DNA from: Tilletia caries
Lineage: Eukaryota > Basidiomycota > Exobasidiomycetes > Tilletiales > Tilletiaceae
Direction: 5' to 3'
Assembly (NCBI GenBank): GCA_032718865.1
Contig: JALUTQ010000020.1
Span: 682,001 to 746,000 of the forward strand
Length of the DNA stretch: 64,000 bases
Shown here: positions 1 to 64,000 of the stretch, piece after piece
How the letters are laid out: the number at the start of each line of letters is the position of its first letter
Position numbering within the stretch: position 1 is the first letter of the stretch
The notes under the pieces: model-generated
What the model saw: only the letters and a program-made list of their open reading frames with translations
Told to the model about the DNA's origin: nothing
Databases searched by the model: none
Position numbers and translations under genes: made by a program

Positions 1-2
1 AA

Positions 3-2838
3 ACGCACATCAAGGCAATCACGAACCTGTGGGAAACACAGGTCCTGCAGGGACGCAATTCTTTTCCGCATCCCAGGGGTGGTGCGCTTCTCAAGGCCTT
101 TACAAAGGCCATTCGTCACGGGCGAAGTGCTCTCGCTGAGGCTCGGAACGATGATCAATGGAAGCACTCGCTGAAGGATAGGTACGACCGAGAAGACCAC
201 GTCAAGATCAGCAATGGTACCTCGAGCAGGCGGAAGCAGCACACCCGCCTTCGTGGGCCAGCACAGTGTGGCGTGCGCGATGTGATTTCCTGATGCAGCA
301 CGCTATCATGGGCCGCTCTGAGGACCTGCGGAACGCCAAGTTGGCTTCTCTTTACGTATACACAGTGAGTATCCTATCTTCCCCTTCCTACATCCCTTTC
401 CCTTCCTCCCAGCCCCAGCCCAGCTTCACCTTGCTTTCCTCGCTCTACCGCACCTCCTACCTTTGGTAATCGCGCTTGCCCCTCCCTTCAGCCTCCCTTC
501 TTGCGAACGTTCCAGCCCCCAACCCAGAAGGGAGGCAGTGGAGCTGAGACTGAGGATTCCGGTGCAGACTGAGGAGTCTGGTGCATTCCCAGCGACGGAC
601 TGGGCTGCGTGGACTAAGGAATCACGTGAGCCATGAGAACTACGTGTCTTTGGCGAGGAACGGTGGTGCGTGGGTGGATGGAGGTGAAGTGTCAAGTCTC
701 ATCGTCGTTGCATTGAAATTACAATCGAACAGAGTTGGAGCTGATTGATCTCTTCGCCCTCAGGTTCCACAAAGTCTTCCTCATCCCTGCAAGGCTGTCG
801 TCACGCGTATCACACACAGCATGACCAACACTCAAGGACGGAGAGAGTTTGGCATTGCGGCACGTCACCGCGACGTCGAGGTGTGTCCTGTTGGAGCCTT
901 GGCTCTATACTTCTTCGAACGGTTTCACCTTCGAAAGGAGGAGTTTCCCGACTTGAGCTCCCGCTCCTCTTGGTATGCCTTGCCGCTGTTGCTCGATGAC
1001 GAGGGGAGTGACGGTGTCACCTGGGCAGACCAGGCCAACATCATTCGCCGAGCATTCGCTGACCTCGGCATTGCCTCCTCCAAGCTGACTCACGCGATGA
1101 GGGGAGGATCCGCGCGTCTCGCTCACGAGGCTGGCTGCTCCGAGACCAGCATTCGCATGCACGGACGTTGGACTGCCAGTGGCGATCAACTAGTTGAACG
1201 CTACCTTACCGGAGTTGCGGTACAGCCCGTGCGTGCACTTGCAGGCTTCAACATCGACGGAGGCGACCACTACTTGCCCCGATCTCTTCTCATGCCTCCT
1301 GACGCCCTCTGCAGCAAGCTGTGGCCGCAGGCAACGCAGGCGGAAATCTCAGTACGGGAACGTCACAGCTGCGGCGGAGAAGTTGACCAGGCGGCGCTCT
1401 CGTTCTTGGAGCTGATTCGATGGCTCCGCGTCGTGCTGCTGCAAGACGCGGCCTTGCTCTCCACCGCTCATCCTTCTCTTCCCCTTTGGTCAATCGAGCC
1501 TTTTTCCTCCTCAGACTTTGCTGCCTTCCGTCAGAACCTCATCACAACGATGGAAGAGACGCGCAGTCCCGTCGAGCTCGAGATACTGCAGGTGGTGCCG
1601 AGTCTGTCTCGTGCGTTGACAGACCTTCGAGCTGCAACGTCAGCCAACTCGACCGTAATCAGACAACTTGGAGACAGCATGGCCACGGCCATCGAGCGGC
1701 TTCAAACTGCGGTGGAGTCGGCCGTGACCGGACTCGCCTCCGCTGTCTCGGAGCGAGTTCGAAAGGAGAATGGTCAAGCAGTGGCACAGCAGATACTATC
1801 GGCCAGCATCTGCGCGCTGGCCAACGCCTCTGCAAGTGTGAGTCGCTTCTTTCCCCTTCCTCTCCTCCCCTCATCTTGATACTATCCCATCCTCGCAGTC
1901 TTCCGGTACCTGCCCCCTCCCCCCTCCTCCTCTTCCTTCAGCACCAGGCAACTGCAGTCTCTCACTCTCCGCTCAGGCCTCAGCTCGAGCGGCGGATGCT
2001 GTTACATCGCTGTGTTGTGCCCGGTGGGAGTGTGGTACGGATGAGGACTGGTAGTGGTTAAGGGAACTGTGGTGGTTAAGGGAACTTTTGCAGTGTGCTT
2101 GCGAATCCGATAATTCTGGTCCGTGGACTTGAACGAACCAATGCTAATATGATCTCTGCTTCTCTATTCACTGCATCTATTCAGCTTCCGATTCCAGGTG
2201 ACAACAATCCATTCTCCCTTCAGTCCGTCCTCCCATACATTCAGCAGCAAGGCTCGGCACCGGCAGAGACTACAGAAGCCCCCTCTCCACCGTTGCGGTC
2301 TTCGACTCCATCAGCTCAGGCGTCGCAGGTGCCCCCGCTTCACTCGGCCACGCCCACGATCTCTTTCCCCTCCGCTGCGGCTTTGCCTCCCACTACCTCT
2401 TTCAGCAGGACAGCTCCTTCGTCTGTATTGACAACGGTAGCTGGTGCTTCGACTGCTGCCCCCACCTCTGCAGCTGCGGCGATTGCAGATTCCTTCTCCC
2501 CCCTCCTTACTCTTGCTCAGAAGGTGAACAACGTGGAACAGCTGGTTGAGGTATGGTACGGTGGGGACAATGGACGGCTTGGGGTGCAGGCCAGGCTGGA
2601 GCTGCGCGATCAAATGCTGGAGTCGAAGGGAATCGCGGCTAGAAAGCTGCTCTGCCGCTGGCGTCGGGTCATCTTGGTGCTGGAACGAGTGGAGAAGGAA
2701 TATGGAAGGGCTGGAGCGGTTTCAAGAATGGACAAGTTGCTCAAGGTCGATAAGTTTGGACTGCGAACGCTTTCCGACAATCACCTGGCAATGGAGGAGA
2801 CGCAGGAGCGCTGGGTGGCCCGGCTTACTGGTGCATAG
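3..2838 (+). CDS. Crypton-type tyrosine recombinase, 5' end outside window, probably degenerate
   Basis: The gene cuts and rejoins DNA if it is the Crypton recombinase that its motifs suggest. Frame 3 from base 3 reads an Ndc10-like N-terminal domain with PHPRGG near 66-90. After a frame change around 200-265, frame 2 gives EDLRNAKL, the likely first catalytic Arg. An intron with a GTGAGT donor near 369 and an acceptor near 763 leads to the core exon (to about 1838). That exon has the family's RHRDVEVCPVGAL block, HAMR (HxxR), HGRW and ERYL (Tyr nucleophile). A further exon ending at 2838 has a coiled stretch followed by VEQLVEVWYGG and an RRV-rich segment resembling the GCR1_C DNA-binding domain, common in fungal Cryptons. 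The usual KTN motif reads MTN. The frame change and the small AAGGGAACT duplication at 2050-2090 suggest decay, though a missed short intron is possible. The family call is firm; intactness is not. Confidence 0.72.
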
Positions 2839-4506
2839 CGGGTACTCGATCTTGAATCATTGACATGAACCGCCCCATACAAGCTCCACAGTCCACAATC
2901 TGTTCTCCTATCCCTTCCATGCTTCTTTTCTTTCAGTGCCATATAATTGGCCGTGCTTGATTTCTGCTATCATCGGTCGTGGTCTCTGTATTTGCCTTCA
3001 TAGCTCTTGCTTCGTAAATTCTGCCCTGGTCCCTGATGCCTGATGTATCTCGTCGATCGTTGTGCTCGTGGTAACGTGCTCAGTTCTTTGTTGCCCCTCC
3101 CCTTCAACTCAGGTGTCACACGTCTTCGACTTGTTCCGTTAATCAAAGGTTGATTGCAGCTTGTTCTTTGATGAGCAAAGAAAGAGAACAAAAGGGTCAG
3201 CCTGAAGTCCTCTGCCTGGGTCCTGGGATAGTGGTGAGAAAAAGGATCGACTAACCTAAATCTGGATTCAAAACGAGCATGGATTCCCGTATGATTCGGA
3301 TCTGCCAACTACAGGACGCGCTGTATCACTGGTGCGTACCTCCAGCGAGATCCAACCTTGTTCTGGTCCTCGTCCACCTCAAATCCGTGCTAAAAAGAAA
3401 GAAGTGACAGAAAGTTGAAAGGATAAGAGGGATGTGAAATATCAGTGACAGCTCCTTGAGTTCAGGCTAGACGGTAGACAGCAATCAATTTGCTTCGCGC
3501 AGCTTGTCGCTCCTTTTTGATGTTCTTGGTTTTGTATATGTTTGATTAGTGATCTGAATGGACAGGGAAGGGTGTGTGAGGTCAAAAGTCAGTGACAATA
3601 CAGCTTTTCATCACAAGTCATACATCGTACATTCGTACACGACAAATGGGCAATATCAACGCTGAACGCTCAAATGAAGCCCAGCGCACGGCCAAACGCG
3701 CTTGCGGCGGGCGGCCTGATGGATGCGCAAGGAATATACGCGAAAAGTTGATGGGCTGCTGTCCGCTGGCGGCTGGAGTCCTACAAATAGAAGAGGTGGA
3801 ATAGTGGCGAGCAAAGAAGAATAAATGAAGGTGAAGAGAGAGAGAGTGGTTTAGCTGCGAACAAGTAAAGTCAGCCAGCTCACAGCTGCAAAGTAGAAGA
3901 ATTGATGAGCTCAAAAGGTTCAAGGATGCATCACTGTGAGTACTGGCCAGTGGCCACTGAGCACAGAGCAACGCGCCTCTGTTTCCGATACTTCGTGGGC
4001 AAATGAGCTTGAGCAAAGCGCACACATGTACGCGCCGGGCACTTGTTCCATGAAGCTGCGCAGACCTTGAAACCAACAGGGAGAGAAGCAAACGGCGGTG
4101 CTGTCGTGCTGGTGAAGTATAGGAGGAGAGGCATGTGGGATGGTGAGCGGGTGACCACGAGCTGCTTTGAGTAGTGTGGGCCAAATCGCCGAGTCGGGGA
4201 AAGTGGAAACTGTGTGACCATTCTGTCGGAAATAGAGTGCCGCGCCCACTGGAAATCCTGCCGATCACTGGGGAAGGAAAAGAGGATGATCATTGAGAGC
4301 AGAGTTCAGCTGCTACCACACTCGTTTGCTTACCTTGACCACTCTTGCACCCGCGCTTGACCTGGTCTGTTTCTTGTCGTGCCGGACCGGGAATCGATAT
4401 CGAGAGTGATGGTAGACCAAGGAAGAGAACAAGAGAGATGTATTGTGGGTCGAGACCCCAAGAGGCTATCGCATAGCACACTCAGGGTCTGGACGAAGGC
4501 AGCTGT
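2839..4506. other. Intergenic stretch without a convincing gene
   Basis: I see no long coding region here. The minus strand has one possible terminal exon (3309-3389, see separate entry). It also has an open segment around 4290-4500 whose GTAAGC donor and downstream acceptor look real. The hAT insertion at 4515 may therefore have hit a minus-strand gene, but I could not join a continuous protein across it. Confidence 0.4.
3309..3389 (-). CDS. Possible terminal exon of an unidentified gene
   Basis: On the minus strand, a pyrimidine-rich tract ending TTTTTAG is followed by 27 in-frame codons rich in acidic residues (VDEDQNK). They end ...YAPVIQRVL and a TAG stop. Splice acceptor, reading frame and stop fit together, but no upstream exon could be joined with confidence. 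This is a weak call. Confidence 0.25.
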   Translation of the reverse strand, partial: HGFEVDEDQNKVGSRWRYAPVIQRVL

Positions 4507-4524
4507 CTCGAGCGCAGTGGTCGG

Positions 4525-4890
4525 CACTGACTTTAAGTCGCCATTTTTTCAAAAAGTCAAGTCTAAGTCTAAGTCACATTTTAGAAATTTTCAGAAAGTC
4601 AAGTCTAAGTCGGACTTAAGTTGCCAAGTCTGACTTAAGTCACATCGTCTCGAGCGAGAAGCAGAGACTTTCCGACTTAAAGTCAGACTTAAAGTCGTAG
4701 CAAAAGTCACATATCCCGGATGATCTAATGTTCCGACTTAAAGTCAAAAAGTCAGACTTACAGTCACGACTGAAAGTCTCATTTCTCAAAGTCCCACGGT
4801 CACCTGACTTTTTCCAGACTTTAAGTTCCCCCAAGTCTCCGATCATGTGACTTTCAACGGTAAAAAGTCTAAGTCACAAGGTCGTTTTTT
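4525..4890. repeat. Left subterminal GACTT/AAGTC cluster of hAT 1
   Basis: This is an irregular array of the words GACTTAAGTC, AAGTCTAAGTC and GACTTAAAGTC on both strands with variable spacing. It is not a simple tandem repeat. The same words recur at 6210-6370 and 10140-10320, that is, at both ends of the pre-nesting element. Confidence 0.8.
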
Positions 4891-5044
4891 TCACACGTCT
4901 GCTTCTCACGCCGGTTCCAGCAGCTCCTGAATAGGCAGCCCCATCATCTTCCTCACCAGCAACCAGTCACTTCCCTCTTCCCGTGCACCCTTCCACCACT
5001 ATCCCTTTCTTCCCACAGCCCCACCCACCCCTCAACGACCACCG

Positions 5045-6186
5045 ATGTCGGGCTCTCAACCCGACCCAAGGGAAACAGACCCCGTCATTTTCGACATCTT
5101 CGGACAACACACCTTTGGAGATCTTGGAGTTGGTCCCTTCCAGCTGCAGTTAGAAGAGCTTGGCCTTCCTCCGAACCAGAGCCAGCGATGGTCGGAATTC
5201 TCGCAAGAATGTCAGCAGTCCCTGAACCGGGACGACCCCGAATCCCCGCAGGTCCCGGGCGAAATCCTCAAGCGACTCGTGAGCAGACACACCCTTCCCC
5301 TCCTCCACTCCCAGCAGTACGTCGTTCTAACTTCTTTGTCACACTTAATCCAGCCCACAGTCCAGGCTCCGACAACGCGTCTGTGCTGAGAAGAGCTCAT
5401 CAACGACCCGACGGCCCACACGTGGAAAGCGCTCGTCGAAGGCAAGCACGCATCTCAGCATTCCACTGGCCAAGCTGCCGTTCGCAGCTCCGCTCCGACT
5501 TCCACGAATGTTTCCGCCGCTCTCGGACCTTCCAAGCGTCCCACGGCACGGTCGCTGCAGGCTACCTCCGCATCCGTAACAACACGAGCACCGGTGAGTC
5601 GCTCTATCTGTCGGACTTCGGCCTGGCGGAGGATGTCAGTCAACCGGATCCACCCACACGAACAATGCCGGTCGTCAGTATGTGGTATCGAGCTCCAGAA
5701 GTGCTTCTGCGAGCCCCGAAACTGGGGACAGCCGTGGACGTGTGGGGCTTTGGAGCGGTGGTGGCGCAGATGCTCCAACCGAATGGTCAGCCGCTCTGGT
5801 ACGCGGGGCGCCCGGACGAACTGTTGTGTCAACAGGTGAGAGACCTGGGACGGATGGGCGTGGAACTCTGGCCAGGCTCGGACTCTTTTCCTGGCGCTTT
5901 ACCGGACGATCAGATGCCGTACAACTCTCTCTGGCGGGGTAAACATCGATTCTTCAACTCCGACGGCAGTACCACTTCAAGCTCTTTGGCAGAACGTCTT
6001 GCCTTGCACACCTTCAATTATGCGGGACTCATCCGCTTTCTGGGATTCGTGCTGGTTCTGGATCCGGATCGGCGACCAACTATGGATCAGGTCTTGAATG
6101 ATCGATTCTATGGCCTCGACTGGAAAGATGCGGACCCCCTACCCTTGTTTCCCGAGCATCACAGTGATGAGAAGCCTCCTGCTTAG
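5045..6186 (+). pseudogene. Protein kinase remnant carried by hAT 1 (N-lobe missing)
   Basis: The gene starts at ATG 5045 with a Pro/Ser-rich leader. A GTACGT donor lies near 5317 and a short intron follows. The reading then runs in frame 3 through a Ser/Thr-rich segment to a GTGAGT at about 5595. Directly after this, in frame 1, comes a CMGC/CDK-like C-lobe: SDFGLAED (DFG), YRAPEVLL (APE), VDVWGFG and DPDRRPTMDQVL, with a stop at 6186. The glycine loop, the VAIK lysine and the HRD loop are all absent. A splice donor abutting the DFG codons looks like the scar of an internal deletion. It reads inward from the left TIR, as the kinase in hAT 2 reads inward from the right TIR. It is probably not functional as a kinase. 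Confidence 0.7.
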
Positions 6187-6209
6187 TAGAAACACGTAGC
6201 AATGCACTG

Positions 6210-6370
6210 CCACTCTTACATCTGTAATGCGACTTACTGACTTATTGTCAGACTTAAAGTCTGATAAAGGACTAAATGTGACATAAAGTCTGACATAAGT
6301 CCTGACTTAAGTCATTCTGAAGACTTACAGTCTGACTTTAGTCGGACTAAGCGACTTATTGACGACTTAT
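6210..6370. repeat. Subterminal GACTT/AAGTC cluster of hAT 1, split from its terminus by nested insertions
   Basis: The sequence has repeated GACTTA, AAGTCTGA and GACTTAAGTC words that match those at 4525-4890 and 10140-10320. It starts right after the kinase stop, so in the original element this was the start of the right subterminal region. Confidence 0.75.
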
Positions 6371-6879
6371 TTTCACGCGAAATTTAAACACCACGTATCG
6401 CTCGTAGATGTCGAAAATGATTCTCAGGAAAATTCAAAACGGGGGTAGAATAGGCAAAACGAGGGTGATCTGGGGGTAAAAAGCGGGTGCTCGAATTCGC
6501 TGTGGGTAAAACGACGGTTGCCTCAACTTGCCCTTCCCGCAATACAGTTCTGCCCTTGCGTCATCGGCCACTCTAAATTTGTAGTTCCAACAGCCCGGCT
6601 TCCAACTCTCTAGATTCCTATACAACTCGATTACAATACAGCGAAGATCGATACTTGGTGAAAATTTCTGCTTCTCTTCCACCACGCACCACGCACACCA
6701 CGCACCACGCACCACACGACAGGGCTCGACGCTCGACCTCGACGACGGCGCATTCGGTCTCGACGACGAGGCCGACCTCGGCGCCCCTTGCTGGGCGCCC
6801 CTTGCTGTGCGCCTGTGCTGCCCTAACCGTTCCACTGCCCTGCTAACCCTCCTTCCCTAACCTCTCCCCGTTCGCTTCT

Positions 6880-7170
6880 CCCCGTCTGCTACCCTCCGTC
6901 TGCTTCTCCCCGTCTGCTACCCTCTCCTTCTGCTCCCCCCCTTCTCCTTCTGCTCCACCCCCTGTCTGCTTCCTCCCCCGTGATCCCTCCCCGTCTGCGG
7001 TCCTTCTCCGTCTGCTGCTCTCCCTCCCCGTCTGCTGCCCTCCTCCCCCGTCTGATACCCTCTCCCGTCTGCTGCCCTACCCCAACCCCGTCTGCTGCCA
7101 ACCCCGTCTGCTGCCCTCCCTCCCCGTCTGCTGCCTTCCCCGTCTGTCTCTCTTCTGCTCTCCTCTCTGT
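6880..7170. repeat. CCCCGTCTGCTGCC-like minisatellite
   Basis: This pyrimidine-rich block has irregular copies of CCCCGTCTGCTGCC and CTTCTCCGTCTGCT inside the nested TIR element. It is followed by a short (TATG)n tract at about 7285-7325. Apparent ORFs here are low-complexity artefacts. Confidence 0.7.
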
Positions 7171-7490
7171 CTGCGCTTCTTTTCTCTCCTCTCGTTCAGA
7201 ACAGTCTCATAGGGCACATCACACAGCGACAATTCGACGTTCCGACGACATATCTTCCATCACTAACCCCTCTCGCTGCTCTGTTAGATATATGTATGTT
7301 ATGTATGTCGTGTATGTATGTATGTTAGACACTGGAATGGATATGGTCTTTTGCTCCCTTACTTTCGCGGTTTGCGGCCGGTACAGACCCAGCCTGATGC
7401 TACCCTCGTTTTACCCTCGTTTTGCCCGTCTGACCAAAGTGGGTAAATCCGCACAAAACACAACATCTGCAGGGGTAAAACGAGGGTAGC

Positions 7491-7726
7491 TGTGCGAACA
7501 CAATGGTTCGTAAGTAGGAAGCTGCGTATGCTAGAAGATCATCGATGTATCAGAAGGCTAAGTACAAAGGGAAGTGAGGAAGAGAAAAGAGGTGACTGGA
7601 AGAATGGCGTGGGAAATGTGGAGGATGGAAGTGTTGCTATGCGGGAGTGTGGGAAAGGGAGAGAGGAAGACAATGATAATAGATAAGATAACTGGCCATG
7701 TGGCTTCGCCACGTGTTGCCAGCACA
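7491..7726 (-). repeat. 3' LTR of element A
   Basis: This is a copy of 9747-9982. Read on the minus strand it begins TGTGCTGGCAACACGTGG and contains TTATCTTATC. The LTR of element B shares these features, so A and B are related. Confidence 0.88.
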
Positions 7727-8204
7727 TCCCCACCCAAAAAGAGACAACTGTCCTCAGTTGTGTATGGGCACTGGGCAGGAAGCACTGCAACGGGCACGGA
7801 GTGAGAATGCAAGGGGGCGGGGTGCGCGTGAAGTCGTAGGGTGTGGAAGGGACTGGGATGTGGTAGCTGTGTCGAAATGGATGGAGTCAAGCTGTGAAAG
7901 GGCGGCTGGGGTAGAATGGATCATAGATGTAGTCGGAGTGAGGAAAGGAACAGGCCGAGGGAAAAGCGAAGTGGAAACGGATACAGGGGCGATGATGATT
8001 GATGGGAACCCGAACCGCCGTCCACTAGCTGATCGTCACTAGCTGATCGTCACTAGCTGATCGTGACAGGAGGAGTACCCGCCAGCGGCCAGAGTCCATC
8101 GGCACGTCGTGATGTTGAGGAGGAGAGGCGCTGCCGGCTCGATGCTGGATCGTAAAGACGCAAAGCGCAACAGAGCGCGATGGCCGATGATCGATCCAGA
8201 GGTC

Positions 8205-9203
8205 TCAATGCCCATCCGGATTCAGCGCACTCACAACGAGCTCAGTGGCTCGCTTCGCGCCGAGGACGGCAATCACTTGACTGGGATCGGCATAAACTGC
8301 GCCTAGAACGTCGGCGTCCTCCTCCGACACGCTGGACATTCGAGCTTGAAGGGCATTCACCGCGAACGAATCCGAAGCTGGCAGCGTACCCGTTGATAAG
8401 GCCTCGTACAAGCTCTGGATCGCCAGGACGCGCTGGGTGGCCGGGGGCGAGTGGCTGAGAAGGCGCAAACGGAGACGTTGCTTTTCAGCAGGTTCTTCTG
8501 CGCCGTACTTGAGCGTCAGCAGGTACCGGGCGGCTTCGAGTCGGAGATCGTCACTGAGCGATGGGGCAAGAATGATCTTGCTCAACGACTCCGCGGTCTC
8601 ATCTGGTGAAGCCAAGGGAGTCCCGGGCCGTGTGACAGCTGCAAGAATCTGTTGAGCCAAAGGCGTGACCTCTGTCCCGCGTCCGCTGGCTTCCGCTACA
8701 CTCTCTGCGAATCGAGGCAGGCCGAGCAAAACCTGTGCAGCCTCCGCAGAGACGAGTTGGGCCGCTTCTTGTTCCGCCTGGTTGAGGGAAAGCAGAGGGG
8801 AGAGAGCATCCTCGTCGGAGAGAGCGTGACTGAAGAGAGCAATGCAGGCGGAGATCAGAGGCATGATGGCCTGCTCGTCGGCAGCTTGGGGATCCGCTCG
8901 GGCCGGAGAGACGAGAGACTCGATGGTAGCGCGGACCGCCTCCGAGCTGAAGGGGAAACAAGCCCCCAAGGCTGCGATGACCATGAGTGATGCCGTTCGG
9001 AGCTCACTTATGTCGTCCTGTGATGGGACGAAGGCGGCGCATCGAAAGGCGACAGGCAAGATGATTGCGTCAGCGTCAGCGTCACCGTCGAGCTGGGTGA
9101 GCCGGAGGCCGGGATCGCGTCGTCGGGGGAAGTCGGCATCGTCATTGGCATTGCCGTCGCCGATGGTGAAGCTCGCACGTTTCGGGGGCGTCGCGTCTGT
9201 CAT
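8205..9203 (-). CDS. Host-like helical protein ORF captured in LTR element A
   Basis: An intronless ORF on the sense strand of element A. I start it at the ATG at 9203 (MTDATPPKR); an in-frame ATG at 9329 adds an Arg/Ser-rich stretch that looks like untranslated sequence. The product is about 332 residues and acidic in the N-terminal 50. After that it is strongly alpha-helical, with repeated Leu/Ala-rich helix pairs suggestive of an ARM/HEAT-like fold. It has no gag, CCHC, protease or RT motif. Codon use is GC-rich like the host genes. It is most simply a processed piece of a host gene picked up by the retroelement; the parent gene is not recognised. Confidence 0.55.
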   Translation of the reverse strand: MTDATPPKRASFTIGDGNANDDADFPRRRDPGLRLTQLDGDADADAIILPVAFRCAAFVPSQDDISELRTASLMVIAALGACFPFSSEAVRATIESLVSPARADPQAADEQAIMPLISACIALFSHALSDEDALSPLLSLNQAEQEAAQLVSAEAAQVLLGLPRFAESVAEASGRGTEVTPLAQQILAAVTRPGTPLASPDETAESLSKIILAPSLSDDLRLEAARYLLTLKYGAEEPAEKQRLRLRLLSHSPPATQRVLAIQSLYEALSTGTLPASDSFAVNALQARMSSVSEEDADVLGAVYADPSQVIAVLGAKRATELVVSALNPDGH

Positions 9204-9746
9204 CGTTGAGGAGTGCCGGGAGGAAAGACAGGACCGGCTGCGAGAAGGTGGTGGTGGTCGAGAACGTCTTGACGGTGCTGTGCTGTGCTGCCGAAACTCG
9301 AGAAAGCAGAGGAGATGCCTCGACTCCACTTGCCTACTGGGATGGCCCGATGGCCGGCACAGAACCCGGAACAGAAAACAGGCCAGCTGTGGAGAAAGGA
9401 AGAAAGAAGAAGGCCGTCGAGGGAGGTCTTGAGGAAGAAGTGAAAGTGAAGAAAGTTGGGTGGTAATGTGTGAGAGCTGAGAAGGAGAAAAAAGCAGAGA
9501 GATCGAGAACGAGAGAGATCGATGTGCCGATCCGGAGGCGCACTGGAGCTGTTGAGCTCGCGAGGCCGTCCGAGAGGGTCCCGAAACCAGAGGCGCTTTG
9601 GAGCTGTTGAGCTCAACGAGGCCAGTCTGGAGAAGGAGCCGGACACGAGACCGAGGCGCGCTGAGTCGTTAGACTGTGGGGCCATCGGCGTGGGTCCCAC
9701 TGGACTTGGTCGGTGCAAGTCAGTGGTCAAAACCCTCTCATCACCA

Positions 9747-9982
9747 TGTGCGAACACAATGGTTCGTAAGTAGGAAGCTGCGTATGCTAGAAGATCATCG
9801 ATGTATCAGAAGGCTAAGTACAAAGGGAAGTGAGGAAGAGAAAAGAGGTGACTGGAAGAATGGCGTGGGAAATGTGGAGGATGGAAGTGTTGCTATGCGG
9901 GAGTGTGGGAAAGGAAGAGAGGAAGACAATGATAATAGATAAGATAACTGGCCATGTGGCTTCGCCACGTGTTGCCAGCACA
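9747..9982 (-). repeat. 5' LTR of element A
   Basis: This matches 7491-7726 apart from one G-to-A difference in the purine run. The primer-binding site CTCTCATCACCA (plus strand, 9735-9746) is directly adjacent. Confidence 0.88.
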
Positions 9983-10139
9983 GTAGCCCAAGGTGGCGAA
10001 CGGAGCGAACAGTAGGTAATCCGAGGGCAATCCGGGGGTGGAATCTACCCCCAAATCACCCACGTTTTACCCCTTTTCCAATTTTCGTGAGAATGATTAT
10101 CGATGGCCATTTGCAGATGACAGATTCATGTTTGGCCGT

Positions 10140-10320
10140 GGTAGGTCAGTTTTAAAGGTGATTTTCGGTCGAGACTTAGTAGACTTTTTGGACTTTAAGT
10201 CTGCGCCGACCAAAAAAAAGTCTAAGTCTAAGTCACATTATAAGTCACAAAGTCAAAGTCACAAAAAAGTCTAGACTTTGACTTTAAGTCAGGTGGTAAG
10301 TCTAAAAGTCACATAGTCAC
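10140..10320. repeat. Right subterminal GACTT/AAGTC cluster of hAT 1
   Basis: The block has AAGTCTAAGTC, GACTTTAAGTC and AAGTCACA words running up to the terminal GCCGACCACTG. It mirrors 4525-4890. Confidence 0.8.
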
Positions 10321-10522
10321 GCCGACCACTGCTCGAGCGAGCCGGGAGGGTGGGAAATCCCTCGGCAGCGCGCTCGATGGCACCGACGTCCGCTACGTAC
10401 ATGGAATAGCAAAGAGAATGGTAGCGGACAGGAGAAAAGAGAATCGGTGCGAAGGCCACCCGCGTCGAGCGAAAGAACGTGAAGCAGAGGAACGAGCAAA
10501 GAGGGAAAAGAAAAAGGGCGGG

Positions 10523-10791
10523 TGTGCTGGACGAGGTCCACGTGGTATTCTTATCTTATCTAATCTCCTTTATTCTCTCACTTCCCTTTCTTCTCACACT
10601 TCCTCCACACTTCACCTCCACATTTCCCACGCTCCTCTCTCAGTCATACTTTTCCTCGCTCCTCACTTGTACCTAGTTCTCGGGCCATTCATTCTTCTTC
10701 TTGCATTTTGCACCTTCACTGATCTACCGCTGGTGATCTTGGGCGTTGCCCGCATCGTGGCCGCTGGCCCTATTGGTCGCTGACCAATATA
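10523..10791 (+). repeat. 5' LTR of element B
   Basis: It begins TGTGCTGGACGAGG and ends ACCAATATA. It is almost identical to 12902-13169. Confidence 0.85.
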
Positions 10792-12901
10792 TGGTGATGA
10801 GAGTGGTTCTCCTAGCTCGCCGACTGACGGATGCTGGGGACCTTTCGCCGACGAGCTCCTCGCCAGAAGCCGTCCTACTCTCTGCTGCGCACGATACGCC
10901 ATCGATGCCAGCACCTCTCCTTCATCGCGCTCGACACGCCAACGACGCGCTCCTCTGATCCAGCACGCAGCTGCGATCGACTTTCATCCTTCCTCACTCG
11001 ACACGCCATCGACGTAGGTTCCACATCTTTTCGCTCGTCTTCTTTGCTTTCGACACGCCATCGATCGCTACACGCGCTTCTCACCAGTCTCCGCCCTCAG
11101 ACTGGTCCATCTCCTATTTCCTTCTTCTTTTCCTCCCACTCCTCCCTTCTTACCGGCTTCCGCCTCAAGGACAGTACTTCAAGATCGGAGCCGACTTTCA
11201 TCCTCCGCCCAATTCTTCACCCTCCTCACCAGCGAAGCGAAGATCTGCAGCTCGACGACGATTCCGGCGACCGATGCCTCTCTTTCCGGCTTCTGTCTTC
11301 GTCTCTGGTCTTATCTCTTCGCCCGGTTTATCGTCCCGACTTTCGACCTTGGTACCATCAACCACCTGCATTCCAAGCCGAATACAAACCGTTGCTGCCC
11401 GCCCAGGGATTGCCGACTGATATCGGCTATTCTCAGTCTGTACGGAGGTGTCGAGGTCGAGCAATCCCTCCGCCTCCGACAGCCGTTTCGTTTCGCAAGA
11501 CCTCCCTGTTCAGAATCAAGCAGCTTCATCTTGGAACGTTTGCGCTGTTCCAGCAACACCGCCGGTGCAGACCGTTGGCAGCAGCTCAAGAGCCGACCAC
11601 GTCTGCATTCACTTCAGAAATCGCGCTCCCACAGCGGTTGTTCCGACGTCAGCGACATCTACTGCGCAGATCAGGTCGGCGACGACAGCCACAGAGACAG
11701 CAAGCTCTTTGCATCCAGCCTTCATGCCCACAGATCACGGCACCGTCCCGGCTCTCGCGATTGCGCGTGTCGACGCCGTGGACCATGCCTGTGTTCACCT
11801 TGCTCCCTCAGCCCTCGCTTTTGCAGCTTCGTGCGGCTGAAAGCGAGTCGCAAAAACGAAGCACGCCGATGGACGAGCAGGACAAAACATGGTCTTCAGT
11901 GGCGCCTACGGGCTACGGAACCGAGTGCGCCGACCCCGCCGGTTATCGTCACGGCCCTGCCACAGCATTTGCAGGTCTTCCACACGGCACACGCCACGTC
12001 TGACAATCGGCTATCACCCCACCACAACCGTCCACACCTCTCGTCCCAGCGGCATCAGCCCGATCCGGCCCCTGAACGACTTCGGTATCAGCTTCGGTAC
12101 TTCAATCAACACGCACCGCGGCGACACCTGAAGCCGTTCTCCGACTACGTCTCGCGCTGCTTCTGTGGGCCTTGCAGTCCATTCCACGCTCATCTCCTAT
12201 TCACGAGCTCTCGCGTCGTGCATCCACCATGCATCTCACCGCTCGCAGCGTCGTGTCGTTCGATCCACACGCAGCGGCGCAGGACCGCAGGTGTTGAGGT
12301 CGAGAAATCCCTCCGCCCCGACCGCCAGGTTCTTTCGCACGGCTTGTGTATTCAGCCAACGGCCTCAAGCAGCTTTGTCTGGGACACATCCCCGCTGAAG
12401 CCGCAGCTCCCTCGCTCGACTGTCTTCCGCCATTGACAACACCGGACGACGGCCGTTTCGGCTCTCTTACGAATTTACGATCATGTCCCACGACTTCGTG
12501 ACTTCTCAGGCCCTCCACCGACTACCAAGTGCCCGGCCAACCTGCGCGGCAGTCACAGCCACACAGCAGCGCACGATCACGCCGGCTAGAAGATGTCGCC
12601 TGCTGCTTGGAATCCGGCACTCATTACACGTCGCCGGTGGACGCGGAAGCAGGAGATTGGTCGCCACGGCCCACGATGAAGCGCCAACTTCGCGGCGCGT
12701 CCAGCCCCACGATCTTCGTATCAGCTTCGGTACTGCGACTCCCTCTCCGCATCGTCATCAGCGGACGTTTCCACCTCTCCACTCTTGCATCGTATTCCTT
12801 GTTCCCCTGCGCTCCCTCACCGCTACCTCTCCTGGCTCACACCCTTTACAGTTCCTTGCACAACTACGACTCGGGACAGTCGTTCCTTTTGTCGGTGGGG
12901 A

Positions 12902-13169
12902 TGTGCTGGACGAGGTCCACGTGGTATTCTTATCTTATCTAATCTCCTTTATTCTCTCACTTCCCTTTCTTCTCACACTTCCTCCACACTTCACCTCCAC
13001 ATTTCCCACGCTCCTCTCTCAGTCATACTTTTCCTCGCTCCTCACTTGTACCTAGTTCTCGGGCCATTCATTCTTCTTCTTGCATTTTGCACCTTCACTC
13101 ATCTACGCTGGTGATCTTGGGCGTTGCCCGCATCGTGGCCGCTGGCCCTATTGGTCGCTGACCAATATA
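12902..13169 (+). repeat. 3' LTR of element B
   Basis: It starts directly after GGTGGGGA and ends ACCAATATA before GCGCTAGGG. Confidence 0.85.
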
Positions 13170-13461
13170 GCGCTAGGGAGGGAAAAGAGAAGAGAGAGAG
13201 AGGTCCTAAACACGAAAGGCAGGGGACCAAGGCAGGCAGACGCGTCGATGTGGTGTGCAGAATCTTCGACGCGTTCTTCGCTGGGCAAGAGACTGGTCGG
13301 TCAATCTCCGAAAGGCCCAACTGACACTGTAGAGAACCCCCATCGTCAATCCACACTCGCTGTCATCCCTCAAGCACCAGGGCTGATTGAGCAGGTGTTG
13401 CACGTCCCCGCGCTAACAAGAAAAGCATAAGATCAGACCGGATTTCTGACACATTCGGCTA

Positions 13462-13771
13462 AGGGCGAACTTAATGGCCGCCCTAGGGCGGGAAAAGGCT
13501 CCGATGCCGCCCCCCCCCTTGAGTTCTCCACAACGCACATATAAACGAGTGCTCAAATTTCACACGCATGTCGAGGACATCTTACTGAGCATCCTTGCCA
13601 AATTTGAGAACATTCGAAGTTGATGTGAATGGCATTGCCTTGGAGATAAAATCATGGGCCGAAAAAAATTCAAAGTCGTGGATTTACCAAGGTTATCCTG
13701 CACACACTGCTCTGATGCATGGGGGCGGCCAAAGGCTCAAAGCCGCCCTAGGGCGGCCATTAAGTTCGTCC
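13462..13771. mobile_element. 310-bp MITE with AGGGCGAACTTAATGG termini
   Basis: The left end AGGGCGAACTTAATGGCC is inverted at the right end (GGCCATTAAGTTCGTCC). Both are followed inward by CGCCCTAGGGCGG. A perfect 8-bp direct repeat TTCGGCTA flanks it (13454-13461 and 13772-13779), suggesting mobilisation by a hAT-type transposase. It has no coding capacity. Confidence 0.8.
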
Positions 13772-13779
13772 TTCGGCTA

Positions 13780-14190
13780 AACCTGTGTCCAAGTCGTGAC
13801 CGCGCTCTCGGGAACCGCGTGTCCGTCTGTGTCCAGGATAAAAACACCCCAAAACTCTGAGCTGTGTCCGTAACACGAAAACTCTAAAGAGTTCGGGGAA
13901 AATGCTGTGAGAACGTTGGGATTTCCAAATTATTTCGTTTGATGGATGGGTTCCTAGTCGAGCCTTGTTGAGAGAGAGAGAGAGTAGTCGAGGTAGTCAA
14001 GGGTGCTGAGAAAGAACAGAAGTTAAGGGAAACAAGTAAAAGTTCCAAAAAGGCAGTTCCGACGAGGGTAGGTTTTGAGAGGGAGAAAGAATGGGAGAGA
14101 AAGAGAAGACATCCGTGTATGCGACTGCCGGGAGGAAGAGAGGGAAATGCCTTGAATCATCCGTATGCAAAAAGGGGATCTGCGTCGCGT
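13780..14190. other. Intergenic, no gene seen
   Basis: This is the 3' flank of the minus-strand TMEM135-like gene. It has a short GAGAGA run near 13970 and no supported ORF. Confidence 0.5.
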
Positions 14191-16531
14191 CTACACCTGG
14201 ATCGCCGCAACTGGCCGTCTCTTCGCATTCGCCGGCCGCACCACGACGCCCAGGATGGCAGTAATGCCCCGGAGCAGGTCTGGCCGATGCCGCGCAGCCG
14301 AGATGACGACGCCCAAGCTGAGACCGAAGACGACCCTGGGGCGTATGAGATCGTAAAGCGGATGTCAGTACCATTGGAAAGAAACGCGTCTGGTCAAGAC
14401 ACCAGGTACTCACCGCTCGGTCCACTTCGCACTCCTCCCCTCCTTGCTCAACCAGCCCGGCTTCACACTCTCCGCAAGCGCAAACAGCGCCCGGGGCGCC
14501 ACATACAGCGCCATCTCCGCCCGCTTGCGCTTCTCCTCCAGGAAGATCGAGAAGCCGCAGAGCCAGGAGCCGATGAGCGAGCCGAGACCGGAGTCCCAGT
14601 ACTGGTGCGAGATGTGCGGGAACATGCGCGGGAAGGCGACGGAGCGCACCAGGCAGACGGAGAACCTGCGCGCGCGAAGGGGGAAGGGGGGAAAGTAGGT
14701 TCAGTAATCAGTTGAGACGCGCCAGAACTGCCGCGCGGAAAAAAAGGGAGAGGGGACGAACGCGTAATGAGACGCGTAGCGACAAATGCAAAAGGGAAAC
14801 ATACCAAACAATCGTAAGAAAAGTCGCCAAAAAGCTCGCACTCCGCGCGCTCCCCAACGCAACCGTCTTCAACAACGTCTTCGGATCCTCCCACGCCCTC
14901 CGGGGCGCAAGCAACAGCTTGGGCAACAAATGCACAGGCAGGTAGATCCGCATCGACATCTTCCAGCCGTTCCACCAGCGCAGCGCGGCGTGCGTGTAGC
15001 AGTTGTGGCCCGTGATGCCGCAGTGGACGAGTTCGCAGGGCATGCCGCCGAGCTGGCCTCTTCGGCGCGCGCCGCCTGATCGTTCGTACACGTAGCCGGC
15101 GTCGAGCTCGGCGGGGGTGAGCTCGTCTGGATTTCTCCCCTCTGCTTTCGCCTTCGCCCTGTTTTCCGCCCTGGTTTTTAGGAGCCATTCGTGGGCGTCG
15201 TTGGCGGAGCCGGGCAGGCGACCTGGGTTGCCCCATACGCGTGGGTAGCCGAGGGATTCGGCGAGGGAGCCGCCTAGTTCGGCGGCAGCTGAGTTTGCGG
15301 ATTGGCCGGGGCGGTAGCTCCATTCGTGTGGGACGCCGTTTCGACTCCAGCGGAGAACCTCGAGCAGGCGGTCGTCCATCCATGCCAAATTGCTGATCCT
15401 GATGGCAGGCGAACGCATCAGAGGAGAAGTATGATGGGAGATTGACGCGACGCGTCGCAAGTGAGTCGCAAGTGAAGCATGAGGGGAGGGGAGAGGGTGA
15501 GTAACGGGGACCTTTGAGGAGAGCGAATTTGGTTCAGTGGAGCATGAGGAGATGAAGGACTGACCATTTGCTGTAGGAAGGAGGCAGTCTATCCGGATAG
15601 TAGAACCACGCCCACATGATCTGGGCTGTATGGGAGAGAAGCGCAGAGGTGAGAAGTTTGCGAGCTAAAGCAAGAGGGGGCGCGTTCAGAAATGCTCACC
15701 ACAGCAGACTACAAAGACCAGACCGTCGGCTTGAGAGCCCAAGAGGTCGAAAATCCGGCGCCGTAATGCGCCGGTGGGTGCGCTTCGGATTCCGCTGGCG
15801 GGCGGGGTGAGGGTCTGCTTGGCGACGGACGCAGCGGAGGACATGAAGAGGGCCTTGTAGACGAGAGGCGACGCGCGAACGAAGGTGTCGAGACCGCGGA
15901 CAAATGCAAAGAGAGTGAGGTCCAGAGTCGGGCTGAGGAATTGGAGGTAGGTGATAGAGAGGGCGGAAGCGAGGGAGGCGCTGATGAAAGTAGCAGCGAC
16001 GCGTGCGCGTGCGAGCTGGTCGAGTGCGGCCTGGCTGCCTGGGTTTGGGTAGGCGGAGCGAGAGGTGATGAAGCGGCGGATGATGGGCCACCAGAAGAAG
16101 TGATCTGAGAAGCTGTAGCATGCGGTGGCGAGGAAGGAGAGGGCTGCAGTGCCTGAGGGTGATAATGGGGGCACCGTCGCTTTTCCGATATTGAGGAACA
16201 AGGCTGGTGCGGCCTTGAGGGCGGGTTGGAAGGCTTGGAAGGGACCGATCTTCTTCTTGGAGCCGCCGCCGCCGCCGCCGTTTGCGATTCTCTTTTCCTT
16301 TTCCTGCTTGCGAACTTCTGCGAGGGCTCTGGACTGGCGAACGACGAAGCGGAGGATGAGTTTGAGGATGGCGGGGATGTAGTCGAACGCGTATCCGAGG
16401 AGCCATGCCTTGATGGCGGGCTGGAGCAGGGTTGCGAGCTGTGCGGCTGCTGAGGAGCGTTTCTGGACGGCGGTGACGGCGGCAGCAGCAGCAGCGGCGG
16501 CGACCGGTGTTGGTGCCATATTTGAGGCCAT
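14191..16531 (-). CDS. TMEM135-like multi-pass membrane protein
   Basis: This is a multi-exon gene, starting at ATG 16531 (MASNMAPTPVAAAA). Exon 1 has an Ala-rich leader, several hydrophobic helices, a KEKEKR loop with a poly-Gly run, and then FFWWPIIRRF. Later exons (about 15400-14830) carry PCELVHCGITGHNCYTHAAL followed by RIYLPVHLLPKLLL. This Cys/His-centred motif is typical of the TMEM135 family, membrane proteins linked in animals to mitochondria, peroxisomes and lipid handling. The next exon (14667-14417) has WLCGFSIFLEEKRKRAEMALY. The last, after a CCCCAG acceptor near 14330, ends AAIQV and TAG at 14191. Family membership is inferred from motif and topology. The cellular role in fungi is not established from sequence. 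Confidence 0.65.
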
Positions 16532-16571
16532 GGCGAAGTAGAGATGAGGAGAAGGGACTGTGATGAAAGTG

Positions 16572-16605
<34 letters not shown>

Positions 16606-17782
16606 ACGAGAACGAGAACGAGTGGGAAGACCAGGCGCGGTGGTGGTGGTGTTGGGGCAGAGGGCTTGTAAGGGAGAAACAAGGGCAGACTTGGCTCAGG
16701 CCTCAGGAGAGCGCGACCAATCGAAGGGGAGCAACAGAGCAAGTAAGGTGTTGCTGTCAGTGCGGCCATGTGTGGAGCAGCTGTAAGACGATTTTCGAAC
16801 GCGAAGAAGTGCGCGAACCGACCGTCACGCCGCAACGCCGCAACGCCGCAACGCCGCAACGCCGCAACGCCGCAACGGAACCTGCCCAGCGCTGGACCAG
16901 TGTCCCTTCTTCCGGTACCGAGGCCAGAGACGGACGCGAACCCCACAAGGCCACAAACCGGTCGGTGTCTCTCGGCGGCTTCGTTCGGCAACCTCTTGCT
17001 GTTTCCTGTGTTCGCTGTTTCCACTTTCCTGTGTCCAGTTTCCAGTTTCCAACTCGTGTGCCAAGTGAGTCTCCAGCGCTCCAGCAGCTCTCGCTCCGGC
17101 TCCACGCTATTACCGCGACGTGGTCCAGTCCAGTCCAGCTGCCAGCATCGCAACAACTGGCCCTACCCATATGACTTCATGCTGCTTCATGCTGGGCTCG
17201 CGCGAGCAGCATGGATAGACGCCCTCACGCTCTGCTGCAACGTAATATCCTAGCTTCCAAGTGATCGCCGCCCCTGCGCCCCCAACCCAACCAATTGAAA
17301 CTTTACCGCGAATTCGGGTTCGTTCAGAGCTTCGACGTCTCGAACTCCCAACACCTCACACACAATGAATCTCCTCAGTCCTCACAGAACAGCCGCATAG
17401 CCGCAGCGCTCGGTCAAGCCCGCCCGAAGGCCGCGCAACGACCTTCTCTTGCGGGCGAAGCAGGTCTGCTTTGGAAGTTGCCAGCCCGAGGGCTTGGGTG
17501 TGGTCAAGTTCCCAATTCCTTGTCTCGGCCGAGAAGCGAGTCGTGAGATGAGCGATGAACGGGCCCACCCGACCTCATCCCGAAGCTCTCCCTCATCTTC
17601 CCAGACAAAATTTCCATCGCTTTGCCTGCCTTGACCGTCTCTCCGTCTGCCTTCGCTCCCTTCAGACTTTGCTGTTCGTCGTTGTGCTTCCGTCGTGCAA
17701 TCCCAATCCGCAGACGCTTCCGTGCTGTGCTTTCCCTCAACGTATTTGACACTCTACTGCACCCCCATCGCCAGTCAACACC
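16532..17782. other. Divergent intergenic region with simple repeats
   Basis: This is the shared upstream region of the TMEM135-like gene and the asparaginase gene. It holds a (GA)n tract at 16574-16602 and six tandem copies of ACGCCGCA at 16827-16874. ORFs in all frames across it are artefacts of these repeats. I found no gene. Confidence 0.55.
16827..16874. repeat. Octamer tandem repeat ACGCCGCA x6
   Basis: Six exact head-to-tail copies of ACGCCGCA lie in non-coding sequence upstream of two divergent genes. Confidence 0.9.
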
Positions 17783-20758
17783 ATGAGAGTCTGCGTCCTC
17801 TACGCTGGTGAGCTCACTCTTTCTCTACAGCAACTGACGATGGCTTTCTGACTTTAATCTTCCTCCCAGGTGGCACCATCGGCATGGTCCAAGGTCCTGA
17901 CGGAGCCTTCGAACCAAGCTCGGGCTTCCTGACCGACACCCTCCGCGCCCAATCGCGTTTCCACGACCCGGACGGAACGTCCATCTTCAGCTGGTCCTCC
18001 TCCACCGCTCACTACCAGGCCTGGAGCAAAGCCAACAGCCAGCCGGGCACGGGGGCCAATACGCCATCGTCCTCGTCGGACCTGCCGTACTCGAACTTGC
18101 AAGGTGATGGGCGGCCTGGGAATGGAATGGCATCGCGCCTTGATGTCGGTAGGTCCCTTCGGTCTCCTCCCGGTCCGGCTGGATCATCCTTTTCCACCGC
18201 CGGACCTGCCTTTGGACCGGCCATCACTGTGAAGTCATCGGCTCCCAAGGCGACTTCGACTCGACATGCGGTCTCTTCTCAAATGTCGGCGGATGGCTCG
18301 CATTTGATCCTCAAACTTCCCACGCTGGTCACCCCTCGGACCTCGTCCGGACGGAGGGTCAGCTATTCGATACTGGAGTATGAGCCCCTGCTCGATTCCT
18401 CAGAAATGTCCTTGTCAGATTGGACCCGACTGGTCAGTTTGTCTCTTGACCTTTCTGCATGTCCAAGGAGACCTTCTGCTCACAACCTTTTCCAATCCAT
18501 TAGGCCAAGGATATCGAACTCAACTATCACGACTTCGATGTGAGCTCAAGAGGATGTCCAATTGTAGAAATGCTCTCGAGCTGACGACCTTCTTCTCCCA
18601 GGGCTTTGTCATTGTTCATGGCACCGACACGGCAGGTGAGAATCTGCCACCCTCCGCCACACAGCATTGATGCAGCCTCATAACATTTGTTGACGCTCTG
18701 TATCTACCTCAGCCTACACCGCTTCGGCTCTGAGCTTCCTCCTCGAGAATCTCGGCAAATGCTGTATCATCACGGGAAGTCAAGTAAGTTGCTCGTCCGG
18801 ATTCATCAATCCACCTCCCGCCTTGACGATTCTGGTATGCTGATGCCTTCTTGTCCTATACACAGGTGCCTCTGTCACAGCTACGAAATGATGCTGTCGA
18901 AAAGTGAGCGCGGGCCGTGGCTCCTCCGCAAAACTCAGATTCATCCATTCTCACGATTGCGGCTTTCCTTCTCCTTTTTTTTTTTTTCTTTCGAACAGCC
19001 TCTTGGGCGCCCTCTTCCTAGCCGGGAACTATATCATCCCCGAAGTGACGCTCTTCTTCCACTCGAACCTCTACCGCGGCTCCCGCGTCTCCAAAGTGAG
19101 CAACAACGCCCTGGCCGCCTTCGACAGTCCCAACATGAAACCGCTGGCACGGGTAGGGATCAACGTCGAAGTCGCGTGGGAACTCGTCGCCAGGCCCAAG
19201 GGACTCGATCGACTCCGGGTCCATACTACGATGGACAATAACGTTGCTGTGCTGAGGCTCTTTCCTGGGTTGTCGGCTAGTACGATTAGGACGTTTCTTG
19301 CTCCGCCGTTGAGGGGTTGTGTGTTGGAGTCGTACGGGGCGGGTAATGCGCCGACGTCGCCGGAGTTTTTGGCTGCGCTGAAGGAGGCGGGTGATCGCGG
19401 GTGTGTGATCGTTAATACGACGCAGTGTCTGCAAGTAAGTGCCCAGTGGTGCTCCTTTCTTTCTATCCGTGGGTCTAAGTCTGACAAACACGTCTCTTCC
19501 TGTAGGGCGAGGTTTCTGCTATCTACGCGGTCGGACGGAAACTACAATCGGTGAGAGCGGATCTTTGGGGGTCCGGCATTATCGAAAGGGGGCCAACATC
19601 ATGCTCACCACTTTCTTTTTGCTTCAGATCGGCGTCGTGGCAGGCGGCGACATGACACCTGAAGTAAGTCAAAAGCCCCGACCAACCGTAACTTCAATCG
19701 CATCTAAATCCATCATCCCACCTCCCACCTCCCACTCCATTTACCCTCAAACCCACCCAGGCCGCCCTAGCCAAACTATCCTACCTCCTCGCCAAACCCG
19801 AACTCAGCACCGCCCAAGTCCGCGAGCTCATGGGCCGTTCCCTCCGCGGTGAACTCACCGTGAGGTCCGCTCCCACCTTCGCGGCGCGCGAGGTGGAGGC
19901 TGGCAGTGTTTCTGGGTTGCTTGCGAGGATTTTGGGACGTCGGCCGACGACGAATACGGATGGGGTCGAGGAAGTTGATGGGGATGCGGATGCGGATGGG
20001 GATGGGAAGAGGGAGGCGGTTGGAGGTGTGGGTGCGATGCAGAATGAGATTGCGGCTGCTGAGCGGGTCCTCCTACCCTGTACGTTTTCCCCCCACTCCT
20101 TGAGTGTTCCACTCAGCACGAAAAACGTCAGCTAACTTCCCCATCTCCCATGTCGTTTTTCTTCGATCCCCCTTCAGACTTGATCCACCGCGCCGTCGTG
20201 CAGAACGACATCGACGCCCTGCGTTCCCATCTGGAGACGTACGCCCTCCTCGAATCTATACCGTCCATCTCACTCAGCCCAACACACCCAACCCCATCAG
20301 GCGGCGGCCGACCACCGTCCCCCGGTACCAGCGCCACCGAGGACCCAGCCTCGCCGAGCGCCGGCAAGACGAGCACCGGTCCAGGCCCAGAAACAGGATC
20401 CTACACCGAAGTAACCTCCTCCCTCGACGCCCTCCTCCCGCTCCACACAGCCTCCTCCCTCGGCCACACCCCGCTCGTCCGCCTGCTCCTCTCCCTCGGC
20501 GGCCTAAGCGTGCACCACCGCGACGGCACCGGCCGCACGCCGCTCTTCCACGCCGCGTCGAATGGGCGGAGGGAGGTCGTCAGGGTGCTTGTGGATGCGG
20601 GGGCGCATTTGGGGTGGGAGGAGGGGGAGGTGGGGAGGTGGTTTTGGGGGAGGTGTGAGGGGGGTGAGGGGGCGGATGCGGATGCGGATGCGGATGCGGA
20701 TGCGGAGGGGGCGGAGTGTTGGAGGGAGGCTTTGCTCGCTTCGGCTCCGGGGCGGTGA
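17783..20758 (+). CDS. L-asparaginase with C-terminal ankyrin repeats
   Basis: The enzyme hydrolyses L-asparagine to aspartate and ammonia in the cytosol. A tiny first exon (17783-17807) joins at 17870 to give YAGGTIGM, the first catalytic Thr motif. Later short exons encode the second motif VHGTDTAAYTASAL, ITGSQVPLSQLRNDAVEN, LLGALFLAGNY, a SNNALAAFDSPN stretch, a VNTTQCLQGEVSA exon and VVAGGDMTPEAALAKL. This is the type-I asparaginase core. The tail (about 20177-20580) has ankyrin repeats (DLIHRAVVQNDIDALRSHL, LLPLHTASSLGHTPLVRLLL, GRTPLFHAASNGRREVVRVL). The asparaginase-ankyrin fusion is known in fungi and animals. A (GCGGAT)n run at about 20673-20706 encodes an Ala-Asp repeat just before the stop. 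Exon borders are my reading of GT/AG sites and were not tested. Confidence 0.85.
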
Positions 20759-21491
20759 AGGACAGGTCCTTCCTTTGCTTTTCCGGCTTCACGACCTCGG
20801 AAGCACAAAGCACCATTGGATTCTTTCTGTTGTACATGTCACATGGGTCCCCTCTTCGAGGATACCAGGATCATCACCGTACACCCAGTGTCACGCTCAA
20901 ACACGAAGAATAGAAGGGATCCCCGCTCTTTGGGTGGCTGTGGTATAATAATCAGGAGCTACGTATGCGTGGGCTGTGCCTACAGTGAGGGGGGGCTGGA
21001 TATAGAAGAGCGAAGAACGAAGAGCGAGAGAGAGCGAAAGACGAGCGTATATCAAGGGAAAGAAAGAAAATCATTAAGGCGCGAGCCCTCGAGCAGGCGT
21101 TCGAAGAAGGCATGTGAAGACGAAAGAGGCTGAGACTGAGAAACGCGAAAGCAGAAAGCAAGGAAGGTGTGAGGAGAGGAGGGGGGATCACCGTGTATGT
21201 CGTCGGTTTTGTGTGTGTGTGTGTGTGGAAGGAAACGCGAAATCGAAGATCGAAGAAGAAGATAGAACCTTGGCGAGAAATTTGGGGGTGGGCCCGCTTG
21301 GCGGGGGGGGGGGGGGTAGATTTCAAAGGAGTGTTTTTTGTGGGTGTTGCAGGGGGCGGACTGACTGAGACGAAGGTTCAAAATAACAAAAAGTAGGTCA
21401 GTTAAAAAAAAAAAAGCCGGCCTCGACATCAATCCCCATCGGATCCGGTATAAACTCACCCAAGTCACGGAGTAGTAGGCGAACCTCCGGC
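20759..21491. other. Convergent intergenic region, no gene seen
   Basis: The region lies between the asparaginase 3' end and the 3' end of the coiled-coil gene. It contains a (GT)n tract near 21215-21230 and a long G run near 21301. Confidence 0.5.
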
Positions 21492-24281
21492 TCACTTGCG
21501 CCACTGCACAGGGTTGACCTTACTAGCAGGCTGTCCCTTAAACCTCGGGTTCTCATGAACCCTAACCGTCGTCCCATCCGCACCTTCCACCACAGCCCCC
21601 TCCCCCTCCTCTTCCACCTCAGCCCCGCCATCCTTGGCAGGCGTCTTCGGAGGCACACCAGGCAACGCCTTCCCGTTCCCCGCTCCAGAAGAAGAGGACC
21701 CCTCGCGCTTGTGAGGCAGCGGGTTGCTCACGTTCAGGGGCTGCGTCAGGATCGAACGCAATCCGCCAACGGTGCCGGCGCCGGAGGACGACGAGGCCGA
21801 CTTGCTCTTCTTGTGTCCGTTCTCCTTCGATGAGCCATCCTTCTCCTTCGAGCCGGACTTCTGGCTAAGGACCGTCTTGAGGTCCTGCGTCAGGATCGAG
21901 GCGCGCTTCGCCAGACCGCCGCCGCCGCTGCCGTTTGAGGTGGGCTTCTCAGAGGCCGCGGGCACGGCGGGGGCGTCCGTAGACGTGTTCGGCGTGACGC
22001 CCGTCGAGTTCGTAGTCGTCGTAATCGGGGGGACGTCCGTGCTCTCCCCAGCAGCAGCAGCAGCAGCAGACTCCTGAGCCGCAGCAGGAGCAGGGGTAGA
22101 GGCAGCAGCAGAGTGATCCTCATGCTTCCCCCCAATGCCCGCAAGAACAGCTCCAAACAGACTCTTCCTCTTCGTAGGCTTCTTCCCCTCCGCAGCCACA
22201 GGCGCCACAACAGGCGTCTCAGCCTCCCCGCCGCCCTCAGTAGAAGTAGACGCCTCCCGAGCCTTCCCCTTCGCCTCCGCCTTCGCCCGCTTCTTCTCCT
22301 CCTTCTCCCGACTCTTCTCCAACGCCCGCGCAGCCTTGTCAGCCTCCTTCTTCTCCACCTCCGCCTCTTTACGCAGACGCTCCGTCTCCAACTTGGCAGC
22401 AGCGGCCGCTTTTTTGGCTTCAGCGGCCACCCGGTCCGCCTCCTTCTTCTCGACTTCGGCTTCTTTGCGGAGTCGCTCTTGCTCGGCTTGGGCGGCGGCT
22501 GTGGCTTTCTTGCTCTCTGCGGCGGAGAGCTCGGCTTCCTCCTTCGTCTTGAGCGCAGCGGCTCTGTCAGCTTCGGCCTTGGCGTCGTCCGCAGCGAGCT
22601 CCTTAGCAGCAGCCGCAGCCACAGCCGCCTCGAGCGTGCGCTTCTTCTCCTCGTGCGCGTTCACCTCCTTCTCGAGCGCCTCGGCCTTCGACTGGAGGGC
22701 CGTAAGACGCTCCTGCTCAGCCTGGGCAGCTTCTTCAGCTTCTTTACGCGCCACACGAGCCTTCTCGAGCGCAGTCTCCTCCTCAAGACGAGCAAGCCGG
22801 GCCTTCTCCTGAGCCGCAGCCTCCTCCTCCGCCTGCAACTTCTTCGCCTCGGCCTCCTTGAGCTTGGCAGCCTCCTCCTCCTCGCGCTGCTTGGCCAGCG
22901 CAGAGAGACGCTGCTCCTCCTCTGCGGCACGGGACGCAGCGAGGGCGAGTTCTTCTTCTTCGTGCTTGCGCTTCTGCTCGGCGACGACGGCTGCTGCTTC
23001 AGCTTCTTGCTTGCGCTTCTCCTCGGCTGCGGCGGCGTCTTCGGCGGCTTTGCGGGCGGCGAGGGCTTCGTGGTTGCGCTTCTCCTCCTCGGTGGTGGTC
23101 ACAGCTGCGATGATGGGGACAGCAGCGGCGGCGGCGGCGACGGGAGCAACCGCAGCGGCAGCAGCAGGAGTGGAGGTCTCCCCGACAGGAGACACCTCCT
23201 TCTTGGCGGACTTGTCGACGTTGGGATCAGCCTTCTTGTTCTTCTTGCCAAGCAGACTGCCGAAAAGACCGAGCTTCTTCTTCTCCTTCTTGGGCTCGTC
23301 CTTGGAGGTAGCCGCCGTAGTGGGAGCGACTTCCTTGGTGGCAGCAGCAGGTGCGGCCTCGTTCTCCTTGTTGTTGGTGGAAGAGACGAGCTTGGATGCG
23401 AGAGCGCCTGCACCGACGGCTTCGGCCGCCTTGACGGGCGCGGAAGTGGAATCCTCCTTCTCTACTGGTGCGGGGGCCGAAGTGGTGGTGGGGGCAGCGA
23501 CAAGCTGAGCAGCCGCGTCGGCGTTCTCGCCCTCGGCAGCAGGGGCTGAAGAAGCGGACTCAGCGGCCGGCTTGCCTTCGACTGTGATGCGAAGGTGAAC
23601 GTTAGGAAGAGGCTTCCCGTTTTCACCAGTAATCGTAACCGACGCACCTCGAATCGGGATCTGAGCCTGAGCCTGGGTCTGAGACTGAGACTGAGACTGA
23701 GACTGGGCGGGAGCAGGAGCAGGAGCAAGAGCGGCAGACTGGTCGGCAGCTGCGGCGGCAGGGTGGACGAGACCGAGCTTGGCTTCGGCTGCCTGTGCGG
23801 CTTCGGTTTGAGGGGCGTCGGATACGATTTCTTTGCCGAGAGCGGCGGCTCCTGCTGCGGCGGTGCCGTTTGCCATTGTGGCTGCGATGTCCTCCTGGGT
23901 GACAGCAGGAGCGGCGGCGGTGGTGGTAGAAGTGGCAGCGGGTGCGGAGGACTGGTCGACCTTAGGCTCGAGCTTGACGGACTTGCGCTTGGCAGCCTTG
24001 GCCTCCTTCTCGGCGTCCTTGTGAGCCTTAGCGTCGGCCTTGGCCTGAGCCTTAGCGGCCTTCTTCTGGTCTGCTTCCTTCTTTGCCTGAGCTTTAGCCT
24101 CGGCTTTTGCCTCCTTGTCGGCCTCCTTCTTTGCCTTCTTGTCGTGGATGAGGGCGACGCCGAAGTCGGACTGGACGTGTGTCTTGGTTGTGGGCTCGGG
24201 TATGGCGCCGGTGGGTGCGCGTGCGGTGTTGTCTTCTGGCTGGAGGACTGCGGACGCGGCTGTGACGTGGAAGTTGCTCAT
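21492..24281 (-). CDS. Large Ala/Lys/Glu-rich coiled-coil protein of unknown function
   Basis: This single uninterrupted ORF codes for about 929 residues. I chose ATG 24281 (MSNFHVTAASAV) because the preceding 60 codons are hydrophobic UTR-like sequence. A short N-terminal globular-looking segment (SDFGVALIHDKKAKKEAD) is followed by an Ala/Lys-rich charged region. Next come a disordered Pro/Ala/Thr region, a long predicted coiled coil (roughly residues 430-720; EEEAAKLKEAEAKK-type heptads), and a Ser-rich tail ending KVNPVQWRK. Two KKLGLFGSLLGKKNKK-like basic patches (LFG..LGKK near residue 350 and SLFGAVLAGIG near 715) could be short linear motifs or membrane-binding segments. I do not recognise the family. 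The composition suggests a structural or scaffold protein. Confidence 0.7.
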   Translation of the reverse strand: MSNFHVTAASAVLQPEDNTARAPTGAIPEPTTKTHVQSDFGVALIHDKKAKKEADKEAKAEAKAQAKKEADQKKAAKAQAKADAKAHKDAEKEAKAAKRKSVKLEPKVDQSSAPAATSTTTAAAPAVTQEDIAATMANGTAAAGAAALGKEIVSDAPQTEAAQAAEAKLGLVHPAAAAADQSAALAPAPAPAQSQSQSQSQTQAQAQIPIRGASVTITGENGKPLPNVHLRITVEGKPAAESASSAPAAEGENADAAAQLVAAPTTTSAPAPVEKEDSTSAPVKAAEAVGAGALASKLVSSTNNKENEAAPAAATKEVAPTTAATSKDEPKKEKKKLGLFGSLLGKKNKKADPNVDKSAKKEVSPVGETSTPAAAAAVAPVAAAAAAVPIIAAVTTTEEEKRNHEALAARKAAEDAAAAEEKRKQEAEAAAVVAEQKRKHEEEELALAASRAAEEEQRLSALAKQREEEEAAKLKEAEAKKLQAEEEAAAQEKARLARLEEETALEKARVARKEAEEAAQAEQERLTALQSKAEALEKEVNAHEEKKRTLEAAVAAAAAKELAADDAKAEADRAAALKTKEEAELSAAESKKATAAAQAEQERLRKEAEVEKKEADRVAAEAKKAAAAAKLETERLRKEAEVEKKEADKAARALEKSREKEEKKRAKAEAKGKAREASTSTEGGGEAETPVVAPVAAEGKKPTKRKSLFGAVLAGIGGKHEDHSAAASTPAPAAAQESAAAAAAGESTDVPPITTTTNSTGVTPNTSTDAPAVPAASEKPTSNGSGGGGLAKRASILTQDLKTVLSQKSGSKEKDGSSKENGHKKSKSASSSSGAGTVGGLRSILTQPLNVSNPLPHKREGSSSSGAGNGKALPGVPPKTPAKDGGAEVEEEGEGAVVEGADGTTVRVHENPRFKGQPASKVNPVQWRK

Positions 24282-24669
24282 CGTCTGGGTATTGGGGGTA
24301 TTGTGGGATATATAGACGCGGCAAGCAGAGCGGAAGAGAGGGTAAGAGAAGGCGAAGAGGGAAATTAATAGGGAAGAGAAGGAAGAGTGGGTGAGTGAGT
24401 GAGTGATCCCGTGCCTGAACGCCTGAACCAACTCCGCGGCATTTGAACATAGCGTACCCATCGAGCAGCGAGCTGGAACTGATTCTCATTATTGGGGGTC
24501 TCAAACAGGAGTCTCAGCCCTCCACATCCAGTTGGGACGAATGTCAAAAGGCTCCGAGGATGTCCCTCCCACCTTCGCTGTTCGCTCACTCCCTTTTTTG
24601 GGAAGCTCGCTCGCTGGGCCTCACTCAAGCTCACAGCTCACAGCTCACAGCTCAGAACGACTGGTGACG

Positions 24670-27074
24670 ATGGCAGGCGCGGCAGGATCGACAGCAATGG
24701 GGCGCAGGCTGCTGGGTCTGACACTGACACTGACACTGGCCGAAGCACGGCGCTGCAGTCTTCGGTGGTCCTCGTCGTCGTCGTCCTCCTCCTCCTCCTC
24801 CTCGTCGAGCACAGCGTTCGACAGGCTCGAGCCCCGTTCGTTCTCGATCTGCGCCCACATCGACCACGGCAAGTCGACCCTCGCAGACCGCATCCTCGAG
24901 CTCACCGGCACCATCCCCCGCGACGCCGCCAACAAGCAGGTCCTCGACACCCTCAAGGTCGAGCGAGACCGCGGCATCACCGTAAAGTCACAGGCCGTCT
25001 CCATGCGCTACACCGACACCGCATCCCGCAAGCAGTACCTCCTCAACCTCATCGACACCCCCGGACACGTCGACTTCGCATGGGAGGTATCCCGCTCCCT
25101 CGCTGCCTGCCAGGTCGCCCTCTTCGTCATCGATGCCACACAGGGCGTGCAGGCACAGTCCATCTCCGTCTTCCGCATCGCCACCTCCCTCAACCTGCAC
25201 ATCATCCCCATCCTCAACAAGATCGACATGCCCGCCGCCGACGTCGACAGATGTAAGGCCCAGCTACGTAACCTGCTCGGCATCGACCTCGACAAACACC
25301 CGCCCATCTGCATCAGTGCCAAGACGGGCCTCGGCGTAGACCAGGTCCTCCACGCAATCGTCACCCGCACACAACCCGTGTCGGGAGCACAGCACGGCGA
25401 AACCGCAGAACGCGACGGCCCCGGCTTCCGCGCCCTCGTCTTCGACTCCTGGTTCGACCACTTCCGCGGCGTCGTCGCCCTCGTCTCCGTAAAAGACGGC
25501 GCAGTCCGCAAAGGCGACAAGATCGCCTCGTCCTTCACAGGCAAGAAGTACGAAGTCATCGATCTGTCGATCAACAACCCGCTCCCCACGAAAGTGCCCA
25601 TCCTGCGCAAGGGACAGGTAGGCATGATCGTCGCGAATATGAAGAACATCGAGGATGCTGAGATTGGGGATACCTTTCATCTCGCGGGGGAGAGTGTGCA
25701 GCCGCTCGAGGCCTTCGAGGCTACCACCCCCATGGTCTTCGCTGGCATCTTCCCCATCGACAGCACCGAGTGGCCCAAGCTGGAAGACTCCCTCCGCCGG
25801 CTCACATTGAACGACCGCTCGATCACCTTATCCCGGGACTCCTCCCTCGCCCTCGGCCAGGGAGCCCGCCTCGGTTTTCTGGGCACCTTACACCTCTCTG
25901 TATTTCGTCAACGGCTCGAAGACGAGTTCGGCCAGCGCATCATCGTCACCGCGCCCTCGGTGCCCTACCGGGTCCAATACGCCGACGGCTCCGACCAGAT
26001 CATCTCCAACCCCGTCGAGTTCCCAGACGTGTCCTCCAACAACGCCGCTGGCGGCGGGACGGGGAAGAAGAAGAAGGTCGTGGGTGTCGAAGAGCCGATC
26101 GTCAGGGGTGTCCTCGCCTGTCCGCACGAGTACGTCGGCGCCATGATGGAACTCTGCGCAGAGCACCGCGGCACCCAACTCTCGACCACCGTAGCCGAGT
26201 TCACCTCATCCACATCCACCTCCTCCCTCTCCTCGTCCTCACGCACAGGATCCGGGATCGACGCGCCTGTCATGCTCGAGATGACATACACGCTCCCCCT
26301 AGGCGAGATCGCGACGACCTTCTTCGACTCGCTCAAATCCCGCTCTAAAGGGTACGCCACCTTCTCCTACAGTCCCTCAGGCTACGCCCGCGCCGACATC
26401 GTCAAGCTAAGTCTCCTCGTGGCCGGAGCGCCCGTGGACGCGCTCGACATCTGTCTCGAGAGGAGTAAAGCTGTCAGGGAGGGGCGGGCGTGGGTGAAGA
26501 AGTTGAGGGATGTGGTGCCGAGGCAGCAGTTCGAGGTTGCTGTTCAGGCCACCGTCGGCGGGAAGATTGTGGCCAGGGAGACGGTGGCCGCGTATCGGAA
26601 GGATGTCACTGCGGGCCTGTACGGGGGTGAGTTTCTCACTCTCCCATTCTCCGGGGGGGAGGCGAGTGGAGTGAGACTCACTGATTTTTGAATCCCCTTT
26701 ATCTTTCCCCCTTCTCCCGTTCTTGCGCAGGTCACTACGATCGGAAGTACGTTTTAACCCCCCCCCCCCCCAAACCGTCCACACCTCATCATCACTGACG
26801 GCGGTCTCACCAACTCTCTCTGCTCCCTCCCCTCCTCTCTGCAGACTCAAGCACCTCAAAAAGCAAAAAGCAGGAAAGGCAAGGCTCAAAGAGGTCGGTC
26901 TTGGGCGCGTCTCGGTGCCTCATGAGAAGTGAGTGAACTCCACTCCTCATTTAAGAGAAGGGATAGGGCTGATTCCCCATTTGATGGGTTTTTTCTCCCA
27001 AACCCGGCCTGCTCTCCGGCGCTCTCGTCTCCAGGTTCGTCCAGTTGCTCGATACGCGGTCCGGCGAGCGGTGA
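24670..27074 (+). CDS. GUF1: Mitochondrial translation factor GUF1 (EF4/LepA)
   Basis: This is a ribosome-associated GTPase of mitochondrial translation. I chose ATG 24670 (MAGAAGSTAMGRR), which gives an Arg/Leu/Ser-rich transit peptide with a poly-Ser run. The GTPase domain starts near residue 60 with G1 AHIDHGKSTLADR, then DTPGHVDF (G3) and NKID (G4). Downstream are the LepA-specific domains, with LGFLGTLHLSVFRQRLEDE and the FSYSPSGYARADIVKL block. The main exon ends near 26624 at LYGG before GTGAGT. Two further exons encode HYDRK and LKHLKKQKAGKARLKEVG. The last, after a GTCTCCAG acceptor near 27034, encodes FVQLLDTRSGER and a stop at 27072-27074. The last intron pair contains a C15 run at about 26757. 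Length and domain order are normal for GUF1. Confidence 0.92.
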
Positions 27075-27752
27075 TGGGAACCCCCCTCCCCCCCTCTCCC
27101 CCCCCGCCAAATCTCAAGATTGCATCCGAACGGCCGACCCGCGCCTTCTCCCTCGTCCCTCGTCCCTCGTCCCTGTTCTGTCCGGGAAGGGACGGCGGGG
27201 GGGATATTCCACCCCCCTTTGGTTTACCTGGAAACCGGACCGGACGAGGGTGGGGGGTCGGTCCGCGGCTGCCCCTCGGCATGGACGCCCAAACCTAGCT
27301 CTCCCCCGGCGGACCTCAGGACATTCTCTCGGGATATAATGTCTCCGCCCTACGCCCGGAGGAAGGGGGGGGGGATTGGGTTTGGTAGGAGATCGGCGTA
27401 TGATATAAACCTCGTTCCCACAAATCGCTTCCGATGAGAATGGGATGGTCGCCCCTGCTCAGTCTCAGTTCATGGCAGGACGAAGAGGGAGGGGGGGGGA
27501 GGGGGGTGGGAACCTTTGCTGCTGATGGGCCGGGGTTTTCCATTCGAACCTTGGGCGGGGGAGGGGGGGGGGGGGGGGCTCTTTTTCGTGCCCCTGCCAC
27601 CCCAGCTCAGTCTGCATTTCCAAGTCAGTCAAGATGACTGCGAAACTTCTGCATGGCTGCGTAGGAAGTAGGAACCCTACCGCGCTTCTTCCACAGCCAA
27701 AGCCCAAACCTGATGCCCTGATGGGGGGGCCAAAATGTAACTGCGACTCTTG
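27075..27752. other. G/C-homopolymer-rich intergenic region, no gene seen
   Basis: The sequence has many C6-C10 and G8-G15 runs (27080-27110, 27365, 27490-27510, 27560-27580). ORFs in several frames are compositional artefacts. Confidence 0.55.
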
Positions 27753-27761
27753 CCTTGCAAT

Positions 27762-28575
27762 GGCAACCGTGAATTTTGCCTCCTAAGGTGTTTTGCCTCC
27801 TTGGGCTAAATGGAGGCAAAATTGACCGTCCACAAGGATGAAATCGAAATTTGCCTCCTCAGACCCATTTTTTGCCTCCCTAAACAGTCCAAATCGATGG
27901 GAATCGCCGATTTTGCCTCCTCGCTCCGGCGGTTTGCCTCCTCCAAGGCAAAAAAAAGGCTCCGAAGAGGCAAAATTCGCGATTACCAGAGAGAACTGCT
28001 GAAATTTGCCTCCTGTCCACGGCTATTTTGCCTCCTTCCTGACCATCATCCTCTCCCTGTGTTGACCAGTGAAATACGAGTAGGATTGACGAGCGAAAGA
28101 AGCATTAAGAGCTCGAGAAGGGAAAAGATGAGGGCGAGAAGAAAGTGCCGTGGGAAAAGTGGAGGCAGAGCTGTTGCTATGCAGGGGCTCGAGCGGGCAA
28201 TGGAAAAAGATAAAAGAAGGAGATAAGATGATGATCATGTGGAATTTCCCTGGTGTAATCAGCTTTATATAGGTCACGTGCAGTGAAAGTCTTGGAGGCA
28301 AATGTGAACGGAGGGAGGCAAATCAGGCCCTGGAAGGAGGCAAAATTGTAGGCCGCGGGTCTCTGAACTAGAATTTTGCCTCCTTTCGGAGCATTTGCCT
28401 CCGAGGCAAATAGCAGAAATGAGGCAAATTTCGGCGTTTGATGAGGAAAGCGGCATATTTGCCTCCCCAAGAGGCAAACCTGGGACCTCCCGGGAGGCAA
28501 ATTTGGTGCATATGAGGTTGGGCGACAATTTTGCCTCCAGGAGGCAAATGCTAGGAGGCAAAATTCACGGTTCTC
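27762..28575. mobile_element. 814-bp TIR element packed with TTTGCCTCC motifs
   Basis: The ends are inverted: AACCGTGAATTTTGCCTCCT near 27765 and its complement ending near 28573. A 9-bp direct repeat CCTTGCAAT flanks it (27753-27761 and 28576-28584). If only 8 bp (CTTGCAAT) are counted, the termini become GG(A)-AACCGTG. More than fifteen copies of TTTGCCTCC or GGAGGCAAA fill both arms (27774-28030 and 28290-28560), in both orientations. The centre (about 28058-28261) resembles a decayed LTR. It has no coding capacity. It lies between the convergent GUF1 and SHMT genes. Confidence 0.75.
28058..28261 (-). repeat. Possible decayed solo LTR inside the TTTGCCTCC element
   Basis: On the plus strand it reads TGTGTTGACC...GTAATCA. 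It includes GTTGCTATGC, GAGATAAGATGATGATCATG and purine-rich spacing that resemble LTR A (7491-7726). No target-site duplication was found, so boundaries and even identity are tentative. Confidence 0.35.
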
Positions 28576-28584
28576 CCTTGCAAT

Positions 28585-28914
28585 CGACCATCTGATACCC
28601 CTTGTGCCCCCCCCCCCTGTACATACAGCCCAACTCATGACACTGACGATGGGTGAAAAAAGGAGATAAGTTTTTGTGGATGCGAGTTGAATCTGTTAGT
28701 ACATGCGAATGGGGGAAATGGGGAATGGGAGTGTAGAGGGGGAGACATCATTCGTGGTTGCGGATCAAGGCCTTAGTGAGGGGGCCGTCGCACGAAGGGA
28801 AGGGGGGGGGGGGAGAGAAATGGAGAAGAGGGCCAGAGAAAGAGAGAGACTTGGTGACGCGTTGAGGCGGGAAGAGAAAAAGGTGGAACCAAAGAGTAAA
28901 AAGGATAAATCACC
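28585..28914. other. Short intergenic, no gene seen
   Basis: This is the 3' flank of the SHMT gene. It has a G12 run near 28803 and no supported ORF. Confidence 0.5.
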
Positions 28915-30583
28915 TTACTCGGCGCGCTTGATCACGCTCGTGTCCGGCACACCAGGCAGCGGGAACCCAGTAGCAAACTTCTCCACATCATTATGCAACT
29001 CCCTCAACAACTTGTTCCCCTCCCCACCCTCCCGGTCCGCCTCGCGCTCAAAGTCGACAAGCTTCTTCGAGCCGCACGCCTTCTGGAGGACGAGGGCAAT
29101 TTGGACAAGCCGGTGCAGGAACTCGGCGACCTTCACCATCTCGGGCTCCTTCATGGAGCGCGAGGTGAGGGCGTTGGTGCCGATGCGGACTCCGCCGGGG
29201 GTGACGGCTGAGACGTCGCCAGCGACGGCGTTCTTGTTGAGGGTGATGTGGACCTTGTCTGTGTAAGCGCAAGAGGGGGGAGGGGGGAGGAGTCAGACAA
29301 CGCGTTTCATACGAAAACAGATAGAAGAGGATGGATGGATGAAGAAACTTACCAGCAAGCTTCTCGATCTTGCTACCAGTGAGGCCGAGCGGGCGGACGT
29401 CCCAGAGGACAATGTGGTTGTCGGTACCCTCCGTCTGGATCTTGTACTCATGACCCACAAGCACCTTGGCAATCTCGCGAGCGTTGGCCTGGATCTGGAG
29501 CGCGTACTGGCGGAAGGCCGGGTCAGCAACCTGCTTGAGCGCAACGGCAATACCGGCAATGGTGTTGTTGTGGGGTCCACCCTGGCAGGCGGGGAAGACG
29601 GCCGCGTTGACTTTGGCCTCGGCCTCGGCGTCCTTGTCCTTGCGGAAGAAGATGAGCCCGGCACGGGGACCGCGGAGCGTCTTGTGGGTCGTGGTCGTCA
29701 CAACGTCGCAGTACTCGAAGGGGTTCGCGTTGACCTGGGCAGCGACGAGTCCGGAGATGTGGGCCATGTCGCACATGAGGAGCGAGTTGTTCGCCTTGGC
29801 GATCTCGGAGAGACGCTTGTAGTCCCAGTCGCGCGGGTAGGCCGACCCACCGGAGATGATGAGCTTGGGGCGGTAGAGGTCCGCGTTCTCGGCGAGCTTC
29901 TCGTAGTCGAGGAGACCCGTAGTGGGGTTGACCTTGTACGGGAAGGCCTGGAAGTAGATGGAGGATGCGCTGATGTTCTTCTTGGGGGTGTAAGCGCCGT
30001 GGGTGAGGTGACCGCCGTCGGAGAGCTTGAGGCCCATGATGCGCTCGAACGGTTGGAGGAAGGCGGTGAAGACGGCAAAGTTGGCAGTGGAGCCTGCGTA
30101 CGGCTGCACATTGACGCCCCAGATCTTAGGGTCGAGGTTGAATGCCTTGAGGGCGCGCTGCTGGGTGAGGATCTCGAGCTTGTCGATGTGCTCGTTTCCG
30201 CCGTAGTAGCGTGCGCCGGGGAGACCCTCGGAGTACTTGTTGGTGAGGATCGATCCGTTTGCCTCCATGGTGGCGAGGGAGGTCAAGTTCTCGGAAGCGA
30301 TGAGCTCGAGACCTGCGAACTGGCGCCATGTCTCGTCCTGGATGATCTTGTACACCTCGGGGTCTGCCTCCTGGAGCGGGGTGTAGAGCACCTTGTTGTA
30401 GTCGTCCGGGATGGGGATGGTGGGGATGGCAGCGTGGCCGTTGGTGGCAGACATCGTGGCAGTGGAGGTCGAGAAGAGCACGCGGGAAGAGGTTGGGAGA
30501 AGAGTGCGGGTGGAGAGTGTTGCTGTTGCTGTTGCTGCTGCGGCAATGGATCGGCGTGCGAGAGAAGAGAGCACTGCGTGCAT
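28915..30583 (-). CDS. Serine hydroxymethyltransferase, probably mitochondrial with internal cytosolic start
   Basis: The PLP enzyme interconverts serine and glycine while making methylene-tetrahydrofolate for one-carbon metabolism. It has two exons: 30583-29353 and 29258-28915. The intron carries GTAAGT and CACAG. ATG 30583 gives a leader of about 43 residues rich in Ala, Arg, Ser and Thr without acidic residues, a good mitochondrial presequence. A second in-frame ATG at 30454 ([11 protein letters not shown]) would give the mature cytosolic form. Family motifs: [46 protein letters not shown], and [14 protein letters not shown] with the PLP lysine. The C-terminus ends SVIKRAE. The length matches eukaryotic SHMT. 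It is divergent from TYR1. Confidence 0.94.
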
Positions 30584-31483
30584 CAAAGGAGAGGAGCGCG
30601 ACACGTGGGAGGAGACGGGGACGGGGATGGGGATGGGGAGATGGTAAGAGCGAGCTACTTCAATTGTAGGGAGGAGAGAGTCAGACTCGCGGGAGGAAGT
30701 CTGCCTGAGCCTGCTTGTCACTGCTACGCCTATGCGCTACTCACCTGGCGGGTATGGGAACAGTCAGGTGTGTGTGTAGTAGTGGTGGGTGCGAGCGGGC
30801 AGGGCAGGAAGGGCAGAACCGGGGTCTTCTTATATCGTACTCGGCGTTTGCATCTGACTCACACCGCATTTCAGAAGGCGTGAATTTTGCGAAGTGTTTT
30901 GACAACGCCACACTTGGGCGCCCTTCTCTGTTGTCGGACCGACTACTGGGAGAGCGAGTCCCATGAGATTCTTCCCACCTTCGTTGACAGAGAGAAGAGT
31001 AACAGAATAGCTTACCCTGAAGTCGAAAGGCGAAAGGATTTTCCGCTCCGCCCCCCTTCGCTCGTCTCTCTCCCTCCCTCCCCCGCCGTGTGAACTGGTG
31101 GTGTCGGCGTGGTCGCCTGTCTCGGCCCTGTTATTTGCCGCTTCTTCATCCTCCTCATCCATCTTCTCTGGCCCCCTCACAATTGGGCGCTCCACCTTTC
31201 CCTTCACCTCAGACCCGACTTGCCTATCCCAGGCCCGTTTCTCATTCTTCCAATCGGTGAGTACTTCCCTCAAACAGGTGTTCCTTGCTTGTATCGAGCC
31301 CCAATGGTCTTCGCAGTTCCCCTCGAGGAGAGCTTGGAAATGAGTTGGAAGAGCTACTTAAACACGCAGCTCACATCTTTCTCTCTGTTTTCCCCCTCCT
31401 CTTTCACTCCGCCCTTTCTTGCCTCCTCAATTCCTCGATCCCATCACCCCTCGTCTCCCTCTTACTCTCCCTCTCTGCCTCCC
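30584..31483. other. Divergent promoter region of SHMT and TYR1
   Basis: This 0.9-kb region without a supported gene lies between two divergent biosynthetic genes, serine/glycine-one-carbon on one side and tyrosine on the other. CT-rich tracts just upstream of TYR1 (31380-31480) are typical of strong fungal promoters or 5' UTRs. No specific operator could be called. Confidence 0.4.
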
Positions 31484-33442
31484 ATGATTTGCAGCTTCGC
31501 CCGCCACTTTGCCAGGATGAACGCAACCACGTCCCCCGCCCTGCCGTCCCAGTCCGAGCTCGACACTCTCGAGATCGGAATCATCGGTATGGGCGACATG
31601 GGACGCCTCTACGCCCGCAAATTCGCCCAGGCAGGTTTCAAACAGTGAGCATAACCTCTCTTATCGGCCATAATACTTCTTCTTCAGACTGTGAAAAGTC
31701 TGACCCTTCTCTATGTGCTTTTGCCCTTAGCATCAACGTCTGCGACCGTGCTGAGAACTACGAAACTCTCAAGGCAGATCTGGCTGAGAAAGGTGTGTGT
31801 TCTCTCGTCTTTCGGAGCGTAGGCGCAGGCAAACCAGGTTTCACTCACAGCTCTCTCTCTCTCGGTTCGCAGAGCCCGGCCTGACCGTGCACAAGGACGG
31901 ATACTTCGTGTCGAGACGCTCCGATGTCATCTTCTACTCTGTCGAAGCCGCCTTTCTCGATGCGGTCGTCGCACAGTATGGTCCCTGTGCGTTACAGCCC
32001 GGCAATTTGTACATCCAAAGCTTGATCTAACTTGCTTCGTTACCCCCACAGCAACCAAGATCGGCGCCATCGTCTCCGCCCAAACGTCCGTCAAAGCGCC
32101 GGAACAAAAAGCATTCGACGCCCACCTCCCCGCCGACGTCTCCATCATCTCCTGCCACTCCCTCCACGGCCCCAAAGTAGACACCACAAACCAGCCGCTG
32201 GTCCTGATCCAGCACCGCGCCACCGACGCCGAGCTCCATCTGATCGAGCGCGTCTTCGCGAGCTTCAAGTCGCGCTATGTGTACCTCTCCTACGAGGAGC
32301 ACGACACGGTGACGGCGAACACGCAGGCGGTCACGCATGCTGCGTTCCTCAGTATGGGCACCGCCTGGCGCTGCTCCAACGCGTACCCCTGGGACACAGG
32401 CCTCTACCCACGCGGCATCGAGACCGTCAAGATCAACCTCATGCTCCGGATCTACTCCGCCAAATGGCACGTCTACGCCGGCCTTGCGCTCCTGAACCCG
32501 TCCGCGAGGACGCAGGTGACCCAGTACGCCGAGAGCGCGACGGGCTTGTTCAAGTTGATGATCGCAGAGGACGAAGGGGCGCTTGTGAAGCGGGTGTTCG
32601 AGGCGAGGAGGAAGGTGTTTGGGTGGGAGGAGGACGAAGAAGGTGAGGGTGTTCGTCCGCCGGTTTCGAGGAGGGATTCGACGAGTGCGGGGGCGGGGGC
32701 GGGGGCACCTGCTACGAACGCGAACGGCTTGGGGGACGGACCGAGTCGGCCGAATAATCATCAGCCGATCTTGATGTCGGATCGGTTGCTGGATCAGTTC
32801 CATCTGACGCTGCGCAAGCGCGCGCGGGAGGCTGCTGCTGCTGCGGAGAATCACGACGGACCGGAAGTCGAGTCGAGTTCGAGCTCGGATTCGACACAGG
32901 CTGGCGCTGTGAACGGGACCCTGTTGAACCAAGCCGCCACAGCAGCCGCGACGAGCGGAGCCTCCTCGTCCTCCCTCAACGGCGCCACCTCCACAACACC
33001 GACAGACCCACCAAACTCGCACCTCTCCCTCCTAGCCATAGTCGACAGCTGGGCGACCCTCTCCATCGACCCCTACGCCCACCTCTCCCTCGCCGCCACA
33101 CCCCTCTTCCGCCTCTGGATCGGCGTCTCGGAGTACCTCTTCCGCTCGACCACCCGCCTCCGGGCCGCATGCCACGCCGCGATCCGCATGTCCGAGTTCC
33201 GCACGGACGACACGGAGTTCGTAGTCGCTGCGCGTGGATGGGCGCAGGCTGTTCAGTTTGGCGGTGTGGCAGAGGGAAGGGGGCAGAGTGGCTTTGAGCT
33301 TTATCGGTGGAGGTTTGAGGATACGGCTGCGTTTTTTAGGGATCGGTTCGAAGAGGCGAATGCGGTTGGGGCGGAGATGTTGAAGGTCGTTGCTGTCGAT
33401 CAGGAGGGGCGGGACTCGGCGACGGTGGCTGGGGCTCGTTAG
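31484..33442 (+). CDS. TYR1: Prephenate dehydrogenase (tyrosine biosynthesis)
   Basis: The enzyme oxidatively decarboxylates prephenate to 4-hydroxyphenylpyruvate with NADP+. The start is either ATG 31484 (MICSFARHFARM) or ATG 31517 (MNATTSPALP); both are in frame. Exon 1 has the Rossmann motif IGIIGMGDMGRLYA. Short introns near 31646-31730, 31791-31871 and 31987-32051 separate INVCDRAENYETLK, EPGLTVHKDGYFVSRRSDV and the main exon. That exon begins ATKIGAIVSAQTSVKAPE and includes ISCHSLHGP and NTQAVTHAAFLSMG. The middle (about 32640-33000) is a low-complexity Ala/Ser/Gly insert absent from compact homologues. A helical C-terminal domain follows. The stop is at 33442. Confidence 0.88.
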
Positions 33443-33741
33443 GAAGTTCAGTGTGTCTTGGACGAGCACAGATGTATCTCAACTTGGCCGCGCGCATAAT
33501 AGACGCTGTACTAACTTCACTGCGATATACGAGGCTGATTTCAGATTGGCAGGGAGAGAAAGAGACCGCGAAAGAAGACGTGTGTGTATATGGTACAAGT
33601 CGCGAGAGAGGGTTGAAGAAGGGAAGTGGTATTGGGTGGGAAGTAGAATAAAAGGTGGGCTGTAACTTTGCCGCAGGAAGAATGTCTAGCTAGGTTCTGT
33701 GAGAAGCGGAAAACCGGGGAAGTCGTAGGAAATCGATCGAT

Positions 33742-34469
33742 CTAGAGCTCCTTCTTGACCTCATCAGCCTTATCCGCCGCCTTATCAGCAGCCTTCTCAG
33801 CCTCCCTCCCCAACTTCTTCCCCTCCTTCTCCGCCTTGCCCACCAGCCGGTTCACCGAGTCCTTCCCGCCGTTGTCATACCAGAGCGAAGCGTTGATCGC
33901 GGTGGCGTACGCGAGCCAGGCGAGGTACGGGATGGTGAGGAGGGCTGCGTCTTGGGAGGTCTTGCGCAGGTTGAGGGCCCAGGTGAGGGCGGCGGTGTCG
34001 AGGGCGAGGATGCCGGCGAGGGCGGCGGTGATGTTGCCGGCGGCGAACATGAGGGGACTCCATGCCCTGCCATACCCAGAAGTCCATGAGTCAGTGTGTG
34101 AGCTTGAAATGGGAGAGACGGGGAAAAGGTTGTGGATACTCACATGTTCAGAGCGAGCTGCCCGTAGTAAAGCGCAAGCGAGAACTTAGCCTGGTCGCGT
34201 CCCAACCCAGGAAGCGTCCGATCAAGCGCCTTAACATTCAAATGCGACGCCCAACCCATCGAGACATAGAGCAGCGGCCACACGACACCGAACGCCCACG
34301 CCGGTGGCTGGAACGAGGGCTTGGTGAGGGACTTGTACCAGGCGGAGCCGGGGGAGTGGGTGCCGTTGCGGGTGAGGAAGCCGGTGCCCAGGCCGAGGGC
34401 GACGGGGAGGCCGACTGCGAAGATGGGGTTGCGCGGGATGTCGATGAAGAGCGGGGGGAGGTTGGCCAT
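33742..34469 (-). CDS. TspO/MBR-family translocator protein
   Basis: A five-helix membrane protein of the TspO/peripheral benzodiazepine receptor family, which binds porphyrins and sterols in mitochondrial or secretory membranes. Two exons, 34469-34144 and 34066-33742, join within a Met codon. The start MANLPPLFIDIPRN is the first ATG after a His/Ser-rich UTR stretch. Family signatures: WYKSLTKPSFQPPAWAFGVVW and LLYVSMGWASH in exon 1, then WSPLMFAAGN, ALTWALNLRKTSQDAALLTI and WLAYATAINASLWYDNG in exon 2. The C-terminus carries an extra Lys/Ala/Glu amphipathic tail of about 35 residues ending KKEL that typical TspO proteins lack. Confidence 0.88.
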
Positions 34470-35213
34470 GCTGGGCGATGAGATACGAGGGTGGGTTGGG
34501 AATGGATGCGGGTGTGTGTGTATGTGTGATGTGGTGTGCGAAAGGGCAGAAGGGTGAGATTGGTGAGATGTGAGAGAGCGAAGGTCGCGGTGTTTTGAGG
34601 AAGCTGGTCGGTGCGCGTCATCGAGAGGTGCGCCACGTGCATCTTTACAAGTGAAAATGGGACAGGCACTTTTGAAAAGCCGTTGTTCGGTGCTCGGTGC
34701 GCGTTGATGTGAATCGCCGACAATCTTCAAGTCAGCGCGCATCTCGCCGCCCGGGCCGGGGCCAGCACCTCTGTCGTTGTTGGGCTCGTTGATTGAGGGC
34801 AAGGGTTCAAGCTGGGAACAGGGGGAGACTGATGCAGTGCCCTCTGCTGATGATCAGATCTGCCCAAATCGAGTGCTATTTCTTTGTGTTTTGGTTTGTC
34901 CTGCCTGCTGCCTGTGCTGCCAGGAAAGTTGAGTTGGAGCTGAGCTTTCTTCTGGAGGAGCGGCACAGCACGCAGCACCCTGGGGCAAATATTCTGGACG
35001 ACCACCTCACGCCTCTCTCTCTCTCTCACTCACCCTCCTCACCAGTCACCCTCGCTCCCCTGTCTCCGGCCCGCTCTTCCTCGCTCCCCTCCCTTCCTGC
35101 CTCGCCCCCCAAGCTGCACTCCACGTGATCTGCACTCGCCTCCTGTTATCCACACGACACGCGCTTGCTCCCTCCCGCCACCCGCAACACCAACACCCGC
35201 ATACACACACACG
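34470..35213. other. Divergent intergenic region, TspO/SCS7
   Basis: No supported gene was seen. A (CT)n tract at about 35008-35030 precedes the SCS7 start. Upstream ORFs on the minus strand are UTR shadows. Confidence 0.4.
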
Positions 35214-36685
35214 ATGAGCTCAACAACACAGCGTCTCATCGCACCGGACGAGGTCGCAAAGAACAGCACCGCAGACTCATGCTGGATCTCCTACAAGGGG
35301 AAAGTATTCGATGTCTCCTCCTTCCTCGAGGACCACCCGGGCGGCGACGACTACATCCTCAAGTACGCAGGCAAGGACATCGGACTCGCCATGGACGACC
35401 CTGACGAACACTCACACTCCGACTCCGCATACGAGCTCCTCGACGAGTTCCTCATCGGCCGTCTCGCACGCTCAGACAGCCCAGAGGAGTCCTCCGCCGT
35501 CGCACCCGCCTCCGAAGGTGGCGCAGGCTTCTCAGGCAAGGACGACGCCATCGTCATCACCGAGGACTTCCACCCCGAAGAGACCGACCATGCCCAGGAT
35601 CGCAAGAAGCACGCGTTCCTCGACCTGTCTGAACCGCTCATCCCGCAGATGCTCTTCGCCACCTTCAGCAAGGACTTCTACCTCGCGCAGGTACACTCGC
35701 CCCGCCACCTCAAGGACCCCGCGCGTCTGTTCGGACAGTGGTACCTAGAGATGTTCACTCGGACGCCTTGGTACGTCGTCCCTGCCTTCTGGGGACCTAT
35801 CACTGCCGCCCTCTTCTACCGCTCCATCGTCCAGTTCGTCGACCCCAAGGGCGCCGGTGCACAGCCGATGTTCAGCCTCGACCTCTCATCGCACCACATC
35901 GTCTCCAGCCCGTTCACCTTCGCCACTCCGCTCTCGCCCGCTTTGGAGCCGGGAGCATTCCAGATGGCAGCGTTGACCAAGACTCTCCCGTGCTGGGCCA
36001 TCGGGGTCGTCATCTGGACCATCTTGGAATACGTCCTGCATCGGTTCCTGTTCCATGTCGATGACATGCTGCCCGACAAGCCCATCTTCCTCCTCCTCCA
36101 CTTCCTCCTCCACGGTATTCACCACTACCTCCCCATGGACAGGTGCGTGTCTCTACCACAATGATCCAGCCGTTTCTTTAACTCTCTAACCCCTTGCATA
36201 CATCACCCTTCTAGACTGCGACTGGTCATGCCACCGCTCCTGTTCACCCTCCTGCAGGCACCCTTCACCTCGCTCGGCTACGCTCTCTTCTCACCAGCAG
36301 TCGCCAACGGCATAATCTCAGGTGCCTTCACAATGTGTGAGTACCAGCACGTCCTGCCCTGTGATCCTACATGCATGTATGCGCACACCCCTTTCTTCGG
36401 TGGCTGATCCGTACACCTTCCCCTTCTTTCTAGACATTGGCTACGACTGCATGCACTACGCCCTTCACCACTCGCGTCTGCCAGCATACATGCGCAAGAT
36501 GAAGAAGTACCACCTCGAGCATCACTGTAAGTTCCCCTTCCCTGATTTCCTTGGCTAAGTTTGACTCGTCCAGCTGACCATGTTTTCATCTGCGAACTTC
36601 ACTTCCGTTTACAGACAAGAACTACGAGCTCGGCTTCGGCGTGACGAGCAAGTTCTGGGACTCCATCTTCGGCACCCTTTTGTAG
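35214..36685 (+). CDS. SCS7: Sphingolipid fatty-acid 2-hydroxylase (cytochrome b5 fused)
   Basis: This ER enzyme hydroxylates C2 of the very-long-chain acyl chain of ceramide. The start is ATG 35214. Residues about 8-80 form a cytochrome b5 domain with the haem ligand motif HPGG near residue 41 and ending ELLDEFLIGRL. The fatty-acid hydroxylase domain follows, with membrane segments and the di-iron histidine boxes: YVLHRFLFH, HFLLHGIHHYLPMDR, then after introns HYALHHSR and KYHLEHHYKN. Introns with GT/AG borders lie near 36142-36214, 36336-36433, 36527-36614. The end reads SIFGTLL and TAG at 36685. Length and order match yeast Scs7. Confidence 0.92.
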
Positions 36686-37718
36686 ATTCGCAGCTTTTGG
36701 GATGAGGAGGAGGAGAAGGAGAGTTGTGAAGGGAGGATCAACCCCATCCACCATTCAAGATTGGGTTCGGTTGCAGCGGGCTACTCTCAACCTCGAAGCA
36801 TCGAGGCCCGGGCACGGTGTACGTAGGGGGCTCTTCTTTTCCCTTTTTAATCTTAACCCTCGTCTCTCCCTTGACGACCCTTTCCCTTTCAACCCTGGTA
36901 TTGTACGATGCATATACACTTCTTTCCCACCTTCCACTCTGTTTCCCCCTCCCATCTCTCTCTCTCTTTCTCTCTCATCGGCATTCTTTATTTCCCCCCA
37001 TTCACTTCCTCCCATCGGCTTTCCTCTGCACTCTGCTGTTTTGAGAATGTTATAACGAACAATCCACCTCGACGCCTCGACCGGAGAGAGAACGTCGCCG
37101 GGCAGAATCCGGGTCCGGAACGAGGCCTGCGAGACGGAACGTGCCATGACAGTCAAACAATCGGACGGCAGCTTCAGCTAGCTGGCCAAGGTGGAGATCA
37201 GGCAGCTGCTCAGCGCTCGGCGCTCAGCGCACGGAGGGCGCCTGGACGAGAGGCAGGGTTCCGTCGGGGGAGTTTTCACCGGGTCTCTGGCGCAGGGTGC
37301 CCACGAGAGCTGGAGGCAGCCCACGTTCCCCGAGGAAACTCGCTTCACGCTTCACCGCTTCACCGCTTCACCGCTCCATCCATGCCGCCTCCACCACGAC
37401 TTCACCGAGGGCGCTAGAACGGGAAAGCAGGTACAAAGTGGCTCATAGAGATTTGCGGGCGGAAGGCGACGGCAGCAGGGCGTGGAGAGTGCTGATTTCC
37501 AAGGCACGGAATGAATGAATTGCTCTGTTCCGAAGCATGCTGTGGCTAACCCTCTTCCTGCCTTCAGAATTTCAGAGAGCGTGGGTACAAAAGGAAGGAA
37601 CCCTGCCTCTGTTCGACCTCATACCTCGATCTGCATCCCTGACCTCTCCCTTCGTCCATCTCCCTCTCCACCTCCTCCCTCTCCCGCCCTTCCCTCCTTG
37701 ATCATCTCCCCTTCCAGC
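36686..37718. other. Intergenic region, no gene seen
   Basis: The region has CT-rich segments near 36930-37010 and a run of TTCACCGC words near 37350-37380, but no convincing coding region. Part is the 5' UTR and promoter of the RNase T2 gene. Confidence 0.45.
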
Positions 37719-38819
37719 ATGTTCTTCAAGACCGGCTCCCTCCTCGCGGCCACTGCCGTCGCCGCCGTCTCTGCCTCCGCCCCCGTCTCCGAGGCCCTGC
37801 ACGAGCGCTTCCCCGTCCTAAGCTGCACCCTCGCCACCACCCAACAATCCTGCCACTCCTCCTACCCAATCGCAGCAAACAGCTCCGCCTCATGCTGCTA
37901 CAACGCAGCCCTCGTGCCCGGCGGCGAAGAGTCCGGCCTGGTCCTCTCCACCCAGTTCTACGACACGAACAACACCTCGATCAACCCGGGGCCCGCGGGT
38001 ACGACGACCGTGCATGGGATCTGGCCGGATTACTGCTCGGGGCGGTACCCGCAGTACTGCACTGCGGACTCGGGCATCCCCGAGTTCACCGGGCCGGAGA
38101 TCAGGGCCATCGTGGGCAAGTACGATGCTGAGCTGTTGAAGTATATGGACACGTACTGGACGTCGTACAACAACGATCCCTCGGACCTGTGGTCGCACGA
38201 GTTCAACAAGCACGGAACGTGCTTCTCCACGCTCCGTCTGCCGTGCCAGAACATCCGCGTACCCGGCCAGACGCGCGAGGAGGCCACCGTGCTCGGCTAC
38301 GTTCGCGAGGCGGTCCGTCGGTTCCGTCAGCTTCCGACGCTCAAGTGGCTTGCGCAGGCGGAGATTGTTCCCTCGGATACGGTGCTGTACAACTTGACGG
38401 ACGTGCTGGCTGTGTTGGAGAAGAAGTCGGGTGCGGTTCCGTATGTGGGCTGTGCGAAGGGGACTGCGCGGATTTCGGAGTTCTGGTACTACAGCTACGT
38501 TAATGGGCCTCTTGTCAACGCTGTCGTGAGTGTCCTCTTGCCTTTTTCCACCTTTAATCTCTGCTCGCAAAGGTGACTGACCCCGACCTTGCTCTGGCAC
38601 GACGCATCTTTCTCTGCGATCTTTCTTTTTTTTAGTACCACCCCACCGACACCACCTTCAACTCCACCTGCCCGACTCTGGTCAGCCTTCCGTGAGTGAT
38701 CCACACGCAGATCGACTCGCGCTCCTGCTCCTCTGGACCCTTGGGAACTGACCCTGCCATCTCATTCGTCGCATGCTCACAGCGTCAAGTACAACACGAC
38801 GGCGCTCGTCTCCGCCTGA
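37719..38819 (+). CDS. Secreted ribonuclease T2
   Basis: An acid endoribonuclease, exported or vacuolar. ATG 37719 starts a classic signal peptide (MFFKTGSLLAATAVAAVSASA, cleavage near residue 21). The active-site motifs are HGIWPDYC (CAS I, about residue 99) and HEFNKHGTC (CAS II, about residue 160). Many paired Cys residues and NST/NTT/NLT sequons fit a secreted glycoprotein. Exon 1 ends near 38525 at LVNAV before GTGAGT. A second small exon (after TTTTTTTAG near 38635) encodes YHPTDTTFNSTCP. A third ends KYNTTALVSA with TGA at 38817-38819. The length is normal for a single-domain fungal RNase T2. Confidence 0.9.
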
Positions 38820-40261
38820 AGACACGACAACGTCGTCCCCCCGAGATCCTGCTGCCGAGGTCCTTCTTCTCGGTCTTTTGCTTCAATAACTTCTCGTCGT
38901 TCAGCGTTCGGAACATATCTATTTGTCACTCGGGATTGGGGCAATTACAAATCGGTATAGAAATGGATCCTCGAAATCCGAGGGATGGAAACGATGACGG
39001 AGGACAACGGGCCAGGTGTTCTCATCGCTCGTCGTCCAGGTGTCATGGTGGGTCGAGCCCGTGGACTCCCATCCTCGATGCTCCCTCCCTAGAACGTTCC
39101 CAGCCCCTCATCGGCGACCTCTTGCGGGACGCAGCTCCACCGTTCATTACTCGCGGGCCAGGTCGAGCAACTGTCGGCGCGTGGAGTGAACCCTGCTTGC
39201 TCTGAGATCTGCATAACCCAAACCCGCAACATGCCTCGTTCTGCGGGAGAGGTCGTCTGCGGAATGCGTCCTTCTGCTGCTGACACTTCTTTCCACCTTC
39301 ACGCTCCCTTTGCTCAGAAGAAGCTCTATCGTCAGCTGACAGCTTCCATCCTTTTGCTGATGCCCCCAATACCCGAGTCCTCAGTCCCCAGTCCTCCACG
39401 GCCCTCCATCAGTACTTCAACCTGCTGCCCACCGGAGAATTCAAGTCCGTCGCTGAGCGCGATGCTCACTCTCCGTGATCTACCCAACTACGGGCGGTGT
39501 TCCACACAAAGCCCAGGGCCTACACACCCACAGACGCCAACGCTTTTGCCTTCGTCACCGAACTTGCAGCCAGCGTCGACGTCAACGCACAGCGCGAGGC
39601 TCACCCTCCTCGCTCGACGCTGAGTGAGACCATGTCGGATGATTTGGGCACCGGCCTGCCCATTGGTACGGACTGCGGACAATAACCTCCTCCCGACCCG
39701 AGTCGAGACTCCGCCTCTCCACCACCCCCACGGCCGATTCTTATGGGGGCGACATAACCCTTCTAGCCGACGACGCAACTCTTCCGGCCGACTTTGGCGC
39801 GTACGAATCCAAACCTTGGACGTGTCGCATCCCGCTCGGCGTCCGTAGATCAGAACCGGCCTCGGTCCGCGAGCAGGGCCGCGACGCGAACTGGCTGGTG
39901 TCTTCGCTCGGACCAAGCCATTCGATCGGTGGGCACGGGACATGGCACGGGTAGCTGTCAACTTGGGATACGTCGAGGTGCGTCGGTCGGGATGCTTCCG
40001 TGAGTGCTCTGCTGGTCCAGCATCGATAATCTGTGGCTCACACTCATGCCGTACCTTTCCCTCCGCCGTGCCTTCCAGACATCCGAACACTGCACCCAAG
40101 TTTAGCAAACGTCCGCGTGTCTCTATCGTGAAACGTGATATGAAGGCCTTCACCAGGCATCAAGCACCATATGCCAACACATGGTCCGCTGTTTAACTCA
40201 ATACCAAAGCCCTTTTCATTGAATCGTTACAAGTGTTTGCCGTATCTATTTACATGTCCAA
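38820..40261. pseudogene. Degenerate coding remnant of unknown origin
   Basis: No intact gene is present. On the plus strand, one reading from about 39340 to 39680 gives protein-like sequence (STALHQYFNLLPTGEFKS, then after an in-frame TGA, AFAFVTELAASVDVNAQRE). Another open segment at 39690-39940 reads DITLLADDATLPADFGAYES. These look like pieces of a decayed gene or transposon broken by stops and frame changes. I could not name the parent. The rest, including the minus-strand Arg-rich ORF at 39488-40153, is best treated as non-coding. Confidence 0.3.
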
Positions 40262-40833
40262 CTAACTGGTCGGGATCAGGAACGCTGTCGTTGCAAGGAT
40301 TAACGTCAGGATAATGGAAAGGGGGGAGGGGAGGGAGGATGACAATGCAGACCGAGTGCATCCATACCGCGAAAAGATGACAAATAAGACCCAACCAGAA
40401 GGGGGGCGCGAGAGAACGAGAGAGGCGAGGATTTGGAGGAGGTAGAGCAGGGAGTTTACCGCGACCGAGCTGGAAGAAAGCCGCAAGGATCTCCTAGCCC
40501 TGAGAGCGCGGAAGCGGTCGCGTTCGTGGCGGAGGATTTGGACGTATTTGAACCAAAATTCGGCGCGTGTCGCTCCAGCATGCAGCGGCACTGACGGATC
40601 GATATTGAGGAGGACTGAGAGACGAAGCGAGCGGAGAGTCTTCACGACCGACACGGGGGAAAAGATAGGGTGACGAGGTACCGGGAGACAACCAGTGCGC
40701 GTCGAAGCGCAGCCGAAGCCGAGGTCTCTGCGGGCGGAGACTTTGAGGGCGAGGCGATGACAGGCGCAGGCTGGTCAACCGAGCCAGCCAAAGGCAGAGA
40801 CGACGCCGCCGCCGGCGAAGAAAAGACAGGCAC
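40262..40833 (-). CDS. Hypothetical small membrane protein, possibly frameshifted
   Basis: A minus-strand reading of about 130 codons (40654-40262) has a basic helical region (FWFKYVQILRHERDRFRALRARR). Two hydrophobic stretches follow (VNSLLYLLQILASLVL and LSIILTLILATTAFLIP) before a stop. An overlapping frame (40833-40642) gives a Pro/Ser/Ala-rich leader ending RYLVTLSFPP at a C5 run. The two could form one protein if that run carries a one-base indel or a short intron. I do not recognise a family, and the gene may not be real. Confidence 0.3.
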
Positions 40834-41222
40834 GCTCCCTGGAGGAGGGTGGTGCTGCGGAAGTGGAAAGGTGCGCCGATCGGAACGGCCGAGTTGCCAT
40901 CACAGAGAGGAGGGGTCGAACGTCGAACCTAGCATGCAAAGAAGAAGTCGAAGGAGAGATCGAGCGAAGAGAGATCGAGCGAACAGAGTCAGGAAGAAGG
41001 CGAGCCGCGAGAGAGAGAGAGAAATTTAGCAGAGCTGAAGAAGAGATCGAGTGGGAAGAAGGGATCGAGCGGGAAAAGGAAATCGAGTAGGAATAAGCGA
41101 TGATGGAGCGTGTTGTCCCGTCACCGCCCGACCGTTCATGGAAGCCGATGAAGCCTGCCGCAAGGCAGATCGCAGTTCGCACCCTATGATGGGGAATCGC
41201 TGTCCGTTGCTGGAAGTTCCGT

Positions 41223-42806
41223 TCAAGCACGTTTGAGGTGTATCCCCGCAAAGCTACGGATGCCCGGGGGTGGGAGATCATCGAGACGGTGCTGGAGATG
41301 GTCGCCAAGATTGGACTCCGTGAATCGAGACTGTTGATGTTGCTTAACCCTGAGCCCGAACTCCTTCAGTCCCTTCTCGACCTCTGTTATCCAGGATTGG
41401 TCAGATGCTATATAGGCTTCGTTAATGGTCCAAACCCGAGGGAGGTTGGGAGGAGCGGATTCACCAGCCTGTTTGAATTTGTTCCACAGCTTTGTAGCAT
41501 CGTCGAAGGAGGCGGAGCTGGCAGCCAATTGAGGTTGAAGAGGTAGACCATGGGCCATGCACGCCAGCCAGAAGATACGCTCTGTCGACCAATGTTCCGC
41601 AAGATTTGCTTTACCACAACTAAAAGCGTTGAGGAATTCCTTGGACAGCTTGACAGAGGCATGCCTTGAAATAATGTGATTTGTTTTTCGGGTTGAAGCC
41701 GCGAAGCGCAGTGTGTCCCGAATCAGAGGCTTGAGTGGATGGGCCATTTCTTTGGGCAACTCGTGAAATTTGGCGACGAACGATGAGAACCGGAAGGGCG
41801 GTAACGTTCCGGGAGATTTTGCATGGTTGATTAGGTGTATGCGCAGATAGAGAGCTAGCCATTGGGTGTGAATGTCGACCGTCCAGCTGTCATCGATCGC
41901 TTTGTCGAGTATGTCGGCATCTGCACTGGCATTGTTCCAATAAGTCGATTCATCGTCATCCAATAACGTCTGAATGATCCAATTTTGAAGGAGCAAGGCT
42001 CCATAGTGTTCGGCGGCCCAGGCTTGTGCCTTGATAGAAGCAAAAAGCTGCGTGGAGATATTGCATAAATCCACTGTGTGGTGTTCATCACCCTCGCTAG
42101 CTGCCATGAGGGTTGCGTACCGCCGGGTGGAATCGGCGTACTCCCCATTTCAAGCTCCAGCTTCATTGCCTTTCATTCTCTTGAACAAGTGACATGCGCC
42201 GTTAAGCAGGTGCTTAGTGGTGCTCTTAAGCATGATGGGCATTCCCGCCCTGTTCCTCGCGACGAATAGAACGAAGAAATGTGGCGCCTCGAAGGCCAAA
42301 CCGGAATCTGAACGCGCAAGAAGACGCAGAGAATCGGCATGGTTGCCTTCGTACTGCTTGTACAGCTCGGGTCCTGCATCCTTGAGATCATCAAACAGAT
42401 CGCGGGCATTCGTAAGATGTGGTCGGGCCTCGTCGAGCTTACCGGCCTTTACAAGCCGACTTCCGACCAAACGAAACGTATCGGCTGCGGCCGCGAGTGG
42501 AAACCAATTTGGTTTAGGTTGTTTGGGTTGCTCAGGTTGCTCGGGTTGCTCGGGTTGTTTGGGTTGCTTGATTTGCTTGGGTTGTTCGGGTTGTTTGGGT
42601 TGTTTGGGTTGCTTGGAACTCCGTTCCTGTTCCACGAATTGCCGCAATGCCATGAAGGCAAGATTGGGCTTTGGTAAGAATACGGCTTTTGGTTTTGCGG
42701 CTGTTGGTTTTTCGGGATGAACGCCGGGGAACCATTCTGCCTCGATGTCGTTGTACAATTTGAGAACCCAGTCCTGGATGTCGCCGACGGTTTTGATGTC
42801 CCCGCT
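41223..42806 (-). pseudogene. 3' half of a host TPR-like membrane protein gene split by hAT 2
   Basis: Its reading frame continues exactly from the 5' half at 56119-57854. The codons AGC GGG G at the insertion point are shared through the 8-bp TSD. It encodes GDIQDWVLKLYNDIEAEWFPG, then a Gln-Pro-Lys low-complexity run (about 42500-42625). A helical region resembling tetratricopeptide repeats follows (VKAGKLDEARPHLTNARDLF), then a long helical domain ending GIHLKRA at 41223. An in-frame TGA at 42150-42152 (between NEAGA and NGEYADSTRRY) interrupts the reading independently of the transposon. The function is unknown. The two lesions make it a pseudogene in this assembly. Confidence 0.7.
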
Positions 42807-42834
42807 CAGTGCTCGGCACATGTCTTATAAGATC

Positions 42835-43020
42835 TTATTTGGAGGCCAAGTCATGTGTCATGTCATATATGACTACGTGCCAAAATCGCAAAGTCATGTT
42901 TCATGTCATATGACCACTCATATATGATCATATATGACACATAAATTTTGATCATAAAAAACTCCAATTTTTAAGATCATATATGATCATATAAGATCAT
43001 ATAAGATCTTCTCGCTCATA
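42835..43020. repeat. Left subterminal TCATATGA-type array of hAT 2
   Basis: Irregular, mostly palindromic AT-rich words (GTCATATATGAC, GATCATATATGATC, ATAAGATCATAT) lie between the TIR and the transposase promoter. The same words occupy the right arm. Confidence 0.8.
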
Positions 43021-43159
43021 TTTTCGTCACCCCTCGGTTAAAAATCTCACACGCACACCCCTTCTGTCTGCGGCGCAGTCTTTGCCATTTATCCCTTCAT
43101 TCGACTTCATCGCCCAACCTCATCCGCTCTCCAGCCCTCAACGCCAGTCGCCAATCTAC

Positions 43160-46100
43160 ATGACCGAATCCGTGGCGGTCCAGTCTCCCGCAGTAATCAG
43201 GGCGGCGCTGGAGAGCGAGCTGTTGCTGTGCGACGCCCTCGCCGAGTTCAAGACGCAGGACAGCTTCAAGATCCACCACTTCGGTGACAAGATCGACAAC
43301 ATCCCCAATCCCACTCCGGAGCTCTCTATATCCGCGCGCAAGATAGCCAATCTGTTCAATGAACCAGACACGGAAGGCGACGCGTTCAATGAGCCTGTGA
43401 GTCGTCAGATCCTCTCTCTCCTCGGTGTTTTTGGACCTCTTCTCTACGTTTTGCTAATCATCGCTCTATACCTCATTGGTTCCTTCACTTCAGCCTCCTT
43501 TCCGATTTCCCGAGTCACAAGAGCGGTTCGAGCAGCTGAAATCGACCACGGTATTCGACGACTACCTTCAGTTTTCCCAGAGTCAGTCTGTCAAGAGCTC
43601 CCAGCTTTCTCAGCTCCATGTTCCACCGGCGCCAAACCAAGAGAACCAGGCCATTCGGGAACAGCTGCTCCGACCCCCTGTCCTCCCCTCATCCGCGCAA
43701 GCCCGTTCGTCCAGCCTTCAGCTTCCCACCGGCAGCCGACAAGGGTCTCGGGAGCCCAGTCCGGTCCGAAAGTCGTCGCGACCTGCTGCTCCTAAGGTCT
43801 TTAAGGGATACGTCATGGGCAGCGGCGAAACGTCCGGATCCGCGAAGGAATATGCTCGCGATGCAGGCGGCAGCGACGGTGTTACCAGCAGCCACGAAGA
43901 CGAGAACGATGAGGATCTTCCTTCCGCTTCGAAGCTATCGAGAAAGGTGCGGCATCTTTCTGCATCCAACCCTTCTCCACGACGTTCTCCATCGCCTGGT
44001 CCCAGCAAGAAGAAGGCACGAGCGAACCCCGCTCCCAGACGCTCTGCGCCTCCGACGGCAGAGGAGCGCAAGTTGCTTGCTCAAGCTAAGAAAGCGCCAA
44101 CGCCACCGACGGAACCGCGAAGGCCGTTGAACAATCCGCCTCGCAAGATGACACGGGCGACATCTCAAGAAGCTGCGTTGCCTCCCTCGCCGGCAGAACG
44201 AGCTCGAGCAGCACAACGACAAGCTCCGGTTAGCGTCGGCGATGGGTTCGAAGACTGCGAAGGCGAGAACGAAGGCCCCTCGTTCTTGGACATCGTAGCA
44301 GCGCAGCAGAAGACGACGGGCCGCGAGCTCGCAAGGGTTCCGACGAACACAACGAACGCCCTTGCCGTTTCCAAGCAGGATGGAGCCCTTACTCAGTCAG
44401 CACGTGAGGCCAAGCTGGGCGCTCCCATGTACGAGGGCGACGTCCCTCTCTCTCGTGCTGCTAAGGCAAGTCTTCTCGGCTGGACGGTGGCCGAAGGCTA
44501 CGAGGGATTCAAGTACATCAGCACGTTCAAGAAGGGCGACAAGATCAAAGAGAGCTGGTTGTGTCTCAAGTGTGGCGAACCCAAGACGGCGTCGATGCAA
44601 GGCAAACCAACCAATCTCAAGCTACATCTCGGATCTTGCAACGGTCCCAAAACCGACGCTGCCGCCGCACTTATCCGACAAGCCGAAGAAGGCGCGGAGA
44701 AGCGATCGTCTATGCCGGAAACATCGACTCTCGCTGGCTCATATCGCGGAACCAGCGTCCGTGGCTGGCTGAACGCACATCAAGCTCTGGATATCGACTT
44801 GACCCGAAGGCTCGCCCTCGTCTGCGTGATTCGGAATGCTCTCCCCTTCACCCTGCTCAGCTCCGTCTCGATGAAGAAGCTGATCCGATCTCTTGATCAT
44901 CGTGCTACCACGTCCTTCAAGAGCGCCCGGCAGGTACAGCGCGACCTCAAGAAATTCAACTCTCACCTGGCGTCCAATCTGATCTCTGAGCTCCAGGGCA
45001 TGGACACCCTCATGGCTCTACAACACGATGGATGGACCAACAAAGGCTTTCAGCATTCCTTCATGGGAATAATCGGCTCTTATGTCGACGCCAAGTGGGA
45101 ATATCACGAGCGCCTCCTTTCGTTCGACGTCGTTCAAGAAAAGCACAGTGGCGCTACCTTCGCAGGACATCTTGTCCGTACGATCAAGAAGTTGAAGTTG
45201 GACGACAAGTGGTACGGGGCGGTTGTCAGCGACTCGGCGGGAACAAACACACGCATGTTGACGCTGATGGAGCACGACTTGGAGGAGGAACACATGCAGC
45301 AGCGTGATCCGTCGGCTCATCAGGACGATCTCTCCGTGCAGAAGATGCTGAAGGCGTCTTGTTCGGCGTTTCCTAAGGCCAGCCTACGGAACACGGGTAC
45401 ATGGACGGCCAACGACTATCGGATCCTCTGCCTCAATCACCACATCAACCTCGCGGTTCGGGACGGATTTGCAAAGTTCGACATCAAAGTCAAAACGAAG
45501 ACACAGCGGAAGGTTTTGGACATCCGTCCCAAGCCTAGAATCTCCGTCGTGGACGAGAACGGAAAAGAGATCATCCTCTCGGACTCGGACGACGTGGAGC
45601 CGGAAGAAGATGAGGAGGACGACGCCGCCGCCGAGGACGGTGAGGAGGAAGAGGAGGATGGAGACGATGTTATCTCCCCTCTGAACCTCGCCGAGGACGA
45701 AGACGACGAAGAGGCCCTTCCCGAAATGGCTCCTGGCGAAGAAGACATTGGCTCAGACGACGACGGAGGACCGGAGGCAAGTGGAGAGACCCGTCCTTCC
45801 GGTAACCAGAGCAAGCCTGTGAACGGAGTCGCCAAGCTGGCCGCTTTCACCACATGGATCCACCGCAGCAGTCAGCGTCAAGTAGCGTTCAGGCGTCGAA
45901 TGCAGCAGGAATACCACCACCAACCCTTGCTTGCCGAAGCTCCGTTCCCGTCGAAGCCGAACAAGACCAGATGGAATTCCCACTTTGCCATGATTCAAAG
46001 TGCTCTCGACATTCGAGCGGCCATCGACTCGCATTGTCGAGCGCACATCGGGGTCCGGGGCGAGGTGCTGGGGGACTACCTGCTCACCGACACGCAGTGG

Positions 46101-47051
46101 CAGCAGCTCAAGCTCTTGGAGCCGATTCTAGGGCTGGCGGCTTCGATTACGAAGAAGATGGAGAAGACGGAGGGAACACTCTACGCGGTTCTCGACTACC
46201 ACGCCAGTCTTCGGGACGAAATTGCGGCACATGTTCGTCGGGCGGCAGCAAATAACGCACTTGATGAGGAGACCAGAGGCGAAATCACGAAGTTCCTCAA
46301 CGCGATGGAGAACAAGCTGCGGAAATACAGAAACATCGCCCTCCGCAATCGCGTTATATTGGCGGCCACCCTCCTTCACCCCAACAACCGAAAGCTGTTC
46401 AAGATCTCCTATCCAACTTACCCAGGAAGGGCGGAGACCGCCCTGCGCGAATTGCTGGACGAGCTTGTGGATTCCTCTCAGTCTCCCGCGGCTTCTCCGG
46501 TTCTCCGAGTAGCGCAACTCGCTTCGTCCAGCACGGAACCCCCTTCGCCTTGCTCCGCAGCGCGCGCTCGGAGGGAAGAGGCCGCGGACGAATCAAATGC
46601 AGCGCTGGAAGATAGAGATCGGGACGACGAAGTAACCCGCTACCTCGATCCAAAGAATAGCCCATGGCGAACGTCGGACCGTACTCCATACAAGTGGTGG
46701 CGAGACAACGAAGCCGTGTTCCCAACCATTTCCAAGCTCGCTCGGATCATCTTGGCGATTCCCGGCTCGTCCTCCGCGGTCGAGCGTGTGTTCTCACAGG
46801 CGGCTCTCGTCAGCACAAACAGGCGAGGGAGCCTCTCAGCTGCCAGTATCTCAAGACTTGTCACCACAAGGCACTGGTTGGTCACTGGCGCCGACGAGTT
46901 CGCTGGGCTCCCCGAGCAGGCCCTCAAGGTGGCTCACAGCCACCTGATCCTTCCCGATCCAGACGACACGAAGAGAAAAGCGAACAACAATAGCGGCGCC
47001 CAAAAGAAGAAGACGAACAAGGACCGCCGCCGTGAACTGCGCACCGCATGA
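43160..47051 (+). CDS. hAT-family transposase, full length
   Basis: The protein should cut the TIRs and reinsert the element. Exon 1 is 43160-43396 and exon 2 is 43494-47051 (GTGAGT donor, CTTCAG acceptor), giving about 1,264 residues without an internal stop. The N-terminal 430 residues are disordered Ser/Pro/Arg-rich. A BED-type zinc finger lies at about 434-462 (CLKCGEP...HLGSC). The RNase H-like catalytic core shows LQHDGWT (first Asp, about 590), VVSDSAGTN (second Asp, about 660) and LNHHINLAV. A long acidic insert follows (about 700-770; EEDEEDDAAAEDGEEEEEDGD), then KTRWNSHF. The hAT dimerisation domain is at about 1140-1210 (YKWWRDNEAVFPTISKLA, SSSAVERVFSQA, RRGSLSAASI). The C-terminal basic tail may be a nuclear signal. 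It appears intact and could be active, and could also serve transposase-less relatives. Confidence 0.9.
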
Positions 47052-47331
47052 GCTACTCAGCTGTCTGATCAACATCAGCCAGATGCTGTACAGCTTTATC
47101 GATATCTCCTCTCCGAAATGAACGATTCCTTCTCTTGACACTCCAGCGCCGGTTCTGAGTCCTCCAGGGTAGTAGAAAGAAGACAACTCGCATTGAATCT
47201 GACTTGCAAGTTGCATAAAGAGAGACGAGAGTTGAGACACACGGACAAGGTAGTGTGTGAAAGCAAAGATAAAGATGTATTGAAGAGAAGAGTGAAGACT
47301 CAAAATGTGAATAGCTAGCTGCGAGCGCGCG

Positions 47332-48911
47332 TCAAGAACGCGAGTAGAGAGGATCCTTGAGGAACATAGCCAGATGCGGACGTCGGTTTGGAATGAGTAT
47401 GAGCATCTCGCTGATCATGGCGGCTGCAACGGCGTCCAAGTCTTGAAGTCTGTGGTCGGCATCTGACTTGAAGGGGCCCCAAGTCGTCGGCACTTCCCAT
47501 TCCGTAGGCGTAGGATACTTTCCCTCCGGGTAGACCGGACCTCCTGGATGCCCGGTGAACTTGAGGAGATCTCGCAGATAACCTTCATCGTCGCTACACG
47601 CGAAAAGGGGGCGTCCGGAGTACATTTCCGCAATAATGCACCCTACCGACCAAACGTCGTTCTGGAATGTGGGCCGGCGGGAACCCAGCATGCATTCCGG
47701 CGCTGTGTAGCCGATCGTCCCCACTGTCGAGCTATCTTGATCCGCGCCAACTGTCCGAGCTAAACCAAAGTCGAGAACCTTGAGACAGGACTCTCGAGTG
47801 ATCATGATGTTGGCAGGCTTCAAGTCTAGGTGCACCAATCCGTGGCGGTGTATGTGGCCGACTGCCGAGATCAGCTGCTTTGCCAGCTGCCGTGCCTTGC
47901 GTGGACGAAGCTCCCGCCCTTCTTGGTCGTCGATCAAATCCTGCAACGTCCGGTCTTATAATGGCATGATGATGTCGATACTCTTCGTGTTGTACACGAC
48001 GTCCAGTAGCTCGGCAATGCCTTCATGTCGCTGCACGAGCGACAGAGATTCGATTTCGAAAAGCAGTCGCTGTGGAGGTTGACCATCGTAGTGTTGCCGT
48101 TTCCTGGCGCGAGTATGGCCGGTAAGGAGATCAACAACCTTGGCGACGGCGCCGTAGCTGCCCCGTCCGACAATGGATGTATTCCTCGCCCTGACGTAGC
48201 GTCCCGAAGAAGTCCAGACCGGTGGCGCCTGCCATGTAGCATCATCGGGAGCCGAAACGGTCTTCGCGACTCTGGCAGCGCGCGTAAGTTCTGCTTTGAC
48301 CTTCAGACATGGATCTGATGGTGATTGGAGTAAAGGTAGGCAGAACGTTTAGCGGATTAGACCGACGGATGAACTCAAAGCCAATGTAGCCTACTCACCC
48401 GAGGAGCGCACAATTCCACTGCCTTCCCGCGTTGCTACTCCTTTGGTCCGTGCTTCCGAGCCACTGGTGGCGATGGCATCCCGTGCTGCGCAGATAATGA
48501 AGAAGAAGATGATCGCTTGGTGAGCAAGGGAGGCAACAGAGTGGCACTGACGTGTGTGCATACAGGCGTCTTCATGCTGCTGCAATGGGGGAATAACAGT
48601 CGGCGCCGCCGGCAGAGCGTGTGAAGCTGCGAAAGAACGTTTGTGTGTAACGCTTGTTCAGTAAGCGTAAGCTGGGAAAGAAGATGGTAGCATGCTGCTG
48701 TCGACTCACGATGCGGAGGAGCTGCAGCCTGAGCAGGATATGCGCTGTAAAGGACAGGACGTGGACGTTTCGCGAGGAGTCCTATGGGCGTGTCGTCCTC
48801 AACATCGGCATGTTGCTCTCGACCGCGCTTCCCGGTCTGCGTGGTCGTTGTCGGGACAGCCGTCAAGGTGGCTTTTCCGTCGACTACTGATCGCCGGTGA
48901 GGTGGACCCAT
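47332..48911 (-). pseudogene. Ser/Thr protein kinase carried by hAT 2, one nonsense codon
   Basis: The first exon starts at ATG 48911 (MGPPHRRSVVDGK) with a basic KRGREQ segment and ends before GTGAGTCG. At least two further exons follow (one ends VRSSG before GTGAGTAGG near 48400; the next starts near 48315). The kinase domain has GRGSYGAVAKV (Gly loop), ARKRQ in the place of the ATP-binding lysine, FEIESLSLV (alpha-C Glu), HLDLKPANIM (HLD replaces HRD), LDFGLART, GYTAPEC and WSVGCIIAEM. The CMGC-like tail ends KDPLYSRS at 47332. An in-frame TAA (47956-47958) sits in the hinge between IIMPL and DRTLQDL. All other residues are preserved, so the lesion looks recent. It is convergent with the transposase, 280 bp apart. 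Confidence 0.75.
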
Positions 48912-48984
48912 GAGGAACGGGAAGATCGGGTGATGTGGGGCCTGAGTGTGAACCGTCTGCCTCAGCCGTGACCCGGAGTTTTAA

Positions 48985-49076
48985 AGCCTAATTTCCGAGC
49001 CGTACCCGCCGAAGCAAGAGCCCCGATTCGAAAATACAATGTGAATTATCATATTTATATGACCCTGAGGAATATG
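48985..49076. repeat. Right subterminal region of hAT 2 (inner part) with TSD of element C
   Basis: The TATCATATTTATATGAC words are of the same type as those at 55930-56105. The segment ends in ATATG (49072-49076), which is repeated at 55930-55934 after element C. Confidence 0.7.
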
Positions 49077-49365
49077 TGTGCTAGACGGGTCAGGCCTTTC
49101 TTTCTTTCTTTTTCTCTACTGCTCTCGCTTCCGGAGATAGTGGCTCCACGTGGCAACTCCACGTGGACTCACTATCTTATCTCCCTTTCTCTCTTATCTT
49201 TCTTGCTCGCTCCCCTCACGTCGCTACCTTTCCCTTTGTCCTCTCTCGGCCGAGTGCCTTCCCTCTCTCGTGCTCGTCACCTTCTCGCTGCTCCCTGCAC
49301 TTGTACTTACTTGCTCCGGACATGGAATCACAACTCTGAAGCACTTGTATAGCTAGTCTATTACA
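49077..49365 (+). repeat. 5' LTR of element C
   Basis: It appears identical to 55641-55929. It contains the direct repeat CCACGTGGCAACTCCACGTGG near 49147, which also forms a CACGTGG hairpin. Confidence 0.92.
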
Positions 49366-49452
49366 TGGTGATGAGAGTATAGATTCCAAGTTTACACTGA
49401 ACGACAGAAGGAACACACCCACCCCCCAGCCATCTCCCCACTCACATTCGCC

Positions 49453-50846
49453 ATGCCAAAAGGATCCGGCAAGTCTAAGGAAGAGCCGACCACCTCTCGG
49501 TCCGGTTCTCCTTTGTCCGACCCACCCGCCATCACCCTCGAAGATGTTGCCTCGACTCTGGCTTCGTTCATGACCAGGATGGACTCCCGGATGGACGCTG
49601 TGGACTACAAGCTGGCCACGTTGGCCACCCCAGCTCAACCGCCCATCGCTGCGGCTGCGGTTGCTCCCGACACCTCCACCAACGTCGCACCCGACGTGGC
49701 CACCAAATCCCCCTCTGACGACGCTCGATCGGTCTCGTCCCCTACCGAGCAGGCAGCCGCACGACTCGCCGCGCAACATCCGGCGTTGTGGTCGCGTCTG
49801 CCTTCCGATTCCCGAAGTGTCGTCACTTCCGCGCTTGGTCGCGCGGGATACACCCTCACCGATCTCGACTCGCGCCCTCCGACAGCGGCCCCTCCCGTGT
49901 CGCGTCCGCTCAAGTGCCAGCGGGAGCTCATTGGCTCCTACGACGGCGAGCCCACCCGCTTGGAGCGGTTCCTCAGTCGGGTTGCCGATATGGCTCGCTC
50001 CAACTCCGATCCCGCGTGGGAACCTGCGGTCGTGGTGGCGATTCCCCAGGCGCTGGAAGGGATCGCGGCTCGCTGGCATGCAGGCCTGCCAACGACGACT
50101 GTGCGCGGCCTCCGCACGGTGGAGGATTACGCGCGTCTGATGCGTCGCGCCTTTGCTGTAAACCGGGCGCAGCTTCGTCAGGACGCGCATGATCGCCGGT
50201 GGCAAGAGTCTCAGGAGTCTGGAATGGCTTACCTGTTTGACAAGGTCCAGCTCTTGCGTTACGCGTTCGGCGATTCGTACACGGAGAGCGTTCTGGTGCA
50301 AGAGGTGGCCGACAAGTTGCCGCCCTCCATGTATGCGTACATTCGCTTGCCGGAGGAAGGTGCCGTCCTCGATGATCTTCAGGACGCCATCATCCGTTGG
50401 GAGCCAGTCTGGAGGAAGGTGCACAACATTCCTCTCCTCGACTCGAGCTCGATGTCGTCGGACAAGGTCGTCAAAACCCCGTCAGCTCCGGTTTCTGCCC
50501 CGATCCGGCAGGCTCCGACGTCCGCGCCCCCCTCCTCGTCCTCCCCGTGCGGTGCATCACACCGTTCCTCCCGCATCGGTGACGGCCCCGGGCCCGCAGA
50601 CCTCCTTGCCGGCGACATACGATCCCGCTCGGATCGTGCCGGCCGCGAATGGGCTGCCGCGCATGTACCGCCGGCCCAACTCCAATAAGGTGTTGCGGCT
50701 GGGTTGGAACTGCAATCGCTGTGGGGGGGAGAGCATTTTTGACTTTGAGCACGAACATCTGCTCCAAGCCGGCCAAATCAACACACTCACGGTCGCCGAC
50801 TATCCGGAGATCGATGAGGCTGATCTTGGCCTGGCCCCCTTTTTTT
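49453..50846 (+). CDS. gag polyprotein of element C
   Basis: The start ATG 49453 (MPKGSGKSKEEPTT) lies 76 bp after the PBS. A disordered leader is followed by a Retrotrans_gag-type helical domain (about residues 155-310; LIGSYDGEPTRLERFLSRV and LFDKVQLLRYAFGDSYTESV). Frame 1 stops at 50688. The natural continuation is in frame 2 after a C6 run near 50525, giving NCNRCGG...FEHEH, a possible zinc-binding knuckle, and ending LGLAPFF at a T7 run and TGA (50846). This change of frame is either an indel in the C run or a sequencing error. Gag would package the element RNA into particles. Confidence 0.8.
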
Positions 50847-53800
50847 GAGCGTCCGCAACGACGGTAAACTAGTGGCGGGCACCGACGTCGAACGGGCCCG
50901 CCCGCCTCCTCACCCTCCCGATGCGCCCGTCGTACATGCTGCGGTCGTGGAGAGCTTGGAAGTGACGGAGACGGAGTCTGATTCAGTCTCATTTGTCCGT
51001 GACGACGTTAAACTATCGACCAATACTCACTGGTCCATCCCACATCCTTCCTCTAACCAGACTGACGCAGGGCCCTATGCCAGCCCTGTCGAAGCTGCGG
51101 TGAGGCTGGATCTTGGAAGGGAGGGAAGCGCCCCTCCGCTGCCAAGCAGCAAGGATGGTCAGCACGACTGTCCTGACGAGCTCGCGCCGGAGACAGCTCG
51201 TCGTAGCCCCTGGACTCACACTGAGACCAGATTCAAGAGCGGCAGGGAGAGGGCTACGTCCCCCTCTGGTCCAAGACGGGACCTCCCTGCCGGGTACCAT
51301 GTAGGCATGACCATGTGTGGAGATGACAGGGAGATTGGACCACTCCCTGATCTGAGACCCCATGGGCACCTTTCTAGGGGAGTACAGTCTCCCCTTTCTG
51401 CTGAGTTGGAACGGCCTAATAAGCACGTTTCTCCATTTACAGATTTAGAATGCACAGTCAGAGATGAAGCTGTGAACGCACCTGAGGATGGGGAGGGACA
51501 ACCGTCCACAAGTGGAAACGCGCCCATACCGGCGCTTGCTTTACGCATCGAACCTCTGCCGCAGTTCTTCACTGCGCGGACGTTCCCTGTGAACCGAGAG
51601 AATAGACCATTGCGTCAGAAGACGCGACGCATTGGAAAGATCGTGACAATTGCTCCTGGACCGGAGGTGGGCACGGGGACAGCATACAGACATCATGTGC
51701 CACTTACCATGCACATTCGCATTAATGACGCCTCTGGTAACCCCCTGTCCTCCCTCCTGGACACTGGCTCATCTCTCTCCATAATCGATCGCCAGCTGCT
51801 CGAGACGTTGGGAGGCACGGTCCAAGGCCAACCCCTGCCTATCCACGGCATCGGCTCCAAGTCGTCCTTGGGGTGGAGTACGATGACGTTCTTCGTCGCC
51901 GTCGATGATGCCGTCGGCCAGTCCTTGTGCATGGAGTGCACCGTCGACTTCCATGTGCTCGAGGCGTTCGCGCCCGGACTGTGTTTGGGGCAGGATTTCA
52001 TTAGCACACATGGAATCGCCATCCACTCTCGTCGTGGCACTGCCGTGCTGGAGCACAATGGGAATCCACTCACGTTTCCAGTGCGTGAGCACATGCCGGG
52101 GCCCTATGCCCGTCAAGCCGAGCTTTGCACGACGCGCGACATCGTTATTCCCGCTCGTTCCCATGCCTGGGTCCCCGTCGACACCGCCCCATTGGCTCCC
52201 GGTCTCGACTACACCGCGTTTCCTCGACTGATGTCCAACGCCGCGGAGACCGTGCGCTTGGCGGGGCCACTGGCTGTGATCGACTCCCGGACGGCGCATG
52301 TCCTCCTGACCAATGTCGGTACCCTCTCCACCTCTCTTTCTCGCCGTACTCCGGTCGCCGACGCTGTGGTCGCCCAACTTGGTGAGGTGGGGGTGCATGC
52401 GGCGCACGTCTTCGACTTGCCTGCGGCCATGCCGGGAGAGGCGTATCATGCGGCCGGCTCGTCCTTGTCTTTCTCTGTCGAGGTCGACATCGACCCGCTG
52501 GACGTGTGTGAATCGGTCGATGGGTCCGATCTCCCGTCGCCGACGGAGGAGGTGTCCGTTGCGATGGTCGACGGTGTGTTCAAAGTCGGGCTTGACGCTG
52601 AGGGTCGTCCGCATCCGGACATTGTTGCGGTACTGGGTCGTCATTCGGCAGCGTTTGCTCTTGACGGTCGGCCTGGTCGAGTTGTCGGCCATGAGATGTC
52701 CATTGATCTTGACGACGATCGCAACGTTCACCCCGAGGCCCCGCGCCGCGCGAGTCCGGAGAAGCAGCGCGCCATGGATGCAACGATTGATCAGCTGTTG
52801 GAGTGGGAGGTGATCGAGCCCAGCTCCAGTTCGGTCTCCTTCCCCGTCTTGATGGTCCGCCAGGGCGAGAAGTGGCGCTTTTGCGTGGATTATCGAAAGC
52901 TGAATGCGCATACGGTGGCGGACGCGTATCCTCTTCCGACCACTGATGCCATCTTCAACTCGTTGGCAGGGAAGCGAGTGTACAGTTCACTGGACGCCCT
53001 GCGGGGGTATCATCAGCTCGGTGTGCGGGAAAGCGACCGGTGGAAGACGGCGTTCACGTGTCACCGTGGCCTTTTTCCAATACCGCACCGTGCCCTTCGG
53101 CTTGCGCAATGCGCCCGCGGTGTTCCAGCGGCTGATGGACTCGCTGCTTGGGGATCTGCGATGGAAGGTGGCTGTGGTTTACATTGACGATGTCGTTGTG
53201 GCGACGAACACCATGGACGAGCATGTACACGCGTTAGAGACCTTGCTGGCTCGCGCGGAAGACGTCGGTCTTCGCTTCAGCCAAGCGAAGTGCACCTTCG
53301 GCGTGCCGTCCCTGACGCTACTCGGGAGGAAGGTGTCCGGCGCGGGGGGGTGGCGGTCTGGTCCGATCGTGCTCGTGCTGTGTTGGATTTGGCTCGACCA
53401 AAGACGTTGCGGCAACTGTACCATGCCATGGGGCTCTTTGGGTACTACCGCTCGTTCATTCCTCGATTTGCAACCGTTGCGGCCCCATTGACCGCCTTGA
53501 CACGGGGATGGCGGTATGAGCGGTGTGGGGATCGCACTCGGCTCGTCGCGACCGATGGGTCCCCTGCCTCTGCGGATAGGGTCGAGATTCCGTGGGGTGA
53601 CGAGCAGGACGCCGCGTTCGAGACGTTGAAGAGGGCGATTGCTTCTCCGCCGGTCCTCGCGCATCCGGATCCCGCTCGGCCTTATGTGCTTTACGTGGAC
53701 GCGAGTAAGGATGGTTTTTGGTGCGGTATTGCACCAGGTCTTTGAGGTGGATGATCCGGCACCGGCTGTGTCGCTTTCCGCTGCGGCGATTCCCGTGCAG

Positions 53801-55648
53801 CAGTCCTCGTTGCTTCCATCCACGGTCGCACGCGAGCGTTGGCATGCCTGGCTATGTCGAGACCGCCACTTTGGCCCAATCCTTCGCGCTCTGGATGCTG
53901 GTGTTGAGGAGCCTGAGTGGGTGATGCAGGATGGTCTCCTCATTCGCCGCCAAGATGGGCTGCTCGCGCTACCCGAAGGCGGTGTTCCGGACATCCTTCG
54001 CACCGTCCATGATCAACGCGGTCACTTCGGATTCACCAAGACGTATCTGGCTGTTCGGCGACATTTCTGGCGTCCGGCGCTGTCAGTTGCTGTTCGAGCC
54101 TGGGTTAAGCATTGCCCACCTTGCGTTGCAACGAAGTTGGCACGCCGGACCGGACGGTTAGATGTCGAGGATGACGCCTCCCTCCCGTTCCAGTCCATCT
54201 CGGTGGACTTATTGCTGGGTTTCCCGCGGTCGAGGGCTGGTAATGATGCCGTCCTTGTGGTGTTGGACCTGTTCTCGCGCATGATCCTGCTCGAGCCGTG
54301 CGCCGCGTCGGTCACGGCTGAGGGTGTCGCCGCTATCCTCAGCGACCGCGTGCTCCGTTACGGATGGCGACCGAGTCGCTTGATCCCGGACTCGGAAGCG
54401 CGGTTGTCCGGCGTCGTTATGTCTGCCTTAGCGACGTCGCTGGGAGCTGTGTTGTCGCCGTCGGTCCCTCATCACCACCAAGCCAACCCGGTCGAACGGT
54501 CTATCCAGACCGTCAAGCGCGTCCTGCAGACGTTGTGCTTGGACTCCCGTGCTCATTGGGACAAGCGCGCCGTACCTGCCGCGGAGTTGGCGATGAATTC
54601 CACCCCGTCCGTGTCCACCGGCGTTTGTCCGTTCGACCTGGTCTTCGTTGCCCATCCGGATGTGGTACACGCCGTCTTTGATGCGCAAGAGCATGAGGGT
54701 GTCGGATCATTTGTTGAGCGGTTGACGGCGGCGGGAGCGCGGTTGGAGGATGCTCGTGCCTCGCTGGCGGAAGCTCGTCGCGCTCAAAAAGCGCGCTATG
54801 ATGCGGTCCGGGCGCCGTTGCCCTCGTATGCTGTAGGGGATGCCGTCTTTGTGCGTTTGCCGGATCGACCGATTCCGGGTTCCCAGGAGAATAAGCTGGC
54901 GCCGCAGAAGATGGGTCCTTTCCGGATCAGTGCGGTCCTTAGTGACCACCGGGTGCGGTTGGAGCTGCCGGCGGACCTGAGGATTGGAGACACGTTTGCG
55001 GTCAGTCAGTTGGATGCTGTCCCTGGGGATGAGGATCCGTACGTCACTCACCGTGCGGGTTCGCCCGTCGAGGACGCTGATCGGGTTGCGCCTGCTTCTC
55101 CTTTCGCACCGTCTTCTCGTGCTTCCTCTCCGGTTCCTCGTCCCCCGCGGGCTCGGCGCACTCCGGGTGTGTTGCGAGAGTATGACGTGTCGGCGCGCGT
55201 CCATGCTATGTCGTCCTCGTTGTACGATGCTTTGCGTGGTCCGCTCCATCGCGCTCGGCGTCTCGAGGTTGATGGCCGGACGGTGATCTTGACGGAGCGA
55301 CCTGTCGCCTTCTTGTCCCGGTTGACCATGCCATCGGAGCAAAAGCTTGTCGCGCCTGAGCTGGAGCTGTCGTGCCTTGCGTGGGCTTTTGGGCGATTCC
55401 TCCACTTGTTGGAGGGGGCCGACGTAACCGTGGTGACGGATCACGCTCCGTTGGGGGCGATGCTCACGAGTTCGGCCGGGGCGCGCTATGGACCGGTGAT
55501 TTCGCGTTGCCGGGCGCAGCTGATGCCGCATCTCGCGCATCTGCGCTTCGTTCATCGGCCAGGCACCACACACACCAATGCTGATGCGTTGTCCAGGCTG
55601 GTCGTTCGTCCCGAGACGGACGTTCTGCTCGACGCGGGGATGTGCTAG
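50845..55648 (+). CDS. pol polyprotein of element C (protease, RT, integrase, split RNase H), frameshifted
   Basis: It opens in the -1 frame relative to the end of gag. A disordered stretch is followed by an aspartic protease (LLDTGSSLSIIDRQLL, about 51753). RT has WRFCVDYRKLNAHT, then YIDDVVV. Frame changes fall at a T5 run (about 53072), a G7 run (about 53344) and a T5 run (about 53715), each consistent with one extra base. RNase H begins normally (YVDASKDGFGAVLHQ) but breaks off. The sequence passes straight to H2C2 (GHFG...CPPC), the integrase core (SVDLLLGF, LIPDSEAR, NPVERSIQ) and an SH3-like tail (QKMGPFRISAV). After a Ser/Pro linker, the missing RNase H part appears (VAFLSRLTMPSEQ, PELELSC, TDHAPL, NADALSRL), ending at 55648 inside the LTR. 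No chromodomain was seen. Confidence 0.85.
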
Positions 55649-55929
55649 ACGGGTCAGGCCTTTCTTTCTTTCTTTTTCTCTACTGCTCTCGCTTCCGGAG
55701 ATAGTGGCTCCACGTGGCAACTCCACGTGGACTCACTATCTTATCTCCCTTTCTCTCTTATCTTTCTTGCTCGCTCCCCTCACGTCGCTACCTTTCCCTT
55801 TGTCCTCTCTCGGCCGAGTGCCTTCCCTCTCTCGTGCTCGTCACCTTCTCGCTGCTCCCTGCACTTGTACTTACTTGCTCCGGACATGGAATCACAACTC
55901 TGAAGCACTTGTATAGCTAGTCTATTACA
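55641..55929 (+). repeat. 3' LTR of element C
   Basis: It appears identical to 49077-49365. It is followed by the TSD ATATG at 55930-55934. Confidence 0.92.
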
Positions 55930-56105
55930 ATATGACTCAAAAAGCGTGTCATATTAGGTCTTATAGTGTCTTATTTGGTATTATCAAGTCATATGTCATA
56001 TAAATATGACGGCCAATTTTTGCCTCGAAAATCGTGTCATGTCATATGACCAAATATGATCATATTTGGTCATGTCATATATATGACTCATAAATATGGC
56101 TTTTT
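55930..56105. repeat. Right subterminal TCATATGA-type array of hAT 2 (outer part)
   Basis: Dense GTCATATGAC, AAATATGATCATATTT and CATATATATGAC words run up to TGCCGAGCACTG. They mirror 42835-43020. Confidence 0.8.
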
Positions 56106-56118
56106 TTGCCGAGCACTG

Positions 56119-57854
56119 ACCCCGCTTTCCCCTTCCACCTCGGATCTCCAGGTGACGATCCTCGTGATGGGGACCTTGTCCACCCACGCCGAGTCGTGTA
56201 CCGTATCCTGAATTTTGTGATCGGCAATAATAGCATGACGGTAAAGGGTCGTCGCAGTCGTGAATAGACTGACTATCATAGGCGTGGGCTGGGCTAAAAA
56301 CCAATAAGAGTGCGGGAGACGTTTTTTGAGAAATTTCAGGTGGGCGAATATGGTCGCAGCGGAGAGGTCCCCGTTCTTCCCGAGTGGGATTGGAACATCG
56401 AATCTGCTTTTCAAGATCGTGTCGAGGTAAAAATCCGAGGCCTCGAACAGTTTGACTTGCTCCGCATCCGGCCAGACTTCAACAGCCCGTATCTGGTGAC
56501 CAGCCGCGATCTCCAAGAAGCGCAGTGCTTCTTCCGTCTTCTTGGGTGCGTAGTCGAACAATAAGAAGTATAATTCTGCGACTTGGGTCAGGACGACCAC
56601 GTAGTTGACGGATACGTTCGTGAGGCTCGCACTTGGAACGTCCACCTTGATCGTCCGCCACAGTACCTGAAAGTTGCGGATCGTCTCTGGGATGTCGCTG
56701 TTGAACATGGTCTGTAGAGTTTTGGGCCTCTTTTCCCATCGCTTCTGACGCCTGTTGATGTCTTCGGTAAGGTCGAACGTCCTGAGCATCTCTTCCTTGA
56801 GCGTTTCTAGTTTCGTTCCCAAAGCATCGATGATGTTCTGCATTTGGCCGTGGTTGTATGTGTGGCCTTCCAAACGGGGTTTATCTTCGATCTTGGAGTA
56901 CTCTCCTCTCTTCATCGCCTTGGTCACGTTTGGATTCATTGCTGTTGTGGTAGCGCCATCTTGCACCTGGCTGCCGGCCGCATCATCCGTCTTTTTCGAG
57001 TTGTTCTCAATTGTCTCCTCGTTCTGGTTGAGGAGCATGAGTGAGAGTGAATCAGCACCTGTCAAGCAGGGATGTGACAGAACTATACACGAAACTCACC
57101 ATCTGAACCGTCTCGCCATAGACCCACGCGAGGATCCATGCGCACCATTCACGTGACCATGGCAAGTAAGGCCATAACCAGCTCAGTACAACCACTGCTG
57201 TTGTGAGGCCGAAGTGCACCCAGTACATGTGATCGAGCTGGGGTATCCGGTAGTTCATCCACCGTGGCTGCAGGGACGCGTCCTGCGGCTCCCTGGCGGT
57301 CGGGTCGAACAGACTCAATCCGGCATAGGTGTAGAGTATAGCTGAGAAGTCCATGTTTATACCGGCGATCACCATGACCACGATGACAGAGATACCTGGC
57401 CCGAGGTTGGTATTAAGTGCGTAGAACCGACGGAGTGCGCGGACAAGGGCGTAGGGACTTCGACGGACTCCGGCGAAAAGTTTTTTAAGACCGGCATAAA
57501 AAGTGGGAGCAGGATGCGTCTTGTCCTTGGCGGCTTCTGCTTGGAATGCCCCTGAGGCGCACGCACGCACAAAGGACCATGGACAGGCAGGGTCAGCGCT
57601 TCAGCACACTGATCACTGAACACCAGTGTCTGGTAGGAAGAGTTGGAGATGGTATGCTCACACTTCAAGTAGAGGTAAGGAGTGGGAAATCTCAACCGGA
57701 GTGAAATCTGCAGAGCACTGATACAACCGGCCCAGTCGAGCTGGCCGGTCTCGTTGGGTGCACCGCTGTCGCTGTTTCCAAGGTTAAGGGGGTCGTCTCC
57801 TGCCTCGTCTACGAGGCTGGTGTTGTCATCTTGTAGTACAGGCTGGCCGCTCAT
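56119..57854 (-). pseudogene. 5' half of a host TPR-like membrane protein gene split by hAT 2
   Basis: Exon 1 starts at ATG 57854 (MSGQPVLQDDNTSLVDEAGDD) and ends near TPYLYLK. Exon 2 (about 57570-57100) has membrane segments (ISVIVVMVIAGINMDFSAILY and LTTAVVVLSWLWPYL). Exon 3 starts near 57060 (DSLSLMLLNQNEETIENN) and runs through a helical region (LETLKEEMLRTFDLTEDINRR) to EVEGESG at the transposon border. Its frame is the same as that of 42806-41223. I do not recognise the family; the topology suggests a membrane-anchored helical-repeat protein. The gene is divergent from glutathione reductase. Confidence 0.7.
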
Positions 57855-59837
<1,983 letters not shown>

Positions 59838-59999
59838 GAGGCAGCACCCTCTGTTCGCGAGTCGCGACGCTCCAGGCTGGCAAGAGGCTCCGTCTGTACG
59901 ATGTGCCCAGTGCCCTGCTTACATACTCAATCCAAATTCCAAACTGCTGTTTTATCGAGAGCCCACGTGGATTTCCGACTGTGCGAACTGCGAACTGAC

Positions 60000-60318
60000 C
60001 AGTGTTGTGAGTACGGGCCCCGCCCGAACGGGTGACCGTTCGGATAATGGCTTCGGGCGGGTAAAATTGCCACACGGAGTCGCGCGGGCGGGTAGCATTC
60101 TCACAGAAAAAATTCCGGGCATTTCGGGGGGCAACCCGACGACGATTTTTGCAGCGCTCGAAGCTGTCGGGCCCTAGTCGTGCCTGCCCCAGCAGCGGGC
60201 CGGGCGGGTGGTGACTGTGAGGATTTTCAAATCGGGCGGGTACAAAAACAGTGAAAACGCCACGTTACCCGGCACTACCCGGTCCGAACCCGCCCGTTAC
60301 CCGAAACTAACAACACTG
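60000..60318. mobile_element. 319-bp hAT-type MITE with GGGCGGGT subterminal repeats
   Basis: The inverted ends are CAGTGTTGTGAGT at 60000 and ACTAACAACACTG ending at 60318. A perfect 8-bp TSD GAACTGAC flanks it (59992-59999 and 60319-60326). Both arms carry GGGCGGGT/ACCCGCCC words. It has no coding capacity. It lies in the 3' flank of glutathione reductase. Confidence 0.85.
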
Positions 60319-60611
60319 GAACTGACTGAACCGAAGCGAGATCTGAACTCATTTCATTTGAACCCGGGTTGTGTGATGTGTCGATGTTGAGGCACATGAG
60401 CAGTGTCCAGATTTCCGAAGACCTTCCGCTCGGTTCGCCAGCATTTAGTCGAGGTACACCCATCATCTCGCTCTTTCTCTCGCACTACTCACTCATTCCT
60501 ACCCACCACCCACGGTCCCCACCTCTGCCTGCCTGTCCACCAGCCCAGCCCAGCCCCACGCTCGTTCATCAACACACACATTCTCCTCCCCCCAAAAATC
60601 CAGAAAGCGCC

Positions 60612-61356
60612 ATGTCTGCCACTCTCCGCGGTCCCTGGGGGTTCGGCCGCGTCTTCCTGCTGCTCTCCCTCGGCCTCGTCGGCGTATCGACAGGCGCAGT
60701 GGCCACCAAGACCGCGTACGTACCCAAGTCCCTTGCCCTGCTGCGTGAGGATGGGCGGAAATGCTTTGCTGACACACATACCCCATTGATTTTGATCCCT
60801 CTACAGCATCTTCTACGGCACCTTCGAGTCGGTCGTCAAGAACATCCCCATCCTCAACGCCTACGTGAACTTCGACATGCAAGTCTCCGCAGCCGGCCTC
60901 GTCGCCTTCGACGGTTTCTTCTCCTTCCTCCTCGCCCTGATCAACATCACCCTCAGCCTCGTCACCGAGCGGCCCCGGCTCGCGGGACCTCTAACCATCG
61001 GTCTGCAGTCGCTCATCCTCGTCCCGCTCTGGCTTGCGGGAGCGATTCTGATGCAGAAGCGGAATGTGGATCTGGACTGCTCGATGGCGGATAAGCTTAA
61101 CTTCAGCAAGTCGGACTGTATGGCTGCGAACGCTACACCTGCGCTGGCGTGGACGTGCGTCGGTCTCTCGGTCGCGTTGCTCCTCTACTCGCTTGTCTTC
61201 CTGTTCTTGCTGCCCAAGAGCCGTGGGGGCGTTAAGGGCGAGTCCGGGCCGAGTGGGTCTGGTCGCGGTGGGTCGAACGAGTTCTCGCAGCCGTTCATGA
61301 TGGAGCGAAGGGGGACGGGCGAGACTGTGCCCCAGCCCGCCCCGGCGCGGTACTAG
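60612..61356 (+). CDS. Four-helix MARVEL-like membrane protein
   Basis: It has two exons, 60612-60715 and 60807-61356 (GTACGT donor, CTACAG acceptor), coding for 217 residues. Four hydrophobic segments: VFLLLSLGLVGVSTGAV (after an RGPWGFGR motif), AAGLVAFDGFFSFLLALINI, LTIGLQSLILVPLWLAGAIL, and ALAWTCVGLSVALLLYSLVFLF. The short charged loop between helices 3 and 4 holds two Cys residues. The tail is Gly/Ser/Pro-rich and ends PAPARY. Spacing and the N-terminal Arg resemble MARVEL-domain proteins, which organise plasma-membrane domains in fungi. The family call rests on topology only. Confidence 0.65.
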
Positions 61357-61569
61357 GCTTGGTCACATCAAGAAAACGGCAGGGATCATCAACATCAACG
61401 GAACTGGCTTCCCACTCGATTACACATTCTTCCCATCTCGCCTCGTGAGGACCCTACATACACACCTTCGGTTTCCCCCTCCCTCCCTCCCTCTGCCTTC
61501 TCTCTCTCTCTTTTTGTCCATATCCCCCTCTCTCTCTGCTTATCCTCTTCGCTTTCAGGAAATGTTGAA

Positions 61570-62991
61570 ATGTATTACAGAGACTGCCCCTTCCGCATCG
61601 GCCCATTGCTCACATCTCACGACCCCTCCCTGCTTCTGAGCTACTTACAGCTTGAGCTACCCTGCAAGGTAAAGGTCATACACCCTGTTCTCGCGCGGTG
61701 GACTGACCTTCTCATTCCCCTGCACTCTTACTCTTTCCCCGTCCGCGTTCTGGTGAAGTCTCACAGCATTTTTCTTGTTTCTTTGATGTCGCACAGGATG
61801 ACAGGATCATTGATTCCTCCCTCGATCACTGGACATCGTTCTATGGGTCGGCGGTCGGCGGCTACCTGCCTCCTTTCCTTTCTTTTCCCCTTTCCTTGTC
61901 GCAGTCACTCCTCTGTTCACCCTCCGTCTCTTCAACGCACAGCCGACATTACTGAACACACACTGACTGGCGAACTCCCTTTCTTTTCCTCCATCTTGCC
62001 CCCCGCAGATCCGCTCCGGCGTCCTTTCAGACCGGCCCACGCCTGCCGCCAGCTCCCCGCCGCTCCCCGTCGTCGTGTCCGGAGCGCATACTCCGTGGAT
62101 GTGCCGCTTCAGTCTTCTTCACGCCATTCTTCTCTCCCCGGCGTCAGGAGTGCTCTTTTTTCTCGGCCGGGCGCTGCGTCTCCTCTGGCTGCGTCTCCTC
62201 TGCACCTCCCTCAATCGCTCGCTCTACCCACGCTTGCCTTCGGGCAATCGGGCATCGGCTCTCCTGCCCCGTGCGCTCTGCTCCTGGAACTGTGAGTCAG
62301 TGACTCGTCCCCAGCGAGTGTATACATGCTGACATCTGTTCAGTCTTCCTTCTTATTGCCGCTCGCCAACCTCCTCAGATCTCAAATCTCAAACTTCAAT
62401 ATTGTGTCGCCGCCTTCCGCGCTTTGATCGTGAACCCCTCCGCATACTTCCCTTGCGTACATTGTGATTCGTGAGTTCACCCCTCCCCTCCCCTGCGTCT
62501 CCGACACCGCAACTCGCCACTCAACACACCAACGCGTATCCCACTTTTCTCTGCCACGTTTAGCTTCCCTTTTCTCTGAGCTTACCCAGTGTCGGGTCTT
62601 AGTTGGCGCTTCCACTCGCTCCGTACCCGCCCTCGCGTCCGCACTTATACTGATCATTCTGACACTTTTTCTACACTTCCATTTTCGTTCTCTTCTACTT
62701 TTCTAGCCGCCCTGCACCAGAGCGTCTCGGAGGCACCTCAGCGCCCACAAGTAAGTTGCATCCCACGCTCACGTCGCTCTGCGCAGTGCCGCACGTTCAC
62801 AGTTTCACACCCCTGCTCATCTTAACCGTCTCGCCCTCCACAGCCATCTCACGTCAACATGGAGGAGGGGTCTGCCTCTGCACCTTATGTTCACTGTGTA
62901 CAGAGGTACGTATACTCTTTGCTCTGAACTCCCTTTCCCTGCCACACAAATTGGTCGCAATTAGGCAGTTAGATTCGTCAAATTTATGAAA
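61570..62991 (+). CDS. Possible multi-exon gene of unknown function
   Basis: No long ORF explains this CT-rich region, but short in-frame pieces are bounded by good splice sites. ATG 61570 (MYYRDCPFRIGPLLTS) runs to LELPCK before GTAAAG. After GTCGCACAG near 61797, DDRIIDSSLDHWTSFYG follows. Later an exon after CCTCCTCAG near 62380 reads YCVAAFRALIVNPSAYFPC before GTGAGTTC. Then ALHQSVSEAPQRPQ joins PSHVNMEEGSASAPY and a last piece ends RQLDSSNL and TGA at about 62991. The middle exons could not be joined fully. The coding sense of the pieces is moderate. I cannot name a family. Confidence 0.4.
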
Positions 62992-63979
62992 GATGCATGA
63001 CAGGCCCGTCCAGCGGCGTGTGGTCGTAGAGAATCCTTCGCCTGTCGTCGTCAAACGCGCGATTCCAGACCCCCTCCTTCGTGATACGCGTGCGGAAGAA
63101 AGATGAAATTGGCTGTAAGCGTCCTCGTTTACTTCCGTCTGGTGAAGAGCTTCGCTCTTCGGAGGGCACGAAGCGGTAGTAGTGCGTCTTGTTGAAGGCC
63201 TTGACAAACCAGGTGAAGTATTCGAAGGAGGGTGGGAAGCGCGCGTTGGGCATGCTGGCAAGGAGGTCGCCCGTGTTTTTGAATGGTGCGGCCTCGGAGC
63301 TGTGCAAGTGCAGGACGCGTAAGGACTTGGCCGAGCAGAGATCCACCAAAACTCGAGCTAGATCGCGCTCCGATTGTGGATGGTCGAAAAGTCGCTTCAC
63401 GTATGAGGAGCTGACCGCTATGTCCTTGTCTTTGTACCCGACGGCGAGCTCGGTCAAGTTCGGCAAAAAGTCGGAGGAGAAAGCGGAGTGGAAGTGAGGC
63501 CGGAGCTCGTCGAGACGGTCGTACACGTAGAAGAGGTCGAGACACGTAATAGCCTTGGCAGGGTCGGGATTGCGGGATAGCCACGAAGATGTAGAGAGGT
63601 CTTGGAGGTCAAAAGGGTAAGCTGCTTCCACATGTGAGAGCCGACCGCCTTCGAGCGCGTATTGTTCGAGCTTATTCTTGAGTCGGGAGGTCGCGTTCAG
63701 CACACGGAGAGCTGGGAAAACGTCAACTGGGAAGTCGCCTTTCGCTGGGGTATGTAAGCCCTTGAGTTGCGGATGCCGCTGGGCGAATTTGGTGCGAAGA
63801 TCGATCGGTGTTGACCGTTGACCACGACAAAACGCCATGGTGCCTGTGATGTTGCAGGCGAGGGAAAGTCTGCCGAAAACTGAATGTAGTATCGCCAGCA
63901 CGTTCGGTCTCAAGGTGGATATCTTCGAGGGTGGACTGATTCTGGTCCAGGAAGGTTTCGACGCAGCTGACGAGAACAT
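62984..63979 (-). CDS. Hypothetical protein, possibly F-box/LRR-like, may extend past window edge
   Basis: One minus-strand ORF of 331 codons runs from 63979 (MFSSAASKPSW) to 62984. The reading frame remains open upstream to the window end, so the true start may lie outside. Leu-rich segments recur (FPALRVLNATSRLKN, FLPNLTELAVGYKD, AKSLRVLHLHSSE) with the spacing of irregular leucine-rich repeats, as in fungal F-box-like proteins. No F-box was visible in this part. The tail is basic (SSPDGSKRGRL) and ends DGPVMHLS. Its 3' end overlaps the possible plus-strand gene by a few bases. Confidence 0.5.
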   Translation of the reverse strand: MFSSAASKPSWTRISPPSKISTLRPNVLAILHSVFGRLSLACNITGTMAFCRGQRSTPIDLRTKFAQRHPQLKGLHTPAKGDFPVDVFPALRVLNATSRLKNKLEQYALEGGRLSHVEAAYPFDLQDLSTSSWLSRNPDPAKAITCLDLFYVYDRLDELRPHFHSAFSSDFLPNLTELAVGYKDKDIAVSSSYVKRLFDHPQSERDLARVLVDLCSAKSLRVLHLHSSEAAPFKNTGDLLASMPNARFPPSFEYFTWFVKAFNKTHYYRFVPSEERSSSPDGSKRGRLQPISSFFRTRITKEGVWNRAFDDDRRRILYDHTPLDGPVMHLS

Positions 63980-64000
63980 GGGAACGGATAGGAGGCTTAA

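What the first reader, a model, noticed from the sequence alone, without database searches (positions are those of the whole stretch)
42807..56118. A hAT transposon that carries a protein-kinase gene beside its transposase
Matching termini (CAGTGCTCGGCA inverted) and an 8-bp TSD with one mismatch enclose one complete hAT transposase and one Ser/Thr kinase gene, convergent and 280 bp apart, with subterminal arrays at both outer edges. Simple hAT elements encode only a transposase. I know of no described hAT lineage with a kinase as a second gene. A kinase could phosphorylate the transposase (which has a long acidic, Ser-rich insert) or host cell-cycle factors, to time excision; that role is speculation.
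Basis: partly seen in the sequence, partly recalled or inferred. Interest (0 to 1): 0.92.

Follow-up and report, generated by a model that had tools for sequence, protein, structure and literature searches.

The report
Jumping gene carrying its own kinase
In a bunt-fungus genome, a large group of hAT jumping genes carries, next to the enzyme that moves them, a second gene for a protein kinase related to cell-cycle kinases, which points to transposons that may control their own movement or their host by phosphorylation.

Summary
Confirmed and extended. Window 42807-56118 is a hAT element (exact 12-bp TIRs, TSD 7/8) with a transposase and a convergent Ser/Thr-kinase gene. This copy's kinase has an internal stop; open copies exist. 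In the same genome (Tilletia, inferred), 8 of 9 copies of the three nearest groups carry a kinase in the same place (the ninth is a fragment), five with exact 8-bp TSDs, across about 30% DNA divergence. Genome-wide, 36 of 74 hAT places have a kinase within 5 kb (2.4 expected), 33 tail-to-tail. Linked kinases form one clade (one unlinked kinase inside) and lack the HRD arginine (22 of 22); most other catalytic residues are kept. Between groups the kinase looks as constrained as the transposase. The closest database relatives of both genes are from Tilletia; a T. indica pair has consecutive gene numbers. Kinases were exchanged between hAT lineages. My searches found no described hAT with a protein kinase; rust IS3EU elements carry an alpha-kinase. 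That the kinase belongs to the element is well supported; its substrate is inferred.

The parts
42799..42806 (.). left target-site duplication TCCCCGCT
42807..42818 (+). left TIR CAGTGCTCGGCA
42807..43056 (.). left subterminal array of TCATAT/ATATGA (13 in 250 bases)
43160..43396 (+). transposase exon 1 (ATG to a GTGAGT donor; inferred from sequence and from the similar start in group B copies)
   Evidence: splice sites read by eye
43494..47051 (+). transposase main exon, open to its stop codon
   Evidence: acceptor read by eye
46629..46880 (+). hAT C-terminal dimerisation domain (PF05699)
46683..46694 (+). TPYK, a CDK-consensus site kept in the main subclade's transposases (candidate phosphosite, inferred)
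47052..47331 (.). 280-bp gap between the convergent genes; the equivalent gap holds the switch point of the chimeric copy on C35
47332..48348 (-). kinase main exon (Pkinase domain 47350-48180), with an in-frame stop at 47956-47958 in this copy
48710..48911 (-). kinase 5' exon with basic, NLS-like stretch (inferred gene model, by eye)
   Evidence: similar N-terminus in P0002
49077..55929 (+). nested Ty3/gypsy LTR retrotransposon (not part of the hAT); LTRs 49077-49364 and 55642-55929 identical, TSD ATATG
55935..56106 (.). most of the right subterminal array (13 hexamers in the last 250 bases of the hAT, LTR element left out)
56107..56118 (-). right TIR (TGCCGAGCACTG on + strand)
56119..56126 (.). 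right target-site duplication ACCCCGCT

Best explanation
This is a two-gene hAT lineage. Shown: the element moves as a unit (TIRs, TSDs) that holds a transposase and, tail-to-tail behind it, a CDK-derived Ser/Thr protein kinase; the kinase has been kept under purifying selection over deep divergence and is part of the element. Inferred: the kinase is made together with the transposase, enters the nucleus, is active without activation-loop phosphorylation (it is a non-RD kinase), and raises the element's own success by phosphorylating the transposase, most likely at CDK-type S/T-P sites such as the [ST]-P-[YL]-[KR] at the start of the dimerisation domain, so tying assembly or timing of transposition to the kinase. 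The substrate step is the least certain.
For: Kinase inside elements with TIRs and TSDs. 36 of 74 hAT dimer-domain places have a Pkinase match within 5 kb, 2.4 expected, 33 convergent (150 of the 154 kinase matches that one search counted). Among 70 places ranked by likeness to this transposase, a kinase lies near 33 of the best 36 and 5 of the other 34 (with 9 kinase places added). One kinase clade, 92/86. The 24 kinase-linked transposases, 11 Tilletia database rows and 2 unjudged fragments form one side of a 100/99 branch, apart from 7 hATs without kinase and a Dentipellis protein. dN/dS between groups A and C is 0.096 and 0.036 for the kinase, 0.106 for the transposase. Catalytic Asp, Asn, DFG and alpha-C Glu are kept in all hAT-linked rows that have the column, while the HRD arginine is absent in 22 of 22. 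T. indica kinase CF319_g8041 and transposase CF319_g8042 have consecutive numbers and each a longest contig of 7,516 bases. TPYK-type site in 16 of 16 main-subclade transposases of this genome with the column.
Against: SP/TP sites are not enriched in the transposases. The TPYK-type site is absent from the distant kinase-bearing subclades and from 1 of 8 database rows of the main branch. Group B kinases (4 rows) have T in place of the catalytic-loop lysine, and 3 of 22 rows lack the ATP-binding lysine. The kinase frame is broken in 4 of the 8 copies of groups A-C. Synonymous sites are near or past saturation between groups (no ratio for 2 kinase pairs), so dN/dS is rough; within groups it is 0.3-1.0. 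Three of the 36 closest hAT places have no kinase match, nor do three more distant relatives with open frames over 1,000 aa. No expression data were available.
Confidence: 0.6

Rival explanations
1. The kinase is an integral gene but acts on the host: a CDK mimic free of normal control that pushes host cell-cycle, repair or silencing factors into a state that favours transposition.
For: CDK-like sequence and predicted fold, PSTAIRE-like helix in some linked kinases (by eye), basic N-terminus in the kinase gene models (by eye). CDK motifs not enriched in the transposase. Kinases are exchanged between hAT lineages and still replaced by kinases, which fits a general rather than transposase-specific substrate.
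Against: No host substrate is indicated by any result here.
Confidence: 0.25
2. Passive cargo: an old captured host kinase that hitch-hikes without benefit to the element.
For: Gene capture by DNA transposons is common (general knowledge). In one group kinase remnants ride in elements with no recognised transposase (window 4515-10331 and copies). Kinase frames are broken in 4 of 8 copies of groups A-C.
Against: Low between-group dN/dS, a kinase near 33 of the 36 closest places, conserved orientation, replacement by other kinases.
Confidence: 0.07
3. The kinase is a negative regulator: it (or an inactive form) restrains its own transposase or that of rival elements.
For: Group B has T for the catalytic-loop lysine; kinase remnants persist in elements without a recognised transposase; two-kinase elements exist (C22).
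Against: The two-kinase and remnant cases may be plain rearrangement or decay.
Confidence: 0.07
4. Chance: a host kinase gene that happens to lie beside a hAT.
For: None remaining.
Against: Kinase inside the TIRs of six further copies at different sites with their own TSDs; 36 against 2.4 expected.
Confidence: 0.01

Closest known systems
hAT superfamily DNA transposons (Ac, Tam3, Hermes and fungal hATs; names recalled)
   Same: 8-bp TSD, CAGTG-type TIR, subterminal repeats, Dimer_Tnp_hAT domain
   Different: carries a second, conserved gene for a protein kinase convergent with the transposase
TET+ hAT7 elements of rust fungi (Kojima 2025, PMC12730594; passages read)
   Same: fungal hAT lineage with a second enzyme gene beside the transposase; second genes moving between transposon lineages
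   Different: 7-bp TSD there, TET/JBP dioxygenase instead of a kinase, and in the three hAT7 families that the passage names that gene is upstream of the transposase in the same orientation
IS3EU elements of rust fungi with an alpha-kinase gene (same paper, passages, one section)
   Same: DNA transposon with transposase and a kinase gene in opposite orientations
   Different: other superfamily (6-bp TSD), alpha-kinase rather than a Pkinase domain, plus a TET/JBP gene between the two
Cyclin-dependent kinases (CDK2, Pho85)
   Same: best sequence and fold matches of the kinase; a T. horrida relative is annotated 'negative regulator of the PHO system'
   Different: 24-28% identical in the fold alignments listed, HRD arginine lost, altered PSTAIRE helix in the main subclade (by eye), extra N-terminal region

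Membership tests
hAT superfamily | 8-bp target-site duplication | tested here: met
   7/8 in this copy; 8/8 in C27, C40:286k, C21:46k, C4:1036k, C5:2026k
hAT superfamily | short TIR beginning CAGNG (consensus recalled) | tested here: met
   CAGTGCTCGGCA, 12 of 12 inverted
hAT superfamily | C-terminal dimerisation domain PF05699 | tested here: met
   5.2e-16
hAT superfamily | RNase H-like catalytic DDE residues | not tested
   no structure or residue alignment to Hermes was made
hAT superfamily | N-terminal BED zinc finger | tested here: inconclusive
   no BED match at E 0.001 in the Pfam scan of the main exon; exon 1 not scanned; a Cys/His stretch is visible by eye only
CMGC/CDK protein kinases | protein kinase domain with CDKs as nearest relatives | tested here: met
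   PF00069 147.6 bits in the C27 copy; best PDB sequences are CDK/cdc2; best folds are CDK2 (model mean pLDDT 68)
CMGC/CDK protein kinases | HRD arginine of the catalytic loop | tested here: not met
   absent in 22 of 22 hAT-linked kinases with the column (27 rows) and in 12 of 12 Tilletia database rows; present in 18 of 20 other kinases of the genome
CMGC/CDK protein kinases | binding of a cyclin | not testable with these tools
   no assay
IS3EU with alpha-kinase | 6-bp TSD and alpha-kinase domain | tested here: not met
   8-bp TSDs; Pkinase, no alpha-kinase match in Pfam

The most novel reading that the evidence does not exclude
A whole clade of eukaryotic cut-and-paste transposons encodes its own regulatory protein kinase: an activation-independent CDK derivative that phosphorylates the partner transposase at a conserved site, so that transposition is timed by a kinase that the element itself owns and can swap with related elements.
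Probability: 0.35. Interest if true: 0.9.

Novelty: new variant of a known kind. Interest (0 to 1): 0.78.

Why it matters
As I understand the field, eukaryotic DNA transposons are thought to rely on host enzymes for any control by phosphorylation. A clade that has kept and exchanged its own CDK-like kinase would make transposon self-regulation by phosphorylation directly testable. It would explain a set of Tilletia kinase genes that annotation files under host kinases, and add to the TET/JBP and alpha-kinase genes of rust elements another case of fungal DNA transposons equipped with regulatory enzymes.

Tried and rejected
Host-gene coincidence: rejected. Empty site of this insertion by paralogues of the flanks: each flank matched only itself in the DNA searches, so no empty site could be shown. 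General enrichment of S/T-P sites in the transposases: not found. A hAT downstream of the one unlinked kinase in the clade (C4:999128): no transposase match in the 3 kb below it. Right end of the chimeric C35 copy: no convincing TIR or TSD in the stretch held (to C35:428600), so that end is unresolved. Literature: ten searches (open-licence PMC papers only; one search matched 603 papers and listed 15) showed no hAT with a protein-kinase gene; I judged by titles and abstract starts, and read passages of three papers only (PMC12730594, PMC6001611, PMC9172201).

Full report
What is there. The window lies in contig C15 of an unnamed 38.1-Mb genome in 40 contigs; the genus Tilletia is inferred from a 99% T. 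caries protein match. The element begins and ends with CAGTGCTCGGCA inverted and is flanked by TCCCCGCT / ACCCCGCT. Its first 250 bases and its last 250 (LTR element left out) each hold 13 TCATAT/ATATGA hexamers, against 0.04 per 250 in the middle; six other copies have 10-16 at each end. The transposase's main exon is open to its stop codon and has the hAT dimerisation domain. The kinase gene is on the other strand, 280 bp behind it. Without it the hAT is about 6.45 kb, like the other two-ended copies (6.34-6.54 kb). The kinase frame of this copy has one in-frame stop; open copies exist.

The kinase belongs to the element. DNA searches gave one copy about 97% alike (C27) with transposase and kinase, one with a 98% transposase (C35), one fragment without either end (C40:1392k), three copies about 73% alike in the transposase (group B: C34, C40:288k, C21:48k) and two about 70% (group C: C4:1040k, C5:2030k). 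C40:286k, C21:46k, C4:1036k and C5:2026k have TIRs with exact 8-bp TSDs; C27 has an exact TSD and one changed end base, C34 a slightly shortened TIR and, by my reading, a 7/8 TSD. All but the fragment have a kinase in the same place and orientation: 8 of 9, this copy included. The second gene of group B, at first an unnamed 385-aa frame, is also a kinase. The kinase frame is open in C27, C34, C40:288k and C35 and broken in this copy, C21:48k, C4 and C5; the transposase main frame is in one piece in five of the eight. C35's right end was not found.

Genome-wide test. PF05699 gives 74 places and PF00069 154, of which 150 were listed and used. 36 of the 74 hAT places have a kinase match within 5 kb; 2.4 would be expected for random points; 33 are convergent. 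Copies are not independent, so the nominal p value is too strong, but the linked cases fall into more than ten distinct transposase branches. Ranked by likeness to this transposase's C-terminus (70 places), a kinase lies near 33 of the best 36 (32 convergent) and near 5 of the other 34 (3 convergent); the three misses are C30:717383, C24:7949 and C39:578741 (which adds 9 kinase places seen). In the search with a related T. indica transposase, matches without a listed kinase also include C5:1625k, C5:2159k and C1:245k, which have open frames over 1,000 aa and 28% identity, and two fragments on C40. Where those three sit in the transposase tree was not tested.

Trees. Kinases (57 rows, 286 columns, LG+G4; C21b and L082 left out by me): 26 hAT-linked rows, 12 Tilletia database rows and one unlinked kinase (C4:999128) make one side of a branch with 92/86 support, just under the program's 95/80 mark; 18 other kinases of the genome lie outside. 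The 26 rows include one element without a recognised transposase (window 4515), one in divergent orientation (C4:981k) and both kinases of C22. Only 20 other kinases were fetched, and the root is a midpoint. Transposases (45 rows; L004 and the short C4:981k row left out): the 24 kinase-linked rows, 11 Tilletia database rows and 2 unjudged fragments are one side of a 100/99 branch, apart from 7 hATs without kinase and one Dentipellis protein; the program warns of long branches (C25c, C22 and others). Several subclades agree in both trees (C4y with C30 and C27b; C27c with C40d; C25b with C32). The disagreements are informative. Group B's transposase is sister to group A's, but its kinase groups with C40e/C3. 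The C35 copy has a group A transposase and a group B kinase, with the switch in the gap between the genes, about 160 bp after the transposase stop. C22 has two kinases, one of each main type. C36's transposase and kinase sit in different subclades. So kinases have been exchanged between hAT lineages, one kinase for another; the chimeric copy could in principle be an assembly fault.

Constraint and residues. Between groups A and C, dN/dS is 0.096 (C4) and 0.036 (C5) for the kinase and 0.106 for the transposase; between A and B 0.120 and 0.122; B against C40e and C3 0.085 and 0.077 for the kinase. Synonymous changes are near or past saturation, and two kinase pairs gave no ratio, so these are rough; within groups values are 0.3-1.0, as expected for decaying copies. 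Over the hAT-linked rows with the column, the catalytic Asp is present in 22 of 22, Asn 22 of 22, DFG 24 of 24, alpha-C Glu 22 of 22, the ATP-binding Lys 19 of 22, the catalytic-loop Lys 18 of 22 (T in the four group B rows), and the HRD Arg in 0 of 22. Among 20 other kinases the Arg is present in 18; one of the two exceptions is the unlinked kinase that falls inside the clade. Loss of this Arg defines non-RD kinases, which as a rule do not need activation-loop phosphorylation (recalled). The nearest solved kinases are CDKs by sequence (C27 copy) and fold (model of a T. caries relative, mean pLDDT 68).

Other species. The C27 kinase's best 12 database matches are all from Tilletia, at 43-99% identity (T. 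caries, indica, horrida, laevis, walkeri, controversa, maclaganii). The next best is 34% identical over 62% of the query; some lower rows reach up to 46%, but only over short stretches (120 of 1,024 listed). The transposase finds 11 Tilletia proteins and one weak Dentipellis hit (only the candidates sharing most words were scored). T. indica CF319_g8041 (kinase, 66% over 99% of the query) and CF319_g8042 (transposase, 64% over 42%) have consecutive numbers, each with a longest contig of 7,516 bases, which argues for the same linkage in a second species. For a distant linked kinase (C36) the best seven matches are Tilletia (35-92%); the rest listed reach at most 39%, over part of the query.

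How it may work. Shown: a mobile two-gene unit with a selected kinase. Inferred: nuclear entry (basic N-terminal stretch, by eye), activation-free activity, and action on the transposase. In the main subclade the residues just before the WW of the dimerisation domain read [ST]-P-[YL]-[KR], a full CDK consensus (consensus recalled), in 16 of 16 rows of this genome with the column and 7 of 8 database rows; of the 7 hATs without kinase, 6 have D-[VS]-L there and one N-P-L. This is suggestive only: the distant kinase-bearing subclades lack it, and S/T-P sites are not enriched overall.

Known relatives. Kojima 2025 (PMC12730594; passages, one section) describes rust hAT7 elements with TET/JBP genes and IS3EU elements with an alpha-kinase opposite to the transposase. 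That is the closest precedent seen. A paper on bunt genomes (PMC9172201; passages) counts hATs and does not contain the word kinase. None of the ten literature searches listed a hAT with a protein kinase; the library holds open-licence papers only, and Repbase could not be searched.

Noticed in passing
window 4515-10331: A second hAT-type element in the window (TIR CAGTGGTCGGCA / CGCCGACCACTG, TSD CTCGAGCG 8 of 8) carries kinase remnants of the same clade and no recognised transposase; its own unit is about 2.15 kb with a nested insert at about 6426-10088. Copies on C3, C30, C19 and C32; the C3:614k copy has an exact TSD CACCTGCG and the C30 copy shows an HFD (non-RD) loop.
   Followed up: partly
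window 8205-9668: Inside that nested insert a minus-strand ORF matches U3snoRNP10 (UTP10; 34.7 bits, cut-off 34.4), and DNA overlapping it recurs on C34, C33, C4, C1 and C7 at 81-96%, as if a housekeeping-gene piece had been amplified by mobile DNA.
   Followed up: no
L059 (C22:1173501-1180000) and the places near C4:1630k and C40:620k: Two kinase matches behind one transposase, of different subclades in the C22 case.
   Followed up: partly
L077 (C4:998801-1000200): A kinase of the transposon clade (HGD, non-RD) with no transposase match in the 3 kb downstream; a solo or domesticated copy is possible. A T. caries database protein (P0134, 24 member sequences), 51% like the C36 kinase, may be the same gene (not tested).
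   Followed up: partly
L016/L013 (C35:421038 onwards): Chimeric copy: group A transposase joined to a group B kinase, switch in the intergenic gap; right end not found.
   Followed up: yes
window 41223-42806 and 56119-57570: Open minus-strand frames on both sides of the insertion, the nearest kilobase of each matching only itself in the genome, suggest that the element interrupts a gene of unknown function.
   Followed up: partly
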